Shown here piece by piece: positions 1 to 64,000 of a stretch of 64,000 bases of DNA; the first letter of the stretch is position 1; the number at the start of each line of letters is the position of its first letter. The notes beneath the pieces are model-generated. The model saw only the letters and a list, made by a program, of their open reading frames with translations, was not told the DNA's origin and searched no databases. The stretch lies in contig NZ_CP054690.1 in assembly GCF_013348805.1 (NCBI RefSeq), positions 4,278,001 to 4,342,000 on the forward strand, read 5' to 3'. This DNA is from Rhodococcus sp. W8901. Lineage in GTDB: Bacteria; Actinomycetota; Actinomycetes; Mycobacteriales; Mycobacteriaceae. A program made the position numbers and the translations under genes.

Positions 1-473
1 GTGTCACCCACGCCCATGTCCTCGGCGACCGACTTGATGACCTCGTCGGCGGGGGTCATGTGGGGGTTCTGGACGACACCGAGCATCTTGCGGGCCTGCT
101 CGTAGTGCGGCGTGAGTTCGGAGTCCCAGTCGGTGATGTCGCGCCACTGCGGGTCCCGGAAGAACGACGACGGTGGCTTGTAGAGGGTGTTCGCGTAGTT
201 CAGGGAACCGCCGCCGACACCCGCGCCGGCGAGGATCAGAACGTCGCGCAGCAGGTGCACGCGCTGGATGCCGTAGCAGCCCAACGCCGGTGCCCAGAGG
301 AAGCGCTTGAGGTCCCAGCTGGTCTTCGCGAAGTCGGCGTCGGCGTAGCGGCGCCCGGCCTCGAGCACACCGACCTTGTAGCCCTTCTCCACCAGCCGGA
401 GCGCGGTGACGCTTCCACCGAAGCCGGAGCCGACGATCAGCACGTCGTAGTCGGTCGCGCGCTGCTTGCCCAT
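1..473 (-). CDS. choD: Cholesterol oxidase / GMC-family oxidoreductase, N-terminal part (runs off the left edge)
   Basis: Only the first about 157 codons are in the window. The protein starts MGKQRATDYDVLIVGSGFGG, a Rossmann FAD-binding motif (GxGxxG at about residues 16-21) following a YDVLIVGSG strand. A second typical GMC stretch, GAGVGGGSLNYANT, follows at about residue 95. These fit the ChoD-type cholesterol/steroid oxidoreductases of mycolic actinomycetes. In M. tuberculosis choD lies directly downstream of guaB3, as here, which supports the name. The family oxidises 3-beta-hydroxysteroids, but the true substrate of ChoD proteins is disputed, so substrate is inference. ATG at 473 is the only good start before the FAD motif. 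A 61-bp inverted repeat lies in the upstream gap. Confidence 0.85.
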   Translation of the reverse strand, partial: MGKQRATDYDVLIVGSGFGGSVTALRLVEKGYKVGVLEAGRRYADADFAKTSWDLKRFLWAPALGCYGIQRVHLLRDVLILAGAGVGGGSLNYANTLYKPPSSFFRDPQWRDITDWDSELTPHYEQARKMLGVVQNPHMTPADEVIKSVAEDMGVGD

Positions 474-597
474 AGGACACCTCCACCATGAACGGATTTG
501 TTACTCGCCAGTATGCACCGCAGTCCTGTGACTCGTACCACAAGGGTGCCCTAACTGTAACCACCGGTCGCACGAACGGTGGCGGTTCCCCGAAACG

Positions 598-658
598 CCT
601 GTGGCCGAATGTCACACCGGTTCAGTTCAACTGAACGGATGTGACATTCGGCCACAGG
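598..658. repeat. 61-bp near-perfect inverted repeat between guaB3 and choD
   Basis: Two 30-bp arms (598-627 and 629-658) pair around a single central base at 628. Only two of the thirty pairs mismatch (617/639 and 619/637). The outer arm contains GTGGCCGAATGTCACA and the inner part is GTTCAGTT/AACTGAAC. It begins 11 bases past the stop of guaB3 and 125 bases before the choD start. It may terminate guaB3 transcription, though no T-run follows, or be a binding site for a dimeric regulator of choD. Confidence 0.8.
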
Positions 659-669
659 AACGAGGTGGA

Positions 670-1809
670 TCAGGCGCGAACGCTCAGGCCGACCTTCTGG
701 AACTCCTTGAGGTCGGAGTAGCCCGACTTCGCCATCGAGCGGCGCAGGCCGCCGACGAAGTTGAGCGAACCGTACGGGTCGTCCGACGGCCCGTTCAGGA
801 CCTGGTCGAGCGCCGGACGCTCGCCGTACGAGACCGGCAGCAGCGAGCCACGCGGCATCGACGGGTGCGCGGCCGCGGACGGCCAGAACCAGCCACCGCC
901 CGGAGCCTCCTGCGCCACCGCGAGGGGCGCACCGATGACGGCCGCGTCGGCACCGCATGCGATGGCCTTCGCGAAGTCGCCCGACGACGTGATGTCGCCG
1001 TCGGCGATGACGTGGACGTAGCGTCCGCCGGTCTCGTCGAGGTAGTCCCGGCGAGCCGCGGCGGCGTCGGCGATCGCCGTCGCCATCGGCACGCCGATGC
1101 CGAGCACCTCACGGGTGGTGGTGGCGCCCTCGGTGGAGCCGTAGCCCACGATGACGCCGGCCGCGCCCGTACGCATCAGATGCAGCGCGGTGCGGTGGTC
1201 GCTCACACCACCGGCGATGACCGGGACGTCCAACTCGGAGATGAACGTCTTGAGGTTCAGCGGCTCGCTCTCGCCGTGCGCGACGTGCTCGGCCGAGATG
1301 ATCGTGCCGTGGATGACCAGCAGGTCGATGCCGGCCTTCACGAGCGCCGGGGTGAGCGCGCGGGCGTTCTGCGGGCTGACGCGGACAGCTGTGGTGACAC
1401 CGGCGTCGCGGACCTGCGCGACCGCTGCCGCGAGCAGCTCGGGCTGCAGCGGCGCGGCGTGCAGTTCCTGCAGGCGTGCGACGGCTGCGTCGGGATCGAT
1501 CTCCTTCTCGGCCATCTCGGCGAGCTCGGCGAGCTTGACCTCGACGTCGGCGTGCCGACCCCACAGGCCCTCACCGTTGATGACACCGAGACCGCCGGCC
1601 TTGCCGAGCTCGATCGCGAACGACGGCGACACCAGCGCGTCGGTCGGATGAGCCAGGACGGGGATGTCGAAGCGGTACGCATCGATCTGCCAGGCCGTCG
1701 ACACCTCCTTCGAGGAACGGGTCCGGCGAGAGGGAACGATGTTGATGTCGTCCAACTCGTAGGTGCGTCGGGCAGTTCTGCCCATGCCGATTTCGACGAG
1801 GTCGCGCAC
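670..1809 (-). CDS. guaB3: GuaB3 family IMP dehydrogenase-related protein
   Basis: The 379-residue protein has the IMPDH/GMP reductase TIM-barrel fold without the CBS domain pair found in the gene upstream. It starts MRDLVEIGMGRTARRTYELD and carries phosphate-binding stretches such as GAAGVIVGYGS. Its length and start match the actinobacterial GuaB3 family, always found just downstream of guaB2. The family was long annotated as IMP dehydrogenase but lacks the canonical GSICTTR catalytic cysteine loop, so the exact reaction is uncertain. The gap to guaB2 is only 30 bases, indicating an operon. ATG 1809 is chosen because the family begins with this MRDLVEIG sequence. Confidence 0.9.
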   Translation of the reverse strand: MRDLVEIGMGRTARRTYELDDINIVPSRRTRSSKEVSTAWQIDAYRFDIPVLAHPTDALVSPSFAIELGKAGGLGVINGEGLWGRHADVEVKLAELAEMAEKEIDPDAAVARLQELHAAPLQPELLAAAVAQVRDAGVTTAVRVSPQNARALTPALVKAGIDLLVIHGTIISAEHVAHGESEPLNLKTFISELDVPVIAGGVSDHRTALHLMRTGAAGVIVGYGSTEGATTTREVLGIGVPMATAIADAAAARRDYLDETGGRYVHVIADGDITSSGDFAKAIACGADAAVIGAPLAVAQEAPGGGWFWPSAAAHPSMPRGSLLPVSYGERPALDQVLNGPSDDPYGSLNFVGGLRRSMAKSGYSDLKEFQKVGLSVRA

Positions 1810-1839
1810 GCGCGCCCCTTTCTCGATTGTTATGAGTGC

Positions 1840-3534
<1,695 letters not shown>

Positions 3535-3571
3535 CTAGCGCAGACCGGGATGAACTGCGTACCGTGGTGTT

Positions 3572-3976
3572 GTGCGCGATCAACTGCCTCCCGGTCTTCC
3601 GCCGGACCCCTTCGCCGGTGACCCTGCCGACCCGTCTGCTGCGCTCGACGCGATCGAGCCGGGCCAGCCGCTGGATCCCCATGAGCGTCTCGCCGTGGAG
3701 GAGGACCTCGCGGACCTCGCCGTCTACGAGGCGCTGCTCGGCCACCGTGGAATTCGCGGACTGGTCGTGTGCTGCGAGGACTGCCAGCAGGACCACTACC
3801 ACGACTGGGACATGCTGCGCGCGAACCTGCTCCAGCTGCTCGTCGACGGCACGGTCCGCCCGCACGAGCCCGCGTACGACCCGTCGCCCGACGCGTACGT
3901 CACCTGGGACTACTGCCGCGGCTACGCGGACGCCTCGATGAACGACGCCCTCCACGGCGACGGCTTCGAACTCTGA
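3572..3976 (+). CDS. DUF5319 family conserved actinobacterial protein
   Basis: A small acidic protein of 134 residues with a GTG start. It contains a cysteine-histidine patch, VVCCEDCQQDHYHDWDMLR at about residues 66-84, and another cysteine in WDYCRGYAD, which suggests metal binding. No signal peptide or membrane segment is seen. It corresponds by position (beside guaB2, facing the sigD region) to the DUF5319 gene of mycobacteria. Its function is unknown. It is transcribed away from guaB2 across a 208-bp divergent promoter gap and ends at a strong hairpin. Confidence 0.85.
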   Translation: MRDQLPPGLPPDPFAGDPADPSAALDAIEPGQPLDPHERLAVEEDLADLAVYEALLGHRGIRGLVVCCEDCQQDHYHDWDMLRANLLQLLVDGTVRPHEPAYDPSPDAYVTWDYCRGYADASMNDALHGDGFEL

Positions 3977-3995
3977 GAGTCACCCCTCGACGGCT

Positions 3996-4026
3996 ACGGC
4001 CCGGCAAGCATTGCTTGCCGGGCCGT
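3996..4026. terminator. Perfect hairpin between convergent genes
   Basis: Fifteen-base arms (3996-4010 and 4012-4026, core GGCCCGGCAAGCA) pair perfectly around one base. It lies between the stop codons of the DUF5319 gene and the convergent anti-sigma gene, so it probably terminates both. Confidence 0.8.
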
Positions 4027-4056
4027 ACTCGTTCGTGCGGGATCCATCCTGAATCG

Positions 4057-5037
4057 TCAGGGCGAGGGCGTCACCGGCGGCTGTCCGCCCAGTGAGCCAC
4101 TCGTGGCCCGTGTGGTCGACGTCGCAGGCGGCGTCGTCGTGGTCGTCGTGGGAGGCGGCGTCTCGGACGTCGCGGTCGCCGGGTTCGGTGAGGAGGTCGC
4201 CGATGGCGATGGCGACTGTGACGGCGCTGTCGAGGTGCCCGGAATCACGCCCTGGATGCGGGGGTCGATCGTGGGCGACGGCCACTCCGTGACCGGAACC
4301 GACGTCTCCAGCCCCGGACTGGTGGACGACGAGTCGCCGGCGGTGGCGGGTGGCGGGGTCGTCGTCGGCGGCACGTTCGGAGCCTGTGGCGGCACGACCT
4401 TCCCCAACTCGGTCAGGAGTCGGTCGCGCCACACGTTCAGCTCGTCCCGGGTCCCGGCCTCGTTGACGGCGCTCGCGCGCGCACCGGCCGAGTCGAGCTT
4501 GGCCTTCGCGCCGACCGCATCACCCGACGCGATGAGACGTTCGGCCTCCTGGAGGTTGGACGTCGTGTCGATCTTCGCGACGGTGGAGGCCGCCCGCTCG
4601 GTGAAGACCACCTGCTTGACGCCCCACAGCGGGTCGCCCGGTTCGGCGTTGTACGAGAAGATGCTCATGCCGCCCATCGCGATCGCGACGACGGCGGCGG
4701 CCGCGGCGATCGGTCGGAGCAGTCGGAGTTGGCTGCGCCCGGACCGCGACCGGGTCGACAGTGAGTCCTGCGCCTCGAGTTCGCGGTGGACGCGGGCAAC
4801 GATGTCGTCGAGGTCCGGTTCAGCCGGCAGGGGCTGCGCCAGGATCTCGGTCCGCCAGTTCGCGAGCAGCGCGGCGACCTGGTATTCCTCAGGACTGTCG
4901 GTTGCGACGGGACGGTCGCCGGCGATCGCGTCGATCAGCGCATCGTCGCGACGCACCGCGGCGACGTCGACGGGCGTGCCGTTTCCAGCGAGATCGGCGT
5001 GGGGATCGCCCGGCTCGCCATTCTGGCCCCTAGCCAT
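4057..5037 (-). CDS. rsdA: Anti-sigma-D factor, RsdA type
   Basis: The 326-residue protein begins MARGQNGEPGDPHADLAGNG. A charged cytoplasmic N-terminal region carries the probable sigma-binding segment at about residues 45-100 (YQVAALLANWRTEILAQPLP, then EPDLDDIVARVHREL). One membrane helix follows at about 108-130 (PIAAAAAVVAIAMGGMSIF). The outer part has a short helical region and a long Pro/Thr/Ser-rich tail. This matches the mycobacterial RsdA (Rv3413c) layout. It overlaps the end of sigD by eight bases, so the two are translationally coupled. A GTG at 5046 is an alternative start. It should hold SigD at the membrane until released by proteolysis; the releasing signal is not known. Confidence 0.85.
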   Translation of the reverse strand: MARGQNGEPGDPHADLAGNGTPVDVAAVRRDDALIDAIAGDRPVATDSPEEYQVAALLANWRTEILAQPLPAEPDLDDIVARVHRELEAQDSLSTRSRSGRSQLRLLRPIAAAAAVVAIAMGGMSIFSYNAEPGDPLWGVKQVVFTERAASTVAKIDTTSNLQEAERLIASGDAVGAKAKLDSAGARASAVNEAGTRDELNVWRDRLLTELGKVVPPQAPNVPPTTTPPPATAGDSSSTSPGLETSVPVTEWPSPTIDPRIQGVIPGTSTAPSQSPSPSATSSPNPATATSETPPPTTTTTTPPATSTTRATSGSLGGQPPVTPSP

Positions 5038-5608
5038 GCCTCTCACCTGCTCTCGTCACTTCCTTCTTCAACTTGGCAATGGCTCGGTGTTGAGCCACCC
5101 GCACCGCGCCAGCGGTGCTTCCGACTGCTGCTGCCGTCTCCTCCGCCGACAGACCGACGACGAGCCGAAGGACGAGGATCTCGCGGTGCTTCTCGGGAAG
5201 CGTCTGAAGCAGTGCGTTCACCTGTCGGCTCGTCTCCGAACTCAGCGCCCGCTCTTCGGGACTGTCGTCGGAGGAAACGACATCTGGTACTTCAGCAACT
5301 GGATCGGATTTGTTACGCGCAGCGTTTCGGTGAGCGTCAGCGACCTTGTGTGCGGCGATGCCGTAGACGAAAGCCATGAACGGACGACCCTGATCCTGGT
5401 AGCGCGGAAGTGCCGTCATCACCGCGAGGCACACCTCCTGCGCCACATCGTCCGCGGACAACTGCCCACGCTCCGCGGCGCCGACCCTGGCACGGCAATA
5501 GCGCACGACCAGAGGGCGAATACTCTTCAGGACCTGGGCCAGAGCATTCCGATCGCCCTGCGCTGCGGCAGCGACGGCGGAGTTCAACTCCTCACCCGTG
5601 TTAGACAT
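5030..5608 (-). CDS. sigD: ECF RNA polymerase sigma factor SigD
   Basis: A 192-residue sigma-70 family factor. Region 2 is visible in LVVRYCRARVG...DDVAQEVCLAVM and RPFMAFVYGIAAHKVADAHR. Region 4 (LLQTLPEKHREILVLRLVVG and AVGSTAGAVRVAQHRAIAKL) ends at about residue 185. SigD in mycobacteria controls a small set of stationary-phase and envelope genes. The gene overlaps the downstream anti-sigma gene, the usual layout for an ECF pair. ATG 5608 (MSNTGEELNSA) fits the family; the in-frame upstream extension is Arg-rich and not family-like. Confidence 0.93.
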   Translation of the reverse strand: MSNTGEELNSAVAAAAQGDRNALAQVLKSIRPLVVRYCRARVGAAERGQLSADDVAQEVCLAVMTALPRYQDQGRPFMAFVYGIAAHKVADAHRNAARNKSDPVAEVPDVVSSDDSPEERALSSETSRQVNALLQTLPEKHREILVLRLVVGLSAEETAAAVGSTAGAVRVAQHRAIAKLKKEVTRAGERHG

Positions 5609-5737
5609 CGTCAGCGCGAATCCTGGCGTTACAGTGGCACGTCCCCCCAGCCGGGTGTGCTTCCGCCTCACGGCGGAACGTCTGTAAGAGTAACGACAGA
5701 GTCCGACGCGTCAGTGCATCGTTCGAATATCGGGCGG

Positions 5738-6577
5738 TCATTTCGAGAACCTCCCGCCCCGGCGAGCGATCGCATCGGCGCATTCGTCACGGATCGCTCG
5801 TGCGGCCGGATTCGGGCGCACGCCGTCCACCAACATCGCTGCCGCCCATCGCAACGGGACCAGTCCGTGTGCACCGGCGTCGACGAGCACCCGCTCCGCG
5901 GTCTCGAGTGCGAGGTCCGGCTCGGGCCTTCCGGTCGCCGACGCCGCGAACAGCAGCTCGGACTTGATCCGATGCCGCACGGACGGGCAGTCGGCCGAGC
6001 GGTCGACCGCAGCCTGAGCATGGACGGTTGCGGCGGCGAAGTCTCCGGCCGCGAGCGCGATCTCGGCCGTCACCCAGTGCAGTCTCACGTACTGACGCCA
6101 CAGCGTGTCCGGTTCGCCGACCGCAGACAGGTACGCCTCGCAGCGGACGAGGAGCGTGCGCCCCAACGCCAGCCGACCGCATCCCAGCGCGTCGGCAGCA
6201 AGTCCCGTCAGAGCATCGCAGCGTGCCTCGTGCCACCATCGGTCGCCGGTACGGGTCATCCCGATCAGCGCCAGCGCGGCACCGTCGTAGCCGGAAGCGA
6301 GGGCGTGGGCGCCGAGCTGCCGCAGCAGGGATGCCTGTGTGCTGGCCGCGAGCGAGGCCACCGCCGGCTCGGTCGCGGACATCCGGCGCAGCGGTTCGAG
6401 CTCGGCCCGGGCCTGCGCGTACCGCCCCTGTCCACCCAGTGCGACGGCGCGCAACCAGCGCCCCAGCGGATCGGCAGGTACCGGCAACGGGTTCCGTCCG
6501 GGATCCGAACCGAAGGCGGCGCCCCCAAGACCGTGCGAGTCGTGAGAGCCGTGCGGGTCGTGCGGGTCGTGCGGCAT
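5738..6577 (-). CDS. Conserved helical-repeat protein, Rv3415c-like
   Basis: A 279-residue protein, almost all alpha-helical and alanine-rich, with repeated helix pairs resembling TPR-type repeats (for example GRWLRAVALGGQGRYAQARA and HWVTAEIALAAGDFAAATVH). The N-terminus MPHDPHDPHGSHDSHGLGG is rich in His and Asp. In M. tuberculosis a gene of this type sits between sigD and whiB3, as here. Its function is unknown. ATG 6577 is chosen because the upstream in-frame stretch is encoded by a 10-bp tandem repeat that cannot keep a reading frame, and the shorter protein is close to the 275-residue mycobacterial length. Confidence 0.75.
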   Translation of the reverse strand: MPHDPHDPHGSHDSHGLGGAAFGSDPGRNPLPVPADPLGRWLRAVALGGQGRYAQARAELEPLRRMSATEPAVASLAASTQASLLRQLGAHALASGYDGAALALIGMTRTGDRWWHEARCDALTGLAADALGCGRLALGRTLLVRCEAYLSAVGEPDTLWRQYVRLHWVTAEIALAAGDFAAATVHAQAAVDRSADCPSVRHRIKSELLFAASATGRPEPDLALETAERVLVDAGAHGLVPLRWAAAMLVDGVRPNPAARAIRDECADAIARRGGRFSK

Positions 6578-7139
6578 CCGGTGATCATGCCACTGCGGGC
6601 GCCGACGCCATTCCGCATACCGGTCGGCCGACGTCCGATCCCGCCCCGATAGCCCCCGATAGCCCCCGATAGCCATTGCAGACGCGACTGAAGACACACG
6701 ATGAACCGTTGAAACTTCTCCAACTGGACGACCTGTTAATAATGTTCGTGCACCATAAAGGCGATTCGCCGCGCGAACATGATTCAAATTTGAAGAATAT
6801 GTGGCGTCGAGGTTAACGAGAATCGCCGAACAATACTCCAGAGTAACCAACCAGTCGGGGAGAATCAGGACGATCGTCCAGGTGAGGGCAACGTCGGCCA
6901 ACGCGGAAGCGATCGACCCCCGTGTCGCTACGCAATCACAGCCGCCGCCCCATGTAAATGTCCAGGGCGTTAATTCTTGGCTCCAGGGATATGGAAATCA
7001 CCACTCAGCGTAAGTGTTGACGGGATTTCATATGCCCCTTTACGGTTGCGGGGCGTAACCGATTTCATAGGTCTTGTCATCCCGGGGGGTGGCGGGCCGC
7101 TCGCAGCGTCACCGCGAGCCTGCTGACAGAGGAGTCCTG
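6578..7139. promoter_or_regulatory. 562-bp AT-rich divergent intergenic region upstream of whiB3
   Basis: No gene is evident here. The part from about 6700 to 6850 is clearly lower in GC than the rest of the window, with runs such as GTTAATAATG and GATTCAAATTTGAAGAATAT. It separates the Rv3415c-like gene from whiB3 and must hold both promoters. Long leaders are known in front of whiB genes in actinomycetes. I cannot identify exact promoter boxes. Confidence 0.5.
6643..6674. repeat. Short 10-bp tandem repeat
   Basis: The unit AGCCCCCGAT recurs with ten-base spacing about three times upstream of the preferred start of the Rv3415c-like gene. The period is not a multiple of three, which argues against this stretch being coding. 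Confidence 0.6.
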
Positions 7140-7430
7140 ATGCCTGTTCCGAATCATCTTCCCGGCCCGAATGCCGATATCTGGGATTGGCAGATGCACG
7201 GGTTGTGTCGTGGTGTGGACTCCGCCGTGTTCTTCCACCCGGACGGCGAACGTGGCCGTGCTCGGGCCCAGCGGGAAAGCCGCGCGAAGGAGATGTGCCA
7301 ACAGTGCCCGGTGCTGGCACAGTGCCGCAACCACGCGCTGTCGGTGTGCGAGCCGTACGGGATCTGGGGTGGGATGTCGGAGTCCGAGCGCGAGATGCTG
7401 ACCAGGCAGTCGCGCCGCCGCATCGCTTAG
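7140..7430 (+). CDS. whiB3: WhiB3-type iron-sulfur transcription regulator
   Basis: A 96-residue protein with the four WhiB cluster cysteines at C23, C53, C56 and C62 (C-x29-C-x2-C-x5-C) and the conserved turn GIWGGM at residues 74-79. These ligate a [4Fe-4S] cluster that senses oxygen, nitric oxide and redox state. WhiB3 works with the main sigma factor and in mycobacteria controls lipid synthesis and redox balance. A fifth cysteine (C70) is present. ATG 7140 follows GAGGAGT and fits the WhiB3 length. The assignment to WhiB3 rests on the conserved position next to the sigD region. Confidence 0.9.
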   Translation: MPVPNHLPGPNADIWDWQMHGLCRGVDSAVFFHPDGERGRARAQRESRAKEMCQQCPVLAQCRNHALSVCEPYGIWGGMSESEREMLTRQSRRRIA

Positions 7431-7465
7431 GGGTGCCCGTCACCCGTAGGTGAGTACACGCGCAG

Positions 7466-7501
7466 GCCCGGGTAGACCTCGACGTCGAGGTCTCCCCGGG
7501 C
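7466..7501 (+). terminator. Terminator-like hairpin after whiB3
   Basis: An outer stem GCCCGGG/CCCGGGC (7466-7472 and 7495-7501) encloses an 18-bp perfect palindrome (7475-7492) with one mismatch pair between them. It lies 35 bases after the whiB3 stop and before the fasciclin-gene promoter. Confidence 0.7.
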
Positions 7502-7521
7502 GCAGTCGTGTCCGCGTCGAC

Positions 7522-7548
7522 CCATCCGCGGCGTCCGGTACTCCGAAT
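7522..7548 (+). promoter_or_regulatory. SigK-like promoter for the fasciclin gene
   Basis: CCATCC at 7522-7527 and CCGAAT at 7543-7548, separated by 15 bases, match the boxes known for mycobacterial SigK promoters. The site is 46 bases upstream of the fasciclin-protein start. The sigK gene is the next gene downstream, so the match is supported by context. Confidence 0.6.
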
Positions 7549-7594
7549 GCCTTTCCGACAGTGCTGAAGACCATCCCGTCAGGAAGGCAGTCCC

Positions 7595-8257
7595 ATGAAC
7601 ATCAAGACGTCCCGCCGCATCGCCGTAGCCGCCACCACATCGATCGCGTTGCTCGGTGTCGCTGCGTGTTCGTCCGACGACAACTCCGGCGACGCCCCGA
7701 CGACGAGCACCACGACATCAGGTTCGGCGGAGTCCGGAATGATGTCCTCGGGTGCCACCGCCGCGGCCGCGAACCCGGTCGGTCCGGGCTGTGCAGAGTA
7801 CGCAGCGATGGTTCCCGACGGCCCGGGCTCGGTCAGCGGCATGGCACAGGATCCCGTCACGGTCGCCGCGTCGAACAACCCCATGCTGACGACACTCACC
7901 GCCGCGGTGTCCGGCCAACTCAATCCCGACGTCAACCTCGTCGACACGCTCAACGGCGGCCAGTTCACGGTGTTCGCTCCCACCGATGCGGCGTTCGCAA
8001 AGCTCGATCCGGCGACCGTCGAGACGCTGAAGACCGACGACGCCCTGCTGACCAAGATCCTCACGTACCACGTGGTTCCGGGACAGTTGGCCCCCAGCCA
8101 GGTCGACGGGACCCACGCGACGGTGGAGGGCTCCGACGTCACCGTCACCGGGTCCGGAGACAACCTGAAGGTGAACGAGGCCGGAGTCGTGTGCGGCGGC
8201 GTGCAGACGGCGAACGCGACCGTGTACCTCGTGGACTCGGTGCTGATGCCGCAGTAG
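7595..8257 (+). CDS. Fasciclin-domain lipoprotein (MPT83/MPB70-like)
   Basis: A 220-residue exported protein. The signal peptide ends in the lipobox VAAC with the lipidated cysteine at residue 25. A Ser/Thr-rich linker follows, then one FAS1 domain from about residue 85 ([53 protein letters not shown]). MPT70 and MPT83 of M. tuberculosis are the main targets of SigK, and sigK with its anti-sigma gene is directly downstream here. Molecular function is unclear; FAS1 domains mediate adhesion in other systems. GGAAGGCAG gives a fair ribosome site before ATG 7595. Confidence 0.9.
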
Positions 8258-8320
8258 TCATAGTCACGACGGTCCACGACCATGCCACTACGAGCCGCCC
8301 ACTCCGGGAGGATCCGGCCG

Positions 8321-8986
8321 ATGAACGCTACGGTGGTCCTCGATGCACTCGAACGAGGACACGTGAGCTCGGCCGGATCCTCCGGCGGCGATGACGCATG
8401 CCCCGTCGACAACGGGAAGCTCGTCGCCGCCCGCCACGAGGAATCGGTTCACCTGCGAAAGTTGTTGGCGGATATCGCCGAAGGTGACCGCGCTGCGTTC
8501 GCGGACTTCTACGATCGGACCGGCGCGCGGGTGTACGGCATGGTCCTGCGGGTCCTGCGTGACCCCGGGTTCTCGGAGGAGACCACTCAGGAGGTCTACC
8601 TCCAGGTGTGGAGATCGGCCGGCAACTTCGATCCCGAACGCGGATCACCACTCTCGTGGCTGATGACGCTCGCCCACCGCCGCGCGGTCGACCGGGTGCG
8701 GTCGGAACAGTCCCACTCCGATCGTGAGGTGGTCTACGAGACTGCGAACCGCGTGGACGAGTTCGATCAGGTCACGGAGGATGTGCAGCACCGCGCCGAA
8801 CGGCAGGCAGTTCTGGACTGCCTCCAGGCGTTGACCGACATTCAACGACAATCGGTCACGCTCGCCTACTACGGCGGCCGGACGTACCGCGAGGTGGCGG
8901 CCGAACTCGGGGTGGCGGTGCCGACCGTGAAGTCACGGATCAGAGACGGATTGACAAGGCTCAGAGGCTGCCTGGGGGTGATATGA
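8321..8986 (+). CDS. sigK: ECF RNA polymerase sigma factor SigK
   Basis: A sigma-70 family protein of about 221 residues. Region 2 includes RAAFADFYDRTGARVYGMVL and GFSEETTQEVYLQVWRSAG; region 4 includes LTDIQRQSVTLAYYGGRTYR and AELGVAVPTVKSRIRDGLT. The following gene encodes an RskA-type anti-sigma factor with one base between stop and start, and the gene upstream is a fasciclin lipoprotein, the classical SigK target. ATG 8321 is preferred because GGGAGG lies about nine bases upstream; ATG 8282 is an alternative. Expression probably comes from the SigK-like promoter before the fasciclin gene. Confidence 0.9.
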   Translation: MNATVVLDALERGHVSSAGSSGGDDACPVDNGKLVAARHEESVHLRKLLADIAEGDRAAFADFYDRTGARVYGMVLRVLRDPGFSEETTQEVYLQVWRSAGNFDPERGSPLSWLMTLAHRRAVDRVRSEQSHSDREVVYETANRVDEFDQVTEDVQHRAERQAVLDCLQALTDIQRQSVTLAYYGGRTYREVAAELGVAVPTVKSRIRDGLTRLRGCLGVI

Positions 8987-8987
8987 G

Positions 8988-9692
8988 ATGGACGACGATC
9001 TGATCGAATGGGCGCACGCCTGTGCGCTGCACGCCCTCGACGACTCCGAGCGACGCGACCTCGACGCACGACTGGCGGAGGCGGACGAGGCGACTCGCGC
9101 CGAGTTCGACGCCGCGGTCCGGCTGGCCCGCGAGACGATGGCCGCCGCCAGCTCCCTCGTCGCAGTCACGCCGCCGGCATCCCTGCGCCACAATCTGATC
9201 CGTCAGGTCACGGGCGACGAACTCGCGGCCCGTCGGACGCCCGGGCGCCGATGGCGGATCGCGATCGCGTCCGTTGCCGCTGCGGTGGCACTGCTCGCCG
9301 GCGGCGTGGTCATCGGTCACCAGATCACGGAGACCCCGCCGACACCGTCGGTCACCGCGCAGATCCTCGACGCACCCGACATGCACTCGGTGACAGCCGA
9401 GATTCCGGGTGGCGGCACGGCCACCACGATGTACTCGAAGGACGCGAACGCGGCGATGCTGGTGATGAACGGTGTCACGCCGCCGAAGTCGGACACCGTC
9501 TACCAGATGTGGCTGGTACGTGGCGACGAGCCGGTGCCGGCCGGCACGATGGGCCCCGACCAGGTGTCCCCCACCACGACCGCGGTGCTCGAGGGCATCG
9601 ACGGTGCCACCCAGCTCGGTTTCACGGTGGAACCGCCCGGCGGGTCGACGTCCCCGACGGGCGACATGTTCGCGTCCATCCCGCTCACCTGA
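8988..9692 (+). CDS. rskA: Anti-sigma-K factor RskA
   Basis: A 234-residue single-pass membrane protein. The cytoplasmic N-terminal anti-sigma domain (MDDDLIEWAHACALHALDDS and following helices) is followed by a membrane helix at about residues 88-108 (AIASVAAAVALLAGGVVIG). The outer domain contains the RskA-type stretch DTVYQMWLVRGDEPVPAGTM. It binds and silences SigK; regulated proteolysis releases the sigma factor. It starts one base after the sigK stop, so the pair is coupled. Confidence 0.92.
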   Translation: MDDDLIEWAHACALHALDDSERRDLDARLAEADEATRAEFDAAVRLARETMAAASSLVAVTPPASLRHNLIRQVTGDELAARRTPGRRWRIAIASVAAAVALLAGGVVIGHQITETPPTPSVTAQILDAPDMHSVTAEIPGGGTATTMYSKDANAAMLVMNGVTPPKSDTVYQMWLVRGDEPVPAGTMGPDQVSPTTTAVLEGIDGATQLGFTVEPPGGSTSPTGDMFASIPLT

Positions 9693-9716
9693 TCCGATGC
9701 GGGTCCCCGAAAGCCG

Positions 9717-9748
9717 AAGACCCCCGGACGAAACCGTCCGGGGGTCTT
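9717..9748. terminator. Strong hairpin between convergent rskA and groEL1
   Basis: GACCCCCGGACG (9719-9730) pairs with CGTCCGGGGGTC (9735-9746), with A-T pairs extending the stem on both sides and T-rich sequence after it. It should end both convergent transcripts. Confidence 0.85.
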
Positions 9749-9772
9749 TCGTCTCAGCTGGTGCCGAGGAGA

Positions 9773-11431
<1,659 letters not shown>

Positions 11432-11500
11432 TCAGGGTGTCGGCCGGAACGCACTCCGCCCCGGGTCCGATGCGGAACTCCGGGGCGGGAGGCGTAAGGC

Positions 11501-11803
11501 TTACTTCGCGACGACAGCCAGAACGTCGCGAGCCGACAGGATCAGGTACTCCTGGCCGGCGTACTTGATCTCGGTTCCGCCGTACTTGCTGTAGATGACG
11601 GTGTCGCCTTCCTGGACGTCCAGGGGGATGCGCTTCTCGCCATCCTCGTCCCAGCGGCCGGGACCAACAGCGACGACGGTGCCCTCCTGGGGCTTCTCCT
11701 TCGCCGTGTCGGGGATGACCAGGCCGGAGGCAGTCGTCGTCTCGGCCTCGTTGGCCTGGACGAGGATCTTGTCCTCGAGCGGCTTGATGTTCACGCTCGC
11801 CAC
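11501..11803 (-). CDS. groES: Co-chaperonin GroES
   Basis: A 100-residue protein with the typical start [20 protein letters not shown] and the mobile loop region around [20 protein letters not shown]. Seven copies cap the GroEL ring. First gene of the groES-groEL1 operon, with a CIRCE operator about 130 bases upstream. The ribosome site GGAGGG precedes ATG 11803. Confidence 0.97.
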
Positions 11804-11930
11804 GATGAGCCCTCCACTTTCAGGGGTTTGTCGGGCCCGAGGCTGTTCCTCGGACCACCATCAATTCAGTCACCACAGTGACTCTTCACGCGCCCCGTCG
11901 TCGCGGGTGCCGGGACTCGCTCAGTGTCGA

Positions 11931-11957
11931 CTAGCACTCTATACATGAGAGTGCCAG
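11931..11957 (-). promoter_or_regulatory. CIRCE operator for HrcA, upstream of groES
   Basis: CTAGCACTC (11931-11939), nine bases, then GAGTGCCAG (11949-11957). The CIRCE consensus is TTAGCACTC-N9-GAGTGCTAA, so seven to eight of nine bases match in each arm. A further half-site AGCACTC occurs at 11956-11962. HrcA repression of groESL is expected, relieved by heat shock. Confidence 0.9.
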
Positions 11958-12048
11958 CACTCAAGGGTGGCGTCCGCTCGAGCGCACTGACCCGAACGCA
12001 GACGTGGCGCCGGAGCGAGTGCTCCGGCGCCACCTCCAGCGAACGAAT

Positions 12049-12483
12049 TCAGTACTGCGACGGCGTCTCCAGGACGGCCATCGTGCATCGCGAGATGCAC
12101 ACGAGCTTGCCCTCGTCGTTCACGATCTTGATCTCCCACACGTGCGTCTTGCGGCCCAATGCCAGCGGCGTCGCCTTGCCGTGCACCCAGCCCGAGCTCA
12201 CGGGTCGGACGTGGTTGGCGTTGATCTCCATACCGACGCAATGGAACTTGCTGCGATCCACCGCGAAGATCGACGCCCAGCTGGCGAGGGTCTCGGCGAG
12301 CGCGACCGAGGCGCCACCGTGCAGCACGCCCGCGGGCTGCTTGGTGCGCTCGTCGACCGGCATCCGGCCCTCGAGCGAGTTCTCGGTCAGTTCCGTCAGC
12401 TCGATGCCGAGGTTGCGGTTGAGGGTGTCGACGCCCTTCTCGTTCGCGATCTCGATGGTGGGATCGCCGATCCAGATGCTCAC
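12049..12483 (-). CDS. Hotdog-fold thioesterase (PaaI/YbgC-like)
   Basis: A 144-residue single hotdog domain. The motif PAGVLHGGASVALAETLASW at about residues 50-69 is the PaaI-type active-site region (HGG-x3-A-x3-E). Such enzymes hydrolyse acyl-CoA thioesters, often aromatic ones such as hydroxyphenylacetyl-CoA. The GTG start at 12483 overlaps the stop of the upstream oxidoreductase by four bases, showing translational coupling. With an acyl-CoA ligase in the divergent operon, a role in releasing CoA from stalled aromatic acyl-CoA is possible but unproved. Confidence 0.8.
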   Translation of the reverse strand: MSIWIGDPTIEIANEKGVDTLNRNLGIELTELTENSLEGRMPVDERTKQPAGVLHGGASVALAETLASWASIFAVDRSKFHCVGMEINANHVRPVSSGWVHGKATPLALGRKTHVWEIKIVNDEGKLVCISRCTMAVLETPSQY

Positions 12484-13451
12484 GAGACCTTCACCACGAC
12501 CTTGCCGTTGACGTCGCCGTCGATCATGGCCTGGAACCCGGAGTGGATGTCCTGCAACGGAATCACGCGGTCGATCTTGGGTCGCAGTCCGGTGGCGTCC
12601 ATCATCCGCAGCATCGACACCAGCTCCGCCCGGGTGCAACCGGTGGACCCGAGGATGCGCTGCTGGAGGTAGAAGATGCGGGTGAGGTCGGCCGACGGGT
12701 TGGAGCCGGACGTCGCACCCGCGATGACGATGGTGCCCCCGGGACGTAGCGCGCGCATCGAGTGCGCCCACGTGGCCTCGCCGACGGTCTCGATCACCAC
12801 GTCGACCTTCTCGGGCAGCCGGGCGCCGGCCTCGATCGCGGTGTGCGCGCCGAGCTCGAGCGCGCTCGCACGCTTCTCGGCACTGCGACTCGCGGCGTAT
12901 ACCTTGGCGCCCGCGGCGGCCGCCAGACTGATCGCGGCGGTCGCGACGCCACCGCCGGCACCCTGCACCAGGACGCGGTCGCCGGCCTTGATCTGCGCCT
13001 GCGTGAACAGCATCCGGTACGCGGTGGTCCACGCGACCGGCAGGCACGCCGCCTCGTCGAACGACAGCCACTCGGGCTTGGGGATCAGGTTGCGCCGGGG
13101 CACCACGAGGTACTCGGCGAACGCACCGTCGTGCTGCTCGGACAGCAGCGCACGGCCGGGGTCGAGCGTCTCGTCGCCGCCACCACCGTCGGCGTCGGCG
13201 ATCACCGGGTAGACGATCACCTCGTTGCCGTCCTCGTCCACACCGGCCGCGTCGCAGCCCAGGATCATCGGGATCCGATCGGCCGGGTGCCCGACGCCGC
13301 GCAGCGTCCACACGTCGTGCATGTTGAGCGCGGACGACCGCACCGCGACCTTGGCCCAACCGTCCGGAACGACCGGGTCGGGAACCTCGCGGAGTTCGAG
13401 ACCGCTCAGCGGATCGTCCGCGTTCTGGGCGACGGCGACGGCTGCGAGCAT
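12480..13451 (-). CDS. Zinc-type alcohol dehydrogenase / quinone oxidoreductase family protein (MDR)
   Basis: A 323-residue medium-chain reductase. The GroES-like domain at the N-terminus contains LNMHDVWTLRGVGHP and GCDAAGVDEDGNEVIVYPV; the Rossmann domain has VLVQGAGGGVATAAISLAAA at about residues 155-174. The catalytic zinc ligands of classical alcohol dehydrogenases are not evident, which favours a quinone or enoyl reductase type. It is coupled to the thioesterase gene downstream and divergent from the ring-dioxygenase operon across a 162-bp gap. Its substrate cannot be read from sequence. Confidence 0.8.
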   Translation of the reverse strand: MLAAVAVAQNADDPLSGLELREVPDPVVPDGWAKVAVRSSALNMHDVWTLRGVGHPADRIPMILGCDAAGVDEDGNEVIVYPVIADADGGGGDETLDPGRALLSEQHDGAFAEYLVVPRRNLIPKPEWLSFDEAACLPVAWTTAYRMLFTQAQIKAGDRVLVQGAGGGVATAAISLAAAAGAKVYAASRSAEKRASALELGAHTAIEAGARLPEKVDVVIETVGEATWAHSMRALRPGGTIVIAGATSGSNPSADLTRIFYLQQRILGSTGCTRAELVSMLRMMDATGLRPKIDRVIPLQDIHSGFQAMIDGDVNGKVVVKVS

Positions 13452-13613
13452 GGATTCTCCTGTGCTGTCGGACACAACCGCCGGGTGCAGCGGTCGTGAA
13501 ATACGTGTTCGGATACCCATGGTCGACGCCCGCCGGGCCCTCGCGCGAGAGACCGTGCCGTACCTCGGCACGACCGCTGGCACTCGGTGTCGCCCCGACG
13601 GTCTCCTGTACGC

Positions 13614-14429
13614 ATGCCAACTGACACCAGGGGCGCGCTGCATGCGGCAGTCCCCTCGCTCGCCGCAGAGCTTGCCGAGGCGGAGCGCACTCGGCGGCCG
13701 ATCGCGCAACCGACCTCGTCCCACCCGGACCTCACCGTGGCCGACGCGTACGAGATCCAGCGCCGCAACATCGCGCGTCGGGTCGAGGCCGGCGAACGGG
13801 TCGTCGGCCGCAAGATCGGGCTGACGTCGCTCGCGATGCAGCGCCAACTCGGTGTCGACCAGCCCGACTTCGGCGCGATCCTCGACACGATGGTGGTCCC
13901 GCACGAGGGCGAGCAGGCCCTGGACGACCTCGTGGCCGCGCGCGCCGAGGCGGAGTTCACGTTCCGCCTCGCGAGCGACCTGGTGCCCGGCGAGTCCGCA
14001 TTCACGTTCGAGCAGGTGCGCGATGCGGTCGGCGAGGTGATGCTCAGCCTCGAACTCATCGACAGCCGCATCGCCGACTGGAAGATCGGCCTCGTCGACA
14101 CCGTCGCCGACAACGCGTCGAGCGCCCGTCTGGTCGCGGGTCCGGGTGTTCCCGCCACCCGGGAACTCCTCGACACGCTCCCGGAACGGATCCTCACGCT
14201 CACCCGCGACGGCGAGACCGTCGGCGAGGGGCCCGGGTCCGCGGTGCTCGATCACCCGCTCAACGCCATTGTCTGGCTGGCAGATTCGCTCGCGCAGTAC
14301 GGCGATCACCTGCGCGCGGGGGACCTCGTCCTGGCCGGCGCCGTCCACGCCGCGGTCCCGCTGGCCGCCGGCTCCACCTTCGGTGTCACCTCGCCGGGCC
14401 TGCCCGACGTCACCGTCCGCATCGTCTAG
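13614..14429 (+). CDS. 2-hydroxypenta-2,4-dienoate hydratase family protein (MhpD-like)
   Basis: A 271-residue member of the fumarylacetoacetate hydrolase-like hydratase/decarboxylase family. Typical stretches are VVGRKIGLTSLAMQRQLGVD, the metal-site region ARAEAEFTFRLASDL, and DLVLAGAVHAAVPLAAGSTF near the end. The family adds water to 2-hydroxypentadienoate, giving 4-hydroxy-2-oxovalerate, the step after ring-fission-product hydrolysis. It is the first gene of the Rieske dioxygenase operon, 18 bases from the alpha subunit. ATG 13614 has a poor ribosome site; GTG 13587 is an alternative. The aldolase and acetaldehyde dehydrogenase that complete this pathway are not in the window. Confidence 0.85.
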   Translation: MPTDTRGALHAAVPSLAAELAEAERTRRPIAQPTSSHPDLTVADAYEIQRRNIARRVEAGERVVGRKIGLTSLAMQRQLGVDQPDFGAILDTMVVPHEGEQALDDLVAARAEAEFTFRLASDLVPGESAFTFEQVRDAVGEVMLSLELIDSRIADWKIGLVDTVADNASSARLVAGPGVPATRELLDTLPERILTLTRDGETVGEGPGSAVLDHPLNAIVWLADSLAQYGDHLRAGDLVLAGAVHAAVPLAAGSTFGVTSPGLPDVTVRIV

Positions 14430-14447
14430 CTCGAAGGAAGACGACCT

Positions 14448-15785
14448 ATGTGTACCTCCGACGGCAACGCCGTTCCCCAGGGTTCGATCCAGAGGCCGGC
14501 CGCCCTCACCAAGTTCGTGGACGTGTCCACGATGGTGGACGGCGACAACGGCTACGTCGACCGTGCGGTCTTCACCGACCACGCGATCTACCAGCAGGAG
14601 CTGCGCCGCATCTTCGCGCCCAGCTGGCTGTTCCTGGGCCACACGTCGCAGTTCGCCAAGCCGGGCGACTTCCTCACCACCTTCATGGGTGAGGATCCGG
14701 TGATCGTGTCGATGGGCAAGGACCGCAAGATCCGCGCGTTCCTCAACTCCTGCCGCCACCGCGGCGCCCGCGTGTGCCGCGCCGACTTCGGCGCCACCAA
14801 GAACTTCACGTGCACGTACCACGGCTGGAGCTTCGACACCGCCGGCAAGCTGGTCAGCGTCCCCAACGAGGCGGGCTACCCGGAGAGCTTCGACAAGAAG
14901 GACTGGGGCCTGGTCGAGGTCGCACAGCTCGACACGTACCACGGCCTGGTCTTCGCGACGTGGAACCCCGACGCACCGCCGCTGAAGGAAGCACTCGGCG
15001 GGATGACCTACTACATGGACGCGATGCTCGACCGCGATCCCGAGGGCACGGTCGCCGTGGGCGGTATCCACAAGTGGGTGCTGGACGGCAACTGGAAGCT
15101 GGCGGCCGAGCAGTTCGCCACCGACTGGTACCACGTCAACATGTCGCACGCGTCGGCGCTGATGGTGCTCTCCCCCACCGGCCGTGGGCCGAAGGCCGAG
15201 ATCGTCAACACGCCGGGCCGCCAGTTCAGCGATCCGATGGGGCACGGCGCCGGGTTCCCGACGCATCCGCGCAGCCGCTTCGACGCTCAGCCGGTGCACG
15301 AGTACTACGACTACGACGCGCTGCGTGAGCGCCTCGGCGACGAGCGCGTCGAGGGCCCGATGACCACGGGCCACGCGACCGTCTTCCCGAACTTCTCGTA
15401 CCTGCCGGTCAACGGCAGCATCCGCGTCTGGCACCCGAAGGGCCCGGACAAGATGGAGGTCTGGGCGTGGACGATCGTCGACAAGTCCATGCCCGAGGAA
15501 GTACGTGAGGCCCAGCGCCTGTACAACCTGCGCACGTTCGGTCCCAGCGGCATCTTCGAGCAGGACGACGGAGAGAACTGGAGCGAGTGCCAGGCCATCG
15601 CGGGCGGCTTCATCACCAACAGTGTGCCGCTCAACTACCAGATGGGCCTGGGCAGCGAGCGCGAGGACGGCGTCTACCCCGGCAAGACGAGCGAGCTGTA
15701 CAGCGACGCCGCCGGCCGCGGTTTCTACCGACGCTGGGCAGAACTGATGAACACACCGGCATGGCACGAAAAGGGCGCGAAGTGA
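14448..15785 (+). CDS. Aromatic ring-hydroxylating dioxygenase, large (alpha) subunit
   Basis: A 445-residue Rieske oxygenase alpha subunit. The Rieske centre is C102-x-H104 and C122-x2-H125. The mononuclear iron site is visible as D226, H229 and H234 within ATDWYHVNMSH. The catalytic C-terminal domain has about the usual length. With the beta subunit, ferredoxin and reductase in the same operon this is a three-component dioxygenase that makes cis-dihydrodiols from an aromatic ring. By pathway context a phenylpropionate/cinnamate-like substrate is likely, but sequence reading does not fix it. GAAGGAAGA precedes ATG 14448. Confidence 0.92.
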   Translation: MCTSDGNAVPQGSIQRPAALTKFVDVSTMVDGDNGYVDRAVFTDHAIYQQELRRIFAPSWLFLGHTSQFAKPGDFLTTFMGEDPVIVSMGKDRKIRAFLNSCRHRGARVCRADFGATKNFTCTYHGWSFDTAGKLVSVPNEAGYPESFDKKDWGLVEVAQLDTYHGLVFATWNPDAPPLKEALGGMTYYMDAMLDRDPEGTVAVGGIHKWVLDGNWKLAAEQFATDWYHVNMSHASALMVLSPTGRGPKAEIVNTPGRQFSDPMGHGAGFPTHPRSRFDAQPVHEYYDYDALRERLGDERVEGPMTTGHATVFPNFSYLPVNGSIRVWHPKGPDKMEVWAWTIVDKSMPEEVREAQRLYNLRTFGPSGIFEQDDGENWSECQAIAGGFITNSVPLNYQMGLGSEREDGVYPGKTSELYSDAAGRGFYRRWAELMNTPAWHEKGAK

Positions 15786-16132
15786 GCGAGACCATCACCA
15801 GGATCAAGGTCGGCGCGGTCGGCGACATCGAGGACGGCGAGGCGCTGGTCGTCGACGCCGAGCAGACCGGCACCGGCGAGCCGATCGCCGTCTTCCACGA
15901 CGACGGCGAGTACTTCGCCCTGAACGACCGCTGCACCCACGGCGAGGCGTCGCTCGCCGACGGCTGGATCGAGGGCGGCCAGGTGGAATGCCCGCTGCAC
16001 TCGGGCAAGTTCTGCCTGCGCACCGGCTCGGTGCTCTCGATGCCGGCCACCGAGGACGTCGCGGCCCACAAGGTCGAGGTCACCGACGACGAGATCTGGC
16101 TCTACCCCGGCCAGAACGCAGAGGCGCAGTGA
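15782..16132 (+). CDS. Rieske-type [2Fe-2S] ferredoxin component
   Basis: A 116-residue protein with the two Rieske half motifs CTHGEASL and CPLHSGKFC. It carries electrons from the reductase to the oxygenase alpha subunit. The GTG start at 15782 overlaps the alpha-subunit stop by four bases, and its own stop overlaps the reductase start, so all three are translationally coupled. Confidence 0.92.
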   Translation: MSETITRIKVGAVGDIEDGEALVVDAEQTGTGEPIAVFHDDGEYFALNDRCTHGEASLADGWIEGGQVECPLHSGKFCLRTGSVLSMPATEDVAAHKVEVTDDEIWLYPGQNAEAQ

Positions 16133-17358
16133 GTACCCCCTCCGCAGTCGTCGTGGTCGGCGGCGGTCTGGCGGGAGTCAGCGCCGCCGGCGAACTGCGG
16201 GCCCGCGGCTTCGAGGGTGAGATCACCCTCGTCGACGGCGGACCCGCGCCGTACGACCGTCCGCCGCTGAGCAAGGCGTTCATGTTCGGTACCGCCGACG
16301 AGGCAGATCTCGCTCTCGCCAAGCCGGATTGGTATCTCGCACAGAGGGTCACGCTGCGCACCGGCGTCGCCGTGACGGCACTGAAGCCCGACGAGGGTGT
16401 GGTCGAACTGGCGGACGGCACTCGTCTGGACGCCGACGTGACGATCCTGACCACCGGCGCCGGCGCGCGTCCGTTGCCGGTGCCCGGCGGTGGCCTGCCG
16501 CAGGTCCACCTGCTGCGCACCATCGACGATGCCCGCGCACTCAAGGCCCGCCTGGTACCCGGCGCTCGCCTGGTGGTGATCGGCGCGGGCCTGATCGGTG
16601 CCGAGACCGCTTCCGCCGCACTGCAGCTCGGAGCGTCCGTCACCCTGGTCGATCCGATCGATCCCCCCATCGCCCCCGCCGTGGGCCCGGAGCTCGCGCG
16701 CTACCTCCACGACCAGCACGCCGCCAACGGCATCGACGTGCACGCGGCGGGCGTCGCCGAGATCCGCTCGACTGACGACGACAGCGTGGTCGTCGTCCTC
16801 ACGACCGGCGACGAACTCCCCGCCGACGCGGTCCTGGTGGGCATCGGCTCGATCCCGTCGACCGAACTCGCGGAAACCGCGGGCCTCGACGTCGACGGCG
16901 GTGTCCTGGTGGACGAGAACCTGCGGACGAGCCATCCCGCGGTGTACGCCGCTGGTGACGTGGCACGCCGACGCGATGCCGACGGCACACTCCATCGTCG
17001 CGAGGAGCACTGGGAGGCAGCGCAACTCAACGGACGCGCGGTGGCCGCCCGCGTCCTGGGAGAAGACCCCGAGCCCGAGTGCGCGGGGTGGTTCTGGTCC
17101 GACCGGCACGGCATCCACGTGCAGGGCGTCGGATCGATGACCGCCGAGGGCGAGACCGTGATCCGGCCGCACCCCGACGACGCCACCCGACCGCAGATGG
17201 CGTTCCGGGTCCGGGGCAACACCCTGGTCGGCGCCGCGTTCATCGACGGCGGCCCCGCCGTGCGGGCCGCGCGCATCATCATCGACCGCGCACTTCCCGT
17301 CGATCCGGCCGCGCTGGCCGACCCGACCGTGAACCTGCGCAAGCTCGCCAAAGGATGA
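16129..17358 (+). CDS. Ferredoxin reductase component (FAD, NAD(P)H)
   Basis: A 409-residue reductase of the BphA4/HcaD type. The FAD Rossmann motif is VVVGGGLAGVSAAGELRARG near the N-terminus; the NAD motif is VIGAGLIGAETASAALQLGA at about residues 149-168; the second FAD motif includes YAAGDVARR. It passes electrons from NADH to the Rieske ferredoxin encoded just upstream. GTG 16129 overlaps the preceding stop. The C-terminal domain is complete. Confidence 0.92.
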   Translation: MSTPSAVVVVGGGLAGVSAAGELRARGFEGEITLVDGGPAPYDRPPLSKAFMFGTADEADLALAKPDWYLAQRVTLRTGVAVTALKPDEGVVELADGTRLDADVTILTTGAGARPLPVPGGGLPQVHLLRTIDDARALKARLVPGARLVVIGAGLIGAETASAALQLGASVTLVDPIDPPIAPAVGPELARYLHDQHAANGIDVHAAGVAEIRSTDDDSVVVVLTTGDELPADAVLVGIGSIPSTELAETAGLDVDGGVLVDENLRTSHPAVYAAGDVARRRDADGTLHRREEHWEAAQLNGRAVAARVLGEDPEPECAGWFWSDRHGIHVQGVGSMTAEGETVIRPHPDDATRPQMAFRVRGNTLVGAAFIDGGPAVRAARIIIDRALPVDPAALADPTVNLRKLAKG

Positions 17359-17365
17359 CTGACTC

Positions 17366-17938
17366 ATGGCAACCGACACCACCCAGCCGACCACGCAGCG
17401 CCCCACCGCCGACGCCGACACCCACTTCCGGGTGCAGCAGCTGTACTTCCACGAAGCAGAGCTGATCGACGACGGCCGGTTCACCGACTGGCTCGACCTG
17501 CTGGCGGAGGACCTGCACTACTGGGCTCCCACCCGCACCAACCGCCTGCGGCGCCAGCAGTCGCTCGCGGTCGCCGCGCGCGGTGAGGCCGCATTCTTCG
17601 ACGAGACCCGCGCCAGCCTGGCGTGGCGCATCCGCCGCTTCGACTCCGGCATGGCGTGGGCGGAGGATCCGCCGTCGCGCACCCGGCACCTGGTGAGCAA
17701 CGTCGTGGTCCGCCACGCCGACGAGGACGAGCGCGAGATCGGCCAATGGCACGTCCGCTCGAACTTCCTCGTCTACCGCAACCGTCTCGAACGCGAGGTC
17801 GACATCTACTCGGGCGGACGCGAGGACATCCTCCGCGAGAACCCCGACGGCCCTCCCGGCTCGCTGCTCGTCGCCCGCCGCACGATCCTGCTCGACCAGA
17901 ACGTGTTGCTGGCCAAGAACATCAGCACCTTCTTCTGA
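17366..17938 (+). CDS. Aromatic ring-hydroxylating dioxygenase, small (beta) subunit
   Basis: A 190-residue protein of the SnoaL/NTF2-like beta-subunit family, with the usual features YFHEAELIDDGRFTDWLDLL near the N-terminus, RTRHLVSNVVV in the middle and a C-terminal ISTFF. It forms an alpha3-beta3 complex with the Rieske subunit. It lies seven bases after the reductase gene. The order alpha, ferredoxin, reductase, beta is unusual, as beta commonly follows alpha. Confidence 0.9.
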   Translation: MATDTTQPTTQRPTADADTHFRVQQLYFHEAELIDDGRFTDWLDLLAEDLHYWAPTRTNRLRRQQSLAVAARGEAAFFDETRASLAWRIRRFDSGMAWAEDPPSRTRHLVSNVVVRHADEDEREIGQWHVRSNFLVYRNRLEREVDIYSGGREDILRENPDGPPGSLLVARRTILLDQNVLLAKNISTFF

Positions 17939-18002
17939 TCGCGCCACGGCGACGATCCCCTCCCGACACCGACTCTTCCCAGACACAGGAGCGCGTGAAA
18001 CA

Positions 18003-18884
18003 GTGACAACGAATGCAGCGGCGGAGACAGCCCTGAGCACCCGCGAGGTCGAAACCTCGCTGGGCACCATCAAGGTGAGCGAGGCCGGCAGTGGCCCCGT
18101 CCTGGTGATGCTGCACGGCGGCGGCCCGGGCGCGTCGGCGATCGCCAACTACAGCCAGAACCTGCCGGCACTGACGCCGCACTTCCGCGTTGTCCTGCCG
18201 GACCAGCCGGGCTTCGGCGGCAGCTACCGCCCCACCGACGAGGACCTGCACGAGCGCAGCATCACGCAGATCACCGTCGACGCACTGATCCAGACCCTCG
18301 ATGCGATGGGCATCGAGAAGTTCCATCTCATGGGCAACAGCCTCGGCGGCGCCGCCGCGATCGCGCTCGCGCTCGCCGTCCCCGAGCGGGTGACCCGTCT
18401 GGTGCTGATGGCGCCGGGCGGCGGCTGGCTGCCGTTCGGCCCGACGCCGACCGAGGGCCAGAAGGCCATGTTCCGCTACTACAACGGCGGCGGCCCGAGC
18501 GTGAAGAAGATGAAGGACTTCGTCCGCACGATGGTCGCCGATCCCAAGCAGTTCGACGACGCGAACATCGAGGCCCGCTACGAGGCGTCGCTCGACGAGA
18601 GCCACATCGAGTTCTACCACCGCTACAACGCCGCGTTCGCCCGCCGCCACGGCATGGATCCGCTGTGGCGCAACGCCCACAAGATCAAGGCTCCGACGCT
18701 GCTGCTGTGGGGCACCGAGGACCGCACCATCACGTTCGAGGGCTCGCAGCTGATGCTCAAGCAGATCCCCGACGTGCAGTTGCACGCGTTCAGCAAGTGC
18801 GGCCACTGGGTCCAGGTCGAGCGTCAGAAGGAGTTCGAGCGGCTCGTGGCCGACTTCCTGGCGGACTGTTCGGGGGACGCATGA
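18003..18884 (+). CDS. Meta-cleavage product (C-C bond) hydrolase, MhpC/HsaD-like
   Basis: A 293-residue alpha/beta hydrolase with the signature oxyanion-hole stretch MLHGGGPGASAIANYSQNLP and the nucleophile elbow GNSLGG (Ser). The acid is in LLLWGTEDRTITF and the base in KCGHWVQVE. This form is typical of enzymes that cleave carbon-carbon bonds of 2-hydroxy-6-oxo-dienoates made by extradiol ring fission. It is 64 bases after the beta subunit, with a GTG start, and overlaps the SDR gene by four bases. The matching ring-cleavage enzyme is not in this operon. Confidence 0.9.
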   Translation: MTTNAAAETALSTREVETSLGTIKVSEAGSGPVLVMLHGGGPGASAIANYSQNLPALTPHFRVVLPDQPGFGGSYRPTDEDLHERSITQITVDALIQTLDAMGIEKFHLMGNSLGGAAAIALALAVPERVTRLVLMAPGGGWLPFGPTPTEGQKAMFRYYNGGGPSVKKMKDFVRTMVADPKQFDDANIEARYEASLDESHIEFYHRYNAAFARRHGMDPLWRNAHKIKAPTLLLWGTEDRTITFEGSQLMLKQIPDVQLHAFSKCGHWVQVERQKEFERLVADFLADCSGDA

Positions 18885-19717
18885 CCGGGTGGCTCGAGGG
18901 CAACGTCGCCCTCATCACCGGCGGAGGCTCCGGGCTGGGCCGGGCGATCGCCGAGCGCTTCCTCGCCGAGGGTGCCTCCGTCGTGGTCGCCGACCGTGAC
19001 ACCGCCAAGCTGGACGACCTGATCGAGTCGGTCGGCGATCTCGCCGACCGGGTGCACACCGTCGAGGCCGACGTCCGGTCCACCACCGACCAGCATCGCG
19101 CGGTCACCGAGGCCGTCGCGCGCTTCGGTAAACTCGACACCCTGGTGCCGAACGCGGGTATCTGGGACTACCAGCGCAGCATCACCCGGCTGGACGGCGA
19201 CGCGTTGTCCGCGGCATTCGACGAGCTGTTCGCCATCAACGTCAAGGGCTATCTGCTGGCCGTCGAGGCGGGGTGGCGTGAGCTGGTCAAGACCCGCGGC
19301 AGCGTCGTGATGACGCTGTCGAACTCGGCCTTCTATCCGAACGGAGGCGGACCGCTGTACACCGCGAGCAAGCACGCCTGCCGCGGACTCGTGCTCGAAC
19401 TGGCGTACGAGCTGGCTCCCAAGGTTCGCGTCAACGGTGTCGCTGCCGGCGGCATGCGCACCGACCTGCGCGGCCCCGAGTCGATCGGACTGGCCGACCG
19501 TTCCATCGAGGCGTCGTTCGCGCGCGGCACCACGACGGGTGACAACCCGCTCCTGCCGCTGCACGACGCGAGTGTCGAACCTGCCGATTTCACGGCGCCG
19601 TACGTGCTGCTGGCCTCCGCGGCCAACAGTTCCAACATCACCGGTGCGATCATTCCCGTCGACGGCGGCATCGCCGCTCGCGGATTCCGCACCGCAGCGG
19701 GCGGAGACGATCTGTGA
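18881..19717 (+). CDS. SDR oxidoreductase, probable cis-dihydrodiol dehydrogenase (HcaB/BphB-like)
   Basis: A 278-residue short-chain dehydrogenase. The cofactor motif is ITGGGSGLGRAIAERF at about residues 12-27; VPNAG is the NNAG-equivalent; the catalytic Ser and Y-x3-K lie in LSNSAFYPNGG and YTASKHA. Within a Rieske dioxygenase operon this type rearomatises the cis-dihydrodiol to a catechol with NAD+. The glycine-rich LYTASKHACRGLVLELAYEL stretch matches dihydrodiol dehydrogenases. Stop and start codons overlap with both neighbours. Confidence 0.88.
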   Translation: MTGWLEGNVALITGGGSGLGRAIAERFLAEGASVVVADRDTAKLDDLIESVGDLADRVHTVEADVRSTTDQHRAVTEAVARFGKLDTLVPNAGIWDYQRSITRLDGDALSAAFDELFAINVKGYLLAVEAGWRELVKTRGSVVMTLSNSAFYPNGGGPLYTASKHACRGLVLELAYELAPKVRVNGVAAGGMRTDLRGPESIGLADRSIEASFARGTTTGDNPLLPLHDASVEPADFTAPYVLLASAANSSNITGAIIPVDGGIAARGFRTAAGGDDL

Positions 19718-21315
19718 GCACCGACAAGACCCCTGTGAACATCAGCCCCGCCCGCGCACTGCAGTCGCTGGGCCGACTGCACGGCGCCAACACCGCCCTC
19801 ATCTACGAGGGCCAGGAGCTGAACTACCGCGAGCTCACCGCGCGCGTGCACTCGGCGGCGCTGGCGCTGCACGCGACGGGCGTCCGCAAGGGCGACCGGG
19901 TGGGCTACCTCGGCCTCAACAGCCCGACCTTCCTCGTGAGCTACCTCGCGTCGGCGTGGGTTGGCGCGGTCTTCGTGCCGGTCAACTTCCGGCTCGCTTC
20001 CGCCGAAATCGCCTACCAGCTGGGCGATTTCGGACCGCGCGTGCTGGTCGTCGAGCCCGGCCACATGCCGCTGGTCGACGAGATCGACCCGGCGGTGCTT
20101 CCGCCGCGGCTCATCGCGGTCGACAACGACGACGCGGTGCCGCTGACCGACGAGCCGTCCGAGCGCTGGGAGAAGCTGACAGCCGCACTTGCACGGGGCG
20201 CGGCACTCGAGGTGGAACTCACCCCGCTCCCCCGCTTCGCGGACGACCTGGCCGCGCTGATGTACACGTCGGGTACGACCGGCCGCCCCAAGGGCGTCAT
20301 GCTCACGCACGGCAACATCTGGTGGAACTCGTTCAACGTGGACTCCGTGGTGGACACCAACCGCCGCGACGTGAACCTCGCGGTGGCGCCGCTGTTCCAC
20401 ATCGGGTGCCTCAACTCGTTCACGCTGCGCAGCCTCGCCCGCGGCGGTGCGACGCTGGTGCGCCGCACGTTCGACCCGGCCCGCACGCTCGCCGACCTGG
20501 TGGAGTACAAGATCAACACGATCTTCGCGGTGCCGGCCATGTTCTCGGCGATCGCCCAGTTGCCGCACTTCGCGGACGCGGACCTCTCGCACCTGCGCTC
20601 GGCGATCGTTGCCGGCGCGCCGGTGCCGCCCAGCCTGGTCAAGGAATACGGCCACCACGGTGTCGCGCTGCAGCAGGCGTGGGGCCTGACCGAGACGGCG
20701 CCGTTCGCGACGTCACTGCCGCCCGAGCGCACGCTCGAGCGGGCGTCGTCGGCGGGTCTGCCGATGCCGTTCACGGAGATCAAGATCGTCGATCCGGTGA
20801 CCGGTGCAACGCTCACCGAGCCCAACGCGGCCGGCGAGATCTGCGTGCGCGGACCGAACGTCACCCCGGGCTACTGGGCCAACCAGAAGGCCACGGACGC
20901 GGCGTTCGATGCCGAGAACTGGTTCCACTCGGGTGACCTCGGCTGCCTCGACGAGGAGGGATTCCTCTACATCGTCGACCGGATCAAGGACATGGTCATC
21001 ACGGGCGGCGAGAACGTCTACCCGGCCGAGGTCGAACGGGTGCTCGTCGAGTACCCGGGCGTGACCGACGCGGCCGTCGTCGGCGCCCCGGACCCCAAGT
21101 GGGGCGAGATCGTCGTCGCGGTCCTCGTCGTGTCGACCGACACCGATCCGACGCTCGAGGAGATCCGCGAGTTCACCAGCGAGCGCCTCGCGCGGTACAA
21201 GCTCCCCAAGGAGCTGCTGGTGCTGGACTCGCTGCCGCGCAACGGATCCGGAAAGCTCGACAAGGTCTCGCTGCGCAAGCTGGCCGCCGACGGCCACGGC
21301 TCGCTGAGCCGATGA
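19714..21315 (+). CDS. AMP-forming acyl-CoA synthetase (long-chain/aromatic acid CoA ligase family)
   Basis: A 533-residue ANL-superfamily enzyme. The ATP-binding motif is YTSGTTGRPKGVM; the adenylation core includes QQAWGLTETAPF and LGCLDEEGFLYIVDRIKDM; the catalytic lysine region near the end is LPRNGSGKLDK. It makes an acyl-CoA from a carboxylic acid and ATP. Its presence in the dioxygenase operon suggests that the substrate or a side-chain product is activated to a CoA thioester, for example cinnamate or phenylpropionate. The substrate is inference. GTG 19714 overlaps the SDR stop. Confidence 0.88.
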   Translation: MSTDKTPVNISPARALQSLGRLHGANTALIYEGQELNYRELTARVHSAALALHATGVRKGDRVGYLGLNSPTFLVSYLASAWVGAVFVPVNFRLASAEIAYQLGDFGPRVLVVEPGHMPLVDEIDPAVLPPRLIAVDNDDAVPLTDEPSERWEKLTAALARGAALEVELTPLPRFADDLAALMYTSGTTGRPKGVMLTHGNIWWNSFNVDSVVDTNRRDVNLAVAPLFHIGCLNSFTLRSLARGGATLVRRTFDPARTLADLVEYKINTIFAVPAMFSAIAQLPHFADADLSHLRSAIVAGAPVPPSLVKEYGHHGVALQQAWGLTETAPFATSLPPERTLERASSAGLPMPFTEIKIVDPVTGATLTEPNAAGEICVRGPNVTPGYWANQKATDAAFDAENWFHSGDLGCLDEEGFLYIVDRIKDMVITGGENVYPAEVERVLVEYPGVTDAAVVGAPDPKWGEIVVAVLVVSTDTDPTLEEIREFTSERLARYKLPKELLVLDSLPRNGSGKLDKVSLRKLAADGHGSLSR

Positions 21316-21710
21316 GCACGCCGGGCTGGCCGCTCACGTACGGCGTCAACGACGGTGACGCTCCGGTCGAGGTCCGCGCGCGGTACGCCGTGCGCGGGCC
21401 GCTCGGCAACGCGTACCCGGCCGGCATCGCCGACCTGGAGCTCGACATCCGTGGCCCGCGCGACGCCGAGACCCTGCGCGGGCTCGGGGAGCGGGTCCTT
21501 CGAGAGAACCCGGCCTGCCGACGCATCGTGCTGCCGGTCCCGGCCGGCGACCTGGCCGCGATCGCGTTCGCGGAGGACGCCGGGTTCCGGTACGTCGTCG
21601 ACGTCGACGTCCCGGGCGAGCGCCGGGGGATCACCGAGCTCTCCCTCCTGGTCATGGAGCCCGGCTGGGTCGCCGACGCGCCGACCGCCGTCGACGACCT
21701 CCCCCTCTGA
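21312..21710 (+). CDS. Small GNAT-like conserved protein at operon end
   Basis: A 132-residue protein whose start overlaps the ligase stop (ATGA). The central part RIVLPVPAGDLAAIAFAEDA, followed by GFRYVVDVDV, resembles the end of a GNAT acetyltransferase fold, where AIAFAEDAGF is the acetyl-CoA-binding helix. The N-terminal half is not recognisable as GNAT. Enzymatic role is unknown. It is the last gene before a terminator, so it probably serves the same pathway or its regulation. Confidence 0.65.
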   Translation: MSTPGWPLTYGVNDGDAPVEVRARYAVRGPLGNAYPAGIADLELDIRGPRDAETLRGLGERVLRENPACRRIVLPVPAGDLAAIAFAEDAGFRYVVDVDVPGERRGITELSLLVMEPGWVADAPTAVDDLPL

Positions 21711-21719
21711 TCACGCCGC

Positions 21720-21755
21720 ACGGGCGGTGGGATTCCACCGAATCCCACTGCCCGT
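21720..21755 (+). terminator. Terminator hairpin of the ring-dioxygenase operon
   Basis: ACGGGC (21720-21725) pairs with GCCCGT (21750-21755) and GTGGGATT (21727-21734) with AATCCCAC (21741-21748), with one mismatch between the two stems and a six-base loop. TCTTACGTTTT follows. It begins ten bases after the last stop. Confidence 0.8.
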
Positions 21756-21863
21756 CTTACGTTTTCGGGGCCTCCCGCGGCGCCCCCATACGAGACACCT
21801 TCCGGTACATCCGTCAGTGCGTCGCCCCGGGTGCCGGCCTCGACTCATCGATGTCACGCACTC

Positions 21864-21950
21864 CTACTGGCACTGGCACTGCAGATTCGACGTTACGGCC
21901 CATCCGCCTGCGAGCGCATCGCGGTACCAATTCAAGATCTCCTGCGCGTC
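21864..21950 (-). pseudogene. Possible remnant of a DUF222/HNH endonuclease gene
   Basis: The minus-strand reading gives AGGWAVTSNLQCQCQ followed by a stop. The intact DUF222/HNH gene at 36.2-37.9 kb has AGGWTIPSNLQCLCQ at its HNH motif, eleven of fifteen identical. In the remnant the essential following His residues are lost to the stop codon and upstream similarity fades quickly. The evidence is short, so this is tentative. Confidence 0.35.
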
Positions 21951-22249
21951 GGACGACACGATTCGTCGTGGTCTCCTCGCCGGAATCGACTCCGAACCCA
22001 TCGCAGCCCCGCCTTCCGACGCTGTCAGCGCACCTTCCCGAAACACCGACTGAGCGGCATCCCCCGATACTGCCCGTAGTTGTCGATCCGCGAGAATCGT
22101 GCGTGCAGGGCCACATCCGCGAACACCTGCAGGATCTGCTCCCGTGTCCTGACGGCAGGGCCCTATCGACTACCTCACACAAGCGCTCGCCCAAGCTCAT
22201 CCGGAAGCGAGTCACAGAAATCCCGGTATGCGGCCGGCACTGTTCGAAG

Positions 22250-23389
22250 CTATGGCCCGGGGTTGCCTGCCGGGCCGATGGACAGAAGGAGTCGGACGAG
22301 TTCGGCCTGGCGGTGCGTGGTGGTCTTCTCGAAGATGTGCTGAAGATGGGTTCTGACCGTGGTGGTCGAGACGGAGAGTTCCTCGGCGATCGGCCTCAAC
22401 CCATCGCCCTGAGCGACCCGCAGCGCAACCTCCGCCTCCGTGCTGGTGAGCGCGTACAGCCGGCGCAACATGGCGGTGTCCAATTTGGGTACGCGATCGG
22501 GGTCGTCGATCACCACGAGTGCGGTGGCCTTCGATGCGTCCAGTCCGATGGTTTCCTCGACGGTCTCCGCACTGAGAGGGACCACGTGAACTGCATATTC
22601 GCATCGTCCGGACGGGCGGGGGCAGGAGACTGAGCCTCCGGAGGAAACACCGTCGCCGTGTGCGTTCAGCGCGCGGTACATGAGAGAGCGGAGTTCTCGA
22701 TCAGAACGCGTGAGGGACGCTGAAATAGATCCCTGCCGATCGAGGTGAAGGCCGTCGCCGGAAACGAAGATTCTCTCGGCTGCGGTGTTGAGGTGCAGAA
22801 TCCGTGTGTCCGGTCCAATGATCACGATGCCGCGCGACACCTGCTCGAGCGCCGCGGACAGGTCGCGTTCACTCTGCGCAAGGTCCGCGAGTCTCGCTTG
22901 GGTGTGAATTGCCTGTTGTAGGTGCGGAATCAACTGTCGGAACGACGAAAGCCGATCGGTGGTTCCGAACGGTTCCGGGCCACGCTCGGCGGCAACTCCC
23001 AGCCACGCGGTGTTGCTACCGCTGGTCAGTCGGACGAACAGGCCGTCCTCGAAATGATTGGGGCGGCACCAGTCGGCGTAGAACTCCGTGTTCACGTGGG
23101 GGTAGATCAACTCGGTGCCGGTGTGAATGATGCCGATCGGAGCGCTTTCCACGACTTCTGCCACATAGTCGAGTCGACCGTAGTACTCGTTGTAGGCGGC
23201 TTGTGCGGAAGGCTCACCACCGACCTGCCAGTCGGCTCGTCGCTTGCTCCTCGACGACGTCAGCAGGCCGGAACCGTGACCGTCGAAGGCGCGTACGAGA
23301 CCGCGGAGTACCGAATTCCACTGTTCGGGAGCGAGGGCCGTCGCGTAGATGGCGGACACAAGGCGGGAGAATTCATCGACTCTGATCAT
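22250..23389 (-). CDS. LuxR-family transcriptional regulator
   Basis: A 379-residue protein with a C-terminal LuxR/GerE helix-turn-helix at about residues 315-375 (LTSTEAEVALRVAQGDGLRP, then IAEELSVSTTTVRTHLQHIF). The N-terminal 200 residues (starting MIRVDEFSRLVSAIYATALA) and a middle PAS-like region (GIVIIGPDTRILHLNTAAER) probably sense a signal. No receiver domain is seen. Start 23389 is preferred to an upstream in-frame start because AAGGGGTGG lies just before it. Targets are unknown; it is divergent from a small membrane protein gene. Confidence 0.85.
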   Translation of the reverse strand: MIRVDEFSRLVSAIYATALAPEQWNSVLRGLVRAFDGHGSGLLTSSRSKRRADWQVGGEPSAQAAYNEYYGRLDYVAEVVESAPIGIIHTGTELIYPHVNTEFYADWCRPNHFEDGLFVRLTSGSNTAWLGVAAERGPEPFGTTDRLSSFRQLIPHLQQAIHTQARLADLAQSERDLSAALEQVSRGIVIIGPDTRILHLNTAAERIFVSGDGLHLDRQGSISASLTRSDRELRSLMYRALNAHGDGVSSGGSVSCPRPSGRCEYAVHVVPLSAETVEETIGLDASKATALVVIDDPDRVPKLDTAMLRRLYALTSTEAEVALRVAQGDGLRPIAEELSVSTTTVRTHLQHIFEKTTTHRQAELVRLLLSIGPAGNPGP

Positions 23390-23782
23390 CGACCACCCCT
23401 TGTGGAGGTCGGGTGCACAGCACGGGGTTCTTCGATTATCGCCGATTTCGTCTGTTTGCACGAGGTCGAATTCGGCAATGAGTGATGTTCTGGTTCTGGG
23501 CCTTCGAGCACGAATCCGAATTACATCCGCTTTCGGGACGATCATGGACCCACATCTACCCTGAAGCGCTTAGGGAGTCGCGATGGGAGCCGATGAAAAC
23601 CCTTACTGGCCAATGCTTCCGGATGGATCTCGCTGGTGCACCTCACGTCGGACACCGACCGCTACCGCCAAACTCGAATCCGATCCGGTCGCTTGCACCG
23701 CAGTCGTCAACCATTACCAATGGCGGTCCCCAGGCCGCGAAATCGCGTCCATAAGTGACCCACTACACTCGAGGTGAGAATT
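23390..23782. promoter_or_regulatory. Divergent, lower-GC intergenic region upstream of the LuxR and membrane-protein genes
   Basis: 393 bases with reduced GC compared with neighbours, including ACATCCGCTTTCGGGACG and AATTCGGCAATGAGTGATG. It should hold the promoters of the LuxR gene and of the membrane-protein gene. It also contains a small possible gene described separately. Confidence 0.4.
23583..23777 (+). CDS. Possible small protein of 64 residues
   Basis: An ATG preceded by AGGGAG opens a reading frame starting MGADENPYWPMLPDGSRWCT. It is rich in Trp, Cys and Arg, has no recognised domain, and its third codon positions are not GC-rich as in neighbouring genes. It may be a recently acquired gene or a chance frame. 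Confidence 0.25.
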   Translation: MGADENPYWPMLPDGSRWCTSRRTPTATAKLESDPVACTAVVNHYQWRSPGREIASISDPLHSR

Positions 23783-24232
23783 GTGACATACGCCACTATG
23801 CCCATAAATGTGGCAACTCCCGACCAGGCCCATTTGCCGGCCACCCATGACCAGACCCGTCAGACAGTCACCCGATGGACGATCAGCGGTGTCGGAATCG
23901 CTCGGATCCTCTACGGCATCCTCCCCCTGGCACTCCTGGCCAACGGATTCGCGGCAGGTACCGGTATCGCGACCGCAGTACTCGCGACCATAGGGGTCGG
24001 GTTCGTCATCCAAGGCATCGCCATGACAGCGCTGGCGAGGGCGCTCACCGACATCGACGCCGCCGTGATCATCTCGGTCGTGCTCGATGCACTCGTCGCC
24101 GTCGTCGCGCTCGTGCTCATGGTCGCCGGATGGAACCAACTCACCGCTGCTGCAGGACTGGTAGTGCTCGGCGCGATGGCAGCGGCCACCGTCTCCGCTG
24201 TCATCGTCACTATGACGTCCACCCCGTTCTGA
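23783..24232 (+). CDS. Small four-helix membrane protein of unknown function
   Basis: About 149 residues. A hydrophilic N-terminal 40 residues are followed by four predicted membrane helices: GVGIARILYGILPLALLANG, TAVLATIGVGFVIQGIAMTA, AVIISVVLDALVAVVALVLM, and TAAAGLVVLGAMAAATVSAV. No conserved catalytic motif is visible. GTG 23783 is chosen because GAGGTGAG lies just upstream; GTG 23774 or ATG 23798 are possible. Nothing in the neighbourhood indicates a role. Confidence 0.6.
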   Translation: MTYATMPINVATPDQAHLPATHDQTRQTVTRWTISGVGIARILYGILPLALLANGFAAGTGIATAVLATIGVGFVIQGIAMTALARALTDIDAAVIISVVLDALVAVVALVLMVAGWNQLTAAAGLVVLGAMAAATVSAVIVTMTSTPF

Positions 24233-24654
24233 CGCGGGATCACCAGGCTCCGAGCGTCCCATGCCCTCCGATGGAGCGGAGGACCGGCGGCGCATCGAGG
24301 TAGTCGACACCAGCCGTCCGGCTTTCCGGCCAGTGTGATTACTGTCACCTGCACGATGCCGCCCGGATGACGTTCGTGGCGTCGCCGGGATCGACGCTGG
24401 AAGCACCGTGGCTGCAGTTTGCGATGATGGGTCGCTGGAGGAACCGACTCGACGCGGCGGAACCGGGTCAGGCTCGCCCGTTCGGCCACCCGACTCCGCC
24501 GGAACCCTCGTCCACGCGTACGTCGTCAGCGGCAGGATGCGAGTCGGCCAGGGTAACGAGCTCACCGATCTCCACCCCGGCGATGTAGTGACGATCGGCC
24601 CGATGGAGCAGGATCTGGGGACGAGGGGGCCCTAGAGTCGGAAGGCGGTTCGAC
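24233..24654. other. Region with no intact gene upstream of the IclR regulator
   Basis: 422 bases between the membrane-protein gene and the IclR gene. The second half contains a recognisable cupin fragment (entered separately). The first half (24233-24400) shows no coding signal on either strand that I can support. The promoter of the downstream catabolic operon must lie here. Confidence 0.45.
24480..24635 (+). pseudogene. Fragment of an XRE/cupin regulator gene
   Basis: The plus-strand reading VRPPDSAGTLVHAYVVSGRM, continuing RVGQGNELTDLHPGDVV, closely matches VRPADSAGTLIHAYVVSGKV, continuing RVGPTNELTNLTTGDFV, in the intact XRE/cupin gene at 41.8-42.4 kb: about 27 of 37 residues identical. 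The helix-turn-helix part and the last cupin strands are absent and there is no good start. It lies just before an IclR gene, as the intact copy lies beside another IclR gene, suggesting a duplicated regulatory module that decayed here. Confidence 0.7.
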
Positions 24655-25452
24655 ATGGCAGGTACTCCCCGGGAAGCCGGCCGAACCACAGCATCGCGCG
24701 TGCTCGCAATCCTGGAGGTATTCGGGGAGGATCCTGGCCCACACGCGTTGAGCACCATCGCGGCCGCGACGAGCATGCCGCTGACGACGGTTCATCGCCT
24801 GGTCGGCGAACTCGAGCAGTGGGGCGCACTGCTGCGCGGACCCGACGGCCGCTACCAGATCGGCATCCGGCTGTGGGAAATCGGTCAGAACGCCGGGCTC
24901 CGGCTCCGCGACATCGTCCATCCGCCGCTCCAGGACCTCTTCGATCTCACCCACGAGACCGTTCACTTCGTGGTGCGCCGCGGTACCGAAGTGATCTACG
25001 TCGATCGCATCTACGGAAGCAGACGCGTCCCCCGACTGGCGCGCGTCGGCAGCCGACTCCCCCTGCACCCGACCGCTGTCGGCAAGGTGCTCCTGGCATA
25101 CCAGGACCCGTGGTTCAGGGAGACGTACCTGGCCCACACTCTCGAGCGTCGCTCGAGATTCACGATCACCGAACCGGCGCGGCTCGCGCGCGAACTCGAC
25201 ACCATCCGTGAACAGGGCTACGCGAGGACCCAGGAGGAGATGGCCCTCGGGTCCTGTTCGGTGGCGATACCGGTCCGCGCGCCGAACGACGAAGTCGTCG
25301 CAGCGATCGGAATCGTGCTCCCGAGCAGCCGATCGGCCGACATTGCGCGCTTCCTTCCCCCACTCCGCGGCACCGGCGCGCGGCTGGAGAAGGTCTTCAA
25401 GGCTTTGCCGCAGCCCGTTGAACAGGCAATACGAACCTTCTGGCTCGGTTGA
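24655..25452 (+). CDS. IclR-family transcriptional regulator of the phosphophenol operon
   Basis: A 265-residue regulator. The N-terminal winged helix (residues about 10-70) contains TASRVLAILEVFGED and IAAATSMPLTTVHRLVGELE. The effector domain follows, with DPWFRETYLAHTLE and the usual C-terminal IPVRAPNDEVVAAIGIVLPS. It is in the same direction as, and 76 bases upstream of, the catabolic operon, so it likely controls it and possibly itself. The effector is probably a phenolic or a pathway intermediate (inference). GGAAGG precedes ATG 24655. Confidence 0.9.
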   Translation: MAGTPREAGRTTASRVLAILEVFGEDPGPHALSTIAAATSMPLTTVHRLVGELEQWGALLRGPDGRYQIGIRLWEIGQNAGLRLRDIVHPPLQDLFDLTHETVHFVVRRGTEVIYVDRIYGSRRVPRLARVGSRLPLHPTAVGKVLLAYQDPWFRETYLAHTLERRSRFTITEPARLARELDTIREQGYARTQEEMALGSCSVAIPVRAPNDEVVAAIGIVLPSSRSADIARFLPPLRGTGARLEKVFKALPQPVEQAIRTFWLG

Positions 25453-25467
25453 TTCCGTTCATCGGAA
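25453..25467. promoter_or_regulatory. Palindrome in the gap after the IclR gene, possible operator
   Basis: TTCCG-TTCAT-CGGAA is a perfect 5-5-5 inverted repeat that starts directly after the IclR stop codon and 62 bases before the first catabolic gene start. IclR regulators often bind such short palindromes near the genes they control. Binding is not proved; a random palindrome of this size is possible. Confidence 0.35.
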
Positions 25468-25528
25468 GATCCTGCTTGGCTGCGTCGCGGGCGGAAGCAA
25501 GAGTGGTCCACGTCATAAGGAGGACGAC

Positions 25529-26296
25529 ATGGAGACCGCCACCACACGGCACCGAGGCGACGCTGACGACACCGGCCTCCTCGGCAGGGACATCCGGGCT
25601 CTCGTTCCGGCGACCGGTGACGTTCCGCACCTGATCGACATGGACCCGCCTCAGGATCGCATCTGGCGGCGCGCTGCTCCGTACCTACGGGTACGGGACA
25701 ACGACGCCCACACCCTGTATGCCTTCGGCATCGCCCGCGCGCTACTCGACCAGGTACCGGGGGCGCGGCCCGAGATCGTGCTGCCGGCGATCCTGCTCCA
25801 CGACGTCGGGTGGTCGACGGTCCCGGAGGAACTGGTGCTGGAGGCGATCGCGCCACGGCCGCGGCACCCGGAACTGGTCCGCGTCCACGAGATCGAGGGC
25901 GCCGCGATCGCGCGGTCGATCCTCGGCGACCTCGGCACACCCGACACCGACATCGACGAGATCGCCGCAATCATCGACGGTCACGACAGCCGCCGCGAGG
26001 CCACAAGCCCCAGCGACGCGGTCGTCAAGGATGCCGACAAGCTCTGGCGGATCACACCGCACGGACTGGCCACCGTCGGCCGATGGTTCGGGCTCGCCCA
26101 GTCCGAGACGCTCCGACTCGTGGGGTCCCGAACCCACGCCCACCTGTGCACCGAACCGGCCCGAGTGATGGCTCGCGCGTTCGCCGCGATCGCGTCGACC
26201 GACGTGTCACCGCAGCTTCGCGAACTGTCTTCCGCCGCAACGAATACCTCAGACACCGCGCTCTACGAGCACCCGACACCCCGATTCCAGGAGTGA
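25529..26296 (+). CDS. HD-domain phosphohydrolase 1 (CreD-like)
   Basis: A 255-residue protein with the metal-binding pattern of HD hydrolases: H61, H91-D92 (ILLHDVGW), H120, H152-D153 (IIDGHDSR) and D168/D170 (VKDADKLW). In the C. glutamicum cre pathway an HD-type phosphohydrolase (CreD) removes phosphate from the oxidised aryl phosphate; the same role is proposed. AAGGAGG precedes ATG 25529, a very strong ribosome site, and the stop is two bases from the P450-fusion start. A second, distantly related HD gene lies at 33.0 kb in the same operon. Confidence 0.8.
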   Translation: METATTRHRGDADDTGLLGRDIRALVPATGDVPHLIDMDPPQDRIWRRAAPYLRVRDNDAHTLYAFGIARALLDQVPGARPEIVLPAILLHDVGWSTVPEELVLEAIAPRPRHPELVRVHEIEGAAIARSILGDLGTPDTDIDEIAAIIDGHDSRREATSPSDAVVKDADKLWRITPHGLATVGRWFGLAQSETLRLVGSRTHAHLCTEPARVMARAFAAIASTDVSPQLRELSSAATNTSDTALYEHPTPRFQE

Positions 26297-26298
26297 AC

Positions 26299-28698
26299 AT
26301 GTCCGCGCCGACACAGAAGACGACCGACACCGTCTCCACGGGTGGTTGCCCCGTCGCCCACCATGGCTACGAACCGTTCGACATGAACGATCCGTTCTCG
26401 GCCTACGCCCGACTCCGCTCGGCGGAACCCGTCATGTTCGACGAGCGGATCGACTGCTGGGTGGTCACCCGCTACGAGGACATCAAGGCCGTCTTCGACA
26501 ACTGGGAGGTCTTCAGCAGCGAGAACGCCCAGGCACCGGTGCGTGAACGGGGGCCGCAGGCCAAGCAGATCATGAACGACGGCGGGTTCACCGCCTACTC
26601 CGGACTGTCCGCCCGGAGGCCGCCGGAGCACACCCGCATCCGCAAGGCGACCTCGAAGGCGTTCACTCCACGCCGCTACAAGGCACTCGAGCCGTTCGTC
26701 CGCGCGAATGTCGATCAGCAACTGCGGGCCCTGCTCGCGCACGAGGACCGCCGCGGTGACCTGCTGCGCGACCTCGCCTACGACGTGCCGACCGTGACGA
26801 TCCTGACACTGATCGGCGCCGACACGAGCCAGGTCGACCAGTACAAGCGCTGGTCCGACTCCCGCGCCGCGATGACGTGGGGCAATCTGAGCGACGAGCA
26901 GCAGATTCCGCACGCGCACAACCTGGTCGAGTATTGGCAGGAGTGCCGGCGACTGGTCGCCCACGCCCACGAGCACGGTGGGGACAACCTCGTCGCCGAC
27001 CTGGTGCGCGCCCAGCAAGAGGGCACCGAGATCACCGACCACGAGATCGCGTCGGTCTGCTACAGCCTGCTGTTCGCCGGGCACGAGACGACCACGACAC
27101 TGATCTCCAATACGCTGCGACTGCTCCTGGCCCACAGGGAGCAGTGGGCGGCGCTACGGGACGATCCGAAGAAGATCCCGAAGGCCGTCGAGGAGGTGCT
27201 GCGCTTCTCCCCCTCGATCGTCGCGTGGCGCCGAAAGGCACTCGAGGACACGATGATCGGCGAAACGGCCATTCCCGCCGGGGCGAACGTCCTGCTCGTG
27301 ATGGGCTCCGCCAACAGGGACGAGTCGTACTTCGCCGATCCCGAGACGTTCGACATCACTCGGGACAATGCGCGCGAGCACCTCGCCTTCGGCTTCGGCC
27401 TGCACTACTGCCTGGGCAACATGCTCGCCAAGCTCCAGACCCGCGTCGTCGTCGAGGAGGTACTGAAAACAGCGCCGTTCCTCGAACTCGTAGATCCCGA
27501 CGCGATCACGTTCGGCGAGAACCTGTCGTTCCGGGCCCCGACGTCGGTACCGGTACGGTGGGACGCACTCGGCGAGAGCGGGGCCGACACCGACGGCACC
27601 ACCGAGACCGCGTCGGCACGGTACATCCAGTTCTTCGACAGCCCGCGGGAACCGCAGCACGATCAGTTGGGCGGCAAGTGCGCGTCGCTGGTGTCGCTGA
27701 CGGCGGCCGGCATGCCGGTGCCACCCGGCTTCGCACTCACCACGACGCTGTACGACGATTTCATCGCGACGGCCGGAATCGCCGACGAGATCCGTGAGCT
27801 GCTCGCCGGCCTCGATCCCGAGGACGTCACCCGCGTGGATGATATCTCCATCCGGATCAGGGACGCGATCACCTCGCGCCCGGTCCCGGAGCCGCTGCGG
27901 CGCTTGACGATCGACGCATACGAGCGCCTGCAGTCACGATTCGAGCACCCCGTGCCGGTGGCTGTGCGGTCGTCGGCGACCGCGGAGGATCTGCCCGACG
28001 CCAGCTTCGCCGGCCAGCAGGACACCTACCTGTGGCTCAACGGGGTCGACGAGGTACTCGAGCACATCCGGCACTGCTGGGCATCGCTCTACACCAGTCG
28101 CGCGATCACGTACCGGCTGAAGAACAACATCCCCGACGCTGGACTCTCGATGGCCGTGGCGGTCCAGAAGATGGTCAGTGCCAGGGTCGCCGGCGTCGCG
28201 ATGACGATGGACCCCACCAACGGGGACCGCTCGAAGATCACCGTCGACGCGTCGTACGGTGTCGGCGAGATGGTGGTCTCCGGTCAGGTCACCCCGGACA
28301 ACATCGTGCTCGACAAGGTGATGCTGACCGTGGTGTCCGAGACGATCGGCGACAAACACGCCGAACTGGTTCCCGATCCCGTCTCCCACCGCCTCGTCGA
28401 GCGTGAGGTCGACGCCGACCGCCGCGCCTGCCGGAGCCTGAGCGACGAGGAACTGAAGGCCGTCGCCGCGATCGCCAAACGCGCCGAGAAGCACTACGGA
28501 TGCCCGCAGGACATCGAGTGGGCACTCGACGCCGACCTCCCGGACGGCGAGAACCTCCTGCTGCTGCAGTCCCGCCCCGAAACCGTGTGGTCTGCAAAAC
28601 CCGCTCAGGACAAGGCAACCGAGACCACCAAGCCTGCTCGACGGAGCTTCGACATGAGCTCGATCAGCCGAGCAATGACCAAGCCGCGCTCCGCCTGA
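26299..28698 (+). CDS. Cytochrome P450 fused to a PEP-synthase-type ATP-binding domain
   Basis: A 799-residue fusion. Residues 1 to about 425 are a complete P450: I-helix A260-G-H-E-T-T265, E299-x2-R302, and heme loop FGFGLHYCLG with the axial ligand C371. After a short Gly/Asp/Thr-rich linker (about 425-445) comes the nucleotide-binding domain of PEP synthase/PPDK: LGGKCASL at 457-464, VPPGF at 474-478, VRSSATAEDLPD from 556 and QSRPETVW at 757-764. There is no stop or ribosome site between the parts. In C. glutamicum the P450 (CreJ) and the phosphorylating subunits (CreH, CreI) are separate. Likely role: ATP-driven phosphorylation of an alkylphenol together with the next gene product, and P450 oxidation of the alkyl group. 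The fusion would let the phosphorylated substrate pass directly. Confidence 0.9.
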   Translation: MSAPTQKTTDTVSTGGCPVAHHGYEPFDMNDPFSAYARLRSAEPVMFDERIDCWVVTRYEDIKAVFDNWEVFSSENAQAPVRERGPQAKQIMNDGGFTAYSGLSARRPPEHTRIRKATSKAFTPRRYKALEPFVRANVDQQLRALLAHEDRRGDLLRDLAYDVPTVTILTLIGADTSQVDQYKRWSDSRAAMTWGNLSDEQQIPHAHNLVEYWQECRRLVAHAHEHGGDNLVADLVRAQQEGTEITDHEIASVCYSLLFAGHETTTTLISNTLRLLLAHREQWAALRDDPKKIPKAVEEVLRFSPSIVAWRRKALEDTMIGETAIPAGANVLLVMGSANRDESYFADPETFDITRDNAREHLAFGFGLHYCLGNMLAKLQTRVVVEEVLKTAPFLELVDPDAITFGENLSFRAPTSVPVRWDALGESGADTDGTTETASARYIQFFDSPREPQHDQLGGKCASLVSLTAAGMPVPPGFALTTTLYDDFIATAGIADEIRELLAGLDPEDVTRVDDISIRIRDAITSRPVPEPLRRLTIDAYERLQSRFEHPVPVAVRSSATAEDLPDASFAGQQDTYLWLNGVDEVLEHIRHCWASLYTSRAITYRLKNNIPDAGLSMAVAVQKMVSARVAGVAMTMDPTNGDRSKITVDASYGVGEMVVSGQVTPDNIVLDKVMLTVVSETIGDKHAELVPDPVSHRLVEREVDADRRACRSLSDEELKAVAAIAKRAEKHYGCPQDIEWALDADLPDGENLLLLQSRPETVWSAKPAQDKATETTKPARRSFDMSSISRAMTKPRSA

Positions 28699-28766
28699 TC
28701 CGACCGCGCACTCCGCGTACAGATCCAGCACCCGCCCCGCACCGCTTTCCTTCCAGAGGAACTCCT

Positions 28767-30581
28767 ATGACGATGAAGTCCTTTCCGAGCCCCTTCGACC
28801 TCGAGACGCCCGCGGGCGCCGAGGGGTGGGAGGAGCTCTACCCGTACAACATGGTCTTCCAGCCGAACCGCAAGGAGGTCGACGACGCCAAGTTCTGGTT
28901 CTGCGACAGCCAGCACTGGCCCACGGTCTTCAAGCCCTTCGAGACCATCGGCGGTGAATTCGCCGTCAAGTGCCTGGGCCAGTACAACACCCGGCACCTG
29001 CTCATCCCGAACTCCAACGGCATCGAGTTCAAGATGCACCTCGGCTATCTGTACATGTCGCCGATCCCCGCTCCCGAGGAGGAGTTCGACACCCGCGCAC
29101 CGCAGTTCGAGGAGCGCGCGGCGTACTACTACCAGAACTGGGAGCCACTGCTCGAGCAGTGGCACAAGAAGGTCCGCCAGACGATCGACGAGATGAACGC
29201 GCTGTCGTTCGCGAAGCTGCCCGACATGGTGTCGATCGAGGACATCCGCTCGGGGAAGGCCATGGACGGCACCGAGGTTCTGCTCGAGAACTACGACCGG
29301 CTGATCCAGCTCTGCTACCAGAACTGGCAGTACCACTTCGAGTTCCTCAACCTCGGGTACATCGCGTACCTCGACTTCTTCGGCTTCTGTAAGGAGGTGT
29401 TCCCGAACATCCCCGACCAGTCGATCGCGACGATGGTCCAGGGCGTCGACATGGAGCTGTTCCGGCCCGACGACGAACTCAAGGGCCTCGCGAAGCTGGC
29501 CGTCGAGCTCGGGCTGACCGGGCTGTTCGACAACACGGACGACCCGGACGGCACCCTGGCCCGGATCGCGGCGGCGGAGAACGGCGCCCGGTGGATCACC
29601 CAGTACGAAGGCGCCCAGGATCCGTGGTTCAACTTCACCGTCGGCAACGGCTTCTACGGCCACGACAAGTACTGGATCGAGCACCAGGAACTGCCGCTCG
29701 GCTACATCGCCGACTACATCCGGCGCCTCGGCGAGGGGCAAGACATCATGCGCCCGGTCGCCGAACTGGCCGCCGAGCGCGACCGGATCGCCGAGGAGTA
29801 CCGCGACCTGCTCGACGACGACACGCGAGAGTCGTTCGACGCCAAGCTCGGACTGGCCCGCACCGCCTACCCGTACGTCGAGAACCACAACTTCTACATC
29901 GAGCACTGGACGATGGGCGTCTTCTGGCGCAAGGTCCGCGAGCTCTCCCGCATGCTGCATGAGGAAGGGTTCTGGCCCGAGCAGGACGACCTGCTCTACC
30001 TCAAGCGCGGCGAGGTGCGCGAAGCCCTGTTCGACCTCGCCACCGCATGGGCCGTCGGCGCCGAGCCGACCGGACCGCACTACTGGCCCGCCGAGATCGA
30101 ACGCCGTCGAGGCATCGTCGACGCGCTGAAGTCCCGCCGCCCCGAGCCGGCGCTCAACACGCCCCCGGAGTTCATCACCGAGCCGTTCACGAGCATGCTC
30201 TACGGCATCACCACCGAGCAGGTCCAGCAGTGGCTCAACGACGACGACCAGTCCGGCGACAATCTCCGTGGCATGGCCGCGTCGCCGGGTGTCGTGGAAG
30301 GCATCGCCCGCGTGATCACCAGTTCAGACGAACTGGCTCTCGTCCAGGACGGCGAGATTCTCGTCGCCCCGGTCACCGCTCCGTCCTGGGGCCCGATCTT
30401 CGGGAAGATCAAGGCGACGGTGACCGACATCGGCGGCATGATGAGCCACGCCGCGATCGTGTGCCGCGAGTACGGTCTGCCGGCCGTGACCGGCACCGGG
30501 TCCGCGTCGACGCAGATCAAGACCGGGCAACGCCTGCACGTCGACGGCACCAAGGGTGTCGTCACGATCGTGGGCGAGTGA
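28767..30581 (+). CDS. PEP-utilising mobile-domain protein, phenylphosphate-synthase-like partner (CreI/CreH-like)
   Basis: A 604-residue protein. The C-terminal 85 residues are the phospho-histidine domain of PEP-utilising enzymes: SPGVVEGIARVI, then the active-site stretch DIGGMMSHAAIVCREYGLPA with catalytic H561. The first 500 residues are rich in aromatic residues (for example YLYMSPIP, YYYQNWEPLLEQWHK, NHNFYIEHW) and do not resemble the PEP-binding barrel of PEP synthase; they may bind the phenol. Together with the ATP-binding half on the P450 fusion it would make a split phosphotransferase: ATP phosphorylates H561, which passes phosphate to the phenol. It starts 68 bases after the fusion, with AGAGGA upstream. 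Confidence 0.85.
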   Translation: MTMKSFPSPFDLETPAGAEGWEELYPYNMVFQPNRKEVDDAKFWFCDSQHWPTVFKPFETIGGEFAVKCLGQYNTRHLLIPNSNGIEFKMHLGYLYMSPIPAPEEEFDTRAPQFEERAAYYYQNWEPLLEQWHKKVRQTIDEMNALSFAKLPDMVSIEDIRSGKAMDGTEVLLENYDRLIQLCYQNWQYHFEFLNLGYIAYLDFFGFCKEVFPNIPDQSIATMVQGVDMELFRPDDELKGLAKLAVELGLTGLFDNTDDPDGTLARIAAAENGARWITQYEGAQDPWFNFTVGNGFYGHDKYWIEHQELPLGYIADYIRRLGEGQDIMRPVAELAAERDRIAEEYRDLLDDDTRESFDAKLGLARTAYPYVENHNFYIEHWTMGVFWRKVRELSRMLHEEGFWPEQDDLLYLKRGEVREALFDLATAWAVGAEPTGPHYWPAEIERRRGIVDALKSRRPEPALNTPPEFITEPFTSMLYGITTEQVQQWLNDDDQSGDNLRGMAASPGVVEGIARVITSSDELALVQDGEILVAPVTAPSWGPIFGKIKATVTDIGGMMSHAAIVCREYGLPAVTGTGSASTQIKTGQRLHVDGTKGVVTIVGE

Positions 30582-30582
30582 C

Positions 30583-31320
30583 ATGCGAACCGTTCTGATC
30601 ACCGGTGGCGCAGGAGGACTCGGCCGCGCATTCGCGGAAGGATTCGCCGACCGCGGCTACCGGGTGGCCGTCGCCGACATCGACGCCGAGGGCGCCGAGG
30701 AGACGGCGAGACAGCTCCGCGAGCGCGGGGCCGAGGCGCTGTCGACGGCGGTGGACGTGACCTCGGTGGAATCCACCGACGCGATGGCGACCGCGGTCGC
30801 CGAGTTCGGGGGCGGCCACATCGACGTCCTCGTCAACAACGCCGCGATCTACGCCGGCGTGACCCGGTCAGCTTTCGAGGAGATCGACCCGGGCGAATGG
30901 GATCGCGTCATGGCGGTGAACCTGAAGGGGCCATGGATGTGTGCGCGGGCCTGCAGCCCGCACCTGGCAGAGGGCGGATCTGTCGTGAACCTCTCCTCCG
31001 CAACGATTCTCAGCGGATCGGCGAATTGGATGCACTACGTCGCATCGAAGGGTGGCGTGGTCGCTCTGACCCGGGTCATGGCCAAGGAGTTGGGTTCGCG
31101 GTCGATCACCGTCAACGCGATCGCTCCCGGCTTCACCCTCACCGAGGCCAGTTACGGCCTGATGGAACAGGCCGAGACCTACGGTGTCGACCGCGGCGCG
31201 ATCAAGCGGGCCAGTCAGCCCGACGACATCGTCGGAGCCGCACTGTTCCTGGCCGGTCCGGACAGCAAGTACATCACCGGCCAGACACTCGTCGTCGACG
31301 GCGGCCGACAGTTCATCTAG
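30583..31320 (+). CDS. SDR alcohol dehydrogenase (CreG-like)
   Basis: A 245-residue classical short-chain dehydrogenase. The cofactor loop is TGGAGGLGRAF at residues 6-16, DVLVNNAAIY is the NNAG region, and the active site is Y152-x3-K156 with Ser in NLSSATIL. The D in VAVADIDAEG suggests NAD preference. In the cre pathway such an enzyme oxidises the hydroxybenzyl alcohol to aldehyde after dephosphorylation. It begins one base after the preceding stop. Confidence 0.85.
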   Translation: MRTVLITGGAGGLGRAFAEGFADRGYRVAVADIDAEGAEETARQLRERGAEALSTAVDVTSVESTDAMATAVAEFGGGHIDVLVNNAAIYAGVTRSAFEEIDPGEWDRVMAVNLKGPWMCARACSPHLAEGGSVVNLSSATILSGSANWMHYVASKGGVVALTRVMAKELGSRSITVNAIAPGFTLTEASYGLMEQAETYGVDRGAIKRASQPDDIVGAALFLAGPDSKYITGQTLVVDGGRQFI

Positions 31321-31331
31321 GAGGCGCAGCA

Positions 31332-31652
31332 ATGCCCACAGTCACCTACACCGATCACGACGGCAACTCCCGCGTCGTCGAAGGCAGTGTCGGCGATTCC
31401 GTCATGGAGGTCGCGATGCGCAACGGCGTCGCCGGCATCATCGCCGAGTGCGGAGGCTCGCTGTCCTGCGCGACGTGCCATGTCTTCGTCCGGCCGGACC
31501 AGTTCGAAGACCTGTCGGCGATGGACGACATGGAAGACGAGATGCTCTACGGCACGGCGGTGGACCGCCAGGACAACTCCCGCCTGTCCTGCCAGGTCAA
31601 ACTCACGGACGGCATGAATCTGCACGTGCGCACCCCGGAAACGCAGGTGTGA
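31332..31652 (+). CDS. [2Fe-2S] adrenodoxin-type ferredoxin (CreF-like)
   Basis: A 106-residue ferredoxin with ligands C40, C46, C49 and C87 (C-x5-C-x2-C-x37-C), the arrangement of P450-linked ferredoxins. It would carry electrons from the reductase encoded two bases downstream to the P450 fusion. The ribosome site AGGAGG at 31319-31324 overlaps the SDR stop. Confidence 0.92.
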   Translation: MPTVTYTDHDGNSRVVEGSVGDSVMEVAMRNGVAGIIAECGGSLSCATCHVFVRPDQFEDLSAMDDMEDEMLYGTAVDRQDNSRLSCQVKLTDGMNLHVRTPETQV

Positions 31653-31654
31653 CA

Positions 31655-32962
31655 ATGGTTTCCGACGACTCCGCCGCCGGCAGCGGGCTACTCGTCATCG
31701 GGTCGAGCCAGGCCGGCGTCCAGCTGGCCGGCTCGCTCCGCGCCCTCGGGTACGCCCCGCCGATCACCCTGCTGGGCGACGAAAACCACCGCCCCTACCA
31801 GCGGCCGGCACTGTCCAAGGAGTTCCTGCAGGGTCTGGTTTCCGCCGAATCGCTGATCTTCCGCAGCGCGGAATACTGGGACGAGCACCGCATTTCGCTG
31901 GTCAAGGGTGAGCGCATCACCAGCGTCGAGCGCGGGCCCGACGGGTCGGGCGTCGCCGTCGCGGCGTCCGGCACGAGGTTCCCCTTCGATCGTCTGGCGC
32001 TGACCGTCGGTGCCCGCGCGCGAACGATCGACGTACCGGGCCACCACCTGGACGGGGTGCTGTACCTGCGCAATGCCGACGACGCCCTCGAGTTGCGCCG
32101 GCGCATGCCGGACGCCACCGACATCGTTGTCGTCGGCGGCGGGTTCATCGGGATCGAGGCGGCCGCGAGCGCCCTGAAGATGGGCAAGAGCGCTACGGTG
32201 CTCGAGGCCGGGCCGCGCCTGGTCGGCCGGGCCGTCGGGCCGGAGACGTCGGAGTATCTCCTCGAGGCACACCGCACACGCGGAATGCGAATCGAGTTGG
32301 ACGCCAAGGTTTCCCGGATCGTGGAAGCGGACGGCGCGGTGACGGGCGTCGAGTTGACCGACGGACGCGTCCTGCCCGCGCAGATCGTGCTCGTCGGCAT
32401 CGGCGTCGTGCCCAATGTCGAACTGGCGCAGTCGATGGGACTCGTCTGCAACGACGGCGTCCGCGTCGACGAGTACGCGCTGGCCTCCGACGGCACCACG
32501 GTCGCCGTGGGTGACTGCGCAAACATGCCCAACCCCGTGCCCGGCGCCGACCCGGGCGACCGGATCCGGGTCGAGAGCGTCAACAACGCCATCGAACACG
32601 CCAAGATCGCCGCCTACTCGCTCACCGGGCGCCGCACCGAATACACCAGCATTCCGTGGTTCTGGTCGAACCAGGGCGATCTGAAGCTGCAGATCGCGGG
32701 CCTGTCGACCGGATACGACACCACGGTCGTGCGCAGGGACGAGGCGAAAGGCAAGTACACGGTTCTGTACTACCGCGGCGGACGCCTCATCGCGGCCGAC
32801 TGCGTCAACAACCCGCTCGACTTCATGGCCGTGCGGGGCGCCCTAGCGAAGGGTGCCCACATCCCCGCCGATCTCGCGGCCGACCCTGCGACGGCCCTCA
32901 AGACGATCACCGCCGAGAGCGCGGACGCGCTCCCGGCTCCGACTCCATCCGAATCGAGGTAG
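31655..32962 (+). CDS. Ferredoxin reductase for the P450 system (CreE-like)
   Basis: A 435-residue FAD enzyme. FAD motif IGSSQAGVQLAGSLRALG near residue 15 (SSQAG in place of the usual GGGxAG); NAD(P) motif VVVGGGFIGIEAAASALKMG at about residues 153-172; second FAD motif VAVGDCANMPNP. It resembles rhodocoxin and putidaredoxin reductases. With the ferredoxin it completes a class I P450 electron chain. It lies two bases from the ferredoxin stop. Confidence 0.9.
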   Translation: MVSDDSAAGSGLLVIGSSQAGVQLAGSLRALGYAPPITLLGDENHRPYQRPALSKEFLQGLVSAESLIFRSAEYWDEHRISLVKGERITSVERGPDGSGVAVAASGTRFPFDRLALTVGARARTIDVPGHHLDGVLYLRNADDALELRRRMPDATDIVVVGGGFIGIEAAASALKMGKSATVLEAGPRLVGRAVGPETSEYLLEAHRTRGMRIELDAKVSRIVEADGAVTGVELTDGRVLPAQIVLVGIGVVPNVELAQSMGLVCNDGVRVDEYALASDGTTVAVGDCANMPNPVPGADPGDRIRVESVNNAIEHAKIAAYSLTGRRTEYTSIPWFWSNQGDLKLQIAGLSTGYDTTVVRRDEAKGKYTVLYYRGGRLIAADCVNNPLDFMAVRGALAKGAHIPADLAADPATALKTITAESADALPAPTPSESR

Positions 32963-32968
32963 TGCGCA

Positions 32969-33616
32969 ATGCGTACCCCTACCGCCCTTCCCGTCGACAC
33001 CTCGCCGATCGTCGTGGCTCCCGACGCCGACACCGACTTGGATCCGATCTGGAAGTCGGTGGTTCCCGAGTCCCGGGCCCGCGGCAACGACATCCACCTG
33101 CCCACGTCGTTCGCATACGCCGAGCGCCTGTGCGACTGCTACCCCGAGGCAGACTCGCTCATCGTCCGCGTCTCGATCCTGCTGCACGACACCGGATGGG
33201 GGCGTGTCGACGAATCACGGATCATCTCCGAAGGTTTCAGCGGCGACTGGCGCAAGGCCGCGATCCGGTACGAACACGAACGTCAGGGCTGCATCATCGC
33301 TCGCGAGGTACTGCCGCCGCTCGGCTACGACGACGAGTTCGTCGAGCGCGTCTGCGAGATCATCGACGGCCACGACACACGGCCCGACGCCAAATCCCTC
33401 GAGGACGAACTCGTGCGCGACGCCGACCGTCTGTGGCGCTTCGCTCCCGTCGGTATCGCACTTGCCTCGTCCTGGTTCGGGATGACGCCCTCGGTGTACT
33501 GCGACCGACTCGAGAGCGAGATCCTGCCCGAACTGAAAACCGAAGCCGGATACCGGATCGCCGTGGCAGACCTCGATCGGTCCCGCGCGCTGTTGAAGAC
33601 GGACGTGCTGCGATGA
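32969..33616 (+). CDS. HD-domain phosphohydrolase 2 (CreD-like)
   Basis: A 215-residue HD hydrolase with H43, H73-D74 (SILLHDTGW), H103, H135-D136 (IIDGHDTR) and D151/D153 (RDADRLWRF). The spacing and the phrases LLHD-x-GW, IIDGHD and DAD-x-LWR are shared with the HD protein that opens the operon, so the two are paralogues. They may act on different phosphorylated intermediates or form a mixed complex. ATG 32969 is six bases after the reductase stop; its own stop overlaps the aldehyde dehydrogenase start. Confidence 0.8.
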   Translation: MRTPTALPVDTSPIVVAPDADTDLDPIWKSVVPESRARGNDIHLPTSFAYAERLCDCYPEADSLIVRVSILLHDTGWGRVDESRIISEGFSGDWRKAAIRYEHERQGCIIAREVLPPLGYDDEFVERVCEIIDGHDTRPDAKSLEDELVRDADRLWRFAPVGIALASSWFGMTPSVYCDRLESEILPELKTEAGYRIAVADLDRSRALLKTDVLR

Positions 33617-35091
33617 CACGGGCCGTGCCGAGCAGGGACCGGGTCGAGCTTCCCTACACACACGTCGACGATCTCTTCGTCGACGGCACCTGGGTCACGT
33701 CCACGAGCAACGCGCGCATCGACGTCGTCGACCCGGCCACCGAGGAGGTGTGGGGTTCGGTACCGAACGCCTCCACTCGCGACGTCGATGCCGCGGTCGG
33801 CGCCGCCGACCGTGCCTTCCGCGGACCGGGGTGGTCGGATCTGCGTCCGTCCGACCGCGCGGAGTACCTGCTGCGGATCGCGGACGAGATCGAGAAGCGG
33901 GCCGAACCGATGTCGTGGACGAACACCCGAGAGAACGGCAGCCCTGTCGCCGAGACCTCGGGTAGTGCGGCGAATGCCGCCGGGATCTTCCGCTACTTCG
34001 CATCGCTGGCGTCGTATCTCGAGCGCGACGACGAGCGCCCCTACCCGAACGGGCTCGGCACGACCACCGTCTTTCGCGACCCGGTCGGCGTGTGTGTCCT
34101 CATCGCGCCCTGGAACTTCCCGATCAACCTCGTCGTCGCCAAGCTGGCGCCCGCACTCATCGCCGGCTGCACCGTCGTGATCAAGCCTGCCGAAACCACC
34201 CCTCTGTCGATCCGGTTCGTCATCGAGGCGGTCGCGGCCGCCGGCGTCCCACCCGGCATCGTGAACCTGGTGACCGGGACGGGCGCCGTCGGGGACCACC
34301 TCGTGCGCCATCCTCTGGTCCGTAAGGTTGCATTCACCGGGTCCACCCCGGTCGGCAGGAAGATCGCGGCGGCGTGCGGTGAACTACTGCGGCCGGTCAC
34401 ACTCGAACTGGGCGGCAAATCGTCGGCGATCGTGCTCGAGGATGCCGATCTGGACGCCTTCGCCCAGGTGTTGATCCGGTCCTGCATGCGCAACACGGGC
34501 CAGACCTGCTACATCTCGACCAGAATCCTCGCGCCCGCGGCGCGGTACGACGAGGTCGTCGACACCGTCACGCGCACCGTCGCCGCGGCCAAGCATGGGG
34601 ACCCCTTCGACGGCGACACCGTCTTCGGACCATCGGCGACCGAGGCGCAGTACGGGAAGGTCCTCGGGTACATCGAGGGCGCTCGTGCCGAGGGCGCCCG
34701 CCTCACCACCGGCGGTGGCCGCGCTGACACGGACCGCGGGTACTTCGTGCAGCCCACCGTCTTCGCCGATGTCACTGCGGAGATGACCATCGCCCGCGAG
34801 GAGATCTTCGGACCGGTCGTCACTGTCATGCGGTACGAGACCGTCGACGACGCCGTCGCGATCGCCAACGACACCGCGTTCGGTCTCGGCGGAATCATCT
34901 TCTCCACCAACGAGGATCGTGCCATCGAGGTGGCACGCCGGATCGACACCGGATCGGTAGGCATCAACTTCTTCGCCTCGAACCACAGTGCGCCGTTCGG
35001 AGGACGTGGAGACTCCGGCCTGGGAGTCGAGTTCGGAATCGAAGGTCTGAACGCCTACCTCACACCGCAGTCCGTCCACCACCGGCAGTAG
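33613..35091 (+). CDS. Aldehyde dehydrogenase (CreC-like)
   Basis: A 492-residue NAD(P)-dependent aldehyde dehydrogenase. Motifs: APWNFPINLV, FTGSTPVGRKI, general base E265 in LELGGKS, nucleophile C299 in NTGQTC, and EEIFGPVVTV. In the proposed pathway it converts the hydroxybenzaldehyde-type product to the acid (4-hydroxybenzoate if the substrate is p-cresol). Its start overlaps the HD stop by four bases. It is the last gene of the operon; no protocatechuate pathway genes follow. Confidence 0.92.
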   Translation: MTRAVPSRDRVELPYTHVDDLFVDGTWVTSTSNARIDVVDPATEEVWGSVPNASTRDVDAAVGAADRAFRGPGWSDLRPSDRAEYLLRIADEIEKRAEPMSWTNTRENGSPVAETSGSAANAAGIFRYFASLASYLERDDERPYPNGLGTTTVFRDPVGVCVLIAPWNFPINLVVAKLAPALIAGCTVVIKPAETTPLSIRFVIEAVAAAGVPPGIVNLVTGTGAVGDHLVRHPLVRKVAFTGSTPVGRKIAAACGELLRPVTLELGGKSSAIVLEDADLDAFAQVLIRSCMRNTGQTCYISTRILAPAARYDEVVDTVTRTVAAAKHGDPFDGDTVFGPSATEAQYGKVLGYIEGARAEGARLTTGGGRADTDRGYFVQPTVFADVTAEMTIAREEIFGPVVTVMRYETVDDAVAIANDTAFGLGGIIFSTNEDRAIEVARRIDTGSVGINFFASNHSAPFGGRGDSGLGVEFGIEGLNAYLTPQSVHHRQ

Positions 35092-35196
35092 TGCGCGACC
35101 CCACGGGCCCGTCCACGTCCTGTCCCGTTTCCGGACCGAACGGATAGGCTGCCGTCGCTGGTCGGAACGCACGAATCATCTGGGGGCGAAGAGTCG

Positions 35197-36180
35197 ATGA
35201 CGAGATCCAGGGCGCTGCGGTTGATCGCGGGTGCGGTCGGGGTGGCGGGACTCGTCGCGGGCGTGGCGGCACTGGCCACATTCCGCTCGGGTGCCTCCAA
35301 CAACATCGTGATCGTGCTGGCATCGTTGGCGCCGCTTCTGCTGTTGGCCACCGTGGTCGGCGCGATCGTCTCGGCTGTCGCACGACAGTGGCTGCTGCTC
35401 GCCGCGGCCGTGGTCGTCGTCGGGCTCGGCGGCTGGGCGTACGGCCCGTTGTACGTCGCGGGTGCGTCCGGAGAACCGGTGGTGGACGAGAACGGACCGT
35501 CGATTCGCGTGATGCAGTCCAACATCATGGTGGGTTCCGCCGATCCGGAGGCCCTGGTGCGGATGGTGCGAGAACGTGACATCGATGTGCTCACGATCCA
35601 GGAGTTGACCGACCCGTCCGTCGAGGCCCTGCGGAAAGCCGGGCTCGAGGACCGTCTGCCCCATCAGGTTCTGGCCCCGCACACCACCGGCGGCGGCGGT
35701 GGCGGCATCTACAGCCGACTGCCGTTGTCGAACGGCCGCCAGGTGGAGGGAATGGCACTGACCAATCTGGTGACCGAGGTCGATGCCGGACTCGGCCGGC
35801 CGGTGATCCTGTACGACGTGCATCCGGTGCCCGCGTACATCGCGCCGGCAGCACATTGGACGGAGGATTTCGATCGGTTGCGCGCCGATATGGATTCGTC
35901 GGCCGCGCACGACAACGTCATCGTCAGTGGCGACTTCAATGCCACTTACTCGCACAGCAAGTTCCGCGATCTGCGCCACGGCGGATACGTCGATGCGGCC
36001 GACCAACTGGGCGCCGGGATCCTGCCGACGTATCCCACCGACAAGCGCTACCCCGCAGTCGTCGGGATCGACCACATCCTCACGAAGGGCGGCACGGCAA
36101 CCTCGCTCGAGCGCATCGACGTAGTCGGATCCGACCACCACGGGCTGGTCGCGGACGTGCGGCTCACGACCGGATCCTGA
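35197..36180 (+). CDS. Membrane-anchored endonuclease/exonuclease/phosphatase (EEP) family protein
   Basis: A 327-residue protein. Three membrane helices occupy about residues 5-85 (LIAGAVGVAGLVAGVAALAT; IVIVLASLAPLLLLATVVGA; LLLAAAVVVVGLGGWAYGPL). The EEP catalytic domain follows and faces outside: VMQSNIM, ELTDPS (metal Glu), SGDFNATYSHSKFRD and SDHHGLVADV. Related secreted proteins in mycolic actinomycetes act as nucleases or phospholipid phosphatases; the substrate here is unknown. It is not clearly part of the catabolic operon, 105 bases away. Confidence 0.85.
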   Translation: MTRSRALRLIAGAVGVAGLVAGVAALATFRSGASNNIVIVLASLAPLLLLATVVGAIVSAVARQWLLLAAAVVVVGLGGWAYGPLYVAGASGEPVVDENGPSIRVMQSNIMVGSADPEALVRMVRERDIDVLTIQELTDPSVEALRKAGLEDRLPHQVLAPHTTGGGGGGIYSRLPLSNGRQVEGMALTNLVTEVDAGLGRPVILYDVHPVPAYIAPAAHWTEDFDRLRADMDSSAAHDNVIVSGDFNATYSHSKFRDLRHGGYVDAADQLGAGILPTYPTDKRYPAVVGIDHILTKGGTATSLERIDVVGSDHHGLVADVRLTTGS

Positions 36181-36196
36181 GCCGGAACGAGTTGCA

Positions 36197-37948
36197 TCAG
36201 AACGGCGGCGGTTCGTCGGTCTCGTTCGTGCCGTCGGCCGTTTGGCGGTGTCTGCGTCGCGGGAGGTGCGGGACGAGCGTGTTGTCGAGGTCGGTCATCG
36301 CGACCCCGCCGGGAAGAGTGACCGTGGTGGTGCCGTAACTGCTCGACCACACGAGGATGCCGCCCGCCAACATGGTGGCGGTGATGCGGTCCATCGTCTT
36401 GAGGTTGTGGTGGAACTGGCACAGGCACTGCAGGTTCGACGGAATGGTCCAACCACCCGCGATCGGGTTGCGGTGTGTGAAGGCGACGATGTGGTCGAGT
36501 TGGCAGCGGGCCGCGGGCACCGAGCAGCCCGGGAACCGGCAGTGCCCGTCGCGGGTGCGGACCATGCTCGTGGTCGATGCGTCCGGCCGGTACGTGAGGG
36601 CGCCGTGCGGTGGCTGCGCTTGTCCGCCGTGCCCGTCCGGGAATCGCCCGCGCCGCAACGTCGCGTCGGTGTCGAGCCTGTTCAGAACGTCCGCAATCGT
36701 GGTGCCCTCTCCGACCGGTGGCGGTCCCGGCAGTGGTGGTGGCCGATCCCACCACGACGACGGGATCGGCGATTCCGGCAACCGTCCCCCTCGGTGTCGG
36801 CGGCCCCGGGCGCGGAACACCTGCAGGCCCTGACGTCGCTGTGGCGCGGATTCGGTTGCGTTGCCTTGGCCGCCCGGCGCCGCCGAAATGGTGTCCGCAT
36901 CCGGACCTGTACCCGTATCAGTCTCGGTGGGCTGCGTCGACGGTGTGAGCCCCAGTTCTGTTGCGAGATCGCGCATCTCCGTGAGCATCGCCCGCCACGT
37001 CCCGTCCTCCGCCAACAGCCGGGCGAGGTGCGGATCGATCGGACCGTGCCCGTCCAGGTATGCGGGCGAGGCCGTCAAGCCCAACAGGGTCGCCACATCG
37101 ACGGTGATCTGCACCAACGGCTTGCGCCGCGACGGCATCGACGCGACACCAACCTTCGGGCACCGCTCGCTTCCGCACGTGCAGGACAGGGCGGATTCGC
37201 CGTGCAGCGACGCCATCAACGCATCCACCAGCAGCGCCTGCCGGCCACGCCGATCTTTGCCGCACACCGTGCCGGCCATCTCGCACACCAACTGCCAGGC
37301 CGCCTGCCCCTGATCCGCGGGAAGCACCGCCGAGAACTCCGACAACGGACCCAGGCGCCGGACCCTCACCCGACACTCCGCCTCCGCGAGTTCCCGATCC
37401 GACGCCGCCTCGCCCGGGCTGGCCCGCAGGATCAACGCCCGGATCTCCCGACCCAACGCCGCCGGCGCCAACCTGCGGGCCGACGCCACGATCTCCGCCT
37501 CCAACAACGAGAACGTCTCCGGCAGTAGCCCGGCCGTCTCACGATGAATCCGCCACGCCCGGGCGTAGTCCAGATCTCCGGCGAGGAACGCCGCCCGCGT
37601 CAACGGCAGCCGCAACCGCAGGTCCACCCCCAGATCGCAGAAATGCGACGCCATCGTGTGTGAACACCCCAACCTCGTCGACACCTCCGCGACCGCCTCG
37701 TTGCCACAATCCCGAATATCGCCGCCCCGCAACGCCACATCCCGCTCGAGCGCCGACAGCATCAACTCGCCCGCCAGCAGAACCTTCCGCGCCGCATGCG
37801 CATTCTCGATCCGCGCCAACTCCGACAACACCACGAACCGCGCCGCGTCCCCCGCGACACCACCGTCCGTCGGTATCTCGCCGACCCCACCCCCGGTATC
37901 GAACATACTTTCGACAATACAGGTGGCCACCGACAACTTCCCACTCAC
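36197..37948 (-). CDS. DUF222 / HNH endonuclease-like protein (13E12 repeat family)
   Basis: A 583-residue protein with an N-terminal DUF222 region (SELARIENAHAARKVLLAGE and following helices) and a C-terminal HNH nuclease motif (DGHCRFPGCSVPAARCQLDH followed by IVAFTHRNPIAGGWT and FHH). Families of these are numerous in rhodococci and mycobacteria, where some include mobile introns or are repeated across the genome. Biological role is uncertain. Its start overlaps the preceding small gene stop by four bases. Internal Gln/Pro-rich variable region at about residues 355-450. Confidence 0.88.
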   Translation of the reverse strand: MSGKLSVATCIVESMFDTGGGVGEIPTDGGVAGDAARFVVLSELARIENAHAARKVLLAGELMLSALERDVALRGGDIRDCGNEAVAEVSTRLGCSHTMASHFCDLGVDLRLRLPLTRAAFLAGDLDYARAWRIHRETAGLLPETFSLLEAEIVASARRLAPAALGREIRALILRASPGEAASDRELAEAECRVRVRRLGPLSEFSAVLPADQGQAAWQLVCEMAGTVCGKDRRGRQALLVDALMASLHGESALSCTCGSERCPKVGVASMPSRRKPLVQITVDVATLLGLTASPAYLDGHGPIDPHLARLLAEDGTWRAMLTEMRDLATELGLTPSTQPTETDTGTGPDADTISAAPGGQGNATESAPQRRQGLQVFRARGRRHRGGRLPESPIPSSWWDRPPPLPGPPPVGEGTTIADVLNRLDTDATLRRGRFPDGHGGQAQPPHGALTYRPDASTTSMVRTRDGHCRFPGCSVPAARCQLDHIVAFTHRNPIAGGWTIPSNLQCLCQFHHNLKTMDRITATMLAGGILVWSSSYGTTTVTLPGGVAMTDLDNTLVPHLPRRRHRQTADGTNETDEPPPF

Positions 37949-38214
37949 TCGACCACGTCAACCCGCGCAGGATCCGCATAGTCGCAGGTCATCAACGTCG
38001 CCGGAACCGGACCGTTCCAACCGCAGGGGCGGCCACATGTGCCGACGACCAGCGACTCCGTAGTGCCATCGTCGAACTGCACAGTGATCGTGGAGGCACG
38101 CGCGGGATAACCGCAGACAGGGCATTTGCCGAAGTAGTTCAGGATCTCTTCCACGGCCGACGAGGCGATTCGCCGATATCGCCTGTGCCGGTCCGGTGTC
38201 GACGCAAAGCCCAT
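37945..38214 (-). CDS. Small zinc-ribbon-like protein
   Basis: An 89-residue protein with two cysteine pairs, CPVCGYPA and GTCGRPCGWNG, which could bind one zinc ion. It starts MGFASTPDRHRRYRRIASSA and ends overlapping the DUF222/HNH start by four bases, suggesting co-translation. No family recognised. Confidence 0.6.
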   Translation of the reverse strand: MGFASTPDRHRRYRRIASSAVEEILNYFGKCPVCGYPARASTITVQFDDGTTESLVVGTCGRPCGWNGPVPATLMTCDYADPARVDVVE

Positions 38215-38312
38215 GACTCGCCCCTCCCGTCAACCACACACGCTACTTCCGAGCACCCGCGAAGTCAGCGAACTCCACCGGCAGCCCGCCACTTCGTGGC
38301 ATCGTCGAGGCT

Positions 38313-38926
38313 GTGAGGATCCTCGGACCCGTTGCCGCCACGGTTGTCCCGTGGTTGCGGTGGCGGGCCTCGTCCATCTTCACGAGCGCCCGCCGAGTCC
38401 GCCCGGCGACGCGGAGATCGCGGCGGGAGTCGATTGCCTGGATCCGGGCATGTTCCCCGGCCGTTTCCCACCGCCGACGGCGCAGACCTTCACACCTCCA
38501 TCGACGGGATCGGTGCCCGACAACTTCATTCCCGTTGCCGTCGTGTCCTGTGAACCGACCTTCGGCAGGTCGCGCCTCGATGCGAACGGGAACCCTGTGG
38601 GCACGGAGGTGACGGTCGACGAGGTTCGGCACGCCGGCGATCTCACCGTGCTCCTGTCCGCGCTGTCCGAGGATTCGGACCCGCAGGGCTGGTGAATCGA
38701 GGCGTGGTTCGGCAAGACCCGCGACTACACCGGCGGCGCACACTGCACCCCGGGGATCCCATGCTCCATGCTCTGGCTCGTCGATGCCGACGGTCGCGCG
38801 ATCCGGCCCGCGATACCGAAAACCCGTTCCGGAGGACCCAAGCCCGATGCGCGCGAGGCGATCGCCCGACTCACCGTGGTCGATCGCACCAGCCATGGCC
38901 TCTTCGTGCCGAGGTCCGACTCGTAG
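38313..38926 (+). pseudogene. Broken gene for a secreted protein (frameshift plus internal stop)
   Basis: A GTG at 38313 opens MRILGPVAATVV, the start of a likely signal peptide, but the hydrophobic continuation VVAVAGLVHLHERPP lies in the next frame from about 38350. That second frame reads a protein-like sequence (GVDCLDPGMFPGRFPP; FIPVAVVSCEPTFGRSRLD; HAGDLTVLLSALSEDSDPQGW) to a TGA at 38693-38695. The same frame then continues at once with IEAWFGKTRDYTGGAHCTPG and LWLVDADGRAIRP to a TAG at 38924-38926. Conserved cysteines continue across the stop. Two lesions therefore split one reading. A sequencing error at the frameshift cannot be excluded. Confidence 0.65.
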
Positions 38927-38930
38927 GCCC

Positions 38931-39749
38931 TCAGGCGACGCCGTCGCGGTGGGCGACCGCCTCGAGATGTGCGCGGATGGCGGCGGCGACCAGCTGCGGA
39001 TTCTCGAGCGCAGGTATGTGGCCGACTCCGGGGAGGGCGACCTCCTGGACATGGTCGGGCAGCTCGTCGACGAAGCGTTGGATGAACTTCTCCCGCAGGA
39101 AGAACGAATCGAACTCGGAGATGATCAACGAGGTCGGCGCCCTCACCGCGCCCAGACCCGTCAGTGGGCCGTCACGCAGGAATGCGAGCAGGATCGGCAG
39201 GTAGACCGAACAGCGGGAGACGGCACGGATCACGTCGGTGGCGTCTGCCGGGTCGACGGCCGACATGTCGTGGCTGCAATTGCGGATGATCGGCCGCTGG
39301 AACAGCGGATGTGACGCGGCGCGATCGCCGAGCACCCGGGCGAGCGCCGCGAGCGGGAACTGGGCGACGAACCCGCTCCCCATCCGGAACTCCGTCGCCG
39401 AGAAGCGCTTCCAGCCTCCACTGGGATTGATCGCGGCGAGCGATGCGGCCCGGCCCCGCCGCTCCAGCTCGAATCCCACCTGGCCGCCGAGCGAGTTCCC
39501 GACGACGTGGCATGTGTCCCAACCGATCACGTCGAGCTCGCGTTCGATCCCGTCGGCAATACCGGAGATGCCGAGATCCCGCCATCGCAGCCGCGGACCG
39601 CCCCAGTGACCGGGCATCGTCAGCGCCAGGACGTCGCAGTCCGAAGCAAGTTCGTCGACCACGCGATGCCACACGTGGTGTGACAGCGTGAATCCGTGCA
39701 GCAGCAAAACACGTTCGCCGGCCCCCGCCCGTCGCGCGGATGTCACCAT
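38931..39749 (-). CDS. Alpha/beta hydrolase next to the extradiol dioxygenase
   Basis: A 272-residue hydrolase with LLLHGFTLSHHVWH (oxyanion hole), nucleophile elbow GNSLGG, acid in SEFDSFF and base in GVGHIPALE. It lacks the GGGPGAS stretch of true meta-cleavage hydrolases, so it is a general esterase-like enzyme. It lies 86 bases downstream of the MhpB-type dioxygenase and is probably in one transcript with it. It may act as a second hydrolase for ring-fission products or cleave an ester substrate. ATG 39749 follows GGGGAGGGGG. Confidence 0.8.
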   Translation of the reverse strand: MVTSARRAGAGERVLLLHGFTLSHHVWHRVVDELASDCDVLALTMPGHWGGPRLRWRDLGISGIADGIERELDVIGWDTCHVVGNSLGGQVGFELERRGRAASLAAINPSGGWKRFSATEFRMGSGFVAQFPLAALARVLGDRAASHPLFQRPIIRNCSHDMSAVDPADATDVIRAVSRCSVYLPILLAFLRDGPLTGLGAVRAPTSLIISEFDSFFLREKFIQRFVDELPDHVQEVALPGVGHIPALENPQLVAAAIRAHLEAVAHRDGVA

Positions 39750-39835
39750 GACGCCCCCTCCCCGAAGCACTACGTCATGAGTAACACCGCGCGACAGCGA
39801 TGTCCAGGGTCGCCGAGAGAGGTCGGCGAGAGTCG

Positions 39836-40768
39836 CTACTTCGCGGTGGTCACCGCGAAGCCCGCAACCCACTCCGGGATCGGCCGGTAGTACCGCGACT
39901 GCAACTCGTACGCACCCGACGCCGCGAGTGCCGCGTAGGCCGCGATCCACGTGCGCACCTCGTGCGACGACCCGCCACCGTTCGCCTCGAAGAACTCGTT
40001 GGTCCAGCCGTCGAACTGCGCGATGTCTCCCGCGGCGACGATGTCGAGAACGTCGTTGTCCCACTCCGGATTCAACGGCTTACGCGTGGAAGTTCCTGCC
40101 GCCAGATCGATTCCGGACTGCACGACCCGCTGCTCACCGCGGGCACGCTGCTCTGGGGTGGGCGGGTTGCCGAGGATCAGCGCCTCCGCGACCCGCGGCG
40201 GCGCACCGGCGAGGATCGGCACCGGCGGATCGTGCGACAGTCCGCCCGACGCCAGGAACAGCACGCGCTTGTCGAGCAGCGCCGCGGCCTCACCGAGCGC
40301 CTTGCCGAACTGTCGGATCCGGCGCACCGGGCCGAGAGGGGCCGCGACGCCGTTGATGAACACCGGCACGACCGGCACCGACCGGATGCCGCCGAACAGC
40401 ATCTCGAGCGGCTGCACGAATCCGTGGTCCACGACCATGCGTGCCGAGATCGTGAGGTCGATGTCACGCTCGAGGACACCCTCGGCGATCGCGTCGGCCG
40501 CATCGGTGTCGACCAGGATCTCGCCTTCCGCGGAACCGAAGTCGCCCACCGCGATTGCGCCGGTGCCGATAGCGAACGGTGGCATCTTCTCGTAGAAGAA
40601 GCCGTTGTAGTGGTCGGGCGCGAACAGCACGACGACCTCGGGAGCGAACTCCTCGATGAACGCTCGCGCCCCGGCGACGGCGTGGTCGACCTCGTCGAGC
40701 ACCTCCTGAGCCGGATCGTTCAGCCCGATCAGGGGTGAATGGGACAGCGCAACCAGTGCGACTGGCAT
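39836..40768 (-). CDS. 3-(2,3-dihydroxyphenyl)propionate 1,2-dioxygenase (MhpB-like)
   Basis: A 310-residue type II (LigB-fold) extradiol dioxygenase. Iron-site histidines are visible in VALSHSPLIGLN (H10) and in the conserved FLASGGLSHDPP stretch; VLFAPDHYNGFFYEKMPPF is characteristic of MhpB. The enzyme opens the ring of 2,3-dihydroxyphenylpropionate or dihydroxycinnamate next to the hydroxyls. It would supply the ring-cleavage step missing from the Rieske operon at 13.6-21.7 kb. It lies 63 bases downstream of an IclR regulator on the same strand. GGAGCC lies just before ATG 40768. Confidence 0.9.
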   Translation of the reverse strand: MPVALVALSHSPLIGLNDPAQEVLDEVDHAVAGARAFIEEFAPEVVVLFAPDHYNGFFYEKMPPFAIGTGAIAVGDFGSAEGEILVDTDAADAIAEGVLERDIDLTISARMVVDHGFVQPLEMLFGGIRSVPVVPVFINGVAAPLGPVRRIRQFGKALGEAAALLDKRVLFLASGGLSHDPPVPILAGAPPRVAEALILGNPPTPEQRARGEQRVVQSGIDLAAGTSTRKPLNPEWDNDVLDIVAAGDIAQFDGWTNEFFEANGGGSSHEVRTWIAAYAALAASGAYELQSRYYRPIPEWVAGFAVTTAK

Positions 40769-40794
40769 GTAGGGCTCCTTCAGCCTGAATCAGA

Positions 40795-40819
40795 TTCCGG
40801 GAGAGGTTCTTTCCTGGAA
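40795..40819. promoter_or_regulatory. Imperfect palindrome upstream of the mhpB-like gene
   Basis: TTCCGG at 40795-40800 and CCTGGAA at 40813-40819 form inverted arms in the 63-bp gap between the IclR stop and the dioxygenase start. It resembles in style the TTCCG/CGGAA palindrome beside the other IclR gene. Possible operator; low certainty. Confidence 0.25.
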
Positions 40820-40831
40820 GTTGTGGCGTCG

Positions 40832-41638
40832 CTACGACGCGAGTGCGATCTGGGACGCGCACAGCGCGCGCGACGCGGCCAGACTCACCCGACGCAGGGC
40901 GGGCTCCACGCTCGCCGGCGAGAAGCTCGCAACCGGACCCGACACCGAGAACGCTGCGACAGGGCGTGCACCCGAGCCGTTGACGACTCCCCCGATGCAC
41001 ACCAGGCCCTCGCGGGTCTCCTCACGGTCGAACGCGACACCGGACCGCCGGACCTGCGACAACTCGACACGCAACTGTCCGATGTCGGTCACCGTCCGAG
41101 CGGTGCGGGCCGCGAGATCCGAGCCCAGCAGATCCTCGGCGTCCTGACCGGAGTATGCGAGCAGCGCCTTGCCCACCGCAGTGCAGTGCGCCGGCGCCTT
41201 CCCGCCGACCCGCGACGGTGACGCGACGTGACGGTGGCCGTAGAGCTTGTTGATGTAGAGGATGTCGGGACCGTGCAGGACCGCGAGATGCACCGTCTGC
41301 CGGGTCGCCTCGTACAGGTCCGCCAGGTAGGGAGTCAGGACGTCGCGGATCACGGAGTGCTGCGGCGCGTATACCCGGCCACCGAGGTTGTGGAGCTCGG
41401 CGCCGAGCCGGTAGTCGCTGCCGACCCGCTCGACGGCGTGGTTGCGCTCGAGCATCCCGAGGATGCGGAACGCGGTGGACTTGCTGAGCCCGGATCGGCG
41501 CGCGAGTTCGCTGACACCGACGCCGGAGTACGCCTCCTGCCCGAAGCTGGTGAGCAGGCTCATCGCCTTGTCCACGGCGGCACGGCCGTCCCGCGTCGAC
41601 CCCGAATGCGACAGATCGGTCAACTCCTGCACACCCAT
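40832..41638 (-). CDS. IclR-family transcriptional regulator of the ring-cleavage genes
   Basis: A 268-residue regulator. Winged helix at about residues 22-80 (VDKAMSLLTSFGQEAYSGVG; LARRSGLSKSTAFRILGMLE); effector domain with VHLAVLHGPDILYINKLYGH and LVCIGGVVNGSGARPVAAFS. IclR regulators such as HppR/MhpR activate phenylpropionate genes, and its position upstream of the MhpB-like gene on the same strand supports that role. It is divergent from an XRE/cupin regulator across a 199-bp gap. Confidence 0.9.
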   Translation of the reverse strand: MGVQELTDLSHSGSTRDGRAAVDKAMSLLTSFGQEAYSGVGVSELARRSGLSKSTAFRILGMLERNHAVERVGSDYRLGAELHNLGGRVYAPQHSVIRDVLTPYLADLYEATRQTVHLAVLHGPDILYINKLYGHRHVASPSRVGGKAPAHCTAVGKALLAYSGQDAEDLLGSDLAARTARTVTDIGQLRVELSQVRRSGVAFDREETREGLVCIGGVVNGSGARPVAAFSVSGPVASFSPASVEPALRRVSLAASRALCASQIALAS

Positions 41639-41837
41639 CGATCCCTACCCAATCACTACGCAAAGAGGACATTCCCGGCGCGACGGCCCGTGGCGGCGCC
41701 TTCGCGATCGAGTGTGCCCACCTGCCGTTTCGATGTCAAGATGGACGATAGTGATATTAAAAGTGACACACGGTCGAGCGGGGATTCAATCGTGTGGAAC
41801 ATTGAGCGCATTGCGTCATCGACGAAAGGAGGCCCTG

Positions 41838-42437
41838 TTGGACAGCAACGGCCTGATCGCACGCAACGTGCAGCGGTTCCGTAACGAACGACAGATGAGC
41901 ATGGGCGACCTCGCCAAGCGGGCGAACCTGTCCAAGCAGACGCTCTCGAAGATCGAGCAGGGTGTCGGCAATCCCACAGTCGAGACGATCGACGCCATCG
42001 CCGAGGCGCTCGACGTTCCGCTGCGGCGCCTGGTGACCGAGTGGGGGACGCGGGTGTTCGTCGTCCGCTCCGGCGAGGGATCGTGGAACGACCGGTCCGA
42101 TATCGGTTCGACGAAGGTGCTCGATCAGATCTACGGCTCCGGCTACGTGCGCACGAGCCTGACCAGACTGCGGCAGGCGCCGGGCGGCGACGTCGAGAGC
42201 ATGGTGCGCCCGGCCGACTCCGCCGGGACCCTGATCCACGCCTACGTCGTCTCCGGAAAGGTGCGAGTCGGCCCGACGAACGAACTGACGAACCTCACCA
42301 CCGGGGACTTCGTCCAGTTCCCCAGCGACGCGCCCTGGATCCTCGCCGCACTGAGCAGCGAGGCGACCGTGCACGTCGTGACGACGATGCCGCAGGTCCC
42401 ACAGTTCGGACCGCTCTCCGACGAGAGCCGTCACTGA
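41838..42437 (+). CDS. XRE-family regulator with cupin domain
   Basis: A 199-residue protein. N-terminal HTH at about residues 8-62 (IARNVQRFRNERQMSMGDLA; RANLSKQTLSKIEQGVGNPT), then a small-molecule-binding cupin barrel (TLIHAYVVSGKVRVG, LTTGDFVQFPSD). The best start is TTG at 41838, because AAAGGAGG (41825-41832) lies five bases upstream; no ATG or GTG fits as well before the HTH. It is divergent from the IclR gene. A fragment of a related gene lies at 24.5 kb, before the other IclR gene. Confidence 0.85.
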   Translation: MDSNGLIARNVQRFRNERQMSMGDLAKRANLSKQTLSKIEQGVGNPTVETIDAIAEALDVPLRRLVTEWGTRVFVVRSGEGSWNDRSDIGSTKVLDQIYGSGYVRTSLTRLRQAPGGDVESMVRPADSAGTLIHAYVVSGKVRVGPTNELTNLTTGDFVQFPSDAPWILAALSSEATVHVVTTMPQVPQFGPLSDESRH

Positions 42438-42519
42438 GCGACACGGGGCCGCAAAGGGGGCGAACAGGAGTCTGTGGCACGAACCGTCCCCTACAGTGGG
42501 CGCCGTGTGTGAACAGCAG

Positions 42520-44253
42520 ATGAACGGTTGGAATCGGCGGTCCTTCCTCGGAGCGGCCGGCATCGGAGCGCTCGGAGTCGCCGGACTGCCTCTCATCGGC
42601 AGCCGGTCGTGGAATCCGCTCGCAGCACAGGCCTCCGCGGCCCCGCTGCCCGCGTCGATCGCAGGCACCACTCTCGAATCCGTCGCCGTCCCTCTGGGCA
42701 GCAGCGGATACCGCCGTCTCACCGCCGGTCCGGGCTGGCCGCTGGTGGTCCGCACCGATCTGGCCGAGCCCAAGTCCGGTCGCGAGGACCGTCGCTCCGC
42801 CCTCGCGTCCATGGTTCAGCTCACCGACGTGCACGTGCTCGACGCCCAGTCACCCGTTCGGTTCGAGTACGTCCACCCCTTCCAGGGTGCCGCGTTCCGG
42901 CCGCAGGAGACCATGACCGCGCAGGGCCTCGTCTCCCTCATCGACCGGGTCAACTCGCTGCGCCAGGGTCCGCACACACAGCGCGACTTCGACGCCGTGA
43001 TCACCACGGGCGACAACACCGACAACAAGGAGCACGTCGAACTCGACTGGTTCCTCAAGGCACTCAACGGTGGCACGATCGTTCCGAACACCGGCGATCC
43101 GACCCGCTACGAGGGCGTGCAGAACTCGGGCGCGGACCTGTACTGGAATCCCGAGTCGTCGATCCAGGACATCTACAAGAAGACCGGATTCCCGGAGGTC
43201 CCCGGCCTGCTGTCGGCGGCACTGCAGCCGGTCACCAGCCCCGGCCTGAACACGAAGTGGTACAGCGTTTTCGGCAACCACGACGACTCCGTCGAGGGCA
43301 CCCTCCCGAGCGGCATCCCGTTCCTCGAGCAGATGTACACAGGAGACAAGAAGTTCGAGGTCCCGGACTCCTCCGACCAGGCCGCGCGCATCTCGAGCGC
43401 CCTGAGCTCCGATCCGACCGCCGTCCTGAACCTGCTGTCGGCGATCACCACCCCGCCGCGCATCGTCACCCCCGACGCGCGGCGCCACCCCTTCACGCCG
43501 CGCGAGTTCATCGCCGCCCACCTCGACCCGGCGAACGCCGGCCCCGGCCCGGTCGGCCACGGCTTCGCGGCCGACGCCGACGAAACCGGAATCGGTTACT
43601 ACACCTTCGAGATCGCGCCCGGCGTGATCGGCATCAGCATGGACTCGACCAACCGCGCGGGCTTCGTCGACGGCTCGCTCGGCGAGGCGCAGTTCAAGTG
43701 GATCGAGCAGACGCTGCTCGCGGGCAGCAGCAAGTACTACGACACCAACGGTGCGCTCGTCACGCAGAGCCGCAGCGATACCTACTTCGTGCTGTTCAGC
43801 CACCACACGAGCACCACGATGGCGAACACCCTGCCCGACCCGGAGCGCCCGCTCGAGCCCCGGTACAAGGGCGCCCAGCTGGTGGATATGCTGCACCGCT
43901 TCCCGAATGTCCTCGCCTGGGTCAACGGCCACACCCACGAGAACCGCATCACCGCACAGGTGGGCCAGACTCCGGCACAGGGATTCTGGGAGATCAACAC
44001 GGCATCGCACATCGACTTCCCGCAGCAGGGACGCATCATCGAGGTGGTCGACAACGAGGACGGCACGGTGTCGCTGCTGACCACGCTGATCGAGGCCGAC
44101 AGCCCGTACCAGGTCGACTACGACGACTTCTCTCCGGCGGGCCTGGCGTCGCTGTACCGCGAGTTCTCGTTCAACGACATCCACGCCGACCCGAAACTGC
44201 TGGGCGGCTCCCCGGACCACAATGTGGAACTGGTCCTGGCCACACTCCGCTAG
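42520..44253 (+). CDS. Tat-exported metallophosphoesterase (TIGR03767-type)
   Basis: A 577-residue protein with a twin-arginine signal, MNGWNRRSFLGAAGIGALGV, cleaved near AQASA. The calcineurin-like phosphoesterase core shows LTDVHVLDAQ, ITTGDNTDNKEH, FGNHDDS and NGHTHEN, all metal ligands present. It should act outside the membrane on a phosphate ester or phosphodiester; the substrate is unknown. ATG 42520 gives a clean Tat signal; GTG 42505 or 42496 are possible. It is convergent with the ion-channel gene, overlapping by four bases. Confidence 0.85.
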   Translation: MNGWNRRSFLGAAGIGALGVAGLPLIGSRSWNPLAAQASAAPLPASIAGTTLESVAVPLGSSGYRRLTAGPGWPLVVRTDLAEPKSGREDRRSALASMVQLTDVHVLDAQSPVRFEYVHPFQGAAFRPQETMTAQGLVSLIDRVNSLRQGPHTQRDFDAVITTGDNTDNKEHVELDWFLKALNGGTIVPNTGDPTRYEGVQNSGADLYWNPESSIQDIYKKTGFPEVPGLLSAALQPVTSPGLNTKWYSVFGNHDDSVEGTLPSGIPFLEQMYTGDKKFEVPDSSDQAARISSALSSDPTAVLNLLSAITTPPRIVTPDARRHPFTPREFIAAHLDPANAGPGPVGHGFAADADETGIGYYTFEIAPGVIGISMDSTNRAGFVDGSLGEAQFKWIEQTLLAGSSKYYDTNGALVTQSRSDTYFVLFSHHTSTTMANTLPDPERPLEPRYKGAQLVDMLHRFPNVLAWVNGHTHENRITAQVGQTPAQGFWEINTASHIDFPQQGRIIEVVDNEDGTVSLLTTLIEADSPYQVDYDDFSPAGLASLYREFSFNDIHADPKLLGGSPDHNVELVLATLR

Positions 44254-44831
44254 TCGTCGGCGCGGGCGTCCTTCGGGGCGTCCGCGCCGCCGTCGGTCTC
44301 CCGCCGGGCCTTGCTCCACCGCACGGCCTCGGTCAGCAGTCGTACCCCGACCGCAAGCATGACGAGGTTCCCGACGATCTGCGCCGTGACCACCGCACGG
44401 GCAGTCTGGTCGACCGCCGCGATGTCGCCGAAGCCCACCGTCGCGAAGACCGTGAGCGTGAAGTACAGCGCATCGATCCTGGTCAGCGGCTCCGTGAACG
44501 ACTCCGGATTCATCTGGGACAGGAGGAAGCTCGCCACCGCCGAGCCCAGCAAGTACACCGGCAGCGTCACCATCAGGGCCTCGGCCGACCGTATGGCGGG
44601 CACAGGGGAGCGCAAGATCTGCCGAACCTGCCAGATACACAACGCCACAACGAACAGCAGGCCGCCGACGAGGATCGCGACCATGCCCGCGTTCGACAGG
44701 TGATCCATCGGCAGCGCGAAGTACGCGATGACCAGAACGACAACCGTGCCGAGCGGACGAAGCAGAGCCCGACGCAGCAATCGACGGCGCTCGTGCTTGT
44801 CGAGCTCCTGCAGTCGGGCCGGGTCGGTCAT
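44250..44831 (-). CDS. Two-pore-type potassium channel family protein (ion channel domain)
   Basis: About 193 residues. Two N-terminal helices (GTVVVLVIAYFALPM; GMVAILVGGLLFVVALCIW), then the pore module: helix MVTLPVYLLGSAVASFLLSQ, pore loop with selectivity filter TVGFGD, and inner helix AVVTAQIVGNLVMLAVGVRL. The filter marks a K+-selective channel. No RCK or cyclic-nucleotide domain is attached. ATG 44831 (MTDPARL) is chosen; ATG 44849 would add six residues. Confidence 0.85.
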   Translation of the reverse strand: MTDPARLQELDKHERRRLLRRALLRPLGTVVVLVIAYFALPMDHLSNAGMVAILVGGLLFVVALCIWQVRQILRSPVPAIRSAEALMVTLPVYLLGSAVASFLLSQMNPESFTEPLTRIDALYFTLTVFATVGFGDIAAVDQTARAVVTAQIVGNLVMLAVGVRLLTEAVRWSKARRETDGGADAPKDARADD

Positions 44832-45038
44832 AGGCTCTCGCTTCTGCATTCGTCACACCGTACTACCGCGAATGTCGGCACCGACCTGCGACGACACACC
44901 TGACCGAGCAGAGCGGACCGATCTTCGGTAACGTTCGGATAACGACGTCGACGTCTGGAAGGGAAGTAGTCCAGCTTTCCGGTGCGAGCGAGTCGAGAAC
45001 GCGAACAGATCCGAACACCGAAAGTGGGAGGTGGACAA

Positions 45039-46436
45039 GTGCGAAGTTCACTCGGTATCTCTGCCGGAGCGGCCGGCGTGTGCACTGCACTCGTCGCCAC
45101 CGACGACACCGGCATGCAGTCCATGGAGTACCGGACGCTGTCCTCGGATCTCGGCACCCACACCGACCTCGGCGACCTCAGCCTCTCCGCGATCGGCCTG
45201 ATGACCGTCCAGGTTCCCGACCACAAGATCGAGCCGGACGCGATCGCGGTGGCGTACCGCACCGAGGGCCACGCCGCAGCCGTTCGGTCCGCGGCCAAGC
45301 GCCAACGTCGGGCCATCCGCTTGATTCCCGAGACGGCCGCCACATTGGCCTATCTCCGTAGCACCGGGCTGGTCGCGCAGTACGGGAGCATCGCGGTCGT
45401 CGATCTCGGCGCATCGGGACTCACCGTCACGGTCGTCGACCAGGCCAGCGGCTCGATCTTGTGCCGTGACCGCACCACGACCGTCAGCGGCGACGGTGCA
45501 GCCGATGAACCGGACGCCGATATCGCCTCGCGCGTCGTCGAGTTCGTGACCGGCACCTGCGCTCGCAGCTTCCGCACCCCCGAGGCCGCGGTCCTCGTCG
45601 GCGGCGGCGGAAACATCACCGACGTGGGGGCGGCACTGGACGCCGGCTTCGACGGCGTCACGATCGTCGTGCCCGAACCGGAGGCCGCGACCGCCAAAGG
45701 CGCCGCGCTGCTGGCCGGATCGAACGCCAGACAGGATTTCCCGGTGGTCGCCGGGTCGGGTGGAGGACGTGGGACGGGTGCTATCGTCGGCGCACTCGTC
45801 GTCGGTGGCCTGATGCTCGGCTACGGCGTCAAGGAAGTGATCCCGCAGAGCGAGGAGAACTACGCACCCACCGGCAGCCAGGTCATCGAGACACCCACGG
45901 GCGAACCCGATGTCCCCACTGTCGATCCGGACGACACCGACATCCCGTCGGGCGATCCGACCCCGAGCTCGACCGTTCAGGTGCCCGCCTCGCACGTGCC
46001 ACTGCCGACCACCGACGACTACAGCGGTCCGGCCTGGACGACGCAGTACACGACCACCGTCGAACCGCCCCCACCCACGACGACTCCCCCGACGCCCACC
46101 ACCACCGAGGCGCCGACCACGACGACACCGCCACCGAGCACCACGCAGAGTCGGCCGTGGATTCCGCCGATGTGGCCCGAACTGCCCACGTGGCTCCCGG
46201 GTCTCGTACCGGGGGTTCCGACTCCGGACGCCGACCCTCCGAGCCTCTCGGCCGATCCGACCACGCCCACCACCGAGACGTCCACCACCGAGCCGCCTAC
46301 CTCCGAGCCGCCGGCTTCCGAGACCCCCACCTCCGAGCCGCCCGCCCCGGGGACCGAGCCGGCCGGGCCGCAGCCAGAGGTCAGTCCCGAATCTGGCTCA
46401 CCGACACCGGAAGTCCCGGATTCGTTGCCGAGGTGA
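45039..46436 (+). CDS. Hsp70-like ATPase-domain membrane protein with Pro/Thr-rich tail
   Basis: A 465-residue protein. The first 225 residues resemble part of the actin/Hsp70 ATPase fold: [55 protein letters not shown] and [15 protein letters not shown] membrane helix follows at about residues 250-268 ([17 protein letters not shown]), then about 190 residues of Pro/Thr/Ser repeats with no fixed fold. Such proteins in mycolic actinomycetes have unknown function. GTG 45039 has GGGAGG upstream. Its end overlaps the convergent tsaD by 56 bases. Confidence 0.7.
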
Positions 46437-47430
46437 GCGCCGACGGCTGTGCGCCTCCCGCGATGAGGTGCGCGCCGAGGGCCGCGATCATCACGCCGTT
46501 GTCGGTGCACAGCCGCGGACTGGGCACCCGCAGCGTCAATCCCGCCGCAGCACACCGCTCCTCCGCGAGCGACCGGATCCGCGAGTTCGCGGTGGCGCCG
46601 CCGCCGAGAACGAGGGTGTCGACGCCGACGTCCTGCGCCGCGCGAACCGCCTTCATCGTCAGCACGTCCGCCACGGACTCCTGGAATCCGGCCGCGACAT
46701 CGGCGACCGGAATCGGTTCGCCCGCACGCTCCTTGGCCTCCACGAACCGCGCCACCGCAGTCTTGAGCCCGGAGAACGAGAAGTCGTGCCGGGCATCCCG
46801 GGGACCGGTCATGCCGCGCGGGAACACGACGGCGTCCCGGTCGCCCTGCTGCGCCAGGCGATCGAGCGCCGGGCCGCCCGGAAATCCGAGATCCAGCAGG
46901 CGCGCGACCTTGTCGAACGCCTCACCGGCCGCATCGTCGACCGTGGTGCCGAGTTCCACGATCGGCTTGCGGCCCAGTTCCTCCACGTGCAGCAGGTGCG
47001 TGTGCCCACCCGAGACGAGCAGCGCGACGCACGGAGGCATCGGGCCGTGCTCGATCGTGTCCACCGCGACATGCCCGCCGAGATGGTTGATCGCGTAGAA
47101 CGGCACGTCCCACGCGGCCGCGTACGCCTTGGCCGCCGCGACACCGACCAGCAGGGCGCCGGCGAGACCGGGGCCGATCGTCACGGCGATCGCGTCCGGC
47201 TTGTCGATGCCCGCGGCCGCGAGGGCGCGACGCATCGTGGGAACCATCGCCTCGAGGTGCGCGCGCGAGGCCACCTCGGGCACCACACCGCCGTAGCGGG
47301 CGTGCTGGTCGACGCTCGACGCCACCTCGTCGGCGAGCAGCTCGCAGCGCCCGTCATCGTGCCAGCGGACGATACCGACCCCGGTCTCGTCGCACGAACT
47401 CTCGATACCCATCACGATCATGGCCGTCAC
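46381..47430 (-). CDS. tsaD: tRNA N6-adenosine threonylcarbamoyltransferase TsaD
   Basis: A 349-residue enzyme of the Kae1/Gcp family that, with TsaB and TsaE, puts the threonylcarbamoyl group on A37 of ANN-decoding tRNAs. Seen: [16 protein letters not shown], the metal-binding [22 protein letters not shown] and [14 protein letters not shown]. It is the last gene of the tsaE-tsaB-rimI-tsaD cluster, overlapping rimI by four bases. Its 3' end overlaps the convergent Hsp70-like gene. Confidence 0.96.
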
Positions 47431-47924
47431 TCCTTGCCCTGCCGCTCGGCGGCCTCCGCGTCGATCCGCGCCGGGCGGTGCATCGTGTACGCGTCCGCGC
47501 CGCTCGGCTGGTAGTAGCGCTTTCTGGTGCCGACGATCTCGAAGCCCTCACGCTTGTACAGCGCGATCGCCGGCTCGTTGTCGGTGCGGACCTCGAGGAA
47601 CACCGGTCCGCCCCACTTGTCCGCCACGCGCAGCAGTTCGGCCAGCAGCGCTCCGCCGATGCCGCCGCGCTGCGCCGACGGATCCACCCCGATGGTGTGT
47701 ACCTCGGCCTCGGGCGTCACGCTGTTGCCGAGCAGTGCCACCCCGGCGTAGCCGATCAGTGTGTCGGCGTCGTCGCGCGCCGTGAAGTAGTGATTGTGCC
47801 CGCCCGCGAGTTCCGACCGGAACGCCTGCGCGCTCCACGGGTCGTCACCGGGGAACAGCACCTGCTCGAGCTCGGCGCACCTGTCGGTGTCGGTGTCGGC
47901 CATCGGAACGATGCGGATGCTCAT
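47427..47924 (-). CDS. rimI: Ribosomal-protein S18 alanine N-acetyltransferase RimI
   Basis: A 165-residue GNAT acetyltransferase. The acetyl-CoA loop region is [20 protein letters not shown], followed by [20 protein letters not shown] and [20 protein letters not shown], all typical of RimI. ATG 47924 overlaps the tsaB stop by four bases. The TsaB-RimI-TsaD order is common in actinobacteria. Confidence 0.93.
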
Positions 47925-48577
47925 TTCCTGCGGTCCGCCAACTCCACCGCGTCCGGGCGCCGCAAGTACAACGGCACCAGCGGTTCCGGCTCCACGCCCA
48001 CCCGCAGTGCCTGCGCCGCGACCTTCACCAGACCGGCCGGCGAGGGGGTCTCGACCGGCTCGACCGGCAGGTCGAACATGTCCACGTGCGAGGCCGAGCC
48101 CGCGATCACCTGCGACGGCGACGGATCGAGATCGGACGGCTTGACGACATCGGGCCCCTCGACCCGCGCCCCGCCGGAGTAGCGCGCCCAGTACACCTCG
48201 CGGCGACGAGCATCGGTGACCACCAACAGGTCCCGCTCTCCGGAGACATCGGCGGCGATCGCGTCCAGGCTGCACACCCCGTGTACCGGGATGCCCAGCG
48301 CATCGCCGAACGCGGCGGCGGTCGCCATACCGACGCGCAGACCCGTGAACGGACCGGGCCCCACGCCGACGACGACCGCGTCCAGATCGGCGGGGCTGTG
48401 GCCCGATTGGGCCAGGCAGTCCAGAATCTGCGGGGTCAGGACCTCCGCATGCGCTCGGGCGTCGACGGTGACTCGGACGGCCAGCGTCCGAGGAACGCCC
48501 GGGTCCGAATCAGGGTCGAAGCTCACGACGCCCGCGGTGACCGCGGGAGTGGAGGTGTCGATGGCAAGGACAAGCAC
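47921..48577 (-). CDS. tsaB: tRNA threonylcarbamoyladenosine biosynthesis protein TsaB
   Basis: A 218-residue protein starting VLVLAIDTSTPAVTAGVVSF, the first strand of the inactive Kae1-like fold. GVGPGPFTGLRVGMATAAAF is the family signature. It acts as a scaffold for TsaD. GTG 48577 is chosen because the homologues begin with this LxLAIDTS motif; upstream sequence in frame is not conserved. Confidence 0.93.
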   Translation of the reverse strand: MLVLAIDTSTPAVTAGVVSFDPDSDPGVPRTLAVRVTVDARAHAEVLTPQILDCLAQSGHSPADLDAVVVGVGPGPFTGLRVGMATAAAFGDALGIPVHGVCSLDAIAADVSGERDLLVVTDARRREVYWARYSGGARVEGPDVVKPSDLDPSPSQVIAGSASHVDMFDLPVEPVETPSPAGLVKVAAQALRVGVEPEPLVPLYLRRPDAVELADRRK

Positions 48578-48603
48578 GGTAGACCAGGCTACTCGGCTCC
48601 GTA

Positions 48604-49104
48604 CTACGCGCGCGGCACCCACTCCCAGCTCGCGGTGCGGACATCGGACTCGGGCTCGCGACGCAGCCGCACCCGCAGGTGCCGATCCGCCAGATGTTCC
48701 ACCACGCCCTCGCCCCACTCGACCACGACGACGGCGTCGCCCAGGTCGGTGTCTAGATCGAGCGCGTCGAGCTGATCGTGCATATCGAGCGAGCCCGCGT
48801 CACCGCCCTCGCCGCCGAGGCGGTACGCGTCGACGTGGACCAGGCCGACGGGCGCGCCACCGTCGGGGCGCGTCCCTGGCCGGTGCTCTCTCGCGATGAT
48901 GAACGTCGGCGACGTCACCCGGCCCTCGACGCCCAGACCTGCCGCGATACCGCGGGTCAGCGCGGTCTTCCCGGCGCCCAGCGGGCCGTCCAGCACCACG
49001 AGATCACCCGCGACGAGGTCGCGGGCCAGCGCCCGCCCGAGAGCCTCGGTGTCCTCGGTCGTGGGCAGGGTCGCGTTGCCCCCGGTACGTGTGTCAGCCG
49101 ACAT
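48604..49104 (-). CDS. tsaE: tRNA threonylcarbamoyladenosine biosynthesis ATPase TsaE
   Basis: A 166-residue P-loop ATPase with DGPLGAGKTALTRGIAAGLG (Walker A) and RVTSPTFIIAREH, followed by LVHVDAYRL and VVVVEWGEGV, the usual TsaE motifs. It drives turnover of the TsaD-TsaB complex. ATG 49104 overlaps the end of the upstream hydrolase gene by eleven bases. Confidence 0.94.
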   Translation of the reverse strand: MSADTRTGGNATLPTTEDTEALGRALARDLVAGDLVVLDGPLGAGKTALTRGIAAGLGVEGRVTSPTFIIAREHRPGTRPDGGAPVGLVHVDAYRLGGEGGDAGSLDMHDQLDALDLDTDLGDAVVVVEWGEGVVEHLADRHLRVRLRREPESDVRTASWEWVPRA

Positions 49105-50188
49105 CGGTTCGCTCCAGTTCACCCGCCGGCACAGCATTCTCGTGGTTCGCACGACTCGACACGGCACGCCGGACCAGCCGATCGATCGCATCGGAGGTTA
49201 CCTGCGGGAACTCGAGCTCCACGAGATGGCCGGCATCGCGCACCCGCACCAGTTCCGAGCGCGGCAGGGCGGCCGCGAGGTACTTGGAGCTGGTGAACGG
49301 GATGATCATGTCGGCGTCACCGCACAGCACCAGCGCCGGTGTGTCCGACAGCACCGGCAGCGCCTCCGACTCGTCATGCAACTCCAACGATTCGAGGAAG
49401 TTGACGATCGTCACCACCGAGATGTCGTTGAGCATGCCCTCCGAGAACGCGACCAGCCGCGGACTGACCTCGGTGCCGTACGACGCGGCCCGCAGGATCG
49501 GCGAGATGATCGCGCGCGCGGCGCCCCGTGCCTGCTGCACGGCGCCGGGGGCGGTGCGCACCGCGAGGCGGAACCCGTCGATGACCGGGTTGTCGAGGTT
49601 GCGTCCGAGCCCCGACTTGTTCAGGCCGGCGGCGGTCGTCGCGAGCAGCCCCACACCGATCACCCTGTCGTCGAACAGCTCCGGGAACTGCCGGGCCATC
49701 GCCAGGATCGTCATGCCGCCCATCGAATGCCCGACGAGCACCACCGGGCCCGACGGCGCCACGTCCTCGACGACGGCCGCCAGGTCGCGGCCGAGCTGGG
49801 CGATGGTGCAGCTCTCGGCGGCGGGCACGCCGGACTCACCGTGCCCGCGCTGGTCGTAGAACACCATGCGGACGGAATCGCCCCACCGCTCCGCGAGCTG
49901 CGCGCGCTGGAAGTGCCACGACTCCATCCGCAGGCAGTAGCCGTGCACGAAGATCACCGTGAGGGGCGCATCCGGTGGACCCACCTCCCGCACCAGCAGT
50001 GGCACGTCGTCCTCGGTCGCCACGACGCGGCTGCGGTCGCCGGTCATGAGCGCGAAGTCCTCGGACCCGTAGATCTCCGGTCCTCGTCGCGTCGCCGCAG
50101 ACTTGACGACGTTGATCCCCGCGATCGCGCCGATCGCCGCGGCACCCAGCACTCCCCCGAACAGGCCGAGCCTGTTCAGGACGTTCAC
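49094..50188 (-). CDS. Membrane-anchored alpha/beta hydrolase
   Basis: A 364-residue protein. An N-terminal hydrophobic segment ([20 protein letters not shown], residues about 6-25) may anchor it. The hydrolase core has [20 protein letters not shown], nucleophile elbow GHSMGG, acid in [11 protein letters not shown] and base in [10 protein letters not shown]. Esterase or lipase activity is likely; the substrate is unknown. GTG 50188 overlaps the alr stop by four bases, so it is co-translated with alanine racemase. Confidence 0.85.
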
Positions 50189-51423
50189 GAACGACCGCCG
50201 GGACCGCCGACATAGGTTCGCACCGTCCGGCCCCGCACCGAGGTCACCACCTCGTAGTGGATGGTGTCGAGCGCGTCCGCCCACTCCTGTGCGTGCGGTT
50301 CACCGTGCTCGCCGTTGCCGAAGAACACCGCGGTGTCGCCCTCCTGCACACCGGCACCGTCGGGACCGAGATCGACGACGACCTGGTCCATGCAGACCCG
50401 TCCGATGCCCGGGCGCCGGTCGTCACCCAGGCGCACGTCGAACCGTCCGCCCAGCGCGCGCGGAATACCGTCCGCGTACCCGACCGGCAGCAACGCGACC
50501 GTCGTGTCGTGCGGGGCCACCCACGTGTGCCCGTAGGACACACCCTCACCAGCTGCCACTTTCTTCACCAGCGCCACCCTCGATCGGAACGTCATGACCG
50601 GCCGCAGGCCGAACGTCCCCAGATCCGGTACCGGGGACAGTCCGTATATCGCGATTCCGGGCCGAACCATGTCGAATTGCAGGTCAGCACGGGTGAGGGT
50701 GGCCGCCGAGTTCGACAGGTGCGCCGCCTCCGGAGCCAAACCGATCCGCTTGGCGTCCGCGAGGGCACCCGTGAAACGTTCCCGCTGATCGTCGATAGCG
50801 GGGTGGTGCGGTTCGTCGGCGTGCGCGAGGTGCGAGAACACACCCTTGAAACGAACCGCCCCCTCGGCCTCGACCCGAGCGAGGTCCTTCAGGAAGTCCG
50901 TCCACTCCTCACGCGAGACGCCGTTCCGGTTCAGGCCGGTGTCGACCTTGATCGTCACGGTCGCGGGCGTGCCGACCTCCCGCGCCGCCGCGACGACGGC
51001 CGCGAGATGCCGCGGCGACGACAGCCCCACCTCGACGCCCAGCGCGATCGCGGGGGCGTAGTCGGAGTCCGCGGTGTGCAGCCACGACAGCACCGGGGCG
51101 GTGATCCCGGCGTTCTTGAGTTCGATGCCCTCGGCGAGGGTGGTGACACCCAGTTCCCGGGCACCGGCAGCGAGTGCGGCCCGCGCGACCGGAACCGCGC
51201 CGTGGTTGTAGGCGTCCGCTTTCACGACGGCCATGACCGCCGCATCGCCGGCGTGCTCGCGCAGGATCCGCACGTTGTGGGCTACCGCGTCGAGATCGAT
51301 CACCGCTTCCGCCTGCGGCGCCGCCGCCGGAGGGGGTGTGTCCGCCGCCGAGGTGGCGCTCACGGTGTTCGGGTCGGTGTCGGTCTCCTGCGCGCTAGTA
51401 GTCACAGAATTCGATCCTGCCAC
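50185..51423 (-). CDS. alr: Alanine racemase
   Basis: Up to 412 residues. PLP-binding lysine is in [20 protein letters not shown]; the other domain carries [16 protein letters not shown] and [13 protein letters not shown] with the catalytic Tyr/Cys region typical of Alr. It makes D-alanine for peptidoglycan. About 35 residues before the first conserved strand ([16 protein letters not shown]) are Thr/Ala/Pro-rich; GTG 51405 is an alternative start. First of the block running to tsaD. Confidence 0.95.
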
Positions 51424-51463
51424 TCACCGGGACCAGCCCGGTTCCTGGGTACAACCCGACCCG

Positions 51464-52915
51464 TCACGATTCGGGCACATGTGAGCGAAGGATCCGAATC
51501 GCGGACCGCAGGTGCGCCAGCAGCGTCGACGCGGAGATCGGCGCGAGCCCGGCGTCCCCGATGTCCTCCGAACCCTCCCGCGCCCCGAGGTTGGCGGCGA
51601 GCGAGTGGGCCCGGGCCCCCGCCGCGGCCGCGGCCTCCGGTGCCAGACCCGTCGCCATCAGCGCACCGATGACGCCGGACAGGACGTCACCCGACCCGGC
51701 CGTGGCCGCCCACGAACTGCCCGCGTCGTTGACGTACGCCCGGCCGTGCGGGTCCGCGATCACGGTGGCCCGGCCCTTCAGCAGCACGGTCACGCCCCAC
51801 TCGGCGGCCAGTGCCCGCGTCGCGGCGACGCGGTCCGGCGTCGGCGCGACAGCGGTGAGCCGCTCGAACTCGCCCGCATGCGGGGTCAGCAACGTCGGCG
51901 CACCGCGCCCCCGCACCAGGTCCGGGTGCTCGGCCAGCAGGTTCAGCCCGTCGGCGTCGACGAGGACCGGTAGGTCGGTTTCCAGCACCGTCCGCAGGTC
52001 CGTCAGGGCGTCGTCGTCGGTGCCGATGCCGGGGCCCACGACCCACGCCTGTACTCGGCCCGCATCGGCGGGCGACGGGGCAGCGACCACCTCGGGCCAG
52101 TGATCGAGCACCTCCGCGACGGCACGACCCGCATACCGCACCATCCCGGCGGTGGCGGTGACCGCGGCGCCGGAGGACAGCACGGCAGCGCCCGGATAAC
52201 GTCCGCTGCCCGCGACGACGCCCACCACGCCCTGCGTGTACTTGTCGTCCGCCGGCCGCGGAACGGGCCACAACCGGCCCACCTCCCACGCGTCGAGCGC
52301 GACCAGGTCGGGCGTCGGCAGGTCCAGGCCGATCGGCACCAGTTCGACCCGGCCGCACCTCGGCGCGGCCAGGACGTGCACCGGTTTGAGCGCCCCGAAC
52401 GCCACGGTGACGGCAGCGGTCACGGCGGGACCGTCGACGGCACCGGTGTCGGGGTCCACGCCACTGGGCAGGTCGACCGCGACGATCGGGGCATCGAGTT
52501 CCGCGACGATCGCGGCCGCGGCCGGGCGCAGCGGGCCCTTGCCGGAGATCCCGACGATCCCGTCGAGCACCAGGTCGGGGCTGCCCGGATCCGACGAGAC
52601 GCGCCCACCGGCGGCCTTCAGCGCCGCCAATCCGGCGGCGTGCGCGCGCTCGGGGTTGAGTAGGACCGCGGTGACCGCCACGCCACGCCGGCGCAACAGC
52701 GTTCCCGCCCACAGCGCGTCACCGCCGTTGTCACCCGAGCCCACCAGTAGCGTGACGTCGCGGCCCGACACGCCCCCCGTTCGATCCCGCAGCTCGTCGG
52801 CCGCGACACGCGCCAGGCCGTACGCGGCGCGCCGCATCAGCGTGCCCTCGAGCAGGCGCGCCAGCAGCGGCGCCTCGGCGGCCTTGACCTGCTGCGCCGT
52901 GTAGAAGTTCCGCAT
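51464..52915 (-). CDS. nnr: Bifunctional NAD(P)HX epimerase/dehydratase Nnr
   Basis: A 483-residue fusion. The N-terminal YjeF epimerase domain starts MRNFYTAQQVKAAEAPLLAR and has LLVGSGDNGGDALWAGTLLR. The C-terminal ADP-dependent dehydratase (ribokinase-like) domain has LLTPHAGEFERL and WAATAGSGDVLSGVIGALMA. It repairs hydrated NAD(P)H. Same position as Rv3433c relative to glmS in mycobacteria. ATG 52915 is two bases downstream of the preceding stop. Confidence 0.94.
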   Translation of the reverse strand: MRNFYTAQQVKAAEAPLLARLLEGTLMRRAAYGLARVAADELRDRTGGVSGRDVTLLVGSGDNGGDALWAGTLLRRRGVAVTAVLLNPERAHAAGLAALKAAGGRVSSDPGSPDLVLDGIVGISGKGPLRPAAAAIVAELDAPIVAVDLPSGVDPDTGAVDGPAVTAAVTVAFGALKPVHVLAAPRCGRVELVPIGLDLPTPDLVALDAWEVGRLWPVPRPADDKYTQGVVGVVAGSGRYPGAAVLSSGAAVTATAGMVRYAGRAVAEVLDHWPEVVAAPSPADAGRVQAWVVGPGIGTDDDALTDLRTVLETDLPVLVDADGLNLLAEHPDLVRGRGAPTLLTPHAGEFERLTAVAPTPDRVAATRALAAEWGVTVLLKGRATVIADPHGRAYVNDAGSSWAATAGSGDVLSGVIGALMATGLAPEAAAAAGARAHSLAANLGAREGSEDIGDAGLAPISASTLLAHLRSAIRILRSHVPES

Positions 52916-52917
52916 CT

Positions 52918-53697
52918 CTACCCGGCCGCCACCGGACCGGAGATCATGAACTGCGCGCCGTTCGGATCGGCGACGTTCGCCATCCGGCCGTGCTCGGAAT
53001 CCCACGGCTCGCGCAGCACCGTCCCGCCGAGTTCCGTGAGCCGCGCGACAGCGGCGTCGGTGTCGTCCACCGCCACGAACATCTGCCAGTGTGACGGCAC
53101 GTCCGCCGGCATCGCGGTGCTCGCGTCGAAGATCCCGGCCAGGTCCTCACCGTCGAACCGGCCTGTGGTGTACCGGAATTCGCCCGTGTCGCTGAGAGTT
53201 GCCAGGTTCCAGCCGAAGACGTCCCGATAGAACGGCAACGCGGCGTCGTAGTCCTTGCTGACCAGTTCGAACCACGCGGGGGCACCGTGTTCGCCCATGA
53301 CACCGAAGCCCTTGTGCTCGGCGGGCTGCCACACCCCGACGACCCCGCCGGACGGATCGAGGAACATCGCCATGCGGCCCTGCTCGGGCACGGTCATCGG
53401 TTCCATCATCACCTGACCGCCGGACTCCGTGACGGCCTTCGCGGTGGCATCGGCGTCGGCGGTGGCCAGATACGTGGTCCAGATGTTCACGTAGGGGTTC
53501 CCCGGCTGCCCGGCCATCATGCCGGCGACGGGCTTCCCGTCGGAGAAGAACATCACGTAACCGCCGTACGCCTCTCCGGACGATTCGTGGGTCCAGCCGA
53601 ACATGGCGTCGTAGAACGCGGCGGCGCGTTCGGGATCCGAGGTCTGCAGGTCGATCCAGCAGGGCGCACCGATCGGCGCGGATTCACGGGTTGGCAT
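52918..53697 (-). CDS. VOC (glyoxalase/bleomycin resistance) family protein with two repeats
   Basis: A 259-residue protein made of two VOC units, residues about 10-125 (PCWIDLQTSDPERAAAFYDA) and 140-255 (PAWFELVSKDYDAALPFYRD). Each ends with a Pro-x-Gly turn (DPSGGVVGVW; DPNGAQFMI). It resembles the 27-30 kDa antigen CFP30B family of mycobacteria. Function is uncertain, possibly binding a small metabolite. It lies two bases upstream of nnr. Confidence 0.85.
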   Translation of the reverse strand: MPTRESAPIGAPCWIDLQTSDPERAAAFYDAMFGWTHESSGEAYGGYVMFFSDGKPVAGMMAGQPGNPYVNIWTTYLATADADATAKAVTESGGQVMMEPMTVPEQGRMAMFLDPSGGVVGVWQPAEHKGFGVMGEHGAPAWFELVSKDYDAALPFYRDVFGWNLATLSDTGEFRYTTGRFDGEDLAGIFDASTAMPADVPSHWQMFVAVDDTDAAVARLTELGGTVLREPWDSEHGRMANVADPNGAQFMISGPVAAG

Positions 53698-53770
53698 GAC
53701 TACTCCTCGCGAACTCGAGGTCGGGAGATGTAACTCGAGGCACAATCATCGCCAGACTACGCTGAATCCC

Positions 53771-54124
53771 ATGAAGACACGGGCAACTGCGATGATCGCC
53801 GGAATCGCCTTGGCTGCAAGCCTTTCCGCTTGCACCAACTCCTCGACCGACGAACCCGTCGCCGACAGCGGGCCGACGGTCAAGGTCTCGAACATGACCT
53901 ACTCGCCCTCGTCGATCACCATCTCCGCGGGACAGACGGTGACGTGGGTGTTCGACGATCGCGGCACACCACACGACGTCGTGGGCCTCGGCGACGCGAA
54001 ATCGGTGTTGCGCAGCCCGTTGAAGACCACCGGGACGTGGGAGTTCACCTTCACCGAGCCCGGCACCTACGACTACACGTGCTCGCTGCACCCGGACATG
54101 CTCGGTGTCGTCATCGTGATGTGA
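53771..54124 (+). CDS. Cupredoxin-type copper lipoprotein
   Basis: A 117-residue lipoprotein with lipobox L-S-A-C21. The mature part is a plastocyanin/amicyanin-like fold with copper ligands H68 (GTPHDV), C104, H107 and M110 (CSLHPDM, the C-x2-H-x2-M spacing of amicyanin). It should be an outer-surface electron carrier or copper binder. No redox partner gene is adjacent. A hairpin overlaps its stop codon. Confidence 0.88.
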   Translation: MKTRATAMIAGIALAASLSACTNSSTDEPVADSGPTVKVSNMTYSPSSITISAGQTVTWVFDDRGTPHDVVGLGDAKSVLRSPLKTTGTWEFTFTEPGTYDYTCSLHPDMLGVVIVM

Positions 54125-54134
54125 CGACACCGAG
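54101..54134 (+). terminator. Hairpin spanning the cupredoxin stop codon
   Basis: CTCGGTGTCGTCA (54101-54113) pairs perfectly with TGACGACACCGAG (54122-54134), loop of eight bases; the right arm begins with the TGA stop. It lies 18 bases before the convergent glmS end and probably terminates the short copper-protein transcript. Confidence 0.7.
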
Positions 54135-54152
54135 CCTGTCCTGACGGTCTCG

Positions 54153-56015
54153 CTATTCGACCGTGACGGACTTCGCGAGGTTGCGCGGCTTGTCGACGTC
54201 CAGGCCACGGGCCTGCGCCACCTCGGCGGCGAAGACCTGCAGCGGTACCGTCGACAACAACGGCTGCAGCAGCGTCGGCGCGGCCGGGATCTCGATGAGG
54301 TGGTCGGCGTGTGCCCGCACCGCCTCGTCGCCTTCCTCCGCGATGACGATCGTCTTCGCGCCGCGCGCCTTGATCTCCTGGATGTTGGAGACCAGCTTCG
54401 AGTGCAGCACCGCCCGGCCCTTCGGCGACGGCATGATCACGATGACCGGCAGGCCCTCCTCGATCAGCGCGATCGGACCGTGCTTGAGCTCACCGGCCGC
54501 GAAGCCCTCGGCGTGCATGTACGCGAGCTCCTTGAGCTTGAGCGCACCCTCGAGCGCCACCGGGTAACCCACGTGGCGACCCAGGAACAGCACCGCGGGC
54601 GACTGTGCGAACTCGCGTGCGAGCGCGCGCACCGGTTCGACGGTCGCGAGCACCCGGGTGACCAGCTCCGGCATCGCGGCCAGGTCGGCGTACTCGCGCG
54701 CCACCTCGTCCGGGTACTTCGTGCCGCGCGCCTGCGCCAAGGCCAATCCCACCAGGTAGTTCGCAGTCACCTGGGCGAGGAAGGCCTTGGTGGAGGCCAC
54801 GGCGATCTCCGGACCGGCCCGCGTGTAGAGGACGGCGTCGGCCTCACGGGGAATCTGTGCACCGTTGGTGTTGCAGATCGCGAGGACCCGAGCCTTCTGG
54901 TCCTTCGCATGCTTGACGGCCTCGAGCGTGTCCGCGGTCTCACCGGACTGCGAGATCGCGACGACGAGCGTCGACCGATCCAGCACCGGGTCGCGGTAAC
55001 GGAACTCGCTGGCCAGTTCCACCTCGACGGGCAGCCGCGTCCAGTGCTCGATCGCGTACTTCGCGAGCAGGCCCGAGTGGTAGGCGCTGCCGCACGCGAC
55101 GACGAAGATCTTGTCGACGTCGCGCAGCTCCTGATCCGACAGTCGCTGCTCGTCGAGGACGATCTTGCCGTCGGCGAAATGGCCCAGGAGCGTGTCGGAG
55201 ACGGCCTGCGGCTGCTCCTGGATCTCCTTGAGCATGAAGTAGTCGTGACCGCCCTTCTCGGCGGCCTGCAGGTCCCAGTCGATCGTGAACGGGCGCCCCT
55301 GCTGCTCGTTGCCGGCGAAGTCGGTGATCGTGTAACCGTCGGCGGTGATGACCACCACCTGGTCCTGCCCGAGCTCGACGGCATCGCGCGTGTGCTCGAT
55401 GAAGGCCGCCACGTCCGACCCGATGAACGTCTCGCCCTCACCGACACCGACGACCAGCGGCGTCGAACGACGCGCGGCGATGATCATGTCCGGATGGTCG
55501 GCGTGCGTGAACACGAGCGTGAACGCGCCCTCGAGCCGACGCAGTACCGACAGCGCGCTCTCCACGAAGTCGCCCGCCGTGGGACCGCTCTCGTACGCCT
55601 TCGCGACGAGGTGCACCGCGACCTCGGAATCGGTGTCGCTGAGCAGGTCCACCCCGGCGGCCTCGAGCTCGGCGCGCAGCGGCGCGAAGTTCTCGATGAT
55701 GCCGTTGTGCACGACGGCGAGCTTGCCGCCCGCATCGCGGTGCGGGTGGGCGTTGCGGTCGGTCGGCTTGCCGTGGGTGGCCCAGCGGGTGTGACCCATT
55801 CCCGTGGTGCCGACGAACTTGTCGGCGCCCACCTCGGCGAGCTCCGCCTCGAGATTGGCGAGGCGCCCCGCCTTACGCTCGGTGGCCAGCCCGCCCACAC
55901 CGTCCGCCACGGCGATCCCGGCGGAGTCGTAGCCGCGGTATTCCATCCGCCGCAACGCCTCGACGACAACACCCAAAGCCTGGCGGTGGCCCACGTAACC
56001 CACGATTCCGCACAT
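54153..56015 (-). CDS. glmS: Glutamine-fructose-6-phosphate aminotransferase (isomerizing)
   Basis: A 620-residue enzyme that makes glucosamine-6-phosphate, the first step toward UDP-GlcNAc. The glutaminase nucleophile is C2 in MCGIVGYVGHRQ. Two SIS sugar-binding domains follow (VVACGSAYHSGLLAKYAIEH; VLFLGRHVGYPVALEGALKL). The protein ends AKSVTVE, as the family does. No glmS ribozyme is seen upstream. glmM lies 2.9 kb upstream on the same strand. Confidence 0.97.
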   Translation of the reverse strand: MCGIVGYVGHRQALGVVVEALRRMEYRGYDSAGIAVADGVGGLATERKAGRLANLEAELAEVGADKFVGTTGMGHTRWATHGKPTDRNAHPHRDAGGKLAVVHNGIIENFAPLRAELEAAGVDLLSDTDSEVAVHLVAKAYESGPTAGDFVESALSVLRRLEGAFTLVFTHADHPDMIIAARRSTPLVVGVGEGETFIGSDVAAFIEHTRDAVELGQDQVVVITADGYTITDFAGNEQQGRPFTIDWDLQAAEKGGHDYFMLKEIQEQPQAVSDTLLGHFADGKIVLDEQRLSDQELRDVDKIFVVACGSAYHSGLLAKYAIEHWTRLPVEVELASEFRYRDPVLDRSTLVVAISQSGETADTLEAVKHAKDQKARVLAICNTNGAQIPREADAVLYTRAGPEIAVASTKAFLAQVTANYLVGLALAQARGTKYPDEVAREYADLAAMPELVTRVLATVEPVRALAREFAQSPAVLFLGRHVGYPVALEGALKLKELAYMHAEGFAAGELKHGPIALIEEGLPVIVIMPSPKGRAVLHSKLVSNIQEIKARGAKTIVIAEEGDEAVRAHADHLIEIPAAPTLLQPLLSTVPLQVFAAEVAQARGLDVDKPRNLAKSVTVE

Positions 56016-56113
56016 GGTTCACCAGGGTACTTGGACCACAGTCCGGAACGAACTCGGACGGGCGATGCGGCGCAACTCCCGGGGGGCGCACCCGATCGGA
56101 TAACGTCTCCCCC

Positions 56114-56989
56114 GTGGCGCAGACACCGAAGTCCCTGGTATCCAAGCTGTCCAAGCGTGGCCCACGCAAGGTGCTGCGCGGCGACCTGGCGCTCGCGGGG
56201 CAACCCGGCGTGGTCTACACCCCCGCCGAGGGGTTCAATCTCCCCGCCGTCGCCTTCGCGCACGACTGGCTGGCGAGCACCGCCAACTACGCCGCGACGC
56301 TCGAACACCTCGCATCGTGGGGCATCGTCGCTGCGGCGCCGGCTACCGAACGCGGCCCGGTGCCGTCACACCTCGGGCTCGCCGCCGACCTGGGCACCAC
56401 CCTCGACATCTGCACCGGTGTGCGCCTCGGTCCCGGTCGGATCAGCGTCCACCCCGAGCGCCTGGCCTTCGCCGGACACGGCATGGGTGCCGGTGTGGCC
56501 GTACTCGCGGCGGCCCGGACGGCCCGCGTCAAGGCCGTCGCCGCACTGTTCCCCGCCCCCACCGCACCGTCCGCGACGGTCGCGGCCGCGCAGATCGACG
56601 TGCCGGGACTCGTCCTCGCCGGGGCGAACGACGTCGACTCCCTGAACAGCGACGCGCTGGCCCTCGCCGACGCGTGGAAGGGCGAGAGCCTGCTGCGGGT
56701 CGTCGACAAGGGTTCGAGCGCCGGCGTCGTCGAGGGGCGGCGACTCCTCGGTTTCCTCGGCGTCGGCGGGTCCGAGCGCCGCACCCAGCACGTGACGCGG
56801 GCGCTCGTGACCGGGTTCCTGCTGCACCACCTCACCGGCGACAAGGCCTACGCCTCGTTCGCCGACGCCGACGCGCACTTCCCCGGCACCCATCCGGCCG
56901 TGCGCGACGAGATCGACGACACGCTCGACGCCCGCGATGCCGCCGCGCACCACGCGAGCGCCCAGATCGGGCAGCTTCTCGGCCGCTAG
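56114..56989 (+). CDS. Alpha/beta hydrolase-fold protein lacking the nucleophile serine (Rv3438-like)
   Basis: A 291-residue protein related to dienelactone hydrolase/PET-hydrolase-like folds. The expected elbow G-x-S-x-G reads G-H-G-M-G in RLAFAGHGMGAGVAVLAAAR, so the serine is glycine. The acid-region (LVLAGANDVDSLNSDAL) is present in altered form. Catalysis by the usual mechanism is therefore unlikely. A similar gene lies beside glmS in M. tuberculosis (Rv3438). Role unknown. GTG 56114 start, divergent from glmS across 98 bases. Confidence 0.75.
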   Translation: MAQTPKSLVSKLSKRGPRKVLRGDLALAGQPGVVYTPAEGFNLPAVAFAHDWLASTANYAATLEHLASWGIVAAAPATERGPVPSHLGLAADLGTTLDICTGVRLGPGRISVHPERLAFAGHGMGAGVAVLAAARTARVKAVAALFPAPTAPSATVAAAQIDVPGLVLAGANDVDSLNSDALALADAWKGESLLRVVDKGSSAGVVEGRRLLGFLGVGGSERRTQHVTRALVTGFLLHHLTGDKAYASFADADAHFPGTHPAVRDEIDDTLDARDAAAHHASAQIGQLLGR

Positions 56990-56990
56990 C

Positions 56991-58487
56991 TCACAGCGGA
57001 CCGGCTTCCGCGAGCACGGCGCCGGTCTCCTCACCGGGCAACGGCTGCGATCCCATCTCGGCGATCGCCGGTTCCTCCGCCCGGCGGCGCGGCGACCCCG
57101 GCGGTGCTCCGACGACCGAATGCGCGGCCGGAGCGCCCGTCGACCCGACCTCCGATCCCGCCGCCGGTTCCGGCGCGGGAGCGCAGTAGTCGGCCGGCGC
57201 TTCCTCCACCGGGGGTGCCTGCGGTGCGGGCTGTTCCACCGGCTCGTCCACAACCGGCGCCTCGTCCTCCGGGCAGTCGGGTACCGGGGTCACCGACGGT
57301 TCTGGGGCGGGTGCCGGTTCGGGAGCGGGCGGCGGCTCGGTGGCCGGCGCCTCCGGCGCGGGTGCCGCCTCGGCTGGCCGGGCACAGTCGCATGCGCAGT
57401 CGCAGTCACAGCCCCGCTCCGATTCGAGATCGAGACTGCCGCCCGACAGCGTCGATTCCGCCGCCACGCGAACGAGGCCGTCGACGATGTCGAGCGCAAC
57501 ATCCGCCACCATCCCGACAACGGCGCCCACCGCGCGGACTGCGCCGTCGAGCGCCAGCGACCCGTGCAATGTGGCGCCGGGTTGCACGGGCGGACGTTCG
57601 AGACCGCTCAGGCTCGACTCTGCCGTCACCGGTGTCAGCGCCGTCGCTGGTGTCGCTGACGGCACCGCGGTCACGGATGTCGGCGCTGGCGCTGGTGTCG
57701 CAGCCGTCGCTGCTGACGCCTGCACGGGCGCGGCGCTGCACTGCGCCGTCGCGACCGGGGTGCGCGTCCGACAGTCCACCGCGAGCGTGCCGGGGGCGGG
57801 ACAGGCGCTGTCGTCGATCTGGGCGAAGACGCGGGCGAGCGTGCAGTAGATGTCGTCGACCGCCGTCTCCGTCGCGTCACAGAGCGCGGTGAACTCGCGC
57901 AGCGTGTCCCGAACGTGCGGCAGGAAGACCCCGGCGAGCCATTCGCGGCACGACTCCTCGAACGGTCCGACACCGGCCGAAGCGCCACCGGACAGGTATC
58001 CGGACGTCCCGAGCATCGTGTCGATCTCGGCGACGGTACGCCCGCCGAGCTGCGACGCGTCCCGATCGCGCACCCACTCGGACTTCCGGGTCACGACCTC
58101 GCGCAGCTCGCGCTCGGCAACCACCAGCGCGGTCCGGACGTCATGTGCGGAGCTCCGCAACCGATCCGCCCGCTCGAGATTGCCGGACAGATGCCGACAG
58201 GCCAGCTCTGCGTCGGGCCCCTGCCATGCCTCCGGCAGAGCCCGCACCGCCCGGGTCTGATCGTCGAACGTCCGATCCAGACTGCAGGTGATCCGCCCGA
58301 TCGCCTCGATGTCGGCGTCGAGCGCGGTCAGGTCGATGCCCCGTTGTTCGAAGTAACGCGCCTCGACCTGTTCGGGGGTCGCCGACAGCTCACCGGTGCC
58401 GGTGCCGTCCGCGACGAGGGCGGCGCGGGGCAGGAACACCGCGAAGTACTGCAGACCGCTTGCGCCGGCATCGAGGATCGCGTCCAC
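56991..58487 (-). CDS. Ala/Pro-rich ESX-type protein with a Cys-Asp repeat (Rv3439c-like)
   Basis: A 498-residue protein. The first half is helical and resembles WXG100/LXG folds (helix pair around LPEAWQGPDAELACRHLSGN at residues about 85-104). The second half is low in structure and rich in Ala, Pro and Glu, and contains CDCDCACDC at residues 360-368, five cysteines in nine residues. Further cysteines flank it. A counterpart of this kind (Ala/Pro rich) lies between glmS and glmM in M. tuberculosis. It may be secreted by a type VII system; not proved. Its stop is adjacent to the end of the convergent hydrolase-fold gene. Confidence 0.7.
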   Translation of the reverse strand: MDAILDAGASGLQYFAVFLPRAALVADGTGTGELSATPEQVEARYFEQRGIDLTALDADIEAIGRITCSLDRTFDDQTRAVRALPEAWQGPDAELACRHLSGNLERADRLRSSAHDVRTALVVAERELREVVTRKSEWVRDRDASQLGGRTVAEIDTMLGTSGYLSGGASAGVGPFEESCREWLAGVFLPHVRDTLREFTALCDATETAVDDIYCTLARVFAQIDDSACPAPGTLAVDCRTRTPVATAQCSAAPVQASAATAATPAPAPTSVTAVPSATPATALTPVTAESSLSGLERPPVQPGATLHGSLALDGAVRAVGAVVGMVADVALDIVDGLVRVAAESTLSGGSLDLESERGCDCDCACDCARPAEAAPAPEAPATEPPPAPEPAPAPEPSVTPVPDCPEDEAPVVDEPVEQPAPQAPPVEEAPADYCAPAPEPAAGSEVGSTGAPAAHSVVGAPPGSPRRRAEEPAIAEMGSQPLPGEETGAVLAEAGPL

Positions 58488-58789
58488 TACCGCCCACCCA
58501 GCGCGACGACGTTCGCCGACTCCTGACGTTCGTACGCGTCGGAGGTACCACGGAGAGCACTGGCGTCATCGGCCGAACCGGCAGCCCACGCGCCGATAGC
58601 CCGCGCGAGCCGCGCATAGCCGTCCCGTACGGCCTGCTCACGAGCGGTGTCAGTCGTACCGGCATCGGAGGAGCCGAAACCGCACTCGCTCACCGTCCGG
58701 GAGACCCCGGTCAGCAGCTCCGCTCCCGCCTGCAACGCCTGCGCCGTCGCCCGCACCCCCGCAACGTCGATCGCGACCACGTCCGCCAT
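58487..58789 (-). CDS. Small ESX-associated WXG-like protein (Rv3440c-like)
   Basis: A 100-residue helical protein starting MADVVAIDVAGVRATAQALQ and containing AIGAWAAGSADDASALRGTS, where W-A-A occupies the WXG turn. Size and helix-turn-helix shape fit WXG100-like proteins. Its stop and the start of the downstream Ala/Pro-rich gene share one base, so they are co-expressed. It may be a partner of that protein. Confidence 0.65.
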   Translation of the reverse strand: MADVVAIDVAGVRATAQALQAGAELLTGVSRTVSECGFGSSDAGTTDTAREQAVRDGYARLARAIGAWAAGSADDASALRGTSDAYERQESANVVALGGR

Positions 58790-58903
58790 CGGTTCCGCCT
58801 TCCGCACCTGTCGGTGCCTGTCGATTCGGATCCTTCGTCCTGTTCGACGCAGCGGCACGGCCCGCGGTTCCGCTAGGTGTGCGGGTTCGGTGGGCCAGGT
58901 GCG

Positions 58904-60241
58904 CTAGGCGGACGCCACCTTCTCCGCCAGCGTCTCCGCGATGCGCTGCGCCATCTCGAGATCGGCCGCCTCGACCATGACCCGCACCAACTGCTCGGTG
59001 CCGGAGGGACGCAGCAGCACCCGGCCGGTGTCGCCGAGTTCCGCTTCCGCCTCGCTCACCGCCGACCGGACCTGCGGCGCGGCCGCGACAGCGGACTTGT
59101 CAGCGACCCGGACGTTGACCAACACCTGCGGCAGCGCGGTCATCGCGCCCGCCAGATCGGCGATCGACGCACCGGTGTCGGCCATCCGTGCCATCAGCCG
59201 CAGACCGGTGAGCACGCCGTCACCCGTGGTGCCGTAGCGGGGAAGCACGACGTGGCCCGACTGTTCACCGCCCAGGCTGAACCCGCCCGAGCGCAGTTCC
59301 TCGAGCACATACCGGTCACCGACAGCGGTGGTGCGCAACGCGATCCCGGCCTCGCGCATCGCGATGTGGAGGCCGAGGTTGCTCATCACCGTCGCGACTA
59401 GAGTGTTGTCGACGAGTTCACCGGCGTCGCGCATCGCGATCGCCAGGACCGTCATGATCGCGTCGCCGTCCACGACCGCACCGGTCGCGTCGATCGCGAG
59501 GCAGCGGTCGGCGTCGCCGTCGTGCGCCAGACCGATATCCGCGCCGTGCTCGACGACGGCACGTTGCAGCGCCTCGAGATGCGTCGACCCGCAGCCGTCG
59601 TTGATGTTGAGCCCGTCCGGATCGGCATTGATCGCGATTACCGTCGCACCGGCGTTGCGGTAGGCATCGGGCGCAACCGTCGACGCGGCGCCGTGCGCGC
59701 AGTCGACGACAACGGTGAGCCCGTCGAGCCGAGTGTCGAGGGCACTCGTCAGGTGGGCCAGGTATCGACTCGTCGCGTCGAAGGCGACGTCGACACGCCC
59801 GATACCGGCACCGGTGGGACGTCGCGCGGGTCCCGCGGCGATCGCGGCCTCGATCCGGTCCTCCGCCTCGTCGTCGAGCTTGCGCCCGCCCGCCGCGAAG
59901 ATCTTGATGCCGTTGTCGGGCATGGGGTTGTGCGACGCGGAGATCATCACGCCCAGCGCCGCCCCGTAGGCGCCGGTCAGGTACGCCACCGCCGGTGTGG
60001 GCAGGATGCCGACCAGGACGACGTCGACGCCGGCCGCGGTGAGTCCGGCCGTCACGGCCGCCTCGAGCATCTCGCCACTCGCCCGCGGATCACGACCGAC
60101 CACGGCCACGGGCCGGGCCGACTCGGATCCCGGCGGTGCGAGCACCTCGGCCGCGGCCGCGGCCACCTTCAGTGCCAACTCCGCGGTCAACTCGGCATTC
60201 GCCAAGCCGCGCACGCCGTCCGTGCCGAACATACGACCCAT
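58904..60241 (-). CDS. glmM: Phosphoglucosamine mutase
   Basis: A 445-residue enzyme converting glucosamine-6-phosphate to glucosamine-1-phosphate. It starts [20 protein letters not shown]; the phosphoserine is S103 in [12 protein letters not shown]; metal-binding DGDADR and the sugar-binding GEQSGHV are present; the phosphate-binding end is [15 protein letters not shown] 60241 gives the conventional start. Same pathway as glmS nearby. Confidence 0.96.
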
Positions 60242-60358
60242 AGAACCGATCCCTCGCATTCCGGTTGAGCAATCCGGGTGAGTATCCAGGTAAAGCACAA
60301 AAGCAGGCGTCCGGTAGCGAAGAACTCTACGAACGCCTGCTCTCGTGATCGAACAGGT

Positions 60359-60388
60359 GCCGGAGCCGACACGAATGCCGGCTCCGGC
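60359..60388 (-). terminator. Terminator hairpin after rpsI
   Basis: GCCGGAGCC (60359-60367) pairs with GGCTCCGGC (60380-60388) with a 12-base loop, directly downstream of the rpsI stop. A second stem (AGCAGGCGT 60302-60310 with ACGCCTGCT 60333-60341) lies further on, before glmM. Confidence 0.75.
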
Positions 60389-60394
60389 GACACA

Positions 60395-60910
60395 TCAGCG
60401 CTTGGAGTACTGAGATGCCTTACGGGCCTTCTTCAGGCCGTACTTCTTGCGCTCGACGGCGCGAGCGTCACGCGTCAGGAAGCCGGCACGCTTGAGCGCG
60501 GGGCGATCCTCGGCGGTGACCTCGATCAGAGCGCGGGCGATGGCGAGACGCAGGGCGCCTGCCTGGCCCGAGGGGCCGCCACCGGTCAGGAGAGCGGTGA
60601 TGTCGAACGACTCCGTGCGCTCGACCATGACCAGCGGAGCCTTGATCAGCTGCTGGTGCACCTTGTTCGGGAAGTAATCCTCGAGGGTGCGGCCGTTCAG
60701 CTTGAACTCACCGGTGCCGGGGGTCAGGCGGACGCGGACGACCGCCTCCTTACGACGACCGACGGTCTGGACCGGACGATCGATGACGATCGGGGCCTGC
60801 GGAGCAGCCTCGTACGACTCGACGACCTCGGTCTCGGTGGTGTACTCCGAGACGTCGTCTGCCACGGCCTCGACAGCCTCGACGGCCTCGTTGAAGTCTT
60901 CGTTGCTCAC
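60395..60910 (-). CDS. rpsI: 30S ribosomal protein S9
   Basis: A 171-residue S9. The conserved core begins [20 protein letters not shown] and ends with the basic tail [17 protein letters not shown], whose last residues reach the ribosomal P site. The acidic N-terminal extension of about 45 residues is usual in mycolic actinomycetes. It overlaps the rplM stop by four bases. Confidence 0.98.
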
Positions 60911-61350
60911 TGGGCGACCTGCTTGATCTCGAACGGCACCGGCTGCTGCGCGGTGTGGGGGTGGGTCGGGCCTGCGTAGACCTTCAGCTTGCCCGCGATG
61001 GCGCGGCCCAGCTTGTTCTTCGGGAGCATGCCGGTGACGGCCTTCTCCACCAGGCGATCGGGGTTCTTCTCGAGAACCTCGCCGACCGAACGGGACTTGA
61101 GGCCACCCGGGTGTCCGGAGTGGTGGTACAGGAACTTGTCCGTACGCTTGTTGCCGCTGATGGCAACCTTGTCGGCATTGATGATGACGACGAAGTCGCC
61201 GCCGTCAACGTGCGGTGCAAAGGTGGGCTTGTGCTTGCCGCGGAGCAGGTTTGCTGCCTGCACGGCAAGGCGACCGAGCACCACGTCTGTGGCGTCGATG
61301 ACGTGCCAGGTACGGGTCACGTCTCCGGCCTTCGGGGAATACGTAGGCAC
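60907..61350 (-). CDS. rplM: 50S ribosomal protein L13
   Basis: A 147-residue L13 starting [20 protein letters not shown], with [20 protein letters not shown] and [15 protein letters not shown] 61350 gives the same length as the mycobacterial protein. The 171-base gap to rocD holds its promoter. Operon with rpsI. Confidence 0.98.
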
Positions 61351-61521
61351 AGAACTTCCTCGTCTGTTCGTTTCTGCTGCTGGCCGAGTGTGCTGCGCTG
61401 ATGGTTCTCGGCGGCCAGTTGAGACCCGAGAACCACCCCTCCCCGCGCTCGAAGGCACGGTAAGAGACGGCACACCGACGTAGAACGATACCGGCTGGGA
61501 CCGACCAGGGTCAAAGTGCCG

Positions 61522-62766
61522 CTACTCGGCGAGGGCCTCGGCCAGCTTCTCGACCGCCCAGGTCACGTCCTCACGCGAGATGACGAGCGGCGGCGCGATC
61601 CGGATCGTGCCCTCGTGTGCGTCCTTCGCCAGCACCCGCCGGGCCAGCAGCCGCTCGCAGATCACCCGTGCCGACGGCTGCCCGGACGCCAGCTGGACGC
61701 CGGCCCACAGGCCACGGCCCCGGACCTCGGCGACGCAGTCCCCCGGCAGCTCCGCGAGCAGCGCGTGCAGATGTCGCCCGAGCTCACGGCTGCGCCGCTG
61801 GTAGTCGCCGGTCTCGAGCAACCGCACGACACCGCTTCCCACGGCGCAGGCGAGCGCGTTCCCGCCGAACGTGCTGCCGTGCTGACCGGGGTGGATGACA
61901 TCCATGACGTCGCGGTCGGCGACCACCGCGGACACCGGGACCAGTCCACCGCCGAGCGCCTTGCCGAGGATGTAAACGTCAGGGACAACCCCCTCGTGAT
62001 CGCACGCGAACGTCTCGCCCGTCCGGCCCAGGCCGCTCTGGATCTCGTCGGCGAGCATCAGGATGCCGCGGGCGTCGCACAGCCGACGCACACCGGCCAG
62101 GTATCCGTCCGGCGGCACCAGCACGCCCGCCTCCCCCTGGATCGGCTCGACGAGTATGGCGACGGTGTTCTCGGTGGTCGCGTCCGCCACTGCGTCGACA
62201 CTGCCGTACTCGACGGACGGGAAGCCCGGCGGGAACGGCCCGAAACCGTCCCTCGCATCCGGATCCGACGAGAACCCGACGACGCCGATCGTGCGGCCGT
62301 GGAAGTTCCCCGAACAGGTGATGATCTCGGCGCGATCGTGCGGCACGCCCTTGACGTCGTACCCCCACTTGCGGGCCAGTTTCAGTGCGGTCTCCACCGC
62401 CTCGGCGCCCGTGTTCATCGGCAGGACCGCATCCTTGCGGCACAGCCGCGCGACGTCGGCGCAGAACTGCGCGAACCGGTCGTGCTGGAACGCGCGACTG
62501 GTCAGGGTGAGCCGACCGATCTGTTCACGCGCGATCTCGACCAGTTCGGGGTGCGCATGCCCGAAGTTCAGCGCCGAGTATCCGGCCAGGACATCGAGGT
62601 AGTCGACTCCGTCGATGCCCCGGACCCACGCACCGGACCCGGACTCGATGACCACCGGGAGCGGGCTGTAGTTGTGCGCACTGTGCACGTCGGCGCGGGC
62701 GAGTTCCGCCCGCGTCGCCGCCGTCACCGGCACGAGTTCGGCATCGAGGTTATGTCCCGTCGTCAT
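61522..62766 (-). CDS. rocD: Ornithine aminotransferase
   Basis: A 414-residue class III aminotransferase. The PLP lysine is K269 in YILGKALGGGLVPVSAV; LMLADEIQSGLGRTG is the conserved Asp region; SALNFGHAHP and HSAHNYSPLPVVI near the start are typical of RocD. It converts ornithine and 2-oxoglutarate to glutamate semialdehyde and glutamate. ATG 62766 is preferred over 62856. It lies between rplM and the Esx genes, where M. tuberculosis has no such gene. Confidence 0.93.
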   Translation of the reverse strand: MTTGHNLDAELVPVTAATRAELARADVHSAHNYSPLPVVIESGSGAWVRGIDGVDYLDVLAGYSALNFGHAHPELVEIAREQIGRLTLTSRAFQHDRFAQFCADVARLCRKDAVLPMNTGAEAVETALKLARKWGYDVKGVPHDRAEIITCSGNFHGRTIGVVGFSSDPDARDGFGPFPPGFPSVEYGSVDAVADATTENTVAILVEPIQGEAGVLVPPDGYLAGVRRLCDARGILMLADEIQSGLGRTGETFACDHEGVVPDVYILGKALGGGLVPVSAVVADRDVMDVIHPGQHGSTFGGNALACAVGSGVVRLLETGDYQRRSRELGRHLHALLAELPGDCVAEVRGRGLWAGVQLASGQPSARVICERLLARRVLAKDAHEGTIRIAPPLVISREDVTWAVEKLAEALAE

Positions 62767-62864
62767 AAGGTCCGCCTCCCGGCCCGGCGCCAGGCGCCAC
62801 TGCTTTCGGGTCAGGCCAGTATCCGCCGACCGGCCGTCGGCGGCAATCGTTCTCACCTGAACAT

Positions 62865-62904
62865 GCGTGTGCCCCGACGGCTCTCCTTCCGTCGGGGCAC
62901 ACGC
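62865..62904 (-). terminator. Strong terminator hairpin after the Esx pair
   Basis: GCGTGTGCCCCGACGG (62865-62880) pairs with the perfect complement at 62889-62904, 16 bp with an eight-base loop, just downstream of the EsxT-like stop. Confidence 0.85.
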
Positions 62905-62919
62905 GTCAGACGTAGCGGA

Positions 62920-63210
62920 CTACGCCCAGCTCTTGGCGGCGGCGTTGTTCACGTCCCGCATGTCCGAGTTGCCCTGGCCGACGACACGGCCGACGGCGTC
63001 GAGAACCTGGTTGAGCTCGAGCGCCGCGCCGTCCCACTTGGCCTGGTGCTCCTGGTACGCGTCGGATGAAGAGGCGTCCCAGTCCACAACCATCTGGGCG
63101 ACGGCCTTCTTGAGATCCTCCAGCTTCCCGTTCATCTCACTCTGAAGGCCGTCGATCCGCTGCTGAAGCGCCTCGATCTCGCCGAACGAATAATGGATGG
63201 GGGTGCTCAT
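62920..63210 (-). CDS. esxT: ESX-4 WXG100-family protein EsxT
   Basis: A 96-residue helical-hairpin protein. The turn reads W44-D-A46 instead of W-x-G; mycobacterial EsxT also lacks a standard glycine there. Long helices GEIEALQQRIDGLQSEMNGK and WDGAALELNQVLDAVGRVVG flank it. It should pair with EsxU encoded 46 bases upstream and leave the cell through the ESX-4 system. Confidence 0.88.
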   Translation of the reverse strand: MSTPIHYSFGEIEALQQRIDGLQSEMNGKLEDLKKAVAQMVVDWDASSSDAYQEHQAKWDGAALELNQVLDAVGRVVGQGNSDMRDVNNAAAKSWA

Positions 63211-63256
63211 GACTGCTCCTGTCGGTAAAGGTCTGCGAATTCAGCGATCGAGATAC

Positions 63257-63580
63257 TCAAGACATGTTCAGGCTGCTCGCGACGTTGTTGATCGCCGCGG
63301 TGTGATCCTGCTGCGTCGTATCGAACTGCACGCTGTTCGCCTTGATGTTCTCGCTGATCGACTGCAGCGCATCATTGAGCTTCTTGGAGCTGCCGTCCCA
63401 CTGCTCCATGAGGTTCTGGAACGCGCCCGCAGCGCCGCCACCCCAGCTACCACGGATCCCGTCGACCTCGGCCCGAATGCGTCCGAGCAATCCGTCGAGG
63501 TCGCCCTTCATCTCGCCGACACGACGAGAGGTGGCCTCCATCGTCTCGGTTGTGGCCTTCAACTGATCCTGTCCGCCCAC
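63257..63580 (-). CDS. esxU: ESX-4 WXG100-family protein EsxU
   Basis: A 107-residue protein with helix, WXG-type turn SWGGGAAGAF and second helix EQWDGSSKKLNDALQSISEN. GTG 63580 has AAGGAG at the right distance. Partner of the EsxT protein; the EsxU-EsxT order between the Rv3446c-type gene and rplM matches M. tuberculosis. Confidence 0.88.
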   Translation of the reverse strand: MGGQDQLKATTETMEATSRRVGEMKGDLDGLLGRIRAEVDGIRGSWGGGAAGAFQNLMEQWDGSSKKLNDALQSISENIKANSVQFDTTQQDHTAAINNVASSLNMS

Positions 63581-63765
63581 TTCGAACTCCTTCGGATGCG
63601 CTCGGCATCGTTGTCCCACTTCCGCGTCCGGCCACCGATCCCCCCAGGGACTCGTCGCAGCCAGTTCGCGCCTACATCTGGTTGGACGCATGCGTGCGCC
63701 GATTCGGTTCCATTCGTACCGAAACTTTTTCCGTGACCCTCACTCTCGCGGGGCGCCTCTCAGGC

Positions 63766-64000
63766 CTACCCGACCGTGACACCGCCGACGGCCTGCTCGC
63801 ACGACCCGGCGGCCGCGTCCCAATCGCCGTCGAGGAACCGGCAGCCGACACTGACCTGGGCGTCGTTCTCGACGAGCACGTACCACCGCACCCCGGTTCG
63901 TTCGTCCGGCGACTCCAGGTACGAGATGACAGGGCGGCCGGCGAACTCGATCTCGGAGACGAACTGCGAGAACGGACTGTCCGGGCCGCGCTCGGCCATC
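63766..64000 (-). CDS. C-terminal part of a type VII secretion-associated protein (Rv3446c-like)
   Basis: The reading frame is open to the right edge, so only the last about 78 residues are seen. SPDERTGVRWYVLVENDAQV, followed by SVGCRFLDGDWDAAAGSCEQ, fits the C-terminal domain of the Rv3446c family, found next to EsxU in ESX-4 loci. The two cysteines may form a disulfide outside the membrane. Its start lies outside the window. Confidence 0.7.
   Translation of the reverse strand, partial: MAERGPDSPFSQFVSEIEFAGRPVISYLESPDERTGVRWYVLVENDAQVSVGCRFLDGDWDAAAGSCEQAVGGVTVG

Follow-up and report, generated by a model that had tools for sequence, protein, structure and literature searches.

The window analysed here, a 64,000-nucleotide stretch of a 5.7 Mb genome that consists of one contig, contains a gene in which a cytochrome P450 is joined in frame to the ATP-binding subunit of a phenol-phosphorylating enzyme. 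The locus raises the questions of which pathway such a protein serves, and whether the joining of its two halves alters how they work. From gene content and order, homology, a single evolutionary origin, selection on both halves and the lack of a start codon at the junction, all read directly from the genomes, it is very probable that the surrounding genes are the Prescottella p-cresol/4-alkylphenol (cre) operon, with creJ and creI fused and with a mode of working of the kind set out below.

The gene is a single intact frame that runs from ATG to TGA with zero internal stops and encodes 799 amino acids, a polypeptide of about 89 kDa. Pfam places both p450 (8.6e-31) and PPDK_N (2.3e-107, residues 455–775) within this one protein, the latter being a PEP-synthase-type ATP-grasp domain that lies C-terminal to the P450. 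An earlier note, made from the DNA letters, had described one uninterrupted 800-codon gene of this composition, and the frame and the Pfam matches confirm it; the stop or frameshift between the domains that the note had named as fatal to its reading is present neither here nor in the four other genomes with a one-frame fusion. The residues that it had listed are likewise all in place: the heme-thiolate cysteine C371, the ExxR residues E299 and R302, the I-helix acid–alcohol pair within AGHETT (residues 260–265), VRSSATAEDLPD starting at residue 556 and QSRPETVW starting at residue 757.

No in-frame ATG, GTG or TTG is found in the window's fusion between W421 and residue 457. There is thus no sign in the window of a separate CreI start at the junction, and re-initiation of a free CreI inside this fusion was rejected. 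The other four fused genes examined have a GTG within the conserved end of the P450, which on sequence grounds leaves some room for a minor free-CreI product. Subunits of the CreI, HpeI and PpsB type are recognised by a PPDK_N domain with family-invariant residues on a stand-alone polypeptide; the fusion has the domain and the residues, but in the same frame as a P450.

The solved structures that best match the P450 half are 5gwe and 5xjn, both titled cytochrome P450 CREJ, and 5xjn is the complex with (4-ethylphenyl) dihydrogen phosphate. The P450 half aligns to both with a TM-score of 0.94 by target length, and 292 of 404 aligned residues (72%) are identical to CreJ of Corynebacterium glutamicum, in agreement with the CreJ-like character first proposed for it. 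Identity above 55% is the usual line for a P450 subfamily, and by this measure the P450 half falls within CYP288A. CreJ itself is given as CYP288A2 of C. glutamicum in PMC9357085. Among the columns with an identity of 98% or more across 66 non-fused P450 rows, CreJ included, the fusion keeps 134 of 137, and the three altered in the window are I134V, G322E and I368L. This identity and the family-wide conservation suggest that the P450 of the fusion would be specific for aryl phosphates.

For the ATP half, the closest solved structure is 9goj, HpeI, with 144 of 336 residues identical, and all 90 of the near-invariant columns defined by 64 non-fused rows (HpeI included) are kept. The ATP half therefore belongs with the phenol-phosphorylating subunits, as had been supposed, and is CreI-like. 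The ATP rows include a Nocardioides sequence (L071) whose ATP gene does not adjoin its P450; the corresponding CreH reference holds 60 rows, the frame-broken locus L020 was excluded throughout, and rows with stops or short matches dropped out. The sole other PPDK_N protein in the genome scores above the NF005057 cut-off and just below that of TIGR01418. It is a full-length PEP synthase, which leaves the fusion as the one CreI-type subunit identified in this genome.

The tails of CreI proteins, in the window (28597–28695) and in related loci, consist of a variable low-complexity stretch followed by a short conserved GxSITxxL-like motif at the end. The pattern [GS][ILVF][ST]xx[LMF], which was picked after the tails had been viewed, occurs in 52 of 66 CreI tails against a mean of 2.1 in shuffled tails. 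This motif may act as a peptide that docks onto CreH or CreJ.

The genes around the fusion (Table 1) follow the order J::I, H, G, F, E, D, C. This is the cre order of C. glutamicum, for which a table in PMC7764795 gives cg0645–cg0637 as creJ, I, H, G, F, E, D and C, encoding a P450 subunit, kinase subunits, an alcohol dehydrogenase, P450 system subunits, a phosphohydrolase and an aldehyde dehydrogenase. The strict order is found in 56 of 66 loci from named genomes, several of the other ten being cut by contig ends, and 58 of the 66 have an IclR gene upstream of creJ. A second HD protein of the HD1 type is also found upstream in many relatives; in the fused locus L012 the match is 35 residues long and covers its beginning alone.

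Table 1. Features of the cre operon and its creJ::creI fusion in the window
Feature	Coordinates	Strand	Basis or detail
IclR-family regulator, first gene of the cluster	24655..25452	+	Pfam IclR_C, HTH_IclR
Extra HD-domain protein HD1, accessory	25529..26296	+	Pfam HD 6.9e-10
creJ::creI fusion, 799 aa	26299..28698	+	P450 ~1-421, linker 422-441, ATP-grasp 442-775, tail 776-799
Linker codons, conserved W421 (P450 end) to conserved Y442 (ATP-grasp start)	27562..27621	+	
CreH-like phenol-binding and swivel (phosphohistidine) subunit, 604 aa	28767..30581	+	Pfam PEP-utilizers, motif
SDR dehydrogenase (CreG position)	30583..31320	+	Pfam; cre operon order
[2Fe-2S] ferredoxin (CreF position)	31332..31652	+	Pfam Fer2
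Ferredoxin reductase (CreE position)	31655..32962	+	Pfam Pyr_redox_2, Reductase_C
HD-domain protein, putative phosphohydrolase (CreD position)	32969..33616	+	Pfam HD; between creE and creC positions
Aldehyde dehydrogenase (CreC position)	33613..35091	+	Pfam Aldedh 7e-158; start overlaps HD gene stop

The gene that follows the fusion had been put forward as its kinase partner. Its Pfam match, a score above the NCBIfam NF006150 cut-off and its swivel motif identify it as the CreH swivel subunit; the motif reads TDIGGMMSH, with methionine two before and serine just before His561, and the form published for swivel subunits is T/SxxGGxxxH (PMC12167813). It keeps 220 of 224 near-invariant CreH columns and differs in four. 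The ferredoxin and reductase pair, also noticed earlier, follows CreH in cre order. The HD protein further downstream is taken as the CreD phosphohydrolase by its position only, and gave one weak match in a search of solved structures. The PobA-like protein expected downstream is full-length and scores 470 bits, below its NCBIfam family cut-off of 538.7. A promoter and terminator scan returned nothing above chance.

By analogy with characterised homologues, from which the substrates, the order of reactions and the effect of the tether are all carried over, the C-terminal ATP-grasp domain of the fusion would charge His561 of the CreH swivel with phosphate, and CreH would hand this phosphate to the hydroxyl group of a 4-alkylphenol. 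With electrons from the ferredoxin and reductase of the operon, the N-terminal P450 would then hydroxylate the aryl phosphate at its alkyl group. Removal of the phosphate would fall to the HD phosphohydrolase, and the SDR and aldehyde dehydrogenase would carry the product on to 4-hydroxybenzoate. Throughout, the fusion would act as a flexible tether that holds P450 and kinase subunit together at 1:1. For the homologues, PMC12167813 describes a need for both kinase subunits, with phosphate loaded onto the swivel histidine by the ATP subunit and the phenol site placed by modelling on the swivel subunit; it reports no stable complex between HpeH and HpeI, and a linear rise of the rate with HpeI.

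The spread of the fusion was surveyed by a scan of named genomes with two short peptide patterns, which distant CreJ genes can escape, and which yielded 66 CreJ-like loci. Together with the window and loci L011, L012, L014, L017 and L018, 72 loci were tabulated; L010, L013 and L015 duplicate L019, L020 and L072 and were left out of the count. Three of the 72 (L071–L073) have no ATP gene adjoining the P450, and in L073 the contig ends there. How common the P450–PPDK_N pair is, a check proposed in the earlier note, can be read from the remaining 69 adjacent creJ/creI pairs: five are fused in one frame (the window, L011, L012, L019 and L021), one is frame-broken (L020) and 63 are split, several of these being near-copies of one another, such as L018 and L058. 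Among the loci tabulated, the one-frame fusion is confined to the window's genome, three other genomes of the genus Prescottella and Rhodococcus tukisamuensis. Split relatives are up to 76% identical to it in the P450 half.

Wider samples, which overlap, were also scanned, with at most four candidates scored per genome. A CreJ-like P450 occurs in 5 of 14 genomes of the genus, the other nine having none at a threshold of 1e-120, and in 16 of 401 genomes of the family. Five of these 16 have one long, fused frame and one is a noisy genome; the other ten frames span 425–483 codons, in a comparison that covered frame lengths. In the order sample, 3 of 397 genomes have such a P450, and in the phylum sample 1 of 396, which is the window's own genome. 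A DNA search of plasmids matched 52 records, of which two cover at least 80% of the query, both with the operon unfused. Independent creJ–creI fusions were seen nowhere else among the 66 named loci and the 401 family, 397 order and 396 phylum genomes.

In Prescottella defluvii (L013/L020, CP121458) the genes are fused across the junction, and frame breaks affect the IclR, P450, CreH and HD genes; completeness of this genome is 79%. The breaks are likely to be long-read indel noise from a noisy assembly rather than decay, and the locus was not counted as fused.

Several other arrangements were observed. In Kocuria dechangensis (L026, ~9282–12230) creI and creH share one open frame, a different, second fusion (CreI::CreH); in the other Kocuria locus (L022) the two are unfused. 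Klenkia soli (L072) and Nocardioides sp. (L071) have CreJ-like P450s of 58–59% identity near HD and IclR genes. The former shows no kinase match in 17 kb, and the latter has a diverged creI–creH pair (44–46% identity) on the other strand, some 4–7 kb from the P450.

In a rapidly built 64-row tree (LG+G4, P450 part concatenated with ATP part), the five fused rows form one clade with an SH-aLRT of 99 and require one change, against a mean of 4.9 for shuffled labels; the tree has long branches among distant split rows, not among the fused rows, and includes L071, whose ATP gene is not beside its P450. Measured from the end of the creJ stop, the closest ATG or GTG of the creI frame falls at −8 to +6 bases in 52 of the 63 split loci, and creJ and creI overlap by 4 bases in 14. 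Since the creI start lies within a few bases of the creJ stop in most split loci, fusion would have been a small step. Very probably, as part of the explanation preferred for the operon as a whole, the two neighbouring genes, by then almost in contact, became fused in a single event, and neither half lost its function.

Among the ten pairs of the five fused genes, dN/dS is 0.09–0.23 for the P450 part and 0.09–0.24 for the ATP part; eight split control pairs (six P450, two CreI) give 0.09–0.22. Because these values are alike, both halves are, as judged from their codons, under purifying selection like that on the split enzymes. The linker has a dN/dS near 1, a value from 12–18 codons that proves little. 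Its length is 20 residues in three Prescottella, 14 in L012 and 7 in R. tukisamuensis.

A single-chain AlphaFold2 model of the fusion, built on a 72-row alignment, has a mean pLDDT of 81.5 and a pTM of 0.55, with pLDDT below 50 at the linker (424–437) and the tail (762–799). The model predicts two well-folded domains on a flexible linker with no defined interface, and gives no support for a rigid channel between them. It also has a low-confidence loop at residues 561–576, which may be the counterpart of residues 133–142 of HpeI, a loop left unmodelled in PMC12167813.

Several of these features are what would be expected if the fusion were a near-neutral read-through of two nearly touching genes, with no kinetic consequence and with equal amounts of the two proteins as its sole effect. 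We consider this slightly better than an even prospect. The closeness of the creI start to the creJ stop in split loci, the short, variable and fast-changing linker, the flexibility of the linker in the model and the ordinary dN/dS of both halves all agree with it, and equal amounts would largely be given by overlapping genes anyway. On the other side, all five intact clade members have retained the fusion despite dS values of 0.55–0.83 to the outer members. This retention is weak evidence either way, because reversal is not easy once the creI start codon is gone.

A less probable departure from the preferred reading, though one with appreciable weight, keeps the same enzyme logic and changes the substrate: the Prescottella operon would serve longer 4-alkylphenols or methoxyphenols rather than p-cresol. 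The crystal of CreJ with 4-ethylphenyl phosphate is compatible with this, as is the published selectivity of the Cre system for aliphatic C–H bonds of p- and m-alkylphenols, a range of which it oxidises (PMC9549646), and the real substrates may indeed be longer 4-alkylphenols. Nearby, at 14448–21315 and upstream of the operon, the window carries a cluster of ring-hydroxylating dioxygenase alpha and beta subunits, a reductase, an SDR and an AMP-binding CoA ligase, whose proximity would also favour another substrate, and which is perhaps another aromatic pathway. Against a change of substrate, the genes for oxidation from alcohol to acid match the cresol operon gene for gene.

On two Rhodococcus plasmids, of R. 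oxybenzonivorans and R. ruber, complete unfused cre operons (L017 and L018) have genes of the toluene-4-monooxygenase type as neighbours; the plasmids are typed mobilizable and conjugative. Enzymes of the toluene-4-monooxygenase type produce a cresol (p-cresol), and these neighbours fit a cresol substrate for the cre operon; together they are perhaps a transferable route from toluene through cresol to 4-hydroxybenzoate. R. opacus 1CP is described as degrading p-cresol by ring hydroxylation and meta-cleavage, with CreJ unnamed in the passages on this route (PMC13101518). It was set aside as an alternative here, since the source says nothing on Prescottella.

Closer to a function for the fusion itself is a hand-over of the aryl phosphate. 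The P450, tied to CreI, would sit near CreH at each recharging, which is when the aryl phosphate leaves. The lack of a stable HpeH–HpeI complex and the linear dependence on HpeI (PMC12167813) make a hand-over by encounter plausible, and the CreI::CreH fusion of Kocuria joins the two kinase subunits. The modelled fusion, however, has no defined interface, the linker is not conserved in length, near relatives keep creJ and creI as separate genes, and CreH, which carries the phenol site, is untethered. Such channelling is therefore doubtful. As to the specific advantage of the fusion, we infer that each recharging might bring the tagging enzyme beside the P450, so that the aryl phosphate would be oxidised before it leaves or is hydrolysed; this we hold to be a shade less probable still. 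A sequencing or assembly error that removed a stop or frameshift between two genes, of which the frame breaks in P. defluvii might be a reminder, has a negligible chance, and this artefact was rejected, as the fusion stands in frame in five genomes with differing linker lengths.

Among the closest known systems is that of C. glutamicum, which is like the window in both halves and in the whole order of the operon. There, as the earlier note had stated, creI (cg0644) and creJ (cg0645) are separate genes (PMC7764795), whereas the window encodes one polypeptide. Rifampin phosphotransferase (RPH) and PEP synthase share the ATP-grasp and swivel domains, but hold all kinase domains in one chain; in the window the swivel is on CreH, the next gene, and the ATP domain is on the P450. 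The self-sufficient P450s CYP116B and CYP102 likewise have an extra C-terminal catalytic domain. In those fusions this domain is an electron-transfer partner, whereas in the window it belongs to the preceding pathway step (PPDK_N, with no reductase), and ferredoxin and reductase are encoded by separate genes. We know of no P450 in the PpsAB system of Thauera. This phenylphosphate synthase likewise phosphorylates phenol with two subunits, but is anaerobic and is followed by a carboxylase, in contrast with the P450 of the window's system (PMC12167813, PMC9618137). The two-component phenolic dikinase HpeHI of Rhodococcus rhodochrous GD02 shares the logic of ATP-grasp and swivel subunits (PMC12167813); its ATP subunit is unfused, and its pathway continues by carboxylation with no P450 step as presented in PMC9618137.

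The earlier note had known of no described enzyme of this architecture, and among the matches listed from one open-access library, outside which the original descriptions of CreJ and CreHI lie, no description of a P450 and ATP-grasp chain was found. Within the literature so searched, the domain architecture P450::ATP-grasp is new, and the pathway and each domain are already known. That a P450 and a kinase subunit occur naturally fused suggests a benefit from keeping the two steps together, and the fusion and its split relatives form natural pairs for testing the effect of proximity. The Cre system has been presented as a biocatalyst for selective alkylphenol oxidation (PMC9549646). If hand-over at recharging is true, the Prescottella fusion would amount to a natural assembly for tagging and oxidising, usable as it stands as a chassis for the oxidation of alkylphenols.
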